Origin: an uncultured Bacteroidota bacterium | GTDB lineage: Bacteria; Bacteroidota; Bacteroidia; Flavobacteriales; Flavobacteriaceae | Length of the DNA: 41,902 nucleotides | Direction: 5' to 3' | NCBI GenBank assembly: GCA_902590705.1 | Contig: CACIXU010000016.1 | Span: 1-41,902, forward strand | Position numbers and translations under genes: made by a program | Part shown: positions 1-41,902 of the stretch, piece after piece | Numbering within the stretch: position 1 is the first letter of the stretch | Layout: each line of letters begins with the position of its first letter | Notes under the pieces: generated by a model | Databases searched by the model: none | Seen by the model: only the letters and a program-made list of their open reading frames with translations | What the model was told of the DNA's origin: nothing

Positions 1-123
1 TGGCCGATTTTTGCTTTTTTTGCATTCATGATGGTACTTCAGCTTATGTTTTCTATTTTTATAATGCCCGAAACTAAAGGGAAGTCCCTTGAAGAAATAA
101 ATGAAATAATAAATACAAAATAA
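1..123 (+). CDS. MFS sugar porter, C-terminal fragment
   Basis: An open frame runs in from the left edge and ends at TAA 121-123, so only the last 40 residues are seen. They form the end of a hydrophobic helix followed by PETKGKSLEEI. That is the hallmark C-terminal motif (PETKG plus SLEEI) of the sugar porter family of major facilitator proteins, just after transmembrane helix 12. The protein would be an inner-membrane, probably proton-coupled sugar or sugar-acid importer. The next gene starts 12 bp downstream on the same strand, so it probably shares the uronate operon. Its substrate cannot be told from this fragment; a hexuronate or oligosaccharide is an inference from context only. Confidence 0.8.
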   Translation, partial: WPIFAFFAFMMVLQLMFSIFIMPETKGKSLEEINEIINTK

Positions 124-135
124 ACCACCACAGGG

Positions 136-1344
136 ATGAAAAGAAACGATTTTATATTAACTACAGGTGGTTTAATCTTAGGTTCATTTACTTCAACCAA
201 TTTACTTGCGAATGTACATTCCTCAAATAATTTAAATAATCAGATTAATTTTGGCGTTATTGGAACTGGCTCCAGAGGTCAAGGCTTAATTAAACTTTTA
301 AATGAAATAAAAGGCTGTAACTTAATTGGTGTATGTGATAATATCCCATTTCGATTGGACGAGGGTTTTAGTTTAATCAAAAATTCGAAAAAAGCAAAAG
401 CTTACAGTGACTACAGAAAATTATTAGACAATAAAAATATTGATGCAATAATTGTCTCAACACCACTTAACACCCATGATCAAATTTCAATTGATGCATT
501 AGATGCTGATAAACACGTCTATTGCGAGAAAACAATGACCAAGGGAATATCTGCTACTCAAAATCTAGTTAAAAAAAGTAAGCTATGTAATAAAATCTTT
601 CAAACCGGTCATCAGTTTCATAGTTCCAGGATGTATAGTCAATTAGTTGATCTTATAAATGATGGAAAAGTTGGAAATATAATTTCTATTGAAGCACAGT
701 GGAATAGAAATGGTGATTGGAGAAGAGTAGTAAAAAATCCTCTTCAAGAGAGACAAATTAACTGGCGAATGTATAGAGAGTACTCTTACGGACTTCTTGC
801 AGAACTTAGTGCACACCAAATTGATTTTGCAAATTGGATTTTAGATGATACACCAAAAAAAGCTATTGGTTTTGGAGGTATAAACTATTGGAAGGATGGA
901 AGAGAAACTTATGATAATACAAAGGTAGTTTATGAATACTCTAATGGATTAAAAGCAACATTTACATCTCTAACTGCTAACGCTAAAGATGGTTATAAAA
1001 TTATGGTAATGGGAGATAAGGGAACTCTAACGATTTATCAAGATTCTGCTTGGTTTTATCCTGAAGGAGAATATACTCCTAAATATGGAGATGTCGATGG
1101 TGTATCAGGAGCAACAACTAATTGGTCTCAAAGCAAGGGTTTACCATTAGATCTAATTGAAAGTGACTCAAATAGAGCAACATTACAAGCGTTGATTGAT
1201 TTTAGAAACTCAATTTTAAATAATAAGAGACCATTATCCAATATAACGACCGGCGCAAACGTCGCATACGCTGTTGAAATGGGAATACAAGCAATGGACA
1301 CAAATAAAGTCATTGAGTGGAATGATGATCAATTTATATTATAA
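136..1344 (+). CDS. Exported Gfo/Idh/MocA family oxidoreductase
   Basis: A 402-residue NAD(P)-dependent oxidoreductase. The N-terminus (MKRNDFILTTGG, then a hydrophobic stretch to about residue 26) resembles the Tat-type leaders of this family but has KR rather than RR. The Rossmann motif GTGSRG sits at residues 43-48. The usual EKP motif reads EKT (Lys132), a substitution at the proline. The C-terminal domain carries the ELSAHQ-x-DFANW segment typical of exported Bacteroidota members. The family oxidises or reduces sugar hydroxyls with tightly bound nicotinamide. It lies between the transporter tail and the mannonate/fructuronate SDR (6 bp gap), so a uronate or uronate-glycoside substrate is likely. 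The exact reaction is not known. It is a paralogue of the genes at 17422 and 19562. Confidence 0.85.
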   Translation: MKRNDFILTTGGLILGSFTSTNLLANVHSSNNLNNQINFGVIGTGSRGQGLIKLLNEIKGCNLIGVCDNIPFRLDEGFSLIKNSKKAKAYSDYRKLLDNKNIDAIIVSTPLNTHDQISIDALDADKHVYCEKTMTKGISATQNLVKKSKLCNKIFQTGHQFHSSRMYSQLVDLINDGKVGNIISIEAQWNRNGDWRRVVKNPLQERQINWRMYREYSYGLLAELSAHQIDFANWILDDTPKKAIGFGGINYWKDGRETYDNTKVVYEYSNGLKATFTSLTANAKDGYKIMVMGDKGTLTIYQDSAWFYPEGEYTPKYGDVDGVSGATTNWSQSKGLPLDLIESDSNRATLQALIDFRNSILNNKRPLSNITTGANVAYAVEMGIQAMDTNKVIEWNDDQFIL

Positions 1345-1350
1345 ACACCT

Positions 1351-2166
1351 ATGAAACCGAATTTTAATTTAAATGATAAAGTAGCTGTAATCACTGGAGG
1401 TGGAGGTGCCCTTGGAAGCTGTATAGCTAAAAGCTTATCAGAATCAGGTGTAAAAATTGCCATTCTTGATCTTACTGAAGAATCAGCGCAAAAAACCATT
1501 GATTTGATAGAAAGTAATGGGGGAGAGGCCATTGGTTTTGCATCCAATGTACTCTCCAAAGATTCTATTGAGAAAATTAGTCAAGATATAATTACTAAGT
1601 GGGGCAGAGTTGATATTCTTCTTAATGCAGCCGGTGGAAATATGAAAGGAGCTACAATAGCGGTTGATCAAACAATTTTTGATCTGTCTATTGACGATTT
1701 TAAAAAAGTAACGGAATTAAATCTTAATGGATCAGTTATTCCTTCTTTGGTATTTGGTGAAATTATGGCTCAACAAAAAAGTGGTTCCATAATTAATTAT
1801 TCCTCTATGAGTGTGGAAAGAGTTATCACCAGAGTAGTGGGTTATTCTGCCTCAAAAGCAGGAATTGAGAATTTCACCCGTTGGATGGCTGTTGAGATGG
1901 CCCTTAAGTTTGGTTCTGGCGTCAGGGTTAATGCTATTGCGCCAGGTTTTTTTGTGGGAAATCAAAATAGAGCATTACTCTTAAATGAAGATGGATCTTA
2001 TACTGAAAGAGGAGATACTATAATCAGAAACACTCCGATGAAAAGATTTGGGGAAGCTGAGGAATTAAATGGTGCAATTCACTTTTTGTGTAGTGAAGCA
2101 GCTAAATTCATTACTGGAGTAGTACTTCCCATTGATGGTGGATTTAGCGCTTTTAGCGGGGTTTAA
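1351..2166 (+). CDS. uxuB: D-mannonate oxidoreductase (fructuronate reductase), SDR type
   Basis: A 271-residue short-chain dehydrogenase. It has the cofactor glycine motif TGGGGALG at residues 15-22, LNAAGG in place of the NNAG motif near 91-96, Ser151/152, and the catalytic Tyr165-x3-Lys169. It lies directly before uxuA and uxaC, which matches the SDR-type UxuB (YjmF type) of Bacillus and Bacteroidota. The E. coli enzyme is a different, long-chain dehydrogenase. The expected reaction is NADH-dependent reduction of D-fructuronate to D-mannonate in the cytoplasm. The substrate is assigned from neighbours: the fold is certain, but gluconate 5-dehydrogenase-like SDRs are close relatives. Confidence 0.82.
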   Translation: MKPNFNLNDKVAVITGGGGALGSCIAKSLSESGVKIAILDLTEESAQKTIDLIESNGGEAIGFASNVLSKDSIEKISQDIITKWGRVDILLNAAGGNMKGATIAVDQTIFDLSIDDFKKVTELNLNGSVIPSLVFGEIMAQQKSGSIINYSSMSVERVITRVVGYSASKAGIENFTRWMAVEMALKFGSGVRVNAIAPGFFVGNQNRALLLNEDGSYTERGDTIIRNTPMKRFGEAEELNGAIHFLCSEAAKFITGVVLPIDGGFSAFSGV

Positions 2167-2177
2167 AATAAAGAAAA

Positions 2178-3362
2178 ATGAAAATGACTCAAACTTGGCG
2201 CTGGTATGGTCCAAAGGACCCAGTAAGCTTATCAGATATTCGACAAGCTGGAGCCACCGGTATTGTTAATGCTCTTCATCATATACCTAATGGAGCAGTT
2301 TGGTCTGAAGTAGAAATCAGAAAAAGAAAACATGAGATTGAGGCATCGGGTCTTAGTTGGGATGTAGTAGAGTCACTTCCTGTTCATGAGAATATAAAAA
2401 CTAGAACCGGTGACTTTGAGCAGCTGATTGAAAACTATAAAGTAAGTATGAAAAACTTAGCTAACTGTGGAGTTTTTGTAATATGTTACAATTTTATGCC
2501 TATTCTAGATTGGACTCGGACTCGTTTGGATAAGGTTTTAGAGGATGGTTCTCTTGCTTTGGAATTTAATGCCCTAGAATTGAGACTTTTTGATCTATAC
2601 ATACTCAAAAGAGAGGGGGCAAAAAAGGATTATTCTGCGAAGGAGATTTCTCAAGCTAAAATACAGTTTGAAAATTCATCATCTAAGGATATTCAAAGAA
2701 TTTCTGATAATATCCTGAAAGGGTTACCGGGTTCTGAAGAGGGCTATTCTTTGGAAGAATTTAGCGCTATGCTCAACACTTATAAAGGAATTGATCCAGA
2801 TAAATTACGCTTAAACTTAGTCCAGTTTTTATCTGATATTATTCCTGTTGCTGAGTCATTAGATATACGAATGTGTATTCATCCTGATGACCCTCCATTT
2901 TCTCTTTTAGGATTGCCAAGAGTGGTTAGTAAATTAGAGGATTATAAGTATATCTTTGATAATGTACCACCTCTTTCCAATGGTATGACTTTTTGTACTG
3001 GATCTTTGGGAGTTAGACCAGATAACGATTTACCGGCTATTTTTAATGAATTTGCAGATCGGGTACATTTTTTACACCTTAGGAGTACCAAACGAGATAC
3101 TGATGGAAATTTTTATGAAGCGGATCACCTTGAAGGCGATGTCGATATGTATGAAATAATTACTTGTGTGATTAAAGAACAAAGACGAAGAGCTAATCAA
3201 AACCGTGAAGATGCTTCAATACCTATGCGACCAGATCATGGACATCAGATGCTTGACGATTTATTTAAAGAAAAAATTAACCCTGGTTATTCTGCAATAG
3301 GAAGACTTAGAGGTCTTGCGGAGTTGAGAGGATTAGAATGGGGAATTAATAGATTAATATAG
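2178..3362 (+). CDS. uxuA: Mannonate dehydratase
   Basis: A 394-residue cytoplasmic enzyme that converts D-mannonate to 2-keto-3-deoxy-D-gluconate and water, using a divalent metal. The N-terminal segment [20 protein letters not shown] is diagnostic for UxuA, as are [14 protein letters not shown] in the middle, HLRSTKRD with the [11 protein letters not shown] block, and [12 protein letters not shown] near the end. The length is normal for the family. There are two possible ATG starts (2178 and 2184); the first is used here and the difference is only two residues. It follows the SDR by 11 bp and is followed by uxaC after 2 bp, a tight operon arrangement. Confidence 0.97.
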
Positions 3363-3364
3363 TT

Positions 3365-4774
3365 ATGGAGTTTAAAAGTAATAAGAGTTTTATCAAAGAA
3401 AACTTTTTGTTAGAAAATAAAACAGCTGAACAGTTGTATTTTGATTACGCGCAATCAATGCCAATTATAGACTATCATAATCATTTACCTCCGGATGTTA
3501 TAGCAAATAATAAACCTTTTGATGGAATTAATGAAATTTGGTTAAGTGGTGACCATTACAAATGGCGTGCCATGCGAACACTGGGGATTGAAGAAAAATT
3601 CATTACTGGAAAAGGAACGAGTAATAAAGAAAAATTTGACAAATGGGCATATACTGTTCCATTTACTGTTGGTAATCCATTATTTCATTGGACTCATCTT
3701 GAGTTAGAGCGTTATTTTGACATCAACATCCTGTTGCAAAGTTCTACATCTAAAGAAATATTTGAGGAGACTAACCGCCAGCTCAAGACCCTGCTTCCAA
3801 AGCAATTAATGGAAAATATGAAAGTTGAAATGCTTTGCACCACTGATGACCCGATTGATGATCTTTCCCATCATCAGAAGATTGCTTTGAGTGCTGAGGG
3901 TCCTCAAGTTTTCCCTGGCTTTAGACCTGATAGGATTTTTGGTATTGAACAATATAATTATCTGGATTATATAAATACCTTATCGGAAATCTCTGGATTA
4001 GAAATCACTGATTTGGATGGTTTACTTGAGGCACTTCGATCTCGAGTCGCTTATTTCCATGAAAATGGGTGCAGGATGTCTGATCATGGACTGGAATTCA
4101 CCTATTCTGCAAATTACACTCTTACTGAGGTTAATACAATATTTAAAAATCGATTACAGGGTAAGATTCCAACACCTGAGCAAGAAATGATTTTTAATTC
4201 TTGTGTTTTATTTGAGCTTTTTAAAATGTATTATGACTTTGAGTGGACGCAACAGCTGCATCTTGGAGCATTAAGAGGAAATAATCAAAAATTAAAAAAA
4301 CAGCTGGGTGCTGACGTTGGCTGCGATTCAATAGGCGATTTTTCTCAAGCCAAAAATTTATCTAAGTTATTAGGAAGATTAAATGACATCGATAAATTGA
4401 CCAATACTATTTTATATAACTTAAACCCAGCAATGAACGAGGTATTTGCAACTATGCCAGGAAATTTCAATAATGAAAAAGTTGAAATTCAATGGGGAAC
4501 AGCATGGTGGTTCTTAGACCAAAAGGAAGGGATGGAGTTACAAATGAGGACATTGTCTAATATGGGACTATTGTCAAAATTCATTGGAATGCTTACCGAT
4601 AGCAGAAGTTTTTTATCTTTTCCAAGGCATGAATATTTTAGACGGTTGCTTTGCAATATGATTGGTTCTGATATTGAAAATGGCATGTTACCAAATGATA
4701 AGGGCTTTTTTGGTGAGATGATTCAAAATATTTCATACCACAACCTCAAGAAATTTATAAAATTCAAAAGCTAA
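3365..4774 (+). CDS. uxaC: Glucuronate isomerase
   Basis: A 469-residue member of the amidohydrolase-fold uronate isomerases. It interconverts D-glucuronate and D-fructuronate (and D-galacturonate and D-tagaturonate). The metal-site motif DYHNHL is near residue 36, followed by the family block IWLSGDHYKWRAMRTLGI. The C-terminal LTDSRSFLSFPRHEYFRR block is also typical. Full family length. The stop codon overlaps the start of the next gene (TAATG), which suggests translational coupling with the TRAP binding protein. No uxaA or uxaB is present here, so within this operon it should serve the glucuronate branch. Confidence 0.97.
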   Translation: MEFKSNKSFIKENFLLENKTAEQLYFDYAQSMPIIDYHNHLPPDVIANNKPFDGINEIWLSGDHYKWRAMRTLGIEEKFITGKGTSNKEKFDKWAYTVPFTVGNPLFHWTHLELERYFDINILLQSSTSKEIFEETNRQLKTLLPKQLMENMKVEMLCTTDDPIDDLSHHQKIALSAEGPQVFPGFRPDRIFGIEQYNYLDYINTLSEISGLEITDLDGLLEALRSRVAYFHENGCRMSDHGLEFTYSANYTLTEVNTIFKNRLQGKIPTPEQEMIFNSCVLFELFKMYYDFEWTQQLHLGALRGNNQKLKKQLGADVGCDSIGDFSQAKNLSKLLGRLNDIDKLTNTILYNLNPAMNEVFATMPGNFNNEKVEIQWGTAWWFLDQKEGMELQMRTLSNMGLLSKFIGMLTDSRSFLSFPRHEYFRRLLCNMIGSDIENGMLPNDKGFFGEMIQNISYHNLKKFIKFKS

Positions 4775-5751
4775 TGAACAAATTTACCCTGCTAGTTACG
4801 ATTATAGTTTTTTCCTTTTTTTCCAGTTGTAATAGACTTACAGGCACAAAAATTATTCGATTAGGTCATGGCTTGAGCACAAGCCATTCAGTCCACATGG
4901 GAATGGTTCACTTTGGCGAAAAATTAGAGGAGTTATCTAATGGTAAGTTCAAGGTTCAAATATATCCAAGTCAACAGCTGGGCACTGAAAGACAATGTGT
5001 GGAACTACTTCAAATTGGAAGTTTAGATATGACAAAGGTTTCTGCTAGTATTTTAGAGAATTTTGCCCCTAGTATTAAGGTTTTTGGAATTCCTTATATG
5101 TTTAGAGACAAAACACATTGTTTCAACGTACTTGATGGACCAATTGGAAAAGAATTGCTTAATGGAACAGAACAATTTTGGTTAAAAGGTTTAGGATATT
5201 ATGATTCTGGTAGTAGAAGCTTTTACACTATTGACAAACCTTTGGAAGGTCCTAATGACCTAGATGGTTTAAAAATTAGGGTCATGGAAAGTCAAACTGC
5301 TATTGATATGGTTAAATCACTTGGAGGTTCTCCTACTCCTATCTCATGGGGAGAGCTATATACAGCTCTTCAACAGGGAGTAGTTGATGGTGCAGAAAAT
5401 AATCCTCCCAGCTTTTATCTTTCTAGACATTACGAAGTTTGTAAATTTTATATTTTAGACGAACACACTACAGTCCCTGATGTGATTTTGATGAGTACCC
5501 ATTTATGGAACTCATTAAATGATCAGGAACAAGAATGGATCCAAAAAGCCATTGATTTATCAATCACTGAGCAACGCCGATTATGGCTTGAGTCAGAGCG
5601 GGAATCTCTCGAAGCAGTTGAATCGGCCGGAGTTCAAGTTAGTTATCCCGATAAAACACTATTTTCAGAAAAGTCAAAATCTGTTTTAGAGGAATACCAA
5701 AAAGATCCTGGTTTGAAAATATTTATTGATAAAATTAAAAATACACAGTAA
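4774..5751 (+). CDS. dctP: TRAP transporter solute-binding lipoprotein, DctP family
   Basis: A 325-residue extracytoplasmic solute receptor. The leader is hydrophobic and ends in a lipobox (FSSC, Cys19), so it is a lipoprotein, unlike the free periplasmic DctP proteins of proteobacteria. Family features are LKIRVMES (the Arg that normally clamps the ligand carboxylate), GGSPTPISWGELYTALQQGVVDG, and the NNPPSFY segment. The ATG overlaps the uxaC stop. It is followed within 2 bp by the small membrane subunit. Genes on both sides degrade uronates, so glucuronate or a related uronate is the likely ligand (inference). Confidence 0.95.
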   Translation: MNKFTLLVTIIVFSFFSSCNRLTGTKIIRLGHGLSTSHSVHMGMVHFGEKLEELSNGKFKVQIYPSQQLGTERQCVELLQIGSLDMTKVSASILENFAPSIKVFGIPYMFRDKTHCFNVLDGPIGKELLNGTEQFWLKGLGYYDSGSRSFYTIDKPLEGPNDLDGLKIRVMESQTAIDMVKSLGGSPTPISWGELYTALQQGVVDGAENNPPSFYLSRHYEVCKFYILDEHTTVPDVILMSTHLWNSLNDQEQEWIQKAIDLSITEQRRLWLESERESLEAVESAGVQVSYPDKTLFSEKSKSVLEEYQKDPGLKIFIDKIKNTQ

Positions 5752-5753
5752 AA

Positions 5754-6221
5754 ATGAAACTAAGATCTCAAATCGATTCAGTATTGGAAAAAGCTCTTGT
5801 CTTTATTATGTCATTAATGGTTGTTAATGTATTGTGGCAAGTTTTTTCGCGATATCTTTTAGCTAACCCTAGCTCATTTACCGACGAATTGGCAAGATAC
5901 CTTATGATTTGGGTAGGAGTACTAGGAGCTGCCTATGTTGCAGGAAAGGGAAATCATGTTGCCATTACCTACTTTTCAGAAAAATTTAGTGCATCAAATT
6001 TTAAAAGAGTTAAGTTGGCAATAAATCTTATCATAATGGGTTTTGCTTTTTTAGGTATGTTTATTGGGGGTTTACGTTTGGTATACATCACTTTAATATT
6101 AGAACAGCTTTCACCTTCGCTCAAGATCCCTCTTGGATTAGTTTATGCAGTAATACCCTTGAGTGGTACTTTGATTATTTTCTATAAAGTCTTAGATTTA
6201 AAAAACATGCGTTATGATTGA
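5754..6221 (+). CDS. dctQ: TRAP transporter small permease, DctQ
   Basis: A 155-residue membrane protein with four predicted helices (about residues 14-33, 47-64, 88-110 and 125-146). The conserved FTDELARYLMIW segment of DctQ proteins lies between the first two helices. With the DctM subunit it forms the sodium-driven inner-membrane transporter that takes ligand from the DctP receptor. Its last 8 bp overlap the start of dctM, which supports co-translation. The length is normal for a stand-alone DctQ. Confidence 0.95.
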   Translation: MKLRSQIDSVLEKALVFIMSLMVVNVLWQVFSRYLLANPSSFTDELARYLMIWVGVLGAAYVAGKGNHVAITYFSEKFSASNFKRVKLAINLIIMGFAFLGMFIGGLRLVYITLILEQLSPSLKIPLGLVYAVIPLSGTLIIFYKVLDLKNMRYD

Positions 6222-7512
6222 ATTTTTACCAGTTTTAGTCCTCGTACTTACTTTTCTTTCACTATTAATTATTGGGGTTCCTGTAGCATGGTGTATTGCA
6301 ATCTCCTCGATGTTTACCTTAATGATAGCTATGCCAGTTTCGGCCGCAACTACAACAGTTTCTCAGCGAATTGCGACTGGATTAGATAGTTTTGCTTTAT
6401 TAGCTATTCCCTTTTTTATACTCTCAGGTCAAATAATGAGTAAAGGAGGGATAGCCAACCGATTGATTTCTTTTGCAAAGACACTTGTAGGTTTTTTACC
6501 TGGAGGTTTAGCATTGATAAATATTGTTTCTGCGATGTTGATGGGAGCGATAGCTGGATCAGCTATGGCTTCAGCATCTGCAATGGGCACAATATTAGGT
6601 CCAGAAATGGAAAAAGAAGGTTATTCCAAAGAGTTTGGGGCTGCTGTTAATATTACTTCCTCAACAACTGGACTTGTAATACCTCCAAGTAATACATTAA
6701 TTGTTTATTCATTGGCTAGTGGAGGGGTTTCAATTGCAGCTTTATTCTTGGCCGGTTATATACCAGGAATTTTAACCGGATTATTGATGATGATTGTTGC
6801 AATGATTTGGTCAAAAAAGAATAATTACCCCGTTGGTAAACGTTCTTCTTTGAAGGAGATTTTGGTAAAGTTTATAGATGCATTTCCAAGTTTATTGTTA
6901 CTAGTAATCGTTATTGGTGGTATTATAGGTGGGATTTTTACCGCAACAGAGGCTTCTGCAGTAGCCGTTCTATATACTGTACTACTTTCCTTCTACTACA
7001 AAGAAATGTCATTTAAAGATTTACCAAAGGTAATTTTAGAGTCAGTTGAAACCACTTCAATCGTAATGCTATTGATTGGCGCTTCAATGTGTATGTCATG
7101 GGTGCTTTCATATGAAAATATTCCTCAGGATATCAGTAATGCTTTATTGTCTATAAGTGATAATAAAATAATTATATTATTGATGATTAACGTTATTTTA
7201 TTGGCTGTTGGTGTTTTTATGGATGCTACTCCTGCCGTACTTATTTTCACTCCAATTTTTCTACCTATTGTAACTGCCTTAGGTATGGATCCTACCCATT
7301 TTGGTATTGTACTCATGCTTAATCTATGTATAGGCCTTTGTACCCCTCCAGTCGGATCAGTATTATTTGTTGGTGTTGGTATTGCAAAAACGACAATTTC
7401 CAAGGTTATTAAACCATTAATCCCTTTATTCTTGGTTATGATTCTATCGTTATTTCTAGTAACTTATATACCTCAGTTGAGCCTTTGGTTACCTGAACTC
7501 TTTGGTGTTTAA
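6214..7512 (+). CDS. dctM: TRAP transporter large permease, DctM
   Basis: A 432-residue protein with about 12 membrane segments, the transport subunit of the TRAP system. Visible family motifs are LLAIPFFILSGQIMSKGGIA, GSAMASASAMGTILGPEM, the TEASAVAVLYT segment, DATPAVLIFTPIFLPI, and NLCIGLCTPPVGSVLFVG. It imports an organic acid with sodium, supplied by the lipoprotein receptor two genes upstream. It starts inside the end of dctQ. The DUF4861 gene follows after 11 bp, so transport and uronate metabolism are in one transcript. Confidence 0.96.
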   Translation: MIEFLPVLVLVLTFLSLLIIGVPVAWCIAISSMFTLMIAMPVSAATTTVSQRIATGLDSFALLAIPFFILSGQIMSKGGIANRLISFAKTLVGFLPGGLALINIVSAMLMGAIAGSAMASASAMGTILGPEMEKEGYSKEFGAAVNITSSTTGLVIPPSNTLIVYSLASGGVSIAALFLAGYIPGILTGLLMMIVAMIWSKKNNYPVGKRSSLKEILVKFIDAFPSLLLLVIVIGGIIGGIFTATEASAVAVLYTVLLSFYYKEMSFKDLPKVILESVETTSIVMLLIGASMCMSWVLSYENIPQDISNALLSISDNKIIILLMINVILLAVGVFMDATPAVLIFTPIFLPIVTALGMDPTHFGIVLMLNLCIGLCTPPVGSVLFVGVGIAKTTISKVIKPLIPLFLVMILSLFLVTYIPQLSLWLPELFGV

Positions 7513-7523
7513 AAAATTACATA

Positions 7524-8702
7524 ATGAAAAAATCTTACAAAATAAAATTAAGTATAATACCGCTTCTTATCATCAGTATTATTTCAATACTATCTTGTTC
7601 TTCTGAACCATTTTCAATTGAACTAAATAATCAACTGGATTTTTCCAGGCACCACGAGACCGTTGAGATCGATATAAATAAAATTCCAGAATCAATTCAG
7701 TCGACTATTGAAAACATAGGTATTTACGACGTCGAAAAAGAAACTTTTTTGACTAAACAACTAATCGACATGAATCAAGATGGCGTGACGGATTTACTCC
7801 TTTTTCAGCCAAATTTAGCTCCTATGTCATCAAAGATTTTTCATTTAAAATTACAGCCTGAAATGTCTGATACTCTTGATAACTGTTTTTCAAGGATTGT
7901 ACCAGAGAGAATTGACGACTACACGTGGGAGAACGACAAAGTTGCTTTTAGGACATATGGACCTGCTGCGCAGTTGTTGGTTGAAGGAGGTAAAAAGGGA
8001 GGCATCATTTCCAGTGGTATCGATTGTTGGTTAAAGAAAGTTGATTACCCCATTATTAATAAGTGGTACAAAGAGAGTGAAGAAAAAGGAATTAGTTATC
8101 ACGAGGATCATGGTGAGGGATTGGATAATTATCACGTTGGTGCTAGTCGGGGAGCTGGAGGATTAGCTTTAAAGATGGGGGGAAAATATTATGTATCTAA
8201 AAACTTTATAAATCATGAAACCATCTCTAATGGACCGTTGCGTACCGTTTTTAGATTAGACTATGAAGATTGGGATGGCCCACATGGAAAAATCAGTGAA
8301 CATAAAATCATTAGTTTAGATAAAGGCAGTAATCTTTCTAAAATTGAAGTAAATATTAAAGGAACTAATAAGATTTCTGCAGGAATTTCCCTACAAGAGA
8401 ACAATGGATCCATTGAAGAGATTAACAACGGGATATTGTTAAAACAGAATCATTTTGAGACTATACTAAGCAATGTGTTATTAACTTCATCAAAATACTA
8501 CGATGGCTTTCATGTATACAATCCTAAAATAAAGGATAAGAATCATGTATTTTTAGATTTTAAATTAAATGAGGGTAAATTAGTTTATTATTCAGGTTTT
8601 CACTGGTCTGAAAGCAAACAATTTAAAGATCATTCAAGTTGGGAAGCACATTTAAATCAGCTTGCAGCAAAAATTGATAATCCAATTCAAATTAAATATT
8701 AA
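7524..8702 (+). CDS. DUF4861 family lipoprotein
   Basis: A 392-residue exported protein with lipobox ILSC (Cys about 25). The body matches DUF4861 (PF16153) by recognisable blocks: YTWENDKVAFRTYGPAAQ, SGIDCWLKKVDYPIINKWY and YHEDHGEGLDNYHVGASRG. Family members occur in pectin, ulvan and alginate utilisation loci of Bacteroidota, and their biochemical role is not settled to my knowledge. It is embedded between the TRAP genes and kdgK, so it probably acts on, or binds, a uronate-containing oligosaccharide in the periplasm. The several conserved His, Asp and Glu residues in the HEDHGEG block could form an active site or a metal site. No catalytic claim is made. Confidence 0.85.
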   Translation: MKKSYKIKLSIIPLLIISIISILSCSSEPFSIELNNQLDFSRHHETVEIDINKIPESIQSTIENIGIYDVEKETFLTKQLIDMNQDGVTDLLLFQPNLAPMSSKIFHLKLQPEMSDTLDNCFSRIVPERIDDYTWENDKVAFRTYGPAAQLLVEGGKKGGIISSGIDCWLKKVDYPIINKWYKESEEKGISYHEDHGEGLDNYHVGASRGAGGLALKMGGKYYVSKNFINHETISNGPLRTVFRLDYEDWDGPHGKISEHKIISLDKGSNLSKIEVNIKGTNKISAGISLQENNGSIEEINNGILLKQNHFETILSNVLLTSSKYYDGFHVYNPKIKDKNHVFLDFKLNEGKLVYYSGFHWSESKQFKDHSSWEAHLNQLAAKIDNPIQIKY

Positions 8703-8711
8703 ATAAAATTG

Positions 8712-9752
8712 ATGAAAAAAGTAGTTACATTTGGAGAAATTATGTTGAGGCTTTCACCCTCCAGTAACTTAAGATTCTCGCAAGCTAACAGTTTTGATGT
8801 CATTTATGGAGGAGGTGAATCTAATGTTGCTGTATCTCTTGCAAATTATGGTGTTCCGGTTGAATTTATTACAAGGTTGCCCAAAAATGATCTTGGAGCA
8901 TGTGCAATGATGGAGATGAGAAAAAGGGGAGTTGGAACAAAAAATATTGTATATGGAGGAGATCGCTTAGGAATTTACTTCTTAGAAACAGGTGCCGTAA
9001 GTAGAGGAAGTAAAGTTATATATGACCGTGCTCACTCTTCCATGGCTGAAATAAATGCTGGAATTGTTGATTGGGACTCTGCTCTAGAAGGCGTTGGTTG
9101 GTTCCATTGGACAGGGATTACTCCTGCAATTTCTCAAGGAGCGGCAGATGCTTGCTTGGAGGCAGTTAAAATTGCAAGTGATAAGGGAATAACAGTCTCT
9201 ACAGACCTTAATTATCGTGCAAAATTATGGAAATATGGAAAACCCTCAGAACCTATTATGACTGAGCTTACTTCCTATTGCGACGTTATATTAGGTAATG
9301 AAGAAGATGCTGAAAAACACTTTGGTATTAAACCTGAGGGATTAGATATCACTACACAAGGAGATCAAGTTAAGGCAGAAGCATTTCAGTCTGTTTGTGA
9401 GCAAATGATGAAAAAGTTTCCAAAGGCGAAAAAGGTAATTACTACCTTGAGAGGCTCTATTTCAGCCTCCCATAATACATGGGCTGGAATTTTATACGAC
9501 GGAACAAATATTTATAGCAGTCCTGAATATCAAATTACTCACATCGTAGATCGAGTTGGAGGAGGAGACTCTTTTATGGGTGGGTTGATTTATGGTTTAT
9601 TAAAATATTCTGATGATGACCAAAATGCGCTTAACTTTGCAGTGGCAGCCTCTTGCTTAAAGCATACTATTAAAGGGGATGCCAATTTAGTTACTGTTGA
9701 AGAAGTAGAAAAACTAATGGGTGGCGATGCCAGTGGCCGAGTCGCTAGATAA
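8712..9752 (+). CDS. kdgK: 2-keto-3-deoxygluconate kinase
   Basis: A 346-residue PfkB-family sugar kinase that phosphorylates KDG to 2-keto-3-deoxy-6-phosphogluconate (KDPG). It has YGGGESNVAVSLANYG at residues 32-47 and the PfkB signature DRVGGGDSF at 280-288, with Asp286 as the expected catalytic base. An in-frame TTG at 8709 would add one residue, but ATG 8712 is the natural start. It begins 9 bp after the DUF4861 gene and is followed by the aldolase. The kinase-aldolase pair is the classical exit of the KDG pathway. Confidence 0.95.
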   Translation: MKKVVTFGEIMLRLSPSSNLRFSQANSFDVIYGGGESNVAVSLANYGVPVEFITRLPKNDLGACAMMEMRKRGVGTKNIVYGGDRLGIYFLETGAVSRGSKVIYDRAHSSMAEINAGIVDWDSALEGVGWFHWTGITPAISQGAADACLEAVKIASDKGITVSTDLNYRAKLWKYGKPSEPIMTELTSYCDVILGNEEDAEKHFGIKPEGLDITTQGDQVKAEAFQSVCEQMMKKFPKAKKVITTLRGSISASHNTWAGILYDGTNIYSSPEYQITHIVDRVGGGDSFMGGLIYGLLKYSDDDQNALNFAVAASCLKHTIKGDANLVTVEEVEKLMGGDASGRVAR

Positions 9753-9759
9753 CTTAATT

Positions 9760-10428
9760 ATGGCAAAATTTACAAGATTAGAAGTAGCAATGAAAATGAT
9801 AGAGACTGGTATGGTTCCATTATTCTATCATGGTGATATTGAAGTCGCTAAAAAAACCTTAAAAGCGTGCTATCAAGGTGGTGCAAGATTATTAGAATTT
9901 ACGAGCAGGGGGGACTTTGCTCACCATATTTTTGAAGAGTTGAACAAGTATGTGCTAGCTGAACTTCCAGAAATGATTTTAGGAGTAGGATCAATTACCA
10001 ATGCTGCTGCTGCATCACTTTATATGCAATTGGGAGCTAATTTTATAGTTACTCCAGTTTTAAGAGAAGATATTGCTCAAGTATGTAATAGAAGAAAGGT
10101 TCTTTGGTCCGCAGGATGCGGCTCATTATCAGAAATTGCAAAGGCAGAGGAATTAGGTGGAGAAATAATTAAATTATTTCCTGGAAGCACCTATGGTCCA
10201 GATTTTGTTAAGGCGATTAAAGGACCTCAGCCATGGACAAGTATTATGCCAACAGGTGGAGTGAGCACCGAAGAGGATAACTTAAAATCCTGGTTTGACG
10301 CTGGTGTAGTTTGTGTAGGAATGGGGTCAAAATTAATATCCAAAGAAGTTTTGGCTAATCATGATTTTGAGGCCCTAGAAAATAGGGTTAAAATCACATT
10401 GGCATTAATTCAAAAATTAAAAAAATAA
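9760..10428 (+). CDS. kdgA: KDPG/KHG aldolase
   Basis: A 222-residue class I aldolase that splits KDPG into pyruvate and glyceraldehyde-3-phosphate. The catalytic Glu46 lies in LLEFTSRG and the Schiff-base Lys138 in IIKLFPGSTYGP. The phosphate-binding PTGGVS motif follows. A longer frame opens at a GTG (9721) inside kdgK, but ATG 9760, 7 bp after the kdgK stop, gives the normal family N-terminus and is chosen. It joins both uronate branches of the operon to central metabolism. Confidence 0.96.
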   Translation: MAKFTRLEVAMKMIETGMVPLFYHGDIEVAKKTLKACYQGGARLLEFTSRGDFAHHIFEELNKYVLAELPEMILGVGSITNAAAASLYMQLGANFIVTPVLREDIAQVCNRRKVLWSAGCGSLSEIAKAEELGGEIIKLFPGSTYGPDFVKAIKGPQPWTSIMPTGGVSTEEDNLKSWFDAGVVCVGMGSKLISKEVLANHDFEALENRVKITLALIQKLKK

Positions 10429-10429
10429 A

Positions 10430-11272
10430 ATGAACGATAACTATAGTGTTCGCTATGCAATAGGACCCCGAGAGACTAATCAAATGGGGACGAAAGCATT
10501 ACGAGATGAATTTTTGATTAATCAGGTTTTTGGAATTGATCAAATCAATTGGATTTACACCCATTATGATCGATACCTTGTCGGTGGGGTTATTCCAAAA
10601 AATACAGTGGTTAAATTAGAAACTATTGATCCTCTAAAAGCAAACTTTTTTCTTGAAAGACGTGAAATGGGTATCATTAATGTTGGTGGAAATGGCTCTG
10701 TTACTGCTGATGGCGTCAACTACATTCTAGGGTATAAAGAAGCACTTTACTTAGGTAGGGGAACAAAAGAAGTTTCTTTCTGTAGTAATGAGATTTCATC
10801 TCCAGCAAAGTTTTATATAAACTCAACCCCTGCTCATCAAGCATACCCTAGTAGAAAAGTAGGTAGAGATGAAGCAGAAATTGTAGACCTAGGAACATCT
10901 GAAACTGCAAATGCCCGAACCATCAGGAAACTGATAGTTAACAGTATTTTACCGACATGCCAGTTACAAATGGGAATGACTGAACTAAAGTCCGGTTCAG
11001 TATGGAATACAATGCCAGCTCATGTACATGATAGAAGGATGGAAGTTTATTTTTATTTTGAAGTTCCTGAGGATCAAGCTGTTTGTCATTTTATGGGAGC
11101 ACCAAATGAAACAAGACATATATGGATGGCAAATGAACAAGCGGTTATTTCACCCCCTTGGTCTATTCATGCTGGATCTGGGACATCGAACTACATATTT
11201 ATTTGGGGAATGGCAGGCGAAAATCTAGATTATGGAGATATGGACGGCTGTCCAATACCCAGTTTAAGATAA
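10430..11272 (+). CDS. kduI: 4-deoxy-L-threo-5-hexosulose-uronate ketol-isomerase
   Basis: A 280-residue cupin-fold enzyme that converts 5-keto-4-deoxyuronate (the rearranged unsaturated uronate from lyase products) to 3-deoxy-D-glycero-2,5-hexodiulosonate. The zinc ligands expected from E. coli KduI are present: His198 and His200 in PAHVHDRRMEVYFYF, Glu205, and His247 in WSIHAGSG. The family ending FIWGMAGENLDYGDMD is intact. It begins one base after the kdgA stop and is followed by kduD after 5 bp. Its presence implies that the cell receives delta-4,5-unsaturated uronates, hence a polysaccharide lyase outside the window. Confidence 0.97.
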   Translation: MNDNYSVRYAIGPRETNQMGTKALRDEFLINQVFGIDQINWIYTHYDRYLVGGVIPKNTVVKLETIDPLKANFFLERREMGIINVGGNGSVTADGVNYILGYKEALYLGRGTKEVSFCSNEISSPAKFYINSTPAHQAYPSRKVGRDEAEIVDLGTSETANARTIRKLIVNSILPTCQLQMGMTELKSGSVWNTMPAHVHDRRMEVYFYFEVPEDQAVCHFMGAPNETRHIWMANEQAVISPPWSIHAGSGTSNYIFIWGMAGENLDYGDMDGCPIPSLR

Positions 11273-11277
11273 AACAT

Positions 11278-12072
11278 ATGAGTACATCATTATTTGATTT
11301 AACTGGAAAGATTGCTTTGGTAACTGGTGCTACCCACGGACTAGGAATGGCAATGGCTAGAGGTATTGGAAGGGCAGGAGCCAAGGTAATTATTAATGGG
11401 AATAGCTCGCAACAGAAAATAGATAATGCAGTATCCGAATTTATCCAGGAGGGGATTGACGCCTATGGCTATCGTTTTGATGTAACTGACGAAAAATCTG
11501 TAATGGATTCTGTAGGTAAAATTGAATCGGAGGTTGGTCCAATTGATATTTTAGTAAATAACGCTGGCATTATAAAGCGAACACCACTGACTGATATGGC
11601 AGTCGAAGATTTTAAGGAAGTTATCAATGTAGATTTGATAAGTCCTTTTATTGTTTCAAAATCTGTAATTAAGGGAATGGTTGCAAGAAAATCAGGTAAA
11701 ATAATAAATATTTGTTCTATGATGAGTGAGTTGGGTAGAAACACCGTCGGTGCCTATGCTGCGGCAAAAGGCGGACTAAAAATGCTTACAAAAAATATGT
11801 GTGTTGAATGGGCAAGACATAACATACAAGTAAATGGAATAGGACCTGGTTATTTTGCAACAGAACAAACTAAACCTATCCGTGTTAATGGAAACCCTTT
11901 TAACGAGTTCATTGTTAATAGAACTCCATCAGGAGCATGGGGAGAACCAGATCAGCTTCAAGGAGCTGCTGTTTTTCTTAGTTCAAAGGCAAGTGATTTT
12001 GTAAATGGACAAATTATTTATGTTGACGGTGGAATCCTAGCAACAATTGGCAAACCCAACAATGAGGTTTGA
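11278..12072 (+). CDS. kduD: 2-deoxy-D-gluconate 3-dehydrogenase
   Basis: A 264-residue short-chain dehydrogenase that reduces 3-deoxy-D-glycero-2,5-hexodiulosonate to KDG with NADH. It has TGATHGLG at residues 16-23, NNAG at 94-97, and the triad Ser147, Tyr160, Lys164. The frame extends upstream into kduI, but ATG 11278, 5 bp after the kduI stop, gives the family start (LFDLTGKIALVTG) and is chosen. It is the last gene of the operon: the next gene, galM, converges from the other strand with 71 bp between the stops. No clear GC-rich terminator is visible in that gap. Confidence 0.94.
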   Translation: MSTSLFDLTGKIALVTGATHGLGMAMARGIGRAGAKVIINGNSSQQKIDNAVSEFIQEGIDAYGYRFDVTDEKSVMDSVGKIESEVGPIDILVNNAGIIKRTPLTDMAVEDFKEVINVDLISPFIVSKSVIKGMVARKSGKIINICSMMSELGRNTVGAYAAAKGGLKMLTKNMCVEWARHNIQVNGIGPGYFATEQTKPIRVNGNPFNEFIVNRTPSGAWGEPDQLQGAAVFLSSKASDFVNGQIIYVDGGILATIGKPNNEV

Positions 12073-12143
12073 ATTTATTTTATTTTACTAGCGATTACAG
12101 TATTTAATAAAAATTTATAGTCATTAATTTTAAACAGATTATT

Positions 12144-13280
12144 TTAATCAGCTACTGAAAATTTATAAATACTCTTTGTTTGGTATATGTCCCCTGGTAA
12201 AAGTATAATATTTGGAAAAGATAGTTGATTGGGTGAGTCCGGGAAATGCTGAGTTTCTAATGCAAATGACTCTCGGTATAAAAATTTCTTACCGTATTTA
12301 CCAATATCAGATCCATCCATAAAATTCCCCCCATAAAATTGAATACCGGGTTCCTCAGTGAATATATCCATTCTTCGTCCAGTTTTAGGGTCTATAACGT
12401 ATCCAGCTAAACTCATCTCTCTGTCATTCTCTTTGTTGAGAACAAAATTATGGTCGTAACCTCCACCATAGTTCATTTGAATATCTGTTTTTTGTTGGTT
12501 GAGATCTCTTCCTATGGTTTTCGGTATCCTAAAATCAAAAGGTGTCCCCTCGACAGACCTATTTTCACCAAGTGGAATTAGAGTTTCATCGACTGGTGTG
12601 AAGTGGTCTGCATTTAGCCTTAGGAGGTGGTCGTTGATTGTTCCACTTGCTTCTCCAGCAAGATTAAAAAAAGCGTGATTGGTTAAATTAACCGGTGTTG
12701 ATTTATCTGTTGTCGCCTTGTAGGAGATCAATAGTTCGTTTTCATTGTTTAGAGAATATTTTACCTGCACATCCAGATTTCCTGGATAGCCCATTTCACC
12801 ATCCTTTGAAAAGTAGCTCATGGAGATGGAGGATTGATCGAATGCTTTTACTTCCCAAACCTGATTATGAAACCCCTCTGGCCCACCATGTAGGTGATTT
12901 TCGTTGTTATTGATTGGTAAACTATAAGTTTTACTATCCAATGTGAATTTACCTTTGGCTATACGATTTCCAACTCTTCCAATCAAGGCACCGTGATAAG
13001 TGCCATTTGCGCTAAGGTAATCGTCAATACTTTTGAAGCCTAAAACCACATCACCCATTTGGCCATTGCGATCAGGTGTAAGGAGGCTAACAATTCTACC
13101 ACCATAGTTGGTTATGTAAACTTTGATTTTATCATTTTTTAAGAGGTAAAGATTCGTGACCTTACCATCAATAGTCTTTTGGAAATCAGATGCGTTCAAA
13201 ATAAATTCTTCTTTTGAATTATAAGTGCAAAATACAAACAAAAATAAAAGGGAGATTATTGATAATCGATTAAAGTTCAT
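12144..13280 (-). CDS. galM: Aldose 1-epimerase, exported lipoprotein
   Basis: A 378-residue mutarotase. The leader ends FLFVFC (Cys18), a slightly atypical lipobox, so a periplasmic lipoprotein is likely. The active-site segments are NHLHGGPEGFHNQVW (His129/His131), TNHAFFNL (His202), GGYDHNFVL, and FALETQHFPDSPN (Glu341, the expected general base). It interconverts alpha and beta anomers of a hexose such as galactose. It lies 22 bp downstream of the GH2 gene on the same strand, so it most likely equilibrates the beta-anomeric sugar that the GH2 enzyme releases (inference). Confidence 0.93.
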   Translation of the reverse strand: MNFNRLSIISLLFLFVFCTYNSKEEFILNASDFQKTIDGKVTNLYLLKNDKIKVYITNYGGRIVSLLTPDRNGQMGDVVLGFKSIDDYLSANGTYHGALIGRVGNRIAKGKFTLDSKTYSLPINNNENHLHGGPEGFHNQVWEVKAFDQSSISMSYFSKDGEMGYPGNLDVQVKYSLNNENELLISYKATTDKSTPVNLTNHAFFNLAGEASGTINDHLLRLNADHFTPVDETLIPLGENRSVEGTPFDFRIPKTIGRDLNQQKTDIQMNYGGGYDHNFVLNKENDREMSLAGYVIDPKTGRRMDIFTEEPGIQFYGGNFMDGSDIGKYGKKFLYRESFALETQHFPDSPNQLSFPNIILLPGDIYQTKSIYKFSVAD

Positions 13281-13302
13281 TGGTTATTGTTTGGTTGAGT
13301 TT

Positions 13303-15177
13303 TTATTCTCTATAAAGAGGTGAATGCATTTCATTTAAAATCTTTACAGGAATCTTAATTACCTCTCTATCATATGTCATTAGCCCATTGAGTTCTCCTT
13401 CAACATCAGTCGTTTGAGTATAAACCGCTCCTGAAAGACCATTTTTTTTCATGTCAATTATTTGATTAAACTTACATAAATAATTACTAGCTAGGTCATC
13501 TTTAGTCATTGCACTTTGGTATTTTTTTGTTAGTTTCATGGAGTGATCCTCAATTTTTAGTCCAATTCCTCCAAATTCGCCTATTACCGTTGCTTGATTT
13601 AAATTTACCGGATCTCTCAAATTTAAAGATGGGGGCCTTATTAACTCTACTTCATAGGTGTGAATGTCATAAATGTCTCCGCAGTTTCTTAAAGACCATC
13701 CACTAGTTGGGATAACTAATCTCGAAGGATCTAATCCTTTAACTAAATCACTAATTCTGCAGGTATCGTATTGTCCCCAACCTTCGTTAAATGGAACCCA
13801 AACAACAATACTTGGCGAATTAAAGTGAATATTAATCATTTTTCTTAGCTCCGTTTCAAATTGAATAGATTCAGCAATATTTTTATATAAATCCTCATCA
13901 TTTCTTCCCACATTTTGCAATGGTGTATGATACTTATTGTCTCGCTTCTTTGTTGATGGCCCATTAATTTTTTTAACCATTTTTCCTCCAGATGGCATGT
14001 CTTGCCAGACTAAAATTCCTAACCTATCACAATGAAAATACCATCGATCAGGTTCAATTTTCACATGTTTACGAATCATATTAAAGCCCATGGCTTTAGT
14101 TATTTCAATGTCGTAACGCATCGCCTCATCAGATGGAGGAGTTAAAAGACCACCAGGCCACCACCCTTGGTCCAAAGTTCCATAATGAAAAAGTGGTTTA
14201 TTATTTAAAAATAAATATTTAGCACCATTATGATCCCCAAGACTAATTTTTCGCATTCCGAAATAGCTATTAACCTGATCAATTATTTTTCCTTTGGGGT
14301 TTGTTAAAGTTAGCTTAAGGTCATAAATATTTGGATTATTGGGAGACCATAATTTTGGGTCTTTTATTTCTAGTTCTATTGAATTGTTGGCAGAAACTGA
14401 TCCCTCTACAATTTTTGATTTATTTTTATATACTGAGGCTTTCACTTTGTATCCACTTCGAAGGGCTTCATTTCCAAATGGAATAATTTTTACTGTTCCT
14501 TTATCAATATCAGTAGTTATTTTTACTTCCCCTAAATATGCTTCTTCCGACACTGCTTCCAACCAAACTGTTTGCCAAATTCCACTAACTGGTGTGTACA
14601 TGATTCCACTTGGGTTGTATCTTTGCTTACCTCTAAGTTGTGAGCTTAAATTCGTGGCATCTTTCACTGAGACGACTAATTCCTGACCATTTTCCTGGAT
14701 CAAGTAATCAGTAATATCAAATGAAAAACGATCAAATCCTCCCTTATGGGACCCAACAAAAATATCATTTAACCATACATTAGTGTCATGATCAACCGCC
14801 TCAAAATTCAATAAAATCCTTTTACCCTTCCATTCACTTGGTATGATGAATTTTTTTCTGTACCACATTTTGTCTTCTGGGGTAATACTTTTTCCTACAC
14901 CTGATAACGCAGATTCAAAACTAAATGGAACTAAAATCTTACCCTCATAGCTTTTTGGTTTTGGTTGATTTGGTTTAAGTATTACATAATCCCACATTCC
15001 ATTGAGATTTTTCCATGTTGATCTTTCAAATTGTGGTCTGGGGTATTCCTGCCAGACATTTTCTGGAGTTACTTCCTTCGCCCACCGGCTCATGATTTTT
15101 CCATCGAGAGGTTGCCATTCTTGACAAAAAGAATTAAGTACCACGAGAAAAGCAAGAGGTAAAAAGTTTGGTTTCAT
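13303..15177 (-). CDS. Glycoside hydrolase family 2
   Basis: A 624-residue secreted glycosidase with a signal peptide (hydrophobic residues 7-18). It has the GH2 layout: a jelly-roll sugar-binding domain (about 45-205, including DTNVWLND), an Ig-like domain (about 210-310), and a TIM barrel. The acid/base Glu465 is in PFNEGWGQYD and the nucleophile is most likely Glu534 in IGEFGG. GH2 enzymes are retaining beta-galactosidases, beta-glucuronidases, beta-mannosidases and others; the specificity cannot be read here. It is compact for the family. galM follows 22 bp downstream. Given the uronate operon across the convergent boundary, beta-glucuronidase or beta-galactosidase are the leading options. 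Confidence 0.92.
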   Translation of the reverse strand: MKPNFLPLAFLVVLNSFCQEWQPLDGKIMSRWAKEVTPENVWQEYPRPQFERSTWKNLNGMWDYVILKPNQPKPKSYEGKILVPFSFESALSGVGKSITPEDKMWYRKKFIIPSEWKGKRILLNFEAVDHDTNVWLNDIFVGSHKGGFDRFSFDITDYLIQENGQELVVSVKDATNLSSQLRGKQRYNPSGIMYTPVSGIWQTVWLEAVSEEAYLGEVKITTDIDKGTVKIIPFGNEALRSGYKVKASVYKNKSKIVEGSVSANNSIELEIKDPKLWSPNNPNIYDLKLTLTNPKGKIIDQVNSYFGMRKISLGDHNGAKYLFLNNKPLFHYGTLDQGWWPGGLLTPPSDEAMRYDIEITKAMGFNMIRKHVKIEPDRWYFHCDRLGILVWQDMPSGGKMVKKINGPSTKKRDNKYHTPLQNVGRNDEDLYKNIAESIQFETELRKMINIHFNSPSIVVWVPFNEGWGQYDTCRISDLVKGLDPSRLVIPTSGWSLRNCGDIYDIHTYEVELIRPPSLNLRDPVNLNQATVIGEFGGIGLKIEDHSMKLTKKYQSAMTKDDLASNYLCKFNQIIDMKKNGLSGAVYTQTTDVEGELNGLMTYDREVIKIPVKILNEMHSPLYRE

Positions 15178-15276
15178 ATTACTATATTTTCATCTGAAAT
15201 ATATGAACTCTTAATGACTTATTAAAATTAGCAAGATAAACTTAGAGGTTTTAATTATACTTTAAAAATGGTTATA

Positions 15277-15307
15277 TTGTTATAAAAACAACAAACAGTA
15301 AATTTTG
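15277..15307 (+). promoter_or_regulatory. Possible Bacteroidota-type promoter
   Basis: In the divergent gap before the propeller gene, TTG (15277-15279) is followed after 19 bp by TAAATTTTG (15299-15307). This resembles the Bacteroidota sigma-ABfr elements TTTG and TAnnTTTG, although the -7-like element has one extra base. It lies about 37 bp upstream of ATG 15344, a sensible distance. The match is imperfect and the region is AT-rich, so it is only a candidate. Confidence 0.3.
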
Positions 15308-15343
15308 CTCAAAAGTGAAATTACCACAGCAAATTTGACTAAA

Positions 15344-16390
15344 ATGAATAGTAGAAGAAGTTTTATTAAAAAAGCTGCTTTAGCATCAGGTTTAGCAGTC
15401 AGTTCAATTCAGCCAATATTTGGAATTATATCTAGAAAAAGAGACGAAAATCCAATTATTGGGCATGGTACTCACAAATATAAAGTTGATAAAAATTGGG
15501 GAGTACAAGACCCCAGTCAGTTTCCAGTTAAGGACTGTCATGAGATGGTGATGGATAAAAATCAAAGACTAATAATGACTACTACTCACCCTAAGAATAA
15601 CATATTAATTTATGACAGATCAGGAAAAATTTTAAATACTTGGGGTACAGATTATCCTGGAGCTCATGGGCTTACCATAGTTGAAGAAGGCGGAGAGGAG
15701 TTCTTGTTTATCACAGACCCCAAATCCAGAAAGGTTTGTAAAACTAACTTAAAAGGGGAATTATTAATGACTTTTAATAAACCCATTGAAATTCCTGAAT
15801 ATCAAAATTCAAAAAAATTTAAACCTACTGAAACCGCTATAGCCCCAAATGGAGACATTTATATTGCCGATGGTTATGGAATGGATTTTATCATTCAATA
15901 TGATTCAAAAGGTAATTATATTCGACATTTTGGTGGACATGGTAAAGGCAAGGATAAGTTTGAGTGCTGTCACGGCATTACAGTGGATAAAAGAGACAGT
16001 AACAACCCAACACTTTTAATTACTTCCAGAAGTGCAAATGAATTTAAGCGATTTACTATGGATGGTCAGCACATTGAAACTATAAAATTACCTGGATGTT
16101 ATATTTGTAGACCCGTAATAAAGGATGATTTAATCTATTTTGCAGTTATAATAACCAATAATTGGGATACATACGATGGAATGATAGCAGTTTTGGATAA
16201 AAACAATAAGGTTATTTCCTTTCCTGGGGGCAATAAACCCAATTATCTTGACGGCAAATTGGTTCCTCCTGTTTATGATAATATGACGTTTTTTAATCCA
16301 CACGATGTTTGTTTGGATAATGAAGAAAACATTTATGTTCCTCAATGGAACTCAAATAAAACTTATCCTTTAAAGCTTGAGAGGGTTTAA
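15344..16390 (+). CDS. Tat-exported NHL-type six-bladed beta-propeller protein
   Basis: A 348-residue protein starting at ATG 15344; an in-frame TTG 13 codons upstream would only lengthen the leader. The N-terminus has a twin-arginine signal (SRRSFIKKAA followed by a hydrophobic stretch). The body shows repeated NHL-like blades, for example ILIYDRSGKILNTWG, APNGDIYIADGYG, IIQYDSKGNYIRHFGG and NPHDVCLDNEENIYVPQW. The fold is shared with peptidyl-hydroxyglycine amidating lyases and with many uncharacterised sugar-locus proteins. It is the first gene of a + run with DUF1080, GH109-like and Gfo/Idh genes. Tat export suggests a folded or cofactor-containing protein. Its activity is unknown; a lyase or a scaffold or binding role is possible. 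Confidence 0.8.
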   Translation: MNSRRSFIKKAALASGLAVSSIQPIFGIISRKRDENPIIGHGTHKYKVDKNWGVQDPSQFPVKDCHEMVMDKNQRLIMTTTHPKNNILIYDRSGKILNTWGTDYPGAHGLTIVEEGGEEFLFITDPKSRKVCKTNLKGELLMTFNKPIEIPEYQNSKKFKPTETAIAPNGDIYIADGYGMDFIIQYDSKGNYIRHFGGHGKGKDKFECCHGITVDKRDSNNPTLLITSRSANEFKRFTMDGQHIETIKLPGCYICRPVIKDDLIYFAVIITNNWDTYDGMIAVLDKNNKVISFPGGNKPNYLDGKLVPPVYDNMTFFNPHDVCLDNEENIYVPQWNSNKTYPLKLERV

Positions 16391-16409
16391 TCTAAAGAAA
16401 TATATACTC

Positions 16410-17102
16410 ATGAAAAATTTTTATTTAATTATAGTTTTAATGTCACTTTATGCTTGTCAAGAGAAAGAGATTAGATTATTTAATTCCAATGACCTTGATG
16501 GATGGGTCAACTATGGAGGTGGTAAATTTTATGTTGAAGATGGTTGTATTGTTGCGGAATCCATTTATGAATTGCCAAATACATTTTTACATACTGAAAA
16601 AAAATACAAAGATTTTATCCTAGAATTCGATGTTAAATTAGATACAGTTTTAAACTCAGGGGTTCAAATAAGGAGTAACATTTATAAAAAACAAACTACT
16701 ACAGATAGATGGGGAGGGCTTTTTGACAAGGAAGGAAATAAATTGATTATGAAACGTACTTGGATGGCTGGAAGGTTTTGGGGGTATCAAATAGAAATTG
16801 ACCCAACTAGTCGCTCATGGAGTGGAGCCATCTATGAAGAAGGAGGTAGAGGATTTCTTCATACTCCTGGAATAAATGAAAAGGTTAAGGCTGCTTTTAA
16901 ACCATTGCAATGGAATCATTTTAAAGTTTACGTTAAGGGAGACCACATCCAGTCATGGATAAATGACGTAATGATAGCCGATGTATATGATAACTTAACT
17001 ACGGATGGTTACATTGCCTTGCAATTGCATGGAATTGGACAGAATTCTTTGAAGGTAAATAAGAAGATTCGTTGGAAAAATTTAATATTGAAAGTTCTAT
17101 AA
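16410..17102 (+). CDS. DUF1080 lipoprotein (3-keto-disaccharide hydrolase family)
   Basis: A 230-residue lipoprotein starting at ATG 16410 with lipobox LYAC. A TTG start upstream would overlap the previous gene and is rejected. The rest is a concanavalin-like DUF1080 domain (PF06439): LFNSNDLDGWVNYGGG at the start, DFILEFDVKL and NSGVQIRSN in the core, and GYIALQLHG near the end. Family members cleave glycosidic bonds of sugars already oxidised to a ketone at C3. Its neighbours include two exported oxidoreductases that could make that ketone. It begins 19 bp after the propeller gene. It is a paralogue of the gene at 18831. Confidence 0.88.
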   Translation: MKNFYLIIVLMSLYACQEKEIRLFNSNDLDGWVNYGGGKFYVEDGCIVAESIYELPNTFLHTEKKYKDFILEFDVKLDTVLNSGVQIRSNIYKKQTTTDRWGGLFDKEGNKLIMKRTWMAGRFWGYQIEIDPTSRSWSGAIYEEGGRGFLHTPGINEKVKAAFKPLQWNHFKVYVKGDHIQSWINDVMIADVYDNLTTDGYIALQLHGIGQNSLKVNKKIRWKNLILKVL

Positions 17103-17113
17103 ATACTGATTAA

Positions 17114-17332
17114 TTGGATAGATTTTTTTCTGCTTTTCTTGGGATATTTTTAATAATTGGATGCGAAGAAAATTTAAAAAAGGATAATGATTGTTTAGGT
17201 CCATTAAAAAGCATTGCGTGTACTAAAGAGTATGCTCCTGTGTGTGGATGTGACAACAAGACTTATTCAAACGACTGTGTTGCCGAGTCTTTTGGTCTTA
17301 TGATGTGGGAAGAGGGAGCCTGTTCACAATAA
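17114..17332 (+). CDS. Kazal-type protease inhibitor lipoprotein
   Basis: A 72-residue protein with lipobox LIIGC followed by a short linker and one Kazal domain. The six cysteines follow the family order: NDC, IAC, the APVCGC pair, SNDC and GAC, with the CGCDNKTYSNDC core. The only usable start is TTG at 17114, because an in-frame stop (TAA 17111-17113) lies immediately before it and the next Met is deep inside the domain. It sits 11 bp after the DUF1080 gene on the same strand. Kazal domains block serine proteases. A role in protecting surface or periplasmic enzymes from proteases is plausible but untested. Confidence 0.85.
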   Translation: MDRFFSAFLGIFLIIGCEENLKKDNDCLGPLKSIACTKEYAPVCGCDNKTYSNDCVAESFGLMMWEEGACSQ

Positions 17333-17421
17333 TTTAATTATAATTTAGTGACATTTTTAATATTTTATTATAATCTCAAAAAAAATTTATAATTAGTTAA
17401 CTTATTAAAACCTCGATTTTA

Positions 17422-18822
17422 ATGAAGAATATAGGCAGAAGAAATTTTTTAAAAAAAACTTCATTATCAGCTGCTGCATTTGCGGCAACCCCATTGATTC
17501 CGTCATGTGAGGACACTAATAATACAATACCAAGATCAGGAGGAAAATATATGGGCGATTTTATTGCTCCAAAACTAAATAATGTAAGAATAGCCTTTAT
17601 TGGTGTTGGCCATAGGGGAGGTGGGCATTTGAGTTACTTGGCAAATATTCCTGGAACTGAAGTGGTAGCAATAAGCGACCTTTATGAAGACAAAGTTAAA
17701 CAAAGCCTAAAAACGGTTCATCAACTAACAAATTACAATCAACATAATAATATTGAAACATATTGGGGTTCTGAAATCAAATGGAAAATCATGCTGCAGG
17801 AAGTAAAACCTGACGCTGTATTTATTTCGACTAACTGGAAAAATCATGCTCCAATGGCAATTGAATCGATGAAAAATGGAGCTCATGCATTTGTAGAGGT
17901 TCCACTTGCGACATCAATTAAAGATCTCTGGTCAATTATTGACACCTCAGAGAGAACCCAGAGACACTGTATGATGATGGAAAATGTTAACTATGGAAGA
18001 ACAGAGTTGATGTACTTGAATATGTGTCGAAATGGCCTAATTGGTGATTTTTTACATGCTGAAGCAGCTTACATTCATGAGTTAAGGTGGCAAATGAATG
18101 AAGTTGATCGTGGCACAGGTTCGTGGCGAACCCCCCAATATGCCTTTGGAAAAGGAAATCTTTATCCTACTCATGGACTTGGTCCTGTAGCACAGTATAT
18201 GAGTTTAGCTAGGACTGATGACAATTTTAAAAGCTTAGTTTCTTATTCATCACCTGCTTTAGGAAGAGCCATTCATGCAAAAAAAAACTTTTCCGATGAC
18301 CACAAATGGAATCAACTAGATTATAAAAATGGAGATATGAATACTTCTATTATTAAAACTGTAATGGGACGGACAATAATGGTTCAATGGGATGAGACGA
18401 GTCCCAGACCTTACTCTCGATTGAATCTTATTCAGGGGACAAAAGGGGTATTAGCTGGTTTTCCTACTCGTATGGCTATTGAGGGAGGCTTAGATGGGCT
18501 TTCTGATGACCATCACGAGTGGATTGAAGGTAATCAGCTTGAAAAAGTTTATCAGAAATACGATCATCCATTATATAATAGACTAAATAAAAAATCTGAA
18601 GGTAGTGGACATGGAGGCATGGATGGAATTATGAGATATCGCATTATTGAATGTCTACAGAAGGGCTTATCACTTGATCAAAATGTCTATGAGGGAGCTT
18701 TTTGGAGTGCTGTGACAGAATTAAGTGGACGTTCTATTGATCAAAACGGTGCTCCTCAACAATTCCCGGATTTTACTCGGGGAAATTGGAAATCAACAAA
18801 ACCTCTTGGAATAATTAATTAA
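17422..18822 (+). CDS. GH109-like NAD-dependent glycosidase, Tat-exported
   Basis: A 466-residue Gfo/Idh-fold protein. The leader has twin arginines (GRRNFLKKTS) and ends IPSC, which could be a Tat lipobox. The Rossmann motif GVGHRG is at residues 61-66. The rest carries the GH109 blocks: TNWKNHAPMAIESM, FVEVPLA, HCMMMENVNYGR (Glu187, Tyr191), AAYIHELRW (Tyr217, His219), and NLYPTHGLGPVAQYM (Tyr248, His251). These correspond to the active-site region of the Elizabethkingia alpha-N-acetylgalactosaminidase (residue mapping from memory). GH109 enzymes cleave by transient C3 oxidation, elimination, water addition and re-reduction with bound NAD. The substrate here is unknown; GalNAc is only the family precedent. 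Confidence 0.85.
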   Translation: MKNIGRRNFLKKTSLSAAAFAATPLIPSCEDTNNTIPRSGGKYMGDFIAPKLNNVRIAFIGVGHRGGGHLSYLANIPGTEVVAISDLYEDKVKQSLKTVHQLTNYNQHNNIETYWGSEIKWKIMLQEVKPDAVFISTNWKNHAPMAIESMKNGAHAFVEVPLATSIKDLWSIIDTSERTQRHCMMMENVNYGRTELMYLNMCRNGLIGDFLHAEAAYIHELRWQMNEVDRGTGSWRTPQYAFGKGNLYPTHGLGPVAQYMSLARTDDNFKSLVSYSSPALGRAIHAKKNFSDDHKWNQLDYKNGDMNTSIIKTVMGRTIMVQWDETSPRPYSRLNLIQGTKGVLAGFPTRMAIEGGLDGLSDDHHEWIEGNQLEKVYQKYDHPLYNRLNKKSEGSGHGGMDGIMRYRIIECLQKGLSLDQNVYEGAFWSAVTELSGRSIDQNGAPQQFPDFTRGNWKSTKPLGIIN

Positions 18823-18830
18823 AATAAGAA

Positions 18831-19550
18831 ATGAAGAAATTTTTTTTCGTGATTGTGATTTGCCTGTTTATTTCTTGTAAACAAGCGTCAAAAAAAAATG
18901 CCTTTGAATGGATAAGTCTATTTGATGGAACGTCACTTAATGGTTGGCGAGCTTATAATGGGGACGAAATGCCCCCTGGATGGATGATTATTGACAGTGT
19001 TTTGACCTTTACTACTGATCAAATAATGGAGGAAGATTATGATTATAAAGGCAGTAGGGATATTATATATGGTGCTTCTGAATTCGATAATTTTGAACTT
19101 TATCTTGAGTGGAAAATTCCTAAAGGTGGAAACAGCGGAATTTTTTATCACCTAAAGGAAGGCTATGACGGTCCACCGGAAGTTGCTCCTGAATATCAAT
19201 TACTTGACGATAAAAACTATGAGGAGGTTCATAATTATAAGCTAAAAGATTGGCAAAAAACTGGAGCAGATTATGCCATGCATATACCTGATACATTAGA
19301 AAAAAAATTAAATCCTGTTGGTGAATGGAATAGTAGCAGCATAGTTTTTACCCCAGAAAGTGTGGAACATTGGCTAAATGGAAGGAAAATTTTATCATTT
19401 GTTCCTTGGTCAGAGGATTGGTATAAAAGAAGAAATTCAGGTAAATGGAGTGATGCGCCAGATTACGCGAAATACAAAACAGGGTTTATAGGTCTTCAAG
19501 ATCATGGAAGCAATCTATATTTTAGAAATATAAAAATTAAAAAGCTTTAA
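18831..19550 (+). CDS. DUF1080 lipoprotein (3-keto-disaccharide hydrolase family)
   Basis: A 239-residue lipoprotein with lipobox LFISC (Cys16). The domain is DUF1080: WISLFDGTSLNGWRAYN near the start, DFNFELYLEW-like strands with KGGNSGIFYHLKEG, EYQLLDD in the middle, and TGFIGLQDHGSNLYFRNIKIKKL at the end. This is the more typical form of the family, while the copy at 16410 is more diverged. It starts 8 bp after the GH109-like gene and ends 11 bp before the Gfo/Idh gene, so the three are co-transcribed. The expected role is cleavage of 3-keto glycosides in the periplasm or at a membrane face. Confidence 0.92.
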   Translation: MKKFFFVIVICLFISCKQASKKNAFEWISLFDGTSLNGWRAYNGDEMPPGWMIIDSVLTFTTDQIMEEDYDYKGSRDIIYGASEFDNFELYLEWKIPKGGNSGIFYHLKEGYDGPPEVAPEYQLLDDKNYEEVHNYKLKDWQKTGADYAMHIPDTLEKKLNPVGEWNSSSIVFTPESVEHWLNGRKILSFVPWSEDWYKRRNSGKWSDAPDYAKYKTGFIGLQDHGSNLYFRNIKIKKL

Positions 19551-19561
19551 ATACTCGAACC

Positions 19562-20902
19562 ATGAAAAAAAGAGATTTTTTGAAAACATCTGCTATAGCT
19601 GCCTCGTCAGTTTTTTTACCAAAATCATTAATGTCACACGAACAATCTTCAAAAAAAATAAGGACTGCCCATATTGGAGTTGGTGGCATGGGGTTTGAAG
19701 ATCTAAAGGCAATAAGTTCTCATGAGCATGTTGAGATTGTTGGTCTATGTGATGTAGATTCAGAGGCACTGGTTAAATCTAAGTCAAGGTTTCCCAATGT
19801 CAAAACTTACAAAGATTATAGAGTCATGTTGAATGAGTTATCGGATAAAATTGATGCTGTAATTATTTCAACTCCAGACCATACTCATGCTCCTGCAGCA
19901 ATTATGGCCATGAAAAAAAATAAAGCTGTTTACTGTCAAAAACCTCTAGCCCATCATGTATCTGAGGTTAGGGAGATGCGGAAAATCGCAGAAGAGAAAA
20001 ATTTAATCACTCAAATGGGAATTCAAGTTCACTCTTTTTACGATTATAAATTAGCTACTCTATTGATTCAGTCTGGCATCGTAGGAAGAGTAAGTCGAGT
20101 AATTGCCTGGTCTCCGAAGAACTGGGGATATGATGGTCAAAACCCTAAAGGAGTTGACCCTGTTCCCTCAAATTTAGACTGGAACTTGTGGTTAGGCACT
20201 GCAGAAAAACGTCCATTTAAAGAAAAAATCTATCATCCAGGTAATTGGAGAAAACTTGTCGATTTTGGTTGTGGAACACTCGGAGATATGGGGGTTCATA
20301 TTTTTGATACTCCATACAATGCACTAGATTTAGATGTTCCCAAAAGAATTACAAATAAATGTAGAAAACCCACTGGATTTGGTTATCCAGAATCTAATAA
20401 AGTTACTTATGTTTTTCCTGGGACTAAATTCACAACTGATGAATTGGAATGGATATGGTATGATGGCAAAGGAGCCCCTCATTTACATAAGGAACTAAGA
20501 CTACCAAATAAAGATAAATTACCCCTTCAAGGAGCTATGTTTGTTGGTGAAAAAGGACGTCTGCTTCTTCCACATTTTATGGAACCACCAAAATTGATTG
20601 TAAATGGAACATATCAAAAAATTGATGTAAAACATTACGACCCTAAGGGTGATCTCGGACCTAAATTAAATGATTATAAGAGAGATGCTCCCAAACATTA
20701 TCATCAATTTATTGATGCATGTTTGGGGAAAGATAAAGTTTCAGCTCCTTTCTCTTACTCTGCTAGATTGACTGAAACAATTTTACTAGGAGTTATTGCA
20801 GGGAGATTCCCAAATAAAACCTTGCATTGGGATAGTAAAAAAGCTCAATTTAAGGAGCTTGAAGCAAATTTTTTCTTAAAAGGAGTCGAAAGAAGTTTTT
20901 AA
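19562..20902 (+). CDS. Exported Gfo/Idh/MocA family oxidoreductase
   Basis: A 446-residue NAD(P)-dependent oxidoreductase with a Tat-like leader (KKRDFLKTSAIAASS, one Lys replacing the first Arg). The Rossmann motif GVGGMG is at residues 39-44. The usual EKP motif is QKP here (Lys127). The block GTLGDMGVHIFDTPYNAL and the C-terminal HYHQFIDACLGKDKVSAPF segment are typical of the Bacteroidota/Planctomycetota exported subgroup. Together with the two DUF1080 genes it fits an oxidise-then-eliminate scheme at sugar C3. Its last 4 bp overlap the convergent DoxX gene. Confidence 0.9.
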   Translation: MKKRDFLKTSAIAASSVFLPKSLMSHEQSSKKIRTAHIGVGGMGFEDLKAISSHEHVEIVGLCDVDSEALVKSKSRFPNVKTYKDYRVMLNELSDKIDAVIISTPDHTHAPAAIMAMKKNKAVYCQKPLAHHVSEVREMRKIAEEKNLITQMGIQVHSFYDYKLATLLIQSGIVGRVSRVIAWSPKNWGYDGQNPKGVDPVPSNLDWNLWLGTAEKRPFKEKIYHPGNWRKLVDFGCGTLGDMGVHIFDTPYNALDLDVPKRITNKCRKPTGFGYPESNKVTYVFPGTKFTTDELEWIWYDGKGAPHLHKELRLPNKDKLPLQGAMFVGEKGRLLLPHFMEPPKLIVNGTYQKIDVKHYDPKGDLGPKLNDYKRDAPKHYHQFIDACLGKDKVSAPFSYSARLTETILLGVIAGRFPNKTLHWDSKKAQFKELEANFFLKGVERSF

Positions 20903-21345
20903 ATTTTTCGTTTAGTTTTAGAGGTAATTAAGTTATCTAAACTATATTTTCCAGGACCATTCAATAATATAAAAAAACTTAAAAATAGATAAAGTAAAGG
21001 AAGCTCACTTCCTCCAATTCCAGCTTGTAAAAGCTTTTTAGTGCAAGCAACTAGCATGGTGAAAAACAGTAAAAATGCCATAGGACGTGTTAGTATACCG
21101 AATACTATAAAAAGTGAACCGATAGACTCAGCAAAAGCTGCCATAAAACCTAAGGGAATAGATAAAGCATCAGTACCTGTAAATTGAGTAATTGTCGCTC
21201 CCAATCTGTACCAACGATCACTATCGCTCATAAGTTTTGACCAGCCATGGAAATAACACATAAAAAATCCAGTAACTAAACGAACTAATAAGTAGGATTT
21301 TGAGGAAAAAAAATAGGATGGATTAAATAAAAAAAATGAACTCAT
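20899..21345 (-). CDS. DoxX family membrane protein
   Basis: A 148-residue protein with four likely membrane helices and the DoxX layout: LLVRLVTGFFMCYFHGWSKL, then AFAESIGSLFIVFGILTRPMAFLLFFTMLVA, and a final helix LLYLFLSFFILLNGPGKYSLD. DoxX proteins are small inner-membrane proteins linked to quinone or thiol redox balance, but most are uncharacterised. The gene converges on the Gfo/Idh gene with a 4-bp overlap of coding ends. The 153 bp upstream of it (to 21498) is AT-rich and holds no recognised gene. Confidence 0.87.
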   Translation of the reverse strand: MSSFFLFNPSYFFSSKSYLLVRLVTGFFMCYFHGWSKLMSDSDRWYRLGATITQFTGTDALSIPLGFMAAFAESIGSLFIVFGILTRPMAFLLFFTMLVACTKKLLQAGIGGSELPLLYLFLSFFILLNGPGKYSLDNLITSKTKRKI

Positions 21346-21498
21346 ATGCCAATGATTATTAAATTAAATTTTTTAAAAATAGAAACATGATTATTTTAAG
21401 CTCAATATCATATTAATATACAATTTATATTTCTAATTAGTGATTAGTTAATTGAGCACGAGTTTATATTTCAAGAATATCTAACTAGGCAGATGAAT

Positions 21499-21942
21499 TC
21501 AGTTATTAATTGAATTGCTTTTTTGATCTGTTTTTGTAGTACAGCAATCCTCTGATTTACACTGGCAATAATTTAGATTATAAATATGAAAAAATATGAG
21601 TGAAGAGGTGGTAATGTAAACAATTAATTCGGCTATGGGTAACCACGAAATTTTTTCATTAATTATCAAAAAAAATAAAATCACCCAACTGATCCATAAT
21701 GCATATTTAATTAAACCATTATTTGAAAGTCTTGTTGAACGATAAATTGCAAAAAAAGATAAAGTCAAAAAGAATATGTCTAGGTTTTTCCACCATGTAA
21801 GTAATTCAGCACCATATCCAGAAGAAAGGCCTTGCAAAGCAAATAATACAGGTGTAAAAATGCAATGCATAAGACAAAGTCCACTTGCTATTGCTCCAAC
21901 AGTATCAGGTTTATTCAGACTTAAATTGATAATTGAATTTTT
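21499..21942 (-). CDS. MerC-domain membrane protein, start uncertain
   Basis: The open frame runs from the codon after a stop at 21943-21945 down to 21499. The first ATG (21870-21868) lies inside the conserved core: the codons before it read LNKPDTVGAIASGLCL and join MHCIFTPVLF, which is how MerC-family proteins begin their first helix. The true start is therefore upstream, yet no ATG, GTG or TTG exists there; ATT (21933), ATC (21930) or CTG (21918) are the options. The body has about four helices and a Cys-rich tail (NYCQCKSEDCCTTK), suggesting metal or thiol binding. The role is unknown; MerC relatives carry mercury. The coordinates give the maximal open frame; from ATG it would be 123 residues. 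Confidence 0.6.
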   Translation of the reverse strand, partial: KNSIINLSLNKPDTVGAIASGLCLMHCIFTPVLFALQGLSSGYGAELLTWWKNLDIFFLTLSFFAIYRSTRLSNNGLIKYALWISWVILFFLIINEKISWLPIAELIVYITTSSLIFFHIYNLNYCQCKSEDCCTTKTDQKSNSINN

Positions 21943-22023
21943 TTACGTTAATTGAAGATGCAAATATAGGTATACAATTTATTATCGCAATTATCAAATG
22001 ATAAATTTTGAATAGCATATATA

Positions 22024-24249
22024 ATGAAAAAAACCAGATTCAACTACTTAATTCTATTCCTGTTTATTCCAGTAAGTTATGCTTTGTATTCTCAACAAGA
22101 CCAAAATGAATACACTGTAAAGTTTACTTCTAAAGAGATTAAAATAGATGGAATAGACGATGATCTGGCTTGGTCTGAAGCTGAATCTACCGAAACTCAA
22201 TGGACAAGTTTTCCATCCGTAACAAATGAGTTTGAATCCAAAACTTTTATTAAAATGTTGTATGATGAGAATTATATTTATGTACTATGTAAAGCATTTA
22301 CTAAGAATGATAATTTTGTTATTCAATCATTAAGATGGGATTTTAGTGGAAGAGCAGCTGACAAAATTAACCTTGCTTTTGATACATTTAGTGATGGAAA
22401 CAACGCATATCATTTTGGAACAAATCCTCTTGGCGTTCGTGCTGATGCATTGATTTCCAATGGAGGTGTTATGGGAACAGGAAGTCGAGAAGAAGTTTAT
22501 AACCGATCTTGGGATGGAATGTGGGAGGTTGATGGAAAAATTTATCCGGGTTATTATTTGACTGAATTTAAGATTCCATTCACAACCTTTCACTACCCAG
22601 AGGATTCAGACTCTTGGAGATTCAATTTTACCAGAATGGATACTCAACTAAAGCAAAGAACCACTTGGGCAAAAATACCTCAACCGTTTAGTCCAATTAA
22701 TTTATCCTTCATGGGAAAAATAAAGTTTGAAAAAGGGGTTTCCAAATTAAAAAGTAAAATTTATTTAATCCCTTATTTAAATGCTATTTCTGGTAAAGAT
22801 AAAATCTTAGATAATACTATTGATGATGTGACCATTGGAGGAGATGTCAAAATTCCAATAAGCTCTGGACTTAATCTTGATTTAACAGTGAATCCAGATT
22901 TTTCTCAAGTTGAGGTTGATAATGAAATTATTAATCTTACTATGTTCGAAATCAGAATGCCAGAAAAAAGACAATTTTTCCTTCAGAACAGAGATATTTT
23001 TTCAAATTTTGGAGCGGTGAGAACAACTAATCCTTTTTTTACAAGAAGAATAGGGCTCTCAAGAAATCAAGATGGGGACGTAATTCAAAATAAAATTATA
23101 GCTGGACTAAGATTAAGTGGAAAAATTAATAATAATTTGAAAATTGGCGTATTGAGTATGCTTACTGATGACGATATAGTCAACGAGATACCCTCAAATC
23201 TAAATACTGTAGTTTCACTTCATCAGAAAGTTTTCAATAGTTCAGCAATCAAGTTTTTATTTGTTAATAGGGAGATTACAAAAGATTATGATTTCGTTGA
23301 TAAAAATGATACGTATAATAGACTTGTTGGACTAGAGTATGACTTAATATCAAAAGGAAATTTATGGAATGGTAGATTTTTTGCTTACAATTCTTTTAGC
23401 CCCCTTAAGAAAGAGGACGGTTTTTCTGGAGGCCTTAGAATTACGAGGGAGACTAGAAAACATAAAATTAATTTTGAGTATAGTTATTTAGGGGATGATT
23501 ATAGAACCGATTTGGGAATATTAAGAAGAATTGGAGCATCTAAATTTTCACCGTATTATTTGTATACAATATTTCCAAAAAAAGGTAAAATAAATAATAT
23601 AAGCTTTGGATTATATTATTGGTTATGGTTTAAGTTAAATACTAGTTCGCAAAACATTTTAGAAAATAATTTTAATATTCCCATTACTTTGACTTTCAAT
23701 AATCAAAGTGAGATTCAGTTAATGTATAGACAAGCACACCAATTTTTTAAAAGAGACTTTGATCCTACTGGTATAAATAAAGAAAACCCTCTTGATGGCG
23801 GAAAAGTTTACAGAACAAATTACATACAGATAGCTTACGAATCGAATCCAACTAAAAAATTTTATTTAACCTTGTCTCAAAACTATGGTATGTTTTATGA
23901 GGGCAGCAAATACTCATTTGAAAATACTTTTAATTTAAGAGTTCAGCCCAGACTTTCTGCAAGTATGGTTATAAATTATGACAGAATAAAATTGAAGCAT
24001 CTCAATGATTATTCAAAATTATGGCTAATCGGCCCCAATATTGACTATACGTTTAGTAAAAAATTATTTTGGAGTAATTTAATTCAGTTTAGTAGTCAGT
24101 CTGAAAACTTTGGTATAAATTCAAGGTTACAATGGAGATTTTCAGGCCTTTCAAACCTATTTTTAGTATTTAATGATAATTATTTAGTTCAACAAGAACT
24201 AGTTCCTAGAATGAGAAGTTTTAATTTAAAATTAGTTCATTGGTTTTGA
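22024..24249 (+). CDS. DUF5916 outer-membrane protein with CBM9-like N-terminal domain
   Basis: A 741-residue exported protein. After a signal peptide (about 1-23) comes a carbohydrate-binding-like beta domain (about 28-235): IKIDGIDDDLAWSEAE, DENYIYVLCKAF, and DAYHFGTNPLG-type sequence. This is followed by the DUF5916 region (VNPDFSQVEVDNEIINLT and MPEKRQFFLQNRDIF) and alternating beta-strands to a terminal Phe (LVHWF), as expected for an outer-membrane barrel. The family is common in Bacteroidota and its function is unproven. The divergent gap with the MerC-like gene is 81 bp. It is separated from the sulfatases downstream by 74 bp, so co-transcription is uncertain. Confidence 0.88.
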   Translation: MKKTRFNYLILFLFIPVSYALYSQQDQNEYTVKFTSKEIKIDGIDDDLAWSEAESTETQWTSFPSVTNEFESKTFIKMLYDENYIYVLCKAFTKNDNFVIQSLRWDFSGRAADKINLAFDTFSDGNNAYHFGTNPLGVRADALISNGGVMGTGSREEVYNRSWDGMWEVDGKIYPGYYLTEFKIPFTTFHYPEDSDSWRFNFTRMDTQLKQRTTWAKIPQPFSPINLSFMGKIKFEKGVSKLKSKIYLIPYLNAISGKDKILDNTIDDVTIGGDVKIPISSGLNLDLTVNPDFSQVEVDNEIINLTMFEIRMPEKRQFFLQNRDIFSNFGAVRTTNPFFTRRIGLSRNQDGDVIQNKIIAGLRLSGKINNNLKIGVLSMLTDDDIVNEIPSNLNTVVSLHQKVFNSSAIKFLFVNREITKDYDFVDKNDTYNRLVGLEYDLISKGNLWNGRFFAYNSFSPLKKEDGFSGGLRITRETRKHKINFEYSYLGDDYRTDLGILRRIGASKFSPYYLYTIFPKKGKINNISFGLYYWLWFKLNTSSQNILENNFNIPITLTFNNQSEIQLMYRQAHQFFKRDFDPTGINKENPLDGGKVYRTNYIQIAYESNPTKKFYLTLSQNYGMFYEGSKYSFENTFNLRVQPRLSASMVINYDRIKLKHLNDYSKLWLIGPNIDYTFSKKLFWSNLIQFSSQSENFGINSRLQWRFSGLSNLFLVFNDNYLVQQELVPRMRSFNLKLVHWF

Positions 24250-24323
24250 TCGTAATGAATTTTAAAAATTAGATAATAATTATTACTTTAAATTCAGAAC
24301 AAAATATAAAAACGAGATATAAA

Positions 24324-25811
24324 ATGAATTTGTCAATTAATTTAATATTAGCTCTGATTTTAGTTTTTATCGCTGGGTGTCAAAAAGGTAATTTTGAAAA
24401 ACTAAAACCTAATATCGTAGTAATTTTTATAGATGATATGGGTTATGGAGACATTAGTTGTTTTGGAGATCAAACTATTAATACTCCAAATATAGATGCA
24501 TTGGCAGATAGCGGAATAATATTTACAAATTTTTACGTTAATTCCCCAATTTGTTCTCCATCTCGAGTAGCCCTTAATACTGGAACATATCCTATGAGGC
24601 ACAGAATTCACTCATATATTGCTAGTTCGAAAAAAAATAAAAACCGAGCTATGGCTAATTATCTCGATCCGTCAGTAAGTACATTAGCTTCTACTCTAAG
24701 AGATAATGGTTATACTACAGGACATTTTGGAAAATGGCATATGGGAGGAGGAAGAGATCTAGGAGATGTTCCCCTTCCAACTGAATATGGCTTTGAAAAG
24801 TCATTTGTAAGCTTTGAGGGAGTGGGTGATCGTTTACTTTTCCCTAATGATAATTTAAGTAGGCAAAGTTCAAAACTTGGTAGAGGGAAAATAGTATGGG
24901 CTGAAAAGTATGAATCAACAAGAATCTATATTGATAGCGCACTCGCTTTTATTGACCGAAAAGGAGATAAACCTTTTTTTGTTAATCTCTGTCCCAACGA
25001 TATGCATGATCCGCATCTACCAGATTCTAGAGTCTTGGAAGAATTTGTTTTCTTAACAAACAACCCATGGGAGCAAAAGTTTTTTGCTGTGCTTAGAGAT
25101 TTAGATAATCAAATAGGAAGATTAATTAATTCACTTGATAAAAGAGGTCTTTTAGATAATACAATTATAGTTTTCACAAGTGATAATGGACCGACTGATT
25201 GGGGTAATTATTACGATATTGATAATTATCCAAAGGGGTATGAAGGAGAGCTTTATCCACCTGGATTCACAGGTGGATTTTTTGGAAGGAAGTGGAGTCT
25301 TTATGAAGGAGGAATAAGGATGCCTTTCATAATGCGTTGGGATTCAAAAATACCTAAATCTTCCAAGGATTCAACTTCAATAGTAACTGCAATGGACCTT
25401 TTCCCATCAATATGTTCCCTAATAGGTATAGAGTACCCAAAAAATTTAGATGGAATTGATAAAAGTAAATCTTTCCTGGGTTCCCCAATAGTCAATAAAT
25501 CTCCAGTTATGTGGGAATATTCAAGTAATCCAGGAGGATCAATAAAGCCTGGTGGAAGCTGGAATATTGACGGTTCGTTAAAACCAAAAAATAGAAGTTT
25601 TCATTCTCCTAATCTTGCTATTAGAGATGGAGATTGGAAATTGCTAATAAATACAGATTTGACAGGGGAGATGTTGTACAATTTAAAAACTGATCCTGGT
25701 GAAAAAACAAATCTAGCTGACAAAGAACAAGAAATTGTTAAAGAATTAAAGGATAAAGTTATTGAATGGAGGAAATCTATGCCCGTTGAAATACCCAAAA
25801 ACATTCAATGA
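24324..25811 (+). CDS. Sulfatase, S1 family, lipoprotein
   Basis: A 495-residue sulfatase with an excellent lipobox (FIAGC, Cys19). The metal-binding IDDMGYGD segment is near residues 36-43. The maturation motif CSPSR starts at Cys77, which must be oxidised to formylglycine. GHFGKWHMGGG, TSDNGPTDWG and a YEGGIRMPF block complete the active site. It removes sulfate esters from a carbohydrate outside the inner membrane; the position and sugar are unknown. The second sulfatase starts 3 bp after its stop. No formylglycine-generating enzyme or anaerobic maturase is encoded in the window. Confidence 0.95.
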   Translation: MNLSINLILALILVFIAGCQKGNFEKLKPNIVVIFIDDMGYGDISCFGDQTINTPNIDALADSGIIFTNFYVNSPICSPSRVALNTGTYPMRHRIHSYIASSKKNKNRAMANYLDPSVSTLASTLRDNGYTTGHFGKWHMGGGRDLGDVPLPTEYGFEKSFVSFEGVGDRLLFPNDNLSRQSSKLGRGKIVWAEKYESTRIYIDSALAFIDRKGDKPFFVNLCPNDMHDPHLPDSRVLEEFVFLTNNPWEQKFFAVLRDLDNQIGRLINSLDKRGLLDNTIIVFTSDNGPTDWGNYYDIDNYPKGYEGELYPPGFTGGFFGRKWSLYEGGIRMPFIMRWDSKIPKSSKDSTSIVTAMDLFPSICSLIGIEYPKNLDGIDKSKSFLGSPIVNKSPVMWEYSSNPGGSIKPGGSWNIDGSLKPKNRSFHSPNLAIRDGDWKLLINTDLTGEMLYNLKTDPGEKTNLADKEQEIVKELKDKVIEWRKSMPVEIPKNIQ

Positions 25812-25814
25812 GTT

Positions 25815-27218
25815 ATGCCAATAAAAAAAAAATTACTTCTAGGTTTAGTTTTATTTTTATCGTTTTCAAAAAACATTAATTGTCAAACACATAAATCAAA
25901 AAAACCCAATATTATACTAATAGTAGCTGATGACTTGGGTTGGAATGATGTAAGTTTTAATGGTAGTGATATTTCAACTCCTTCGATAGACTCTCTTGCC
26001 TCACAAGGGGTTTTTCTCAATCGATTTTATGTTTCGCCTAAATGTAGCCCAACAAGAGCTGGTGTTCTAACAGGAATCTATCCAGATCGTTTTAATTTAA
26101 GGGGGTATGTTTATTCTACAAGATACGTAGGGGGTTTACCTCCTGATTTGATAATTTTACCAGAAATGTTAAAAAAAGCAGGTTATAATGAGCTTGCTGC
26201 CTTTGGTAAATGGCACCTTGGCCACTCGAATCATAAATTCCATCCAATTAGTCAAGGGTTTACATCCTTTTATGGCCATTATAATGGTGCAATAGATTAC
26301 TACAGTCATTTAAGAGATGGTGAACTTGACTGGCATAAAGATTATAAAACTTCTTATGATGTAGGCTATTCTACAGATCTTATTGGTTCTGAGGTAGTAA
26401 GGTTTATATCAAATACAGATGAAAGTAATCCTTTTTTTGCATATGTTGCTTTTAACGCTCCCCATTCTCCTATGCAAGCAAAATTAGAAGAATTGGAAAA
26501 ATATAATTATGACCCTAATGGTGAGGAAGATAAATATTTAATTGTTGAGGGGCATAAAGGAGAAATGGGTATGGACGTATATGGATTAAAGGGAAGAGGT
26601 AATAATTTAAGACAAACCTATTCTGCAATGGTTTCATCAATGGATTCATGGATTGGTAAAATAATGAATTCAATTAGGGCAAAAGGGATAGAGAATAATA
26701 CGATTATATGGTTTTTAAGTGATAATGGTGGGATTCCTAAATATGGGGGTAATAATTTTCCGCTTCGTGGTGGTAAACACACTCAGTGGGAGGGAGGAGT
26801 TAGAGCTATTTCTGTCGTAAAGTGGCCAGATAAAATTAAACCTGGAACTGAATCTAACCAACTTACTTCATACATTGATATAATGCCTACATTCGAAAAC
26901 ATTGTTGGTTTACCTGCCTCAAAAGACATTGATGGAATAAATATTTTTGATGCATTTAATAATAAAAAGCTACCTCCACGTCATATTTACTTGGGTAAAG
27001 ATGCAATAGTTTCCAAAAAATGGAAGATGAATCAAGGTGAGCTTTTTAGGATAGAAGATGATATCTCTGAGAGAAACGATTTATCATTTGAAAATCCGAG
27101 TGTAGTAAAAAAATTAACAAAGCTCATAAATCATTATAAGGAAATGTTACCTGGTGGGAAACCACCCACTCACCCCATAGGATGGAGGCCTCCAAAAAAT
27201 TGGAAAATGCCTAAATAA
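25815..27218 (+). CDS. Sulfatase, S1 family (arylsulfatase A/B type)
   Basis: A 467-residue secreted sulfatase with a signal peptide (about residues 1-23, ending NINCQ). It has VADDLGWNDVS for metal binding, the maturation motif CSPTR with Cys77, AFGKWHLGHS, and LSDNGGIPKYGG. The segment FPLRGGKHTQWEGGVRA resembles arylsulfatase B/GalNAc-4-sulfatase-type enzymes. The two adjacent sulfatases differ in localisation (lipoprotein versus secreted) and in the residue before the Arg of the motif (Ser versus Thr), so they likely remove different sulfates in sequence. The transporter gene follows after 21 bp. Confidence 0.95.
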   Translation: MPIKKKLLLGLVLFLSFSKNINCQTHKSKKPNIILIVADDLGWNDVSFNGSDISTPSIDSLASQGVFLNRFYVSPKCSPTRAGVLTGIYPDRFNLRGYVYSTRYVGGLPPDLIILPEMLKKAGYNELAAFGKWHLGHSNHKFHPISQGFTSFYGHYNGAIDYYSHLRDGELDWHKDYKTSYDVGYSTDLIGSEVVRFISNTDESNPFFAYVAFNAPHSPMQAKLEELEKYNYDPNGEEDKYLIVEGHKGEMGMDVYGLKGRGNNLRQTYSAMVSSMDSWIGKIMNSIRAKGIENNTIIWFLSDNGGIPKYGGNNFPLRGGKHTQWEGGVRAISVVKWPDKIKPGTESNQLTSYIDIMPTFENIVGLPASKDIDGINIFDAFNNKKLPPRHIYLGKDAIVSKKWKMNQGELFRIEDDISERNDLSFENPSVVKKLTKLINHYKEMLPGGKPPTHPIGWRPPKNWKMPK

Positions 27219-27239
27219 ATTAAATTAATAAAAAATACA

Positions 27240-28709
27240 GTGAATCTAAAAAATATAGGGTTGATTCTTGGACCCACACTATTCATTATAACCCGTTATA
27301 TAATAAATTTTGAGGGGTTACCCGATGGAGCAAATGCTGTTTTGGCCTCTGCGCTTTGGATTGCCACATGGTGGATTACTGAAGCACTTCCAATTTCAGT
27401 TACTGCTCTTCTCCCAATAATTTTATTTCCGCTCACAGGGGGTTTGGAGTTGGATGATACTACATCGGCTTATGGTCACAAGCTCGTGTTTTTAACTATG
27501 GGAGGATTCATCATTGCAATTGCTATCGAAAAATGGAATTTACATAAACGTATTGCACTTAATATTATTTATTACATAGGGGGTGACATTAAAAAAATTA
27601 TTTTAGGATTCATGATAGCTACTGCTTTTCTCTCCATGTGGATTTCTAACACTGCAACCTCTGTAATGATGTTACCTATCGGTGTAGTAATTATAAAGCA
27701 ATTACAAGATAATCCTAATTTTAGTGAGTCCCAGGGAAATAATTTTGCAAAAGCTTTAATGCTTTCAATTGCCTATAGTGCTTCTATAGGTGGGGTTTCT
27801 ACATTGATAGGCACCCCAACAAATATGGTATTGGCAGGTGTTGTTTCACAAATCTATGATTACGAAATATCTTTTTTTGAATGGTTTATTTTTGGTTTTC
27901 CACTCTCATTTATGATACTTTTTTTCTCTTGGTATTACCTCACAAGAGTAGCTTTTTCCTTTAATGATTTCAGTATGCCTGGAGGTCGTGATGAGATATC
28001 TAAATTGAGACAAGGCCTAGGAAAAATAACGTTTGAGCAAAAAGCTGTTAGTTTGGTTTTTTTTGCCGCTGCGGTTTGCTGGATCACAAAGAATTTTTTA
28101 CTAAAAAATATTTTTGTTAGAATAGATGATACAATTATATCTATTTTTTTTGCTTCCCTTCTGTTTCTTATCAACGTTAAAGGAAAAAATGAAAAAATCC
28201 TAAAATGGCAGGATACAATCCGTTTACCATGGGGTGTACTTTTGCTATTAGGCTCTGGAATGTCATTTGCTAAAGCAGTAGATAGCAGTGGTCTATCTGA
28301 ATGGGTGGGGACTCAGATTTCTAACTTCGGGACAATGAACCTTTTTCTTTTGTTATTATTACTAATAACTATAGTTAATTTTTTAACTGAAATAGCATCT
28401 AATATGGCAACCATAGCTATGATGTTACCCATACTTGCCCCCATTGCATTAGAATTAAATTTACACCCGTACGTTTTAATGGTTGCTGCATCTGTGGCTG
28501 CCTCATGTGCATTTATGCTTCCTGTAGCCACGCCACCTAATGCTATTGTTTTTGGTTCAGGCTATTTAAAAATGCCTGACATGGTTAAAAAAGGATTTCT
28601 ATTGAATCTATTAACAATTGTCATCATAGCCCTAATGGTATATTTTATTTTACCCATACTTTGGGACTTGGTACCTGATGAGTTCCCAAAATCACTAATT
28701 TCAATTTAA
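27240..28709 (+). CDS. DASS/SLC13 family sodium-coupled anion symporter
   Basis: A 489-residue membrane protein with about 11-12 helices. Family signatures are WITEALPISVTALLPI, FLTMGGFIIAIAIEKWNLHK, the first substrate motif SNTATSVMMLPI, GTPTNMVLAG, and the second repeat EIASNMATIAMMLPI with MLPVATPPNAIVFGSGY. The start is GTG 27240; the next Met is far inside the first helices. DASS proteins import di- and tricarboxylates or sulfate with sodium. The following enolase-family gene begins 7 bp later, so an acid-sugar substrate is favoured. Sulfate from the neighbouring sulfatases is the alternative. Confidence 0.92.
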   Translation: MNLKNIGLILGPTLFIITRYIINFEGLPDGANAVLASALWIATWWITEALPISVTALLPIILFPLTGGLELDDTTSAYGHKLVFLTMGGFIIAIAIEKWNLHKRIALNIIYYIGGDIKKIILGFMIATAFLSMWISNTATSVMMLPIGVVIIKQLQDNPNFSESQGNNFAKALMLSIAYSASIGGVSTLIGTPTNMVLAGVVSQIYDYEISFFEWFIFGFPLSFMILFFSWYYLTRVAFSFNDFSMPGGRDEISKLRQGLGKITFEQKAVSLVFFAAAVCWITKNFLLKNIFVRIDDTIISIFFASLLFLINVKGKNEKILKWQDTIRLPWGVLLLLGSGMSFAKAVDSSGLSEWVGTQISNFGTMNLFLLLLLLITIVNFLTEIASNMATIAMMLPILAPIALELNLHPYVLMVAASVAASCAFMLPVATPPNAIVFGSGYLKMPDMVKKGFLLNLLTIVIIALMVYFILPILWDLVPDEFPKSLISI

Positions 28710-28716
28710 AATCTAT

Positions 28717-29841
28717 ATGGATATTAAAATTAAACATATCAAAAGTGAGTCATTTGAATGGGAGAGGCCAGGAATATGGAATGGTATGCATTTTTATGGC
28801 CCAGGGAGGTTACACAAAGTTACGATATCAACAGACCAGGGGATAGAGGGAATTGGATGGAATGGAGGAACAGCCGCTGTTCGTCCAAGTGGTTTTTACG
28901 GTCTCTATGTTGATTATTACAAGTCCTTTTTAATTGGGAAAAACCCCCTTGATACCGAAAAACTAACTCTAAATCTTGGACAAAAACAAGATAAAATCCT
29001 TGGTTCTGCAGGCCTTCATACTCAAGTATTGGCAGCTCTTATAATTGCATGTTGGGATATTAAAGGAAAAGTTAAAGGCAAGTCGATTCATTCTCTGTTA
29101 GGTGGAGAACAAAAAAGAGTGAGAGCTTATGTCGCTGGGGGATATTACGCCAATAATAAGGGTCTTAAAGAACTACAAGAAGAGTTGCTGCACAATGTTG
29201 AAAACTTAAACGCTACTGCAATTAAAATAAAAATTGGCGATCCTAATGCGGGTATATCTGAAGATATGAAACGAGTTGAAGCTGCCAGAAATGCCATTGG
29301 TCCCAATATTGATTTATTGGTAGATGCAAACTGTGCGTTTGATTTAAATACAGCAATTGAGTACGCTAAAGAAATGGAAAATTATGATGTTTATTGGTTT
29401 GAAGAACCTTTAGCAATCCACGATTTTAAAGCCCATAAAACTCTTAATTCGTCGACCAGCTTAATGATTGCTGCAGGAGAAAATTATTACACACTTGCCG
29501 ATTTTGAAACCCTAATAGATAACAATGGTGCTGGCATGTTGAATGTCGATGCTACAATCTGTCCAGGATATGATGTGGCTTTAGAGGTTGCAAAACTCGC
29601 TCAGAAAAAAGGATTAAAAATTGCTCCGCATGGATGTCAGGAATTACAATTACCACTTGTAGCAGCTGTTTCCAACGGTGAATTATTAGAATATTATCCA
29701 CCTGAGGTAGATGAACTTCGTAAAGATTTGTTTCACCCAAAATTAACAATCGATAGCGATGGTTATGTTACAGTTCCAGATTCTCCTGGTATTGGTTTTG
29801 ATCTAAATATGGATCTACTTAATCGTTTCAAAGTAAGCTAA
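28717..29841 (+). CDS. Mandelate racemase/muconate lactonizing-type enolase superfamily sugar-acid dehydratase
   Basis: A 374-residue enzyme with the complete mandelate racemase subgroup active site: Lys170-x-Lys172, metal ligands Asp203 (VDAN), Glu229 (FEEPL) and Glu255 (AGEN), and the Asp278 plus His305 dyad, spaced 27 residues apart as in mandelate racemase. Characterised members with this layout dehydrate aldonates and aldarates to 2-keto-3-deoxy acids. It is probably co-transcribed with the DASS importer (7 bp gap). The product of such a reaction could enter the KdgK/KdgA route at 8712-10428. The exact substrate is not readable. The operon appears to end here. Confidence 0.88.
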   Translation: MDIKIKHIKSESFEWERPGIWNGMHFYGPGRLHKVTISTDQGIEGIGWNGGTAAVRPSGFYGLYVDYYKSFLIGKNPLDTEKLTLNLGQKQDKILGSAGLHTQVLAALIIACWDIKGKVKGKSIHSLLGGEQKRVRAYVAGGYYANNKGLKELQEELLHNVENLNATAIKIKIGDPNAGISEDMKRVEAARNAIGPNIDLLVDANCAFDLNTAIEYAKEMENYDVYWFEEPLAIHDFKAHKTLNSSTSLMIAAGENYYTLADFETLIDNNGAGMLNVDATICPGYDVALEVAKLAQKKGLKIAPHGCQELQLPLVAAVSNGELLEYYPPEVDELRKDLFHPKLTIDSDGYVTVPDSPGIGFDLNMDLLNRFKVS

Positions 29842-29896
29842 TTACAATGATGTCAATTACTCAATTCAAAAAAATGATTTTTTTTCGATTACAGAA

Positions 29897-29920
29897 ATTT
29901 TTTTAAGGACTTAAAAAAAT
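29897..29920 (+). terminator. AT-rich perfect inverted repeat, possible terminator
   Basis: An 11-bp perfect inverted repeat (ATTTTTTTAAG, then GA, then CTTAAAAAAAT) lies 56 bp after the enolase-family stop, in the 204-bp gap before the NTF2-like gene. It could end the sulfatase transcript. The stem is almost all A/T and no clean T-run follows, so the terminator reading is weak. Nothing else was recognised in this gap. Confidence 0.3.
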
Positions 29921-30045
29921 ATGAATTAAATACATTTAATGTTAAAAAAATATAGAATTAAAAAAACCATACTTTTTGCTTTAGATCATATTGGTAATTA
30001 ACTACATAATAAAGTAATTGTATTTTATATTTAAATATAAGCAAT

Positions 30046-30942
30046 ATGAAAAATTTAAAAATTCAGAATCTTCATATAATACTATTATTCATAATAACTA
30101 TTTATTCGTGCAAAAATAGTGGAGGAATATTGATTGAGGATGGATCTAGTTATAAATTCGGAGATGATAAAATGTCATCTAACCTAATATCTCTTGCTGA
30201 GGCATACTCAGATCGTGATACAGAAAAACTTTTTACTTTTTATTCAGATAGTTTTTTAACTGAAAGAAGGAAAGAGTGGTCTAAAAAATATCTAGAATCT
30301 TTGGACTCTTTATCTATGATACCTTATAAGGTTATTCCACTTGTTTCTGAAGATGGTAAAAATAGAGAGGTTATTGCTTGGTCTAAAGAAGAAAGAATAT
30401 ACAAAAACGGTTCTTACGAAAAGTTTGACTTGATGGAGGTTTTTGGGCTGGACGAAACAGGTAAAGTTAACTTGTTCAAGCAGTGGAAAGCGATTGATAC
30501 TGTTAATTTCGGCATGCCATATGGTGGAAAATTTATTGGAGTTGGAGAGAATGAATATTCTGGAAGACCCCTTGTATTCTCTAATAGAGGTGAAGTTGAA
30601 ATAATTGAAGAGCTAGCTGCAGCCTATAACGCAATGGATGTTGAATCTTTTTCGGAATATTTTGCAGAGGAAGTAGAATTTAAAAGTTACGATGGTAAAA
30701 CATATAATTACAAAAAAAGTGATTTATCTCAAGCTTTTAAGCCATACAAGTCCATTGATTGGAAGCTTATATCAATTGTTCCATTAAAAATATTTAACAC
30801 AGACGCTGCCTCTGGCGCAATGGTTCTCTCAACCGAATCCAGGGTTTTTAAAAATGGTAAAAAATGGAAAAAAGAACTAATGGAGCTAATTTACTTTGAC
30901 TTAGAGGGAAAAATTTCCGCAATGCTTCAGTTTGCTAGGTAA
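30046..30942 (+). CDS. Lipoprotein with two tandem NTF2-like domains
   Basis: A 298-residue lipoprotein (lipobox IYSC). Two halves show the same pattern and are probably an internal duplication of an NTF2-like/SnoaL-type fold. Half 1 is about residues 45-155 (LISLAEAYSDRDTEKLFTFY, KEERIYKNG, KFDLMEVFGLDETGKVNLFKQW). Half 2 is about 185-298 (IIEELAAAYNAMDVESFSEYF, ESRVFKNGKKW, KELMELIYFDLEGKISAMLQF). These folds bind small ligands or act as simple enzymes. No specific family was recognised. The gene stands alone on +, with 34 bp to the aminotransferase gene. Confidence 0.7.
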   Translation: MKNLKIQNLHIILLFIITIYSCKNSGGILIEDGSSYKFGDDKMSSNLISLAEAYSDRDTEKLFTFYSDSFLTERRKEWSKKYLESLDSLSMIPYKVIPLVSEDGKNREVIAWSKEERIYKNGSYEKFDLMEVFGLDETGKVNLFKQWKAIDTVNFGMPYGGKFIGVGENEYSGRPLVFSNRGEVEIIEELAAAYNAMDVESFSEYFAEEVEFKSYDGKTYNYKKSDLSQAFKPYKSIDWKLISIVPLKIFNTDAASGAMVLSTESRVFKNGKKWKKELMELIYFDLEGKISAMLQFAR

Positions 30943-30976
30943 ACTCTAAATTCATTTTAATAAATTAATCAAATTA

Positions 30977-32158
30977 ATGAACAGAAGAGATCTTTTTAAA
31001 TATTCCAGTTTAATTGGCGCTAACCTTTTTTTACATCCCAATTTACTGTGGTCAAATTCTATCTTAGATTCTACTAAAAGAAACAAAAAATTTATTTTTA
31101 GTAATAAAAATAATCGTGAATTTTCACCAAATATTATCCCTGATTTATCATCCTTAAAGGCAAGGCTACATTGGAATGAAAATCCTTTTGGCCCCTCAAA
31201 AGCTGGACTTAAAGAATTCAAAAATAGTGCCAAAAAAGGTAATTTTTATTCATGGGATAGACACAATGAATTCGTTGATGTTATTTCTTCTAAAGAGGGA
31301 GTTAATCCTGGAAATATTTTAACTGGTCCAGGTTCATCTGATCTTTTAGAAAAGGTTGCTATTGTCCTGCTTAGAAACGGTGGTTCTGTCATATCAGCTG
31401 ACCCATGCTATATGTCATTAATTAATGTTGCAATTGCTATAAATGCAAATTCACATATGATAAAGTTAACTCCTGAGTATGAACATGACTTGGATGCTAT
31501 GGAGTCAAAAATAAATTCAGAAACTAAGTTAATTTACATAACAAATCCTAACAACCCTACTGGCACGATAACTGATAGAAAAAAACTTTATGCTTTTTGT
31601 GATAGGGTATCTAATAGGGTTCCAGTATTTATTGATGAAGCATACATAGAAGTTTCTGAAGGGGGATTAGATAACTCAATGGTGAAACTAGTTGCCCAAG
31701 GTAAGGACGTAATTATTTCAAGAACTTTTTCCAAAATATATGGCATGGCTGGGTTGAGATTGGGATATATAGTTGCAGCTGAAAAAAGATTGGAGGAGAT
31801 TAGATCTATTACCAGAGGTGGAATGGGTATCACAGGGCCAAGTATTAATGCTGCAATAAAAAGTTTAGACGATTTTGAATTTATTAATTCGTGTAAAGAA
31901 AATTTTATTTTTAATAGAGAATTCACAGTTTCTCAACTTAAATATAGAGGCTTTGATCCAATGCCCTCAAATACAAATTTTTTAATTTTTGAATTACCTA
32001 AATCAACAAGTCCAAATCTATTTTTAAAAAAAATGTATCAACAAAGAGTATCTGTTAAGGCATTTAATTTTTGGGAAAAGAATTGGTGCAGAGTATCAAT
32101 AGGAACCATGGATAATATGAAGACCTTCATCGATGCATTTGATAATGCATTGATTTAA
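30977..32158 (+). CDS. Tat-exported HisC-type PLP aminotransferase
   Basis: A 393-residue fold-type I aminotransferase of the histidinol-phosphate aminotransferase family. It has HWNENPFGPS (residues 65-74), the NPNNPTG motif (190-196), FIDEAYIE (219-225), and the PLP-binding Lys253 in SRTFSKIYGMAGLRLGY. The N-terminus MNRRDLFKYSSLIG plus a hydrophobic stretch is a twin-arginine leader, so a cofactor-loaded enzyme appears to be exported. A biosynthetic HisC would be cytoplasmic and sit in a his operon, and there is none here. Its substrate is unknown. The permease gene follows after 5 bp. Confidence 0.88.
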   Translation: MNRRDLFKYSSLIGANLFLHPNLLWSNSILDSTKRNKKFIFSNKNNREFSPNIIPDLSSLKARLHWNENPFGPSKAGLKEFKNSAKKGNFYSWDRHNEFVDVISSKEGVNPGNILTGPGSSDLLEKVAIVLLRNGGSVISADPCYMSLINVAIAINANSHMIKLTPEYEHDLDAMESKINSETKLIYITNPNNPTGTITDRKKLYAFCDRVSNRVPVFIDEAYIEVSEGGLDNSMVKLVAQGKDVIISRTFSKIYGMAGLRLGYIVAAEKRLEEIRSITRGGMGITGPSINAAIKSLDDFEFINSCKENFIFNREFTVSQLKYRGFDPMPSNTNFLIFELPKSTSPNLFLKKMYQQRVSVKAFNFWEKNWCRVSIGTMDNMKTFIDAFDNALI

Positions 32159-32163
32159 ACTTA

Positions 32164-33240
32164 ATGTCTGAGATAATTCTTGAAATTTTTCTATTCACAT
32201 CATTAATCTTTCTCGGTATTTTTTTGAACTATTGCTTCAAAAATAACTATTTAAAGAAAAGTTTAAAATTTTACATCCTTAATATTGCCCTTCCTGTAAC
32301 GATTTTTATTTCTGTAGTTAGTATAAAAATTCAATATAAGTACTTTTTTTACCCATTAATCTTTCTTTTATTTAATTTTTTGGTGTTGACGGTATCCAAT
32401 ATGCTATTCAGAATATTAAATGTTGAAGATTTAAAAAAAAAAAGAACATTAATTCTTTTATTACCATCTTTTGCCCCTGGATTATCATGCTTTACTTTAA
32501 TTAACGAGTTCCTAGGTTATGATTCATTGGCTAAAGCATCTTTAATTGATTTTGGAAACAAAATATTTGTTTTGATAATCTTATTTTTTATTGCTATGGG
32601 ACTTCATAAACAAAACCAAAAAATACAATCAAATCTTCATAAGAAAAAATTTGGGCCAGTGTTAAAAAATTTATTTTATGAGCCAATTAATATTGTGATA
32701 TTTATTGCCTTATTGTTTCTTTTTTCAAATAATACTATTAATGATATGCCTAACACATTGATTTCTTTATTTGAAGGTATTAAAACGACATTAGCACCAG
32801 CAGTTTTTTTATTTGTAGGGATATCGATGATATTTGAAAAAAAATATTTTTTACAGATTCTTCCAATATTATTTATTAGAGCAGGTATATGCTTGTTATT
32901 AGTTCTATCAATTATTCGAATATTTAATTTTAAATTAGAAGATGAGGCACTTTTATATCTAATTTTGTCATTAAGCTCAGTTAGTTTCTGGCCATTTGTT
33001 CATATGACATTTATTGAGAAATTAGAAAAAAAATTACCATTAAGTAGAAAGACATTTGATTTAAAGTTTGGCTTAATTTTTTTGGCTTATTCTTTACCCT
33101 TTTCAACAATTTTAATTATGGGTTTATTTATTAGTGAAGAAACCCTTACTGATCTAATGAGTTTATTTCTTATATCAATATCGCTGATTATGATCGGATT
33201 TTTAATTTTAAAAATCTCAAAGAAAAAAGCTTTATTTTAA
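32164..33240 (+). CDS. Membrane transporter, AEC-like permease
   Basis: A 358-residue protein with about ten hydrophobic segments and short charged loops (KKKRTL, KQNQKIQ, and a Lys-rich C-terminus). The middle segment (LLPSFAPGLSCFTLINEFLG, then a helix starting KASLIDFGNKI) resembles the broken-helix region of auxin efflux carrier (AEC) permeases. The match is by eye and moderate. It starts 5 bp after the exported aminotransferase, so the two are probably co-transcribed. An amino-acid or keto-acid related substrate is possible. It converges with the EamA gene, 57 bp between the stops. Confidence 0.55.
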   Translation: MSEIILEIFLFTSLIFLGIFLNYCFKNNYLKKSLKFYILNIALPVTIFISVVSIKIQYKYFFYPLIFLLFNFLVLTVSNMLFRILNVEDLKKKRTLILLLPSFAPGLSCFTLINEFLGYDSLAKASLIDFGNKIFVLIILFFIAMGLHKQNQKIQSNLHKKKFGPVLKNLFYEPINIVIFIALLFLFSNNTINDMPNTLISLFEGIKTTLAPAVFLFVGISMIFEKKYFLQILPILFIRAGICLLLVLSIIRIFNFKLEDEALLYLILSLSSVSFWPFVHMTFIEKLEKKLPLSRKTFDLKFGLIFLAYSLPFSTILIMGLFISEETLTDLMSLFLISISLIMIGFLILKISKKKALF

Positions 33241-33297
33241 AATTTTCATAAATGAAATTATCGTTAAAATTTAAGTTTTTAGATTATGCGCTCAAAC

Positions 33298-34188
33298 TCA
33301 AACACCAGAGTTACTTCCTCTTGATTTGTATATTGAATTACTTAAAATAGCTATCATAATTAGAGCCAGTCCAAGGTAAAAATTTAAATTCATCAATTCA
33401 TTTTCGCCAAAAATTACTAAAGCTAATATTATACCGTATATGGGTTCCATGTTAAGGATTAACATAATAGAATATGGATTAAGGACTTTCATTAATGATA
33501 TTGATTTGGTTATTGCATAAGCAGTACAAACACTTGATAAAATCAAAATCCATAAAAAGTCGTTAACTGTGAATTTAAAAATAAATTTATTGAATTCACC
33601 AAAGTAAAACATATATATGCTAATAAATACAACACCTATAGTCATTTCATAAAAGTTAAGTATTGTGGCAGAATATTCTTTAGTTAATTTACCGTTAATC
33701 AAGGTGTAAAATACACCTAGTATAGTTGCCAAAAGTGCAATTGACATACCAAAAAAATCGTCAGGTGTCGATCTAAAGATGACTAAGGTACCAACCATTG
33801 CAATACTGCCAAAAATAATCTCATAAATCAAAATTTTTCTCTTATAAAAGATGGGTTCTAAAAAAGCTGTTATAATTGCTCCGGTAGATAACATAGCTAA
33901 TGTTGGTGAAACTCCAACAATTTTGACTGATTTAAAAAAAGCAATCCAGTGTGAGGCGATTAAGAAACCAGCAAGTATCAAGCTAGGAATTCTCTTTGAA
34001 TTAATTTTAGTGATTCCTGAACTAATGAAAAGCATAAAAATGAATAAAATAATTGAAGCGAAAATCATTCTGTACCAGACAATAGTTACCGCATCCCAGC
34101 TAATCAATGCCCCTATGATGGATGTAAAACCAAAAATGAAAACTATAAAATGAAAATGAATTACACTTCTAAGTCTATTTTCCTTCAC
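33298..34188 (-). CDS. EamA/DMT family transporter
   Basis: A 296-residue inner-membrane protein with ten predicted helices in two EamA repeats. Family features are the early WDAVTIVWYRMIFASIILF segment, GFLIASHWIAFFKSVKIVGVSPTLAML, and, in the second half, LMKVLNPYSIMLILNMEPIYGIILALVIFGE. DMT proteins of this type export amino acids or metabolites. It lies 11 bp downstream of the amidase gene on the same strand, so they probably form one transcript. Confidence 0.92.
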   Translation of the reverse strand: MKENRLRSVIHFHFIVFIFGFTSIIGALISWDAVTIVWYRMIFASIILFIFMLFISSGITKINSKRIPSLILAGFLIASHWIAFFKSVKIVGVSPTLAMLSTGAIITAFLEPIFYKRKILIYEIIFGSIAMVGTLVIFRSTPDDFFGMSIALLATILGVFYTLINGKLTKEYSATILNFYEMTIGVVFISIYMFYFGEFNKFIFKFTVNDFLWILILSSVCTAYAITKSISLMKVLNPYSIMLILNMEPIYGIILALVIFGENELMNLNFYLGLALIMIAILSNSIYKSRGSNSGV

Positions 34189-34199
34189 ACAAAATCAAT

Positions 34200-35762
34200 T
34201 TAATAAAGCATTGATTTAAACTGAGGAACAATTCTTGCTTTAGTTTTTTGCTCAAAAGAATAAGCAATCTCAATAAGTTTTGGCTCACTCCAGGCTCTAC
34301 CAAAAAAGGATATGCCTACAGGTAAACCGTGAATATTACCCATAGGAATTGAAATGTTAGGGTAACCTGCCCATGCAGCAGGGGACGAACTATGTACAAG
34401 ATATCGGTCTCCATTAATCCAATCGGTAGTCCAGGCGGGGTTTCCCGTTGGGGCAATAATTGCGTCAAGATTATATTCATCCATTACTTTATCGATTCCC
34501 TCCTCTCTACTTAATTTTATTAAATTATTTAGGGCCTTTTTATATTCCTCTGATTTTATACCCTCAGTATTATTTGCTAACTCAAGATAAGACTGATTGT
34601 AAAATTTTAGTTCAATTGAATCCTTATTATTGAAATCAATTAATTGATCAAGTGATTTTATCTTGGCATTATCTCCTAGAGATTTGAAGTAGTCGTTAAG
34701 ACCGTCCTTATATTCGTGTAACATTACTTTTAAAGACATCTCTCTAGTAATTTCAGAATTAATTTTGTCAATTTCAATAACACTAGCACCGATTTTTTTG
34801 ATTTCGTCAACTGATTTGAAAAATAATTTGTCTACCTCAGAATTTATACCCAAGGGCTTAGTATATAATCCAATTCTTTTACCTTTTAATCCATTAGGAT
34901 TAAGAAAAGCAGTATAATCATTTAGAAGGTGTTTTTTACTTTCAAGAGTTTTAGAATCATGTTCATCAACACCGGTAATTTCACCCAAAGCAATTACTGC
35001 ATCCTCTAAAGTTCTCGCCATTGGTCCCGGAGTGTCTTGAGTAAAAGAAATTGGGATAATCCCAGATCTACTTATTAGGCCTACTGTAGGCTTAATCCCA
35101 ACAATTCCATTTGTAGTAGATGGACACACAATAGATCCATTTGTTTCAGTTCCTATGGAAAGTGCAGTCAAATTTGCTGAGACCGCTACAGCAGATCCAG
35201 AACTGGATCCGCATGGATTTCTATCTAAAAAATATGGATTTTTAGTTTGCCCTATTACTCCACTCCAGCCGCTTGAGGAATTATTTCCTCTAAAATTTGC
35301 CCACTCACTTAAATTTGCTTTAGCTAAAATTACTGCCCCTGATTCTCTCAATTTTTTAACTAAAAAACTGTCCTGTAATGGATTTGATCCTACCATTGCT
35401 CTTGATCCAGCTGTTGTTGACATTTTGTCAGCGGTATCAATATTATCCTTTAGTATAACAGGTATTCCATGGAGCTTACCTCTTACATGTCCGCTAGATA
35501 GTTCTTCATCAAGTTGTTTAGCAATTTTTAGGGCGTCGGGATTTATTTCAATAATTGAGTTAAGCTTTGGTCCATTCTTGTCAATTTCATTGATTCTATT
35601 TATGTAGGAGGATACGATATGGTGAACTGTGAATTCTCCACTCAAATACCCCTTATTTAGTTCAGAAATAGTTATTTCGTTGTAAGGAAAATCTGTCTTT
35701 TCAACTTTCTCAGTCAGACAACTTATGAATAAAAAATAAATTATTATAAAATAAGATTTCAT
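34200..35762 (-). CDS. Amidase signature family lipoprotein
   Basis: A 520-residue exported amidase with lipobox LFISC (Cys15). The Ser-cisSer-Lys triad is intact: Lys105 in IPVILKDNID, Ser186 in PCGSSSGS, and the nucleophile Ser210 in ETNGSIVCPS. It ends with a long C-terminal region including PTGNPAWTTDW, with SPAAWAGYPNISIPMG nearby. The enzyme hydrolyses amide bonds, here outside the cytoplasm; the substrate is unknown. It is distinct from GatA because it carries a lipoprotein leader and lacks gatB/gatC neighbours. The EamA exporter follows 11 bp downstream. Confidence 0.93.
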   Translation of the reverse strand: MKSYFIIIYFLFISCLTEKVEKTDFPYNEITISELNKGYLSGEFTVHHIVSSYINRINEIDKNGPKLNSIIEINPDALKIAKQLDEELSSGHVRGKLHGIPVILKDNIDTADKMSTTAGSRAMVGSNPLQDSFLVKKLRESGAVILAKANLSEWANFRGNNSSSGWSGVIGQTKNPYFLDRNPCGSSSGSAVAVSANLTALSIGTETNGSIVCPSTTNGIVGIKPTVGLISRSGIIPISFTQDTPGPMARTLEDAVIALGEITGVDEHDSKTLESKKHLLNDYTAFLNPNGLKGKRIGLYTKPLGINSEVDKLFFKSVDEIKKIGASVIEIDKINSEITREMSLKVMLHEYKDGLNDYFKSLGDNAKIKSLDQLIDFNNKDSIELKFYNQSYLELANNTEGIKSEEYKKALNNLIKLSREEGIDKVMDEYNLDAIIAPTGNPAWTTDWINGDRYLVHSSSPAAWAGYPNISIPMGNIHGLPVGISFFGRAWSEPKLIEIAYSFEQKTKARIVPQFKSMLY

Positions 35763-35813
35763 TAGAATATTAATTTGATTAGCATTTATATAAATTGAAT
35801 TTTAACCCAGATT

Positions 35814-36266
35814 CTAATTATTAAAGTAGAACATCGAACAGTGTGGAATACCGTCCTCTAAATAATTTTTTCCTTTATTTATAAATCCAAGATCTTCATA
35901 GAAACTTTTTAAATAGCATTGTGCAGAAATTTTAATATTATCCTTGGGGTACATTTGCTTACAGGTATTTAAGGAATATTTCATCAAATTGAACCCATTA
36001 CCGTTACCTCTGAATTGCTTTTTTAATACCAATCTCCCAATCGATGAATAATTCTTATACTTCAATCCTCTTTTAATTATCCTTGAGTGACCAACAAACC
36101 TGTCATCTATAAAAGCTAGAACATGGTGCGCATTTAAATCAATATCGTCTAAGTCCTGATAAATACAGTTTTGTTCAAGTATGAATACTTCATTTCGAAG
36201 TTTTAAAATATTATAAAGGTCCTTGTTCTTAAGGTAATTAAAGTGAAAGTTTTCAAATCTTATCAC
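35814..36266 (-). CDS. GNAT acetyltransferase, ElaA-like
   Basis: A 150-residue acetyltransferase. The N-terminal block LYNILKLRNEVFILEQNCIYQDLDDID is the ElaA-family signature, and IGRLVLKKQFRGNGNGFNLM is the acetyl-CoA binding region (R/Q-x-x-G-x-G). It would be cytoplasmic and use acetyl-CoA; the acceptor is unknown. The upstream gap to the regulator gene (91 bp) holds no recognised element. Confidence 0.88.
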   Translation of the reverse strand: MIRFENFHFNYLKNKDLYNILKLRNEVFILEQNCIYQDLDDIDLNAHHVLAFIDDRFVGHSRIIKRGLKYKNYSSIGRLVLKKQFRGNGNGFNLMKYSLNTCKQMYPKDNIKISAQCYLKSFYEDLGFINKGKNYLEDGIPHCSMFYFNN

Positions 36267-36357
36267 TCACAATAATTCTTTAATATGAATAAAAATAATA
36301 ATCATTTTTTAATATAGAACCTTTTAAGCATTTAATATTCAAACCAAAAGTTAAATA

Positions 36358-37053
36358 TTAATTCAGGGTTGAAAGACTAAATCCGTCTCTTCGGAAATTA
36401 ATTATTTTTAGTTTTTGATCCTCCTTCAAATAACCTCTTAACTTCGATATATAAACATCCATAGTTCTTGAGCTTAGTATATCGTCTTTTCCCCAAATTT
36501 TATTTAAAGCAAAATCTCTACTTAGGGTGTTGTTTATGTTTATTACAAGAAGCCTCATTAATTGATTCTCTTTAAATGAAAGCCGACGTCTCTTATTCAT
36601 TTTTTTGTAAACTAGAAACCTTTCCCTTGAATTATAATTGTAATCACCAATTTTAAACTCGTAATTCTTTTTTAACAAAGGTTTCCTCAAACTGTTTTTT
36701 ATAAAAACTTCTGAACTTATATTTGTTATGATTTTGTATATGTCGTCCTTCTCTATAAATGTATCTATATTTTTTAGGGAGAAACCTTTTGATAAATCAT
36801 GTTTTAAAGTTTTTTTTGATATATATAAGAAAGGGGTTTCTCCATCTATACCTCTTAAATCTAAAGCAACATTATTGTAGGGTTCACTTAACCTGTCATG
36901 AAAAATGACCAGGTCAAAAAAATTATTCTTGAAAGTATCAACGGCTTCTTTAAAATTGGATACTAATACACTTTTTTTTTTTTGGATCAGTACATATGAT
37001 AAAAGTTTGCCATAGTCGCTACGATCACTTACAATTAGAATACTAGTTTTCAA
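36358..37053 (-). CDS. Orphan OmpR-type regulator with degenerate receiver domain
   Basis: A 231-residue protein: receiver-like domain (1-115) plus winged-helix DNA-binding domain (about 130-231, with SFKENQLMRLLV, SRDFALNKIWG and SSRTMDVYISKLRGYL). In the receiver the usual acidic pair reads Ser9-Asp10 (ILIVSD), and the phosphoacceptor position in DLVIFHDRL is His52, with Asp53 next to it. Ser79 and Lys102 (FIEKDD) are in the usual places, but the proline after Lys is absent. Phosphorylation may not control it. No histidine kinase lies nearby. It is downstream of susD on the same strand (105 bp gap) and is a candidate regulator of the locus. Confidence 0.88.
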   Translation of the reverse strand: MKTSILIVSDRSDYGKLLSYVLIQKKKSVLVSNFKEAVDTFKNNFFDLVIFHDRLSEPYNNVALDLRGIDGETPFLYISKKTLKHDLSKGFSLKNIDTFIEKDDIYKIITNISSEVFIKNSLRKPLLKKNYEFKIGDYNYNSRERFLVYKKMNKRRRLSFKENQLMRLLVININNTLSRDFALNKIWGKDDILSSRTMDVYISKLRGYLKEDQKLKIINFRRDGFSLSTLN

Positions 37054-37082
37054 GATAGTTGTTTTAATTAACTAAACATTGT

Positions 37083-37139
37083 GGGGATATAAATATCGAT
37101 TTTAAATTAAGAAAATTTAACTCAAATATTTCTATCCCC
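37083..37139. repeat. Long inverted repeat upstream of the orphan regulator
   Basis: Two 14-bp arms, GGGGATATAAATAT (37083-37096) and ATATTTCTATCCCC (37126-37139), are inverted copies with one mismatch. Between them lies a smaller inverted repeat, TTAAATT (37102-37108) and AATTTAA (37114-37120). The four-G ends stand out in an AT-rich gap. On the minus strand the element lies after the susD stop and about 30 bp before the regulator start. It may be an operator or a 3-prime stem-loop of the susCD transcript; no T-run follows it on the minus strand. Confidence 0.6.
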
Positions 37140-37158
37140 TAATTTAATGCATATTTAA

Positions 37159-38574
37159 TTATTGAAGATCCCAAAAAATTAAAGATTGTTGCGTGTCAAC
37201 ACCTCCATTGGCAGCATCTACATTAGCACCATTAATAGTTGCCTCAGATTGAGGGTAAGTATATCTCTTAAGAACTGGTAGATCTAAAGTCCCAGAATTT
37301 TGTAGGACTGGAGAATCAAATATTCTGTAAACTGTCCACCCCTCGAATCCTCTATTATACATAGAAATCCAAAATTGGTTGGCAATTTTTTCTTTATCTG
37401 TTCCTGGAGCAGTTGCAAATGCAACTTTATCACTTGCAAGGTACGTTGCAAGATCAGCAGCTGAAACGCCCCACTCAGTCATGCTAGATGTTATACCATT
37501 TATATAATGCTGTTCAGCAGTTCCTCCTACTGAAAGTCCTCTTCTAGCAGCCTCAGAGAGGATGAAGCAAATTTCAGTGTAGTCCATTAAAACTCCCCTA
37601 AATTCTGGAGCATATAGAGTTTGAGATATGTGAGAATTGTCATTAAATGGAGTGGATGTACCGTAAGGGCCTCCTTGATACTCGCCGTTTATTTTGGATG
37701 TAGGATCAAAAAATTTATCAGCCCTAGGATCATCTAAAAGATTAAGAGCGTCAACAAAAGTGTCAGCAGGAATAAAATCCTGTCTTCCAGATTGAACCAA
37801 ATCTTCCCAAAGTGGGTTTGTATTTGGTGGCGCCCCTTCAAATTGGATGTAAGCATTATCAGAGATTGAGGTAAGAGCACTGGCATAATTCCCCTCAATT
37901 AGAGTTTTGGCAGTCGACGGGTTTTGGTCCATTAATCTGTAACCAATCTTAACTAGAAGTCCGTGACCAAAAGTTTTCCAACTTGCAGTGGATCCTGAGA
38001 AAATTAGATCACTGTCAGAATAAGGTGTTCCTGCAGCACTCAATCCAGCTATTGCTGTTTGAGCTCTTGAGATTAAATCAGTGTAAATTGCTTCATCGTC
38101 ATCATATGCAGGTGCAAGATTAGGTGTTGCTCCTCCAGCTTTTAAGGCTTCAGTGTAAGGAACATCGCCAAAAGCATCCACAAGCATTTGCCATGCATAT
38201 ACTGACAATAGTTCTATCTGAGCTATTTTAACAGGATCACTTATTAATGATTTAGCATTATCTAGATCACCTAATATGTCTCTGTAAAATTCTGAGAACA
38301 TATAATCTGGAATCTCTCTGTTTTTCAATTCATAATTTGCCTCATCAGTATATTGAGTTTGCGTCCAATACTGAGCATAAAGTCTAAAGTTGTTGTGATT
38401 TACATTTGTAGATTCGATAAAGTCTGTTAGACTATTTATTGAGGATACAAATAACTGGCTGTCTGAAACTTCAGCTGGAGCATTTGGGTTTTTATTTAAT
38501 CCCTCATAGGCCTCGTCTGAGGAACACCCTGATAATAAAGCAACTGCGAAGGAAAGTATTAAGAATTTTTTCAT
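37159..38574 (-). CDS. susD: SusD/RagB family glycan-binding outer-membrane lipoprotein
   Basis: A 471-residue surface lipoprotein, lipobox LLSGC. ATG 38574 is chosen; a TTG at 38598 would add eight residues before the signal peptide. The sequence follows the SusD-like subgroup (GLNKNPNAPAEV, then YAQYWTQTQYTDEANYEL, and later WISMYNRGFEGWTVYRIFD), with TPR-like helices. SusD proteins bind the glycan or oligosaccharide and close the lid on the partner SusC pore. It begins 28 bp after the susC stop. The ligand is not readable. Confidence 0.93.
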   Translation of the reverse strand: MKKFLILSFAVALLSGCSSDEAYEGLNKNPNAPAEVSDSQLFVSSINSLTDFIESTNVNHNNFRLYAQYWTQTQYTDEANYELKNREIPDYMFSEFYRDILGDLDNAKSLISDPVKIAQIELLSVYAWQMLVDAFGDVPYTEALKAGGATPNLAPAYDDDEAIYTDLISRAQTAIAGLSAAGTPYSDSDLIFSGSTASWKTFGHGLLVKIGYRLMDQNPSTAKTLIEGNYASALTSISDNAYIQFEGAPPNTNPLWEDLVQSGRQDFIPADTFVDALNLLDDPRADKFFDPTSKINGEYQGGPYGTSTPFNDNSHISQTLYAPEFRGVLMDYTEICFILSEAARRGLSVGGTAEQHYINGITSSMTEWGVSAADLATYLASDKVAFATAPGTDKEKIANQFWISMYNRGFEGWTVYRIFDSPVLQNSGTLDLPVLKRYTYPQSEATINGANVDAANGGVDTQQSLIFWDLQ

Positions 38575-38602
38575 TTTATGTAGATATTTTAAATTCAAAT
38601 TT

Positions 38603-41600
38603 TTAGAAATTAAGCATTACGTTAACTCCATATGTTTTTACTGCTGGAAAAGCACCAGTCTGGTAACCTTGTCGGTTTCCTGCTCCAAGACCAGCTTCAG
38701 GATCAGTGTAGGGAGCATTTTTACCAAGAATTGCAAGGTTTCTGCCAACAAATGAAACTGAAGCACTCGTGAATGGTGTTTCTTCTAATAACTCGTCTGG
38801 GAAAGTATATCCCAATTTAAGTTCTCGTAGCTTCGCAAATGATGCATCGTGGACGTGCATTTCGTGAGGGGCACCAATAGAAGTCCAACCCTCAGGGTTT
38901 GCATAGTAATCATATCTGCTCATAACATCTTCGTTGGGAGTACCCGCAACATCCGCAACACCATCAGTGATTACAGCAGTATCTGGAAGAATAACTCCAG
39001 GGAGTCTTTTTCCACCTCCATTATCAATTGTTAACCTAATATCGTTTCCTAAATAATTAGTACCAACAGACCTGTCGTATGCTCCTGTTCCATAACCGTA
39101 CCAGGTGTCAAGTGAGAAGAAGTCTCCTCCTTGTTGAATGTCAATGAGGAAGCTTAAATCAAAATCTTTGAATGAAAATGAGTTTCTTACACTACCAGAC
39201 CAATCTGGATTAATATCTCCTATAACAAGGTCAGAATCTGATGTCCTTTGATAATGAGCATAGTCATAAGAACTTCCACTTCTTACACGTAAAACCTTTT
39301 CTCCATTTACATCTCTAACAAATTTGTGACCTCTGATAACACCGTAAGGTTCACCAACTTGACCACCTATTTGAATACCTCCTTGTGGAGACATGTACCC
39401 TATATATTGTATAGCATTACCTGTTGCGTCATTTCCTAAACTCACTATTTCAGAAGTGTATGTGCTGTAATTAAGTACTACATTCCATTTAAAATCAACA
39501 GTTTCAATAGGGTTAATTCTGACTAATGCTTCGAAACCAGTATTTTTAATACTTCCAGCATTTGTAGTAATTCCTGAGAATCCAGTTGATGGAGATACAT
39601 CAAGGTCTGTTAAAAGATCCTCAGTAGTTTTATCATAGTATGAAAAATCAAAACCTAACTTACCACCCAGTAAATTCATTTCAAGTCCAATTTCGCTTTC
39701 AGTAGTAGTTTCAGCTATTAAATTTGCATTTGGAAGAAAGCTTGGATTTGAAGCCGAAGCAGCCGCACCTCTGGCAGGATTAATTGTATATGCTCTGAAC
39801 ACATTATATGGATCAGTATCATTACCAACCTGGGCATAATTTAATCTTAACTTTGCGAAGGAAATGGCTTGGCTATCTATCAAGTTTGATAAAATTACAG
39901 AACCAGATGCAGAAAAATAATCATAGGAATTATTATCAATTGGAAGTGCGGATGACCTATCTCTTCTGTAAGTTCCCTCAACAAAATATGTATCATCTAA
40001 ACCAAAACTCAATGAAGTATACAAGCCATCAACTTTTTTCTGAGCATCATATTGGCTCACATCAGCCGCAGTAAGCGGATTTACAGAATTTGTCAAAGAG
40101 AAAATATCGGGGAAATTCAACCCTCCATTTGTTTGAGCAACGGTATGATCCCAGTTCTGTACTCTTAAGTTGTATCCGGCAATAGCAGAAAGGTCAATAT
40201 TATCAGTTAAATCTGTAAAATAGCTGAAAATAAGGTCGTAGTTGTATTCGGATCTGACCCTATTTTGTACTTGATACCCTGGTTGGTCATCAAATAAATT
40301 TGCACCTTTACCTCCAGTTCCTACAGCTACATTTGCCCTTTGCTCTCTTACTTCGTTTACATTGTCAAAAGTAAGGCGACCTAAAACATTGAAGTTGTCA
40401 TTAACGTCATAACTAAGGCTTACATTTCCAAAACTTCTGTCTCTTGAATCCTCGGTGTAGTTGTTGTAACGCGACCAATAAGGGTTATCAAAATAAAGTG
40501 GCTGGTGATTTGGTGATCCATTTGGATCGTCAGTATTGGTACCTATCATATTCCAGGAATAGTTTTTTCCTGTTTCTTCAAAAACTCTCTTTTGTTCAAG
40601 AATACTGGCTCCAACTGCCCACCATTGTCTAAAACCTTGCATGGGGTTTAATCCATCGTAACCAGTACCGAATCGACCTGTGGTACCACTTTTAATATAA
40701 CTTATAGATCCATCAACATTCAAGTCTCCAAAATCTTTAGAAGCTCTGAGTGTTGCAGTTGACCTTTCAGTCATGGAGTTAGGTAATACCCCATCTGATT
40801 GAGCGTTTGTAAAACTAAACCTGTAAGAACTATCGTCATCTGCTCCTTCAAAAGACACTGAATTCTGTACTGTCAAAGCATCTACAAAGAAGTCATTGGG
40901 GGTATCGCTTGGAGCAACAGCCGGAGCAGTTTTTTGGTATAAATCGGTCCACTCAGGAACCATGTTATACCAATGATGAACCTCTTGGCCGACAAGCTTG
41001 GGGCCATATGAACCATCGTCACCTGTATAAAAAGCTGAGTTCTCTCCCCATTGACCGTAATAATTTAATGTCCATTGTTCTCCATCGACAATTGCTGAGG
41101 GCCCTTTATATCCTCTTCTGTAAGTTCCATATCCGTATCCATATGTATCCTGGTAAACGGGTAATGTTTCTAAATCAACAGTTCCAACAGTTACTTGTGA
41201 GTTGATCGTAATTCCTAGACCATCTTTTTTCTTTCCCTTTTTTGTGGTAATTAAAATTACACCATTAGCTCCTCTGGAACCATATAGTGCTGATGCAGCT
41301 GCTCCTTTAAGTACAGAAACAGATGCTATATCAGCTGGATTTATGTCCATAGCTGCATTCCCGAAATCAACACCACCTCTACCAGTTTGCATAGATGTAC
41401 TATTTCCAGTAGAGTTGTCTATTGGAGTTCCATCTACAACAAATAATGCCTGATTTGAACCAGATAGTGTAGAATATCCTCTTATTACCACATTAGCTGA
41501 ACCACCCATTGTGTTGAAAGATTGAACGTCCAACCCAGCAACTTCACCTTGAAGTGATTCTATTGCATTGTAAGATACGACGTCTTGCAATTCTTCGCCT

Positions 41601-41902
41601 CCAACTGTTGCTACTGCATATCCTAATGACTTTTTGTCTCGCGTTATACCCAAGGAAGTTACAACAACTTCGTCAAGAGCAAGGTTTGAGGATAATGTAA
41701 TTACCAAATCAGAAGAATCAGCTACAATTGTTTGCGGAGTAAATCCAACGAAGCTAACCTCAATTGTAACACCTTCAGCACCAACTTCTAATGAAAAGTT
41801 ACCATCGAAATCGGTTGTGGTATTATTAGATGTCATTGATTCAAAAACAGTGGCACCTGGTAATGGTACACCACTCTCATCTACAACTTTACCAGTAACA
41901 GT
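38603..41902 (-). CDS. susC: SusC/RagA family TonB-linked outer-membrane transporter, 5-prime part cut by the window edge
   Basis: The frame continues through the right edge: 22 codons upstream of the first internal Met (41836) read a normal family start (TGKVVDESGVPLPGATV), so that Met is not the start. 1099 residues are visible; only the signal peptide and a few residues are missing. Order: carboxypeptidase-regulatory-like beta-domain, TonB box (DEVVVT), plug domain (LQGEVAGLDV, VVIRG, ALFVVDG, VLKGAAASALYGSRGANGVILITTKKG), then the 22-strand barrel ending in MLNF. It imports a glycan fragment across the outer membrane using TonB energy, with SusD as lid. It should be transcribed from a promoter beyond the edge. 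No glycan-specific hydrolase is adjacent. Confidence 0.95.
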   Translation of the reverse strand, partial: TVTGKVVDESGVPLPGATVFESMTSNNTTTDFDGNFSLEVGAEGVTIEVSFVGFTPQTIVADSSDLVITLSSNLALDEVVVTSLGITRDKKSLGYAVATVGGEELQDVVSYNAIESLQGEVAGLDVQSFNTMGGSANVVIRGYSTLSGSNQALFVVDGTPIDNSTGNSTSMQTGRGGVDFGNAAMDINPADIASVSVLKGAAASALYGSRGANGVILITTKKGKKKDGLGITINSQVTVGTVDLETLPVYQDTYGYGYGTYRRGYKGPSAIVDGEQWTLNYYGQWGENSAFYTGDDGSYGPKLVGQEVHHWYNMVPEWTDLYQKTAPAVAPSDTPNDFFVDALTVQNSVSFEGADDDSSYRFSFTNAQSDGVLPNSMTERSTATLRASKDFGDLNVDGSISYIKSGTTGRFGTGYDGLNPMQGFRQWWAVGASILEQKRVFEETGKNYSWNMIGTNTDDPNGSPNHQPLYFDNPYWSRYNNYTEDSRDRSFGNVSLSYDVNDNFNVLGRLTFDNVNEVREQRANVAVGTGGKGANLFDDQPGYQVQNRVRSEYNYDLIFSYFTDLTDNIDLSAIAGYNLRVQNWDHTVAQTNGGLNFPDIFSLTNSVNPLTAADVSQYDAQKKVDGLYTSLSFGLDDTYFVEGTYRRDRSSALPIDNNSYDYFSASGSVILSNLIDSQAISFAKLRLNYAQVGNDTDPYNVFRAYTINPARGAAASASNPSFLPNANLIAETTTESEIGLEMNLLGGKLGFDFSYYDKTTEDLLTDLDVSPSTGFSGITTNAGSIKNTGFEALVRINPIETVDFKWNVVLNYSTYTSEIVSLGNDATGNAIQYIGYMSPQGGIQIGGQVGEPYGVIRGHKFVRDVNGEKVLRVRSGSSYDYAHYQRTSDSDLVIGDINPDWSGSVRNSFSFKDFDLSFLIDIQQGGDFFSLDTWYGYGTGAYDRSVGTNYLGNDIRLTIDNGGGKRLPGVILPDTAVITDGVADVAGTPNEDVMSRYDYYANPEGWTSIGAPHEMHVHDASFAKLRELKLGYTFPDELLEETPFTSASVSFVGRNLAILGKNAPYTDPEAGLGAGNRQGYQTGAFPAVKTYGVNVMLNF

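Follow-up and report, generated by a model that had tools for sequence, protein, structure and literature searches.

Genes at the locus

The window, the whole 41,902-nucleotide stretch of DNA that was analysed, carries six co-directional genes between positions 15344 and 20902, as the sequence-only reading had claimed; open reading frames and Pfam matches place all six on the + strand, with intergenic gaps of 19, 11, 89, 8 and 11 bases, in order. The uronate genes and two sulfatases that it had described beside the cluster are likewise present.

2178–12072, + strand: uronate operon encoding UxuA, UxaC, a TRAP transporter (DctP/Q/M), DUF4861, PfkB kinase, KDPG aldolase, KduI and SDR proteins (Pfam)
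12144–15177, − strand: aldose epimerase (12144–13280) and GH2 (13303–15177), divergent, between the uronate operon and the six-gene island (Pfam)
15344–16390, + strand: NHL/DUF5128 propeller with a Tat leader (Pfam, SRRSFIK leader, structure model)
16410–17102, + strand: DUF1080-A lipoprotein (PF06439), proposed 3-keto-glycoside eliminase or hydratase (Pfam, lipobox, A-type profile)
17114–17332, + strand: Kazal-type lipoprotein with a TTG start (Kazal_1, lipobox)
17422–18822, + strand: predicted GH109 NAD-dependent glycosidase with a Tat leader (PF21252, identity to 6t2b, catalytic residues)
18831–19550, + strand: DUF1080-B lipoprotein (PF06439), proposed eliminase/hydratase in conserved linkage with the Gfo gene (Pfam, lipobox, gene order)
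19562–20902, + strand: Gfo/Idh/MocA protein with a Tat-like leader, proposed glycoside 3-dehydrogenase (NF058561, 8tdf/8tdh)
24324–27218, + strand: two sulfatases, found nearby in the window's clade (Pfam Sulfatase; motifs CSPSR and CSPTR; the first with a lipobox)

The leaders and lipoboxes, called with our own motif patterns, are those proposed earlier. Twin-arginine motifs are found in the propeller protein (SRRSFIK) and in the GH109 protein, where RRNFLK is followed by IPSC, and the Gfo/Idh/MocA (Gfo) protein has the Tat-like leader KRDFLK; the lipoboxes are LYAC in DUF1080-A, FISC in DUF1080-B and IIGC in the Kazal protein. Some Gfo orthologues (L044 and L092) carry RRNFLK, so the KR leader looks like a variant of the Tat leader. 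With RR on two proteins, KR on a third and TatC encoded in the genome (206.7 bits), Tat-dependent export of these proteins is predicted.

The aldose epimerase/GH2 order is repeated in three related loci (L028, L040 and L042), and the uronate operon adjoins the island in several relatives (the same three loci). In genome G016 the trio of GH109, DUF1080-B and Gfo genes (L036) lies away from the uronate operon (L160). The orthologous sulfatase pair was seen only in the window's clade (L028, L029 and L030), and other sulfatase matches, 26–33% similar, are present in L041, L043, L044 and L063. No SusC/SusD pair is adjacent to the cluster; the SusD/SusC genes of the window, at 37159–41836, are 16 kb off.

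The predicted exported proteins and their relatives

The Gfo protein belongs to its family both by its N-terminal domain (PF01408, 73.1 bits, cut-off 24) and by its motif residues. Residues K127, D242 and H246 are conserved, and we take them to have the motif roles of the family, namely the lysine of the (E/Q)KP motif and the aspartate and histidine of the C-terminal domain. The QKP and GDMGVH motifs are invariant in an eight-row alignment and line up with EKP and GDMACH of 8tdf, which together with 8tdh is the best solved relative. The BT_2158_fam model NF058561 is matched over residues 3–440 with 317 bits, below the equivalog cut-off of 750 bits, making the protein a full-length relative of BT2158, not an equivalog. 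Two other proteins of the genome score higher on this model (434 and 362 bits, both below 750), and the substrate of the Gfo protein may thus differ from that of BT2158, which passages of PMC11300592 describe as a periplasmic glycoside 3-dehydrogenase.

Both DUF1080 proteins are members of PF06439, with scores of 125.4 (DUF1080-A) and 162.5 bits (DUF1080-B) against a cut-off of 26.8, and account for two of the six PF06439 genes in this 1.9 Mb genome. Some bacteria have many DUF1080 proteins: Thermogutta has nine, five of them with overlapping CBM66 annotation in the part of PMC5673643 concerned. A separate locus of the same genome (contig 11, L154) carries a GMC oxidoreductase, gluconate-dehydrogenase-3 and DUF1080. 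Few DUF1080 proteins are characterised, two with this architecture being known to PMC9007349 in the passages concerned; the PDB titles of solved relatives read 3-keto-glycoside eliminase/hydratase and 3-keto-2-hydroxy-glucal-hydratase. In BT3469 (4jqt) the N-terminal domain corresponds to type A and the C-terminal domain to type B (A-type profile scores of 159.5 and 41.1 bits, respectively), so that one polypeptide holds both types, whereas the cluster encodes them as two separate lipoproteins. This fusion in Bacteroides suggests that DUF1080-A and DUF1080-B probably act together.

The GH109 protein has the family's C-terminal domain (PF21252, 176.2 bits, cut-off 27) and is identical to 6t2b at 238 of 422 aligned positions (56.4%). 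All three catalytic residues are kept: Tyr217, His251 and His397 correspond to Tyr226, His259 and His404 of AmGH109A, with spacings of 33 and 145 identical to those in the 6t2b numbering, and are invariant in an eight-row alignment (A3); their roles are taken from passages of PMC10755693. The protein is therefore predicted to be a Tat-exported NAD-dependent glycosidase.

The propeller protein matches DUF5128 (33.5 bits, cut-off 22.9) and NHL (27.8 bits, cut-off 20), and its structure model (pTM 0.72, mean pLDDT 64.8) is closest in fold to 3fvz, a peptidyl-hydroxyglycine lyase, and to NHL domains. The small Kazal_1 protein (33.0 bits, cut-off 21) is conserved as a reading frame, with its lipobox cysteine and a CTKEYxPVCGC core found by inspection in 15 further genomes of the genus, and its gene lies next to DUF1080-A in relatives.

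Co-occurrence across genomes

The conserved unit of the locus is the pair of DUF1080-B and Gfo genes. In a survey of 198 genomes, the window's own included, DUF1080-B lies within 2.5 kb and on the same strand at 41 of the 43 places with a Gfo orthologue (19 in the genus and 24 outside it), spanning 22 genera including the window's own. A scan of genome contigs for Gfo loci, covering the best 80 of 578 matches, all titled Bacteroidota, gave 77 assessable loci, 58 of which have some DUF1080 gene upstream in the same orientation, no more than 2.5 kb away; the 19 with none in that interval were counted as contrary evidence, as were 16 Gfo loci at which the DUF1080 protein has similarly low scores on both the A and the B profile.

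The other genes are more loosely attached. Of the 19 Gfo places within the genus, 18 have GH109 together with the pair, in one case as a GH109 fragment. Of the 24 outside it, GH109 accompanies the pair at 2 when the distance is limited to 2.5 kb and at 4 when it is widened to 10 kb, and DUF1080-B is within 2.5 kb at 3 of the 18 GH109 places outside the genus. DUF1080-A (E value of 1e-30 or better) is present in 17 of the 198 genomes (16 from the genus, one from elsewhere), and all six genes were seen side by side in five genomes of one clade. Elsewhere the modules of the cluster part, or hold between them a three-gene cytochrome/DUF1501 cassette. The proposed co-occurrence thus held for DUF1080-B with Gfo and, in the genus, for GH109 with this pair, but not for the six genes together, and the idea of one conserved six-gene system is not supported, GH109 being mostly unlinked outside the genus, DUF1080-A nearly genus-limited and the modules separable even within the genus.

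Proposed route, alternatives and known systems

On balance we favour, with some confidence, the reading that the cluster of this marine flavobacterium provides a periplasmic oxidation–elimination route for glycosides, in which sugar chains would be cut through transient oxidation of one sugar carbon rather than by direct hydrolysis, on account of the DUF1080-B/Gfo linkage, the kinship with BT2158, the eliminase and hydratase titles of DUF1080 relatives, the GH109 residues, the A/B fusion and TatC; PL8 and GH88 genes in the genome were also counted in its favour. What survives of the earlier claim is that the locus encodes enzymes of the 3-keto type with predicted export, without the fixed six-gene system. 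We infer the substrate, step order, cofactor recycling and division of labour as follows. The Gfo protein, exported folded with its NAD by the Tat system, would oxidize a glycosyl residue at its C3 hydroxyl, and the membrane-anchored DUF1080 lipoproteins would catalyse elimination of the 3-keto-glycoside and then hydration of the 2-hydroxy-3-keto-glycal, types A and B probably sharing out these two steps or differing in linkages. The same dehydrogenase could then reduce the 3-keto sugar again, or the sugar could be imported; the term redox-neutral is carried over from the mechanism of the family. GH109 would perform the same chemistry within one active site on a terminal residue, possibly N-acetylgalactosamine, and freed uronate would enter the neighbouring UxaC/UxuA/KduI/KDPG operon. 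The proposal gives no step to the propeller or to the Kazal protein. A more specific version is doubtful: four exported enzymes (Gfo as 3-dehydrogenase, B as eliminase, A as hydratase and GH109 for terminal hexosamines) would share out oxidative cleavage in this marine lineage and together break down, in the periplasm, a glycosaminoglycan-like chain bearing sulfate and uronate, with NAD staying enzyme-bound and free uronate passing to the adjoining TRAP transporter.

The locus might instead be a mosaic glycan-degradation island, a lesser but appreciable possibility, in which GH2, GH109, the DUF1080-B/Gfo pair and the propeller/DUF1080-A/Kazal group are separate modules beside the uronate operon that need not share a substrate or pathway. 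Within the genus, the GH109 trio stands by GH2 with the DUF1080-A, Kazal and propeller genes missing (L040), and DUF1080-B/Gfo lies by GH2 with neither DUF1080-A nor GH109 (L167); in G016, one contig carries DUF1080-A/Kazal (L160) and another the trio (L036), and genome G014 has DUF1080-A/Kazal (L159), with no close GH109, DUF1080-B or Gfo found in that genome. Outside the genus, GH109 is away from DUF1080-B at 15 of its 18 places. Against this, GH109 keeps to the pair almost throughout the genus, and the two DUF1080 types, fused in BT3469, meet before Gfo in distant genera (L108, L117 and L128). It is quite improbable that the DUF1080 lipoproteins are CBM66-like sugar binders that keep oligosaccharides in place for cleavage by GH109 and GH2, with Gfo oxidizing the released sugars. 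The DUF1080-A model (mean pLDDT 79.7) does match CBM66 structures (best E value 8.0e-9), which counts for this reading and against the oxidation–elimination route, and the Thermogutta annotation also speaks for sugar binding; passages of PMC9007349, however, name BT2157 (DUF1080) a 3-ketotrehalose hydrolase and report a Caulobacter DUF1080 gene as important on lactose, and the titles of the solved relatives point the same way. Weighing against the oxidation–elimination route are ten Pedobacter DUF1080 genes without a lactose phenotype in the same passages and, in the part of PMC11501099 concerned, deletions of BT2157 or BT2158 without a growth defect on raffinose-family sugars.

Least probable of all, the oxidation would not be redox-neutral, and the periplasmic dehydrogenase would pass its electrons on to PSCyt1/DUF1549/DUF1553, DUF1501 and DUF2231 proteins forming a complex in the membrane; sister species carry the corresponding genes inside the locus. 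This three-gene cassette (Pfam names from L034 and L039), or the part left at a contig end, directly precedes GH109 in ten loci of the genus (L031–L037, L039, L041 and L062), and in Agaribacillus (L120) four consecutive same-strand genes encode a DUF2231–PSCyt1–PSCyt2–PSD1 fusion, DUF1501, DUF1080 and Gfo; the fusion also has a weak match to a GH2 sugar-binding domain. In the window's clade, however, the cassette is absent from this locus, with paralogues present in the genome, and DUF1080 was near DUF1501 in 0 of 40 windows (13–19 kb, 15 genomes, phylum-wide) against 3 of 37 control windows, a comparison that showed no general link between cassette and DUF1080.

The oxidation–elimination reading has several counterparts among known systems. 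In the Caulobacter lactose route (Price et al. 2022, PMC9007349, in the passages concerned), the DUF1080 protein is also exported and its proposed substrate is a 3-keto sugar, but the oxidant is the membrane-bound LacABC, whereas that of the cluster is an NAD-type Gfo protein; GMC dehydrogenase and gluconate-dehydrogenase-3 are absent from the Pfam matches of the window's open reading frames, which sets the locus apart from the LacABC/DUF1080 type. GH109 NAD-dependent N-acetylgalactosaminidases (AmGH109A, 6t2b) share the catalytic residues of the cluster's enzyme, which stands with DUF1080-B and Gfo, unlike AmGH109A or BcGH109, the latter from a Bacteroides caccae locus with chondroitin as its likely target according to passages of PMC12269599. 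Arenibacter and Zobellia are among the marine Bacteroidota that retain a DUF1080/Gfo pair. Such a pair would carry 3-keto-glycoside cleavage beyond gut Bacteroides into the turnover of marine glycans, and the separation of types A and B would offer a direct way to tell a DUF1080 eliminase from a DUF1080 hydratase. Another close parallel, BT2156–BT2160 of Bacteroides thetaiotaomicron, likewise combines DUF1080 (BT2157) with Gfo/Idh/MocA (BT2158), the cluster's proteins being predicted to be periplasmic. Compared with BT2157 and BT2158, the cluster has a Gfo protein below the cut-off and adds GH109, a second DUF1080 type and adjoining uronate genes: a 3-keto-glycoside route known from gut Bacteroides would here appear in another gene combination, beside genes of uronate breakdown.

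Conservation and modularity of the six genes

Six co-directional genes separated by intergenic gaps of 8–89 bases occupy positions 15344–20902, and Pfam bears out all six of the names proposed in the sequence-only reading:

15344–16390, propeller protein
16410–17102, DUF1080-A, one of two types of PF06439 lipoprotein
17114–17332, Kazal lipoprotein
17422–18822, GH109 protein
18831–19550, DUF1080-B, the second PF06439 type
19562–20902, Gfo (Gfo/Idh/MocA) protein, a full-length match (317 bits) to the NCBIfam model of the BT2158 glycoside 3-dehydrogenase

The export signals described in that reading also stand, with RR Tat leaders on two proteins, a KR leader on one and lipoboxes on three. Orthologues of the KR leader protein from some other genera have RR instead, and the genome (1.93 Mb in 59 contigs, 83% complete, with the window as its entire contig 16) contains a TatC gene. 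The best titled relative by Gfo protein is the MAG Flavobacteriaceae bacterium TMED121, at 90% identity in a scan that may leave out the genome's own records. A promoter and terminator scan, whose coverage does not extend to Bacteroidota promoters, gave no excess over shuffled sequences (20 versus 23.5 and 4 versus 3.4 expected, respectively). DoxX and MerC membrane genes (20899–21870) converge on the cluster, and DoxX is kept there in twelve clustered loci.

The pair formed by DUF1080-B and Gfo is conserved well beyond the genus of the window. Gfo orthologues occupy 43 places among 198 genomes (the window's own included; one split gene, matched in two pieces, counts once), and DUF1080-B lies within 2.5 kb on the same strand at 41 of these, comprising all 19 places in the genus and 22 of the 24 elsewhere, spread over 21 other genera. 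For these orthologue searches the E cut-offs were 1e-60, 1e-40 and 1e-30, and at most 8–14 candidates were scored per genome. Of the best 80 of 578 Gfo loci in a contig scan, two at the edge of a contig and one lacking a called Gfo ORF were omitted; among the 77 that could be assessed, 58 have some DUF1080 gene on the same strand in the 2.5 kb upstream, and 19 have none. In 16 loci, a DUF1080 scores low and near-equal on our own A and B profiles; judged by these scores, the proteins could possibly form a third type. The DUF1080 of Algoriphagus has near-equal scores on the two profiles.

At 18 of the 19 Gfo places in the genus the pair is joined by the GH109 gene (in one case by a fragment), but outside the genus it lies within 2.5 kb at only 2 of 24 places, and within 10 kb at 4 of 24. 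Locus L092 (5867–16960) carries a run of genes for GH109, DUF1080, GH2, Gfo, a protein with an FGE-sulfatase domain, an exported TIM barrel, a second Gfo and an esterase-like ORF; genes for DUF1501 and a cytochrome protein lie on the opposite strand, and some of these labels were assigned by eye.

The remaining genes are more restricted. With a cut-off of E 1e-30, DUF1080-A was detected in 17 of 198 genomes; 16 belong to the genus, and the match in the other has 41% identity. Fifteen other genomes of the genus have loci that keep the Kazal lipoprotein, which adjoins DUF1080-A on the maps, and the propeller was seen in fewer (L027–L031, L039, L042, L161 and L163). Outside the genus, locus L106 carries a Kazal lipoprotein (match at 14683) on the opposite strand, approximately 3.3 kb past an A-type DUF1080–Gfo pair.

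All six genes were seen adjacent without insert in the window and in L027, L028, L029 and L030, which form one clade with 100/100 support; the contig end cuts the propeller in L027, and in L028, from the close relative G019, stops at 10750–11470 break DUF1080-B, sequencing error and decay being indistinguishable. Elsewhere the modules separate. L040 has the trio of GH109, DUF1080-B and Gfo adjoining GH2, without DUF1080-A, Kazal or propeller genes, L042 retains the propeller without DUF1080-A and Kazal, L167 has only DUF1080-B and Gfo by GH2, and genome G016 carries DUF1080-A/Kazal (L160) on another contig than the trio (L036), while L164 and L161 stop at contig edges and are uninformative on the trio. 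A single six-gene system was rejected on the synteny, co-location and module maps.

The closest fold to the propeller model (15344–16390) is 3fvz, a peptidyl-hydroxyglycine lyase, and recurring histidines were seen by eye (CHEM, AHGL, CHGI and PHDV). Assignment as a lyase was rejected: confidence in the model is low (three rows, mean pLDDT 64.8) and its next matches are mostly plain NHL domains. A profile search of solved structures with the propeller returned only NHL proteins.

Enzymes and proposed chemistry

At 317 bits the Gfo protein falls below the 750-bit equivalog cut-off of the BT2158 model, as do two paralogues in the same genome (434 and 362 bits). The closest solved structures are 8tdf and 8tdh, with which the family-motif residues Lys, Asp and His align. 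BT2158 itself is described as a periplasmic glycoside 3-dehydrogenase required for disaccharide and glucosinolate metabolism (PMC11300592).

The two DUF1080 proteins share 23% identity. On BT3469 (4jqt), the A-type profile gives 159.5 bits for the N-terminal domain and 41.1 for the C-terminal domain, whereas DUF1080-B best matches residues 222–430, the C-terminal domain. This natural fusion, together with three loci outside the genus in which both types precede Gfo (L108, L117 and L128), suggests that the A-type and B-type proteins act jointly. The PDB titles of solved DUF1080 relatives read 3-keto-glycoside eliminase/hydratase (8rr2, 9fbe) or 3-keto-2-hydroxy-glucal-hydratase (8tda, 8v31), and the Pfam label ‘hydrolase’ therefore probably conceals an elimination step and a subsequent hydration.

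Of 422 positions aligned with 6t2b, the GH109 protein has the same residue at 238 (56.4%). The catalytic residues Tyr226, His259 and His404 of AmGH109A, as named in PMC10755693, align to its Tyr217, His251 and His397 at identical spacings, and these three residues are invariant across eight aligned GH109 proteins.

In the most likely scheme, Gfo would oxidize C3 of a glycoside, the DUF1080 proteins would eliminate and then hydrate, and Gfo would reduce the resulting 3-keto sugar, with GH109 performing the same chemistry inside a single site. Export through Tat in folded form, with NAD bound, fits a closed periplasmic redox cycle, in which the enzyme would keep its cofactor, as predicted from its family. 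Counting against the mechanism, deletions of BT2157 and BT2158 gave no defect on raffinose-family sugars, according to PMC11501099.

The cytochrome/DUF1501 cassette

Immediately before GH109, ten loci of the genus (L031–L037, L039, L041 and L062, including partial cassettes left before a contig end) carry genes for a PSCyt1-DUF1549-DUF1553 protein, a DUF1501 protein and a DUF2231-PSCyt1 membrane protein. In the GH109 tree, five cassette-free genomes nest in an otherwise cassette-bearing group (one row not assessable) and sit beside G005, which carries the cassette, so that loss in the window's clade is the simplest explanation. No DUF1501 orthologue of at least 74% identity was found in the window's genome (83% complete), which has three full-length DUF1501 paralogues at 48–51% and five PSCyt1 matches. 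A sister-species DUF1501 weakly matches window positions 25077–25280, within a sulfatase gene (24324–25811); the match (E 2.8e-4) spans roughly 70 residues at 35% and hints at a relationship between DUF1501 and sulfatases.

That the cassette acts as electron acceptor for the route is kept only as a rival reading. Its occurrence inside the locus in sister species speaks for such a role, as does Agaribacillus, in which genes for a fused cytochrome-membrane protein, DUF1501, DUF1080 and Gfo directly follow one another. Across the phylum, however, DUF1080 occurred in 0 of 40 DUF1501 windows (15 genomes) versus 3 of 37 control windows, as scored with our own profiles instead of Pfam's and with 30 further loci of 3–4 kb left out; the controls lay mostly around 100 kb off on the same contigs, one being only 3.2 kb in length and two overlapping, and one of the three positives (L257) was approximately 10 kb from another DUF1501 match. 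Because these phylum-wide windows gave no support for a general association of DUF1501 with DUF1080, the cassette is not read as part of the route. A PSD1/PSCyt2 match is present in 39 of the 40 Bacteroidota DUF1501 windows (L201–L240), and the cassette is therefore a unit of its own. Literature searches found no paper pairing DUF1501 with DUF1080, or joining DUF1501 with DUF1549 and DUF1553.

In Agaribacillus aureus (L120, 4840–11338), the fusion is a single DUF2231-PSCyt1-PSCyt2-PSD1 gene with a weak GH2 sugar-binding-domain match, followed on the same strand by DUF1501, DUF1080 and Gfo.

Substrate and known systems

The association with uronate catabolism noted in the sequence-only reading recurs in several relatives but not in all, the trio of L036 lying elsewhere. 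Uronate genes, an epimerase and GH2 adjoin some module of the cluster in L028, L040, L042, L159, L160, L164 and L167, and several other loci have GH2 alone within the flank. As to the substrate, a reasonable guess would be a sulfated uronate glycan. By analogy, a glycosaminoglycan-like chain would be one option, because the GH109 of the Bacteroides caccae chondroitin locus acts on GalNAc, as stated in PMC12269599. Chondroitin itself, suggested by GH109, PL8, GH88, KduI and sulfatases, was dropped because the PL8 and GH88 genes of this genome are on other contigs than the window. The PL8 lyase gene adjoins an ORF read as a sulfatase by eye (L284, contig 3, 6933–10940), and the GH88 gene lies among several ORFs so read (L285, contig 20, 3955–15648).

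No paper joining DUF1080 with GH109 was found in the literature searched. The kind of system is already known, and this pathway is reportedly the subject of a 2024 paper in Nature by Nasseri et al. The same genome has a second 3-keto-type locus (L154, contig 11, 4701–10142), with genes for a GMC oxidoreductase, a Tat-like gluconate-dehydrogenase subunit 3, Gfo/Idh, a xylose-isomerase-like TIM barrel and DUF1080, which resembles the LacABC/DUF1080 sets.
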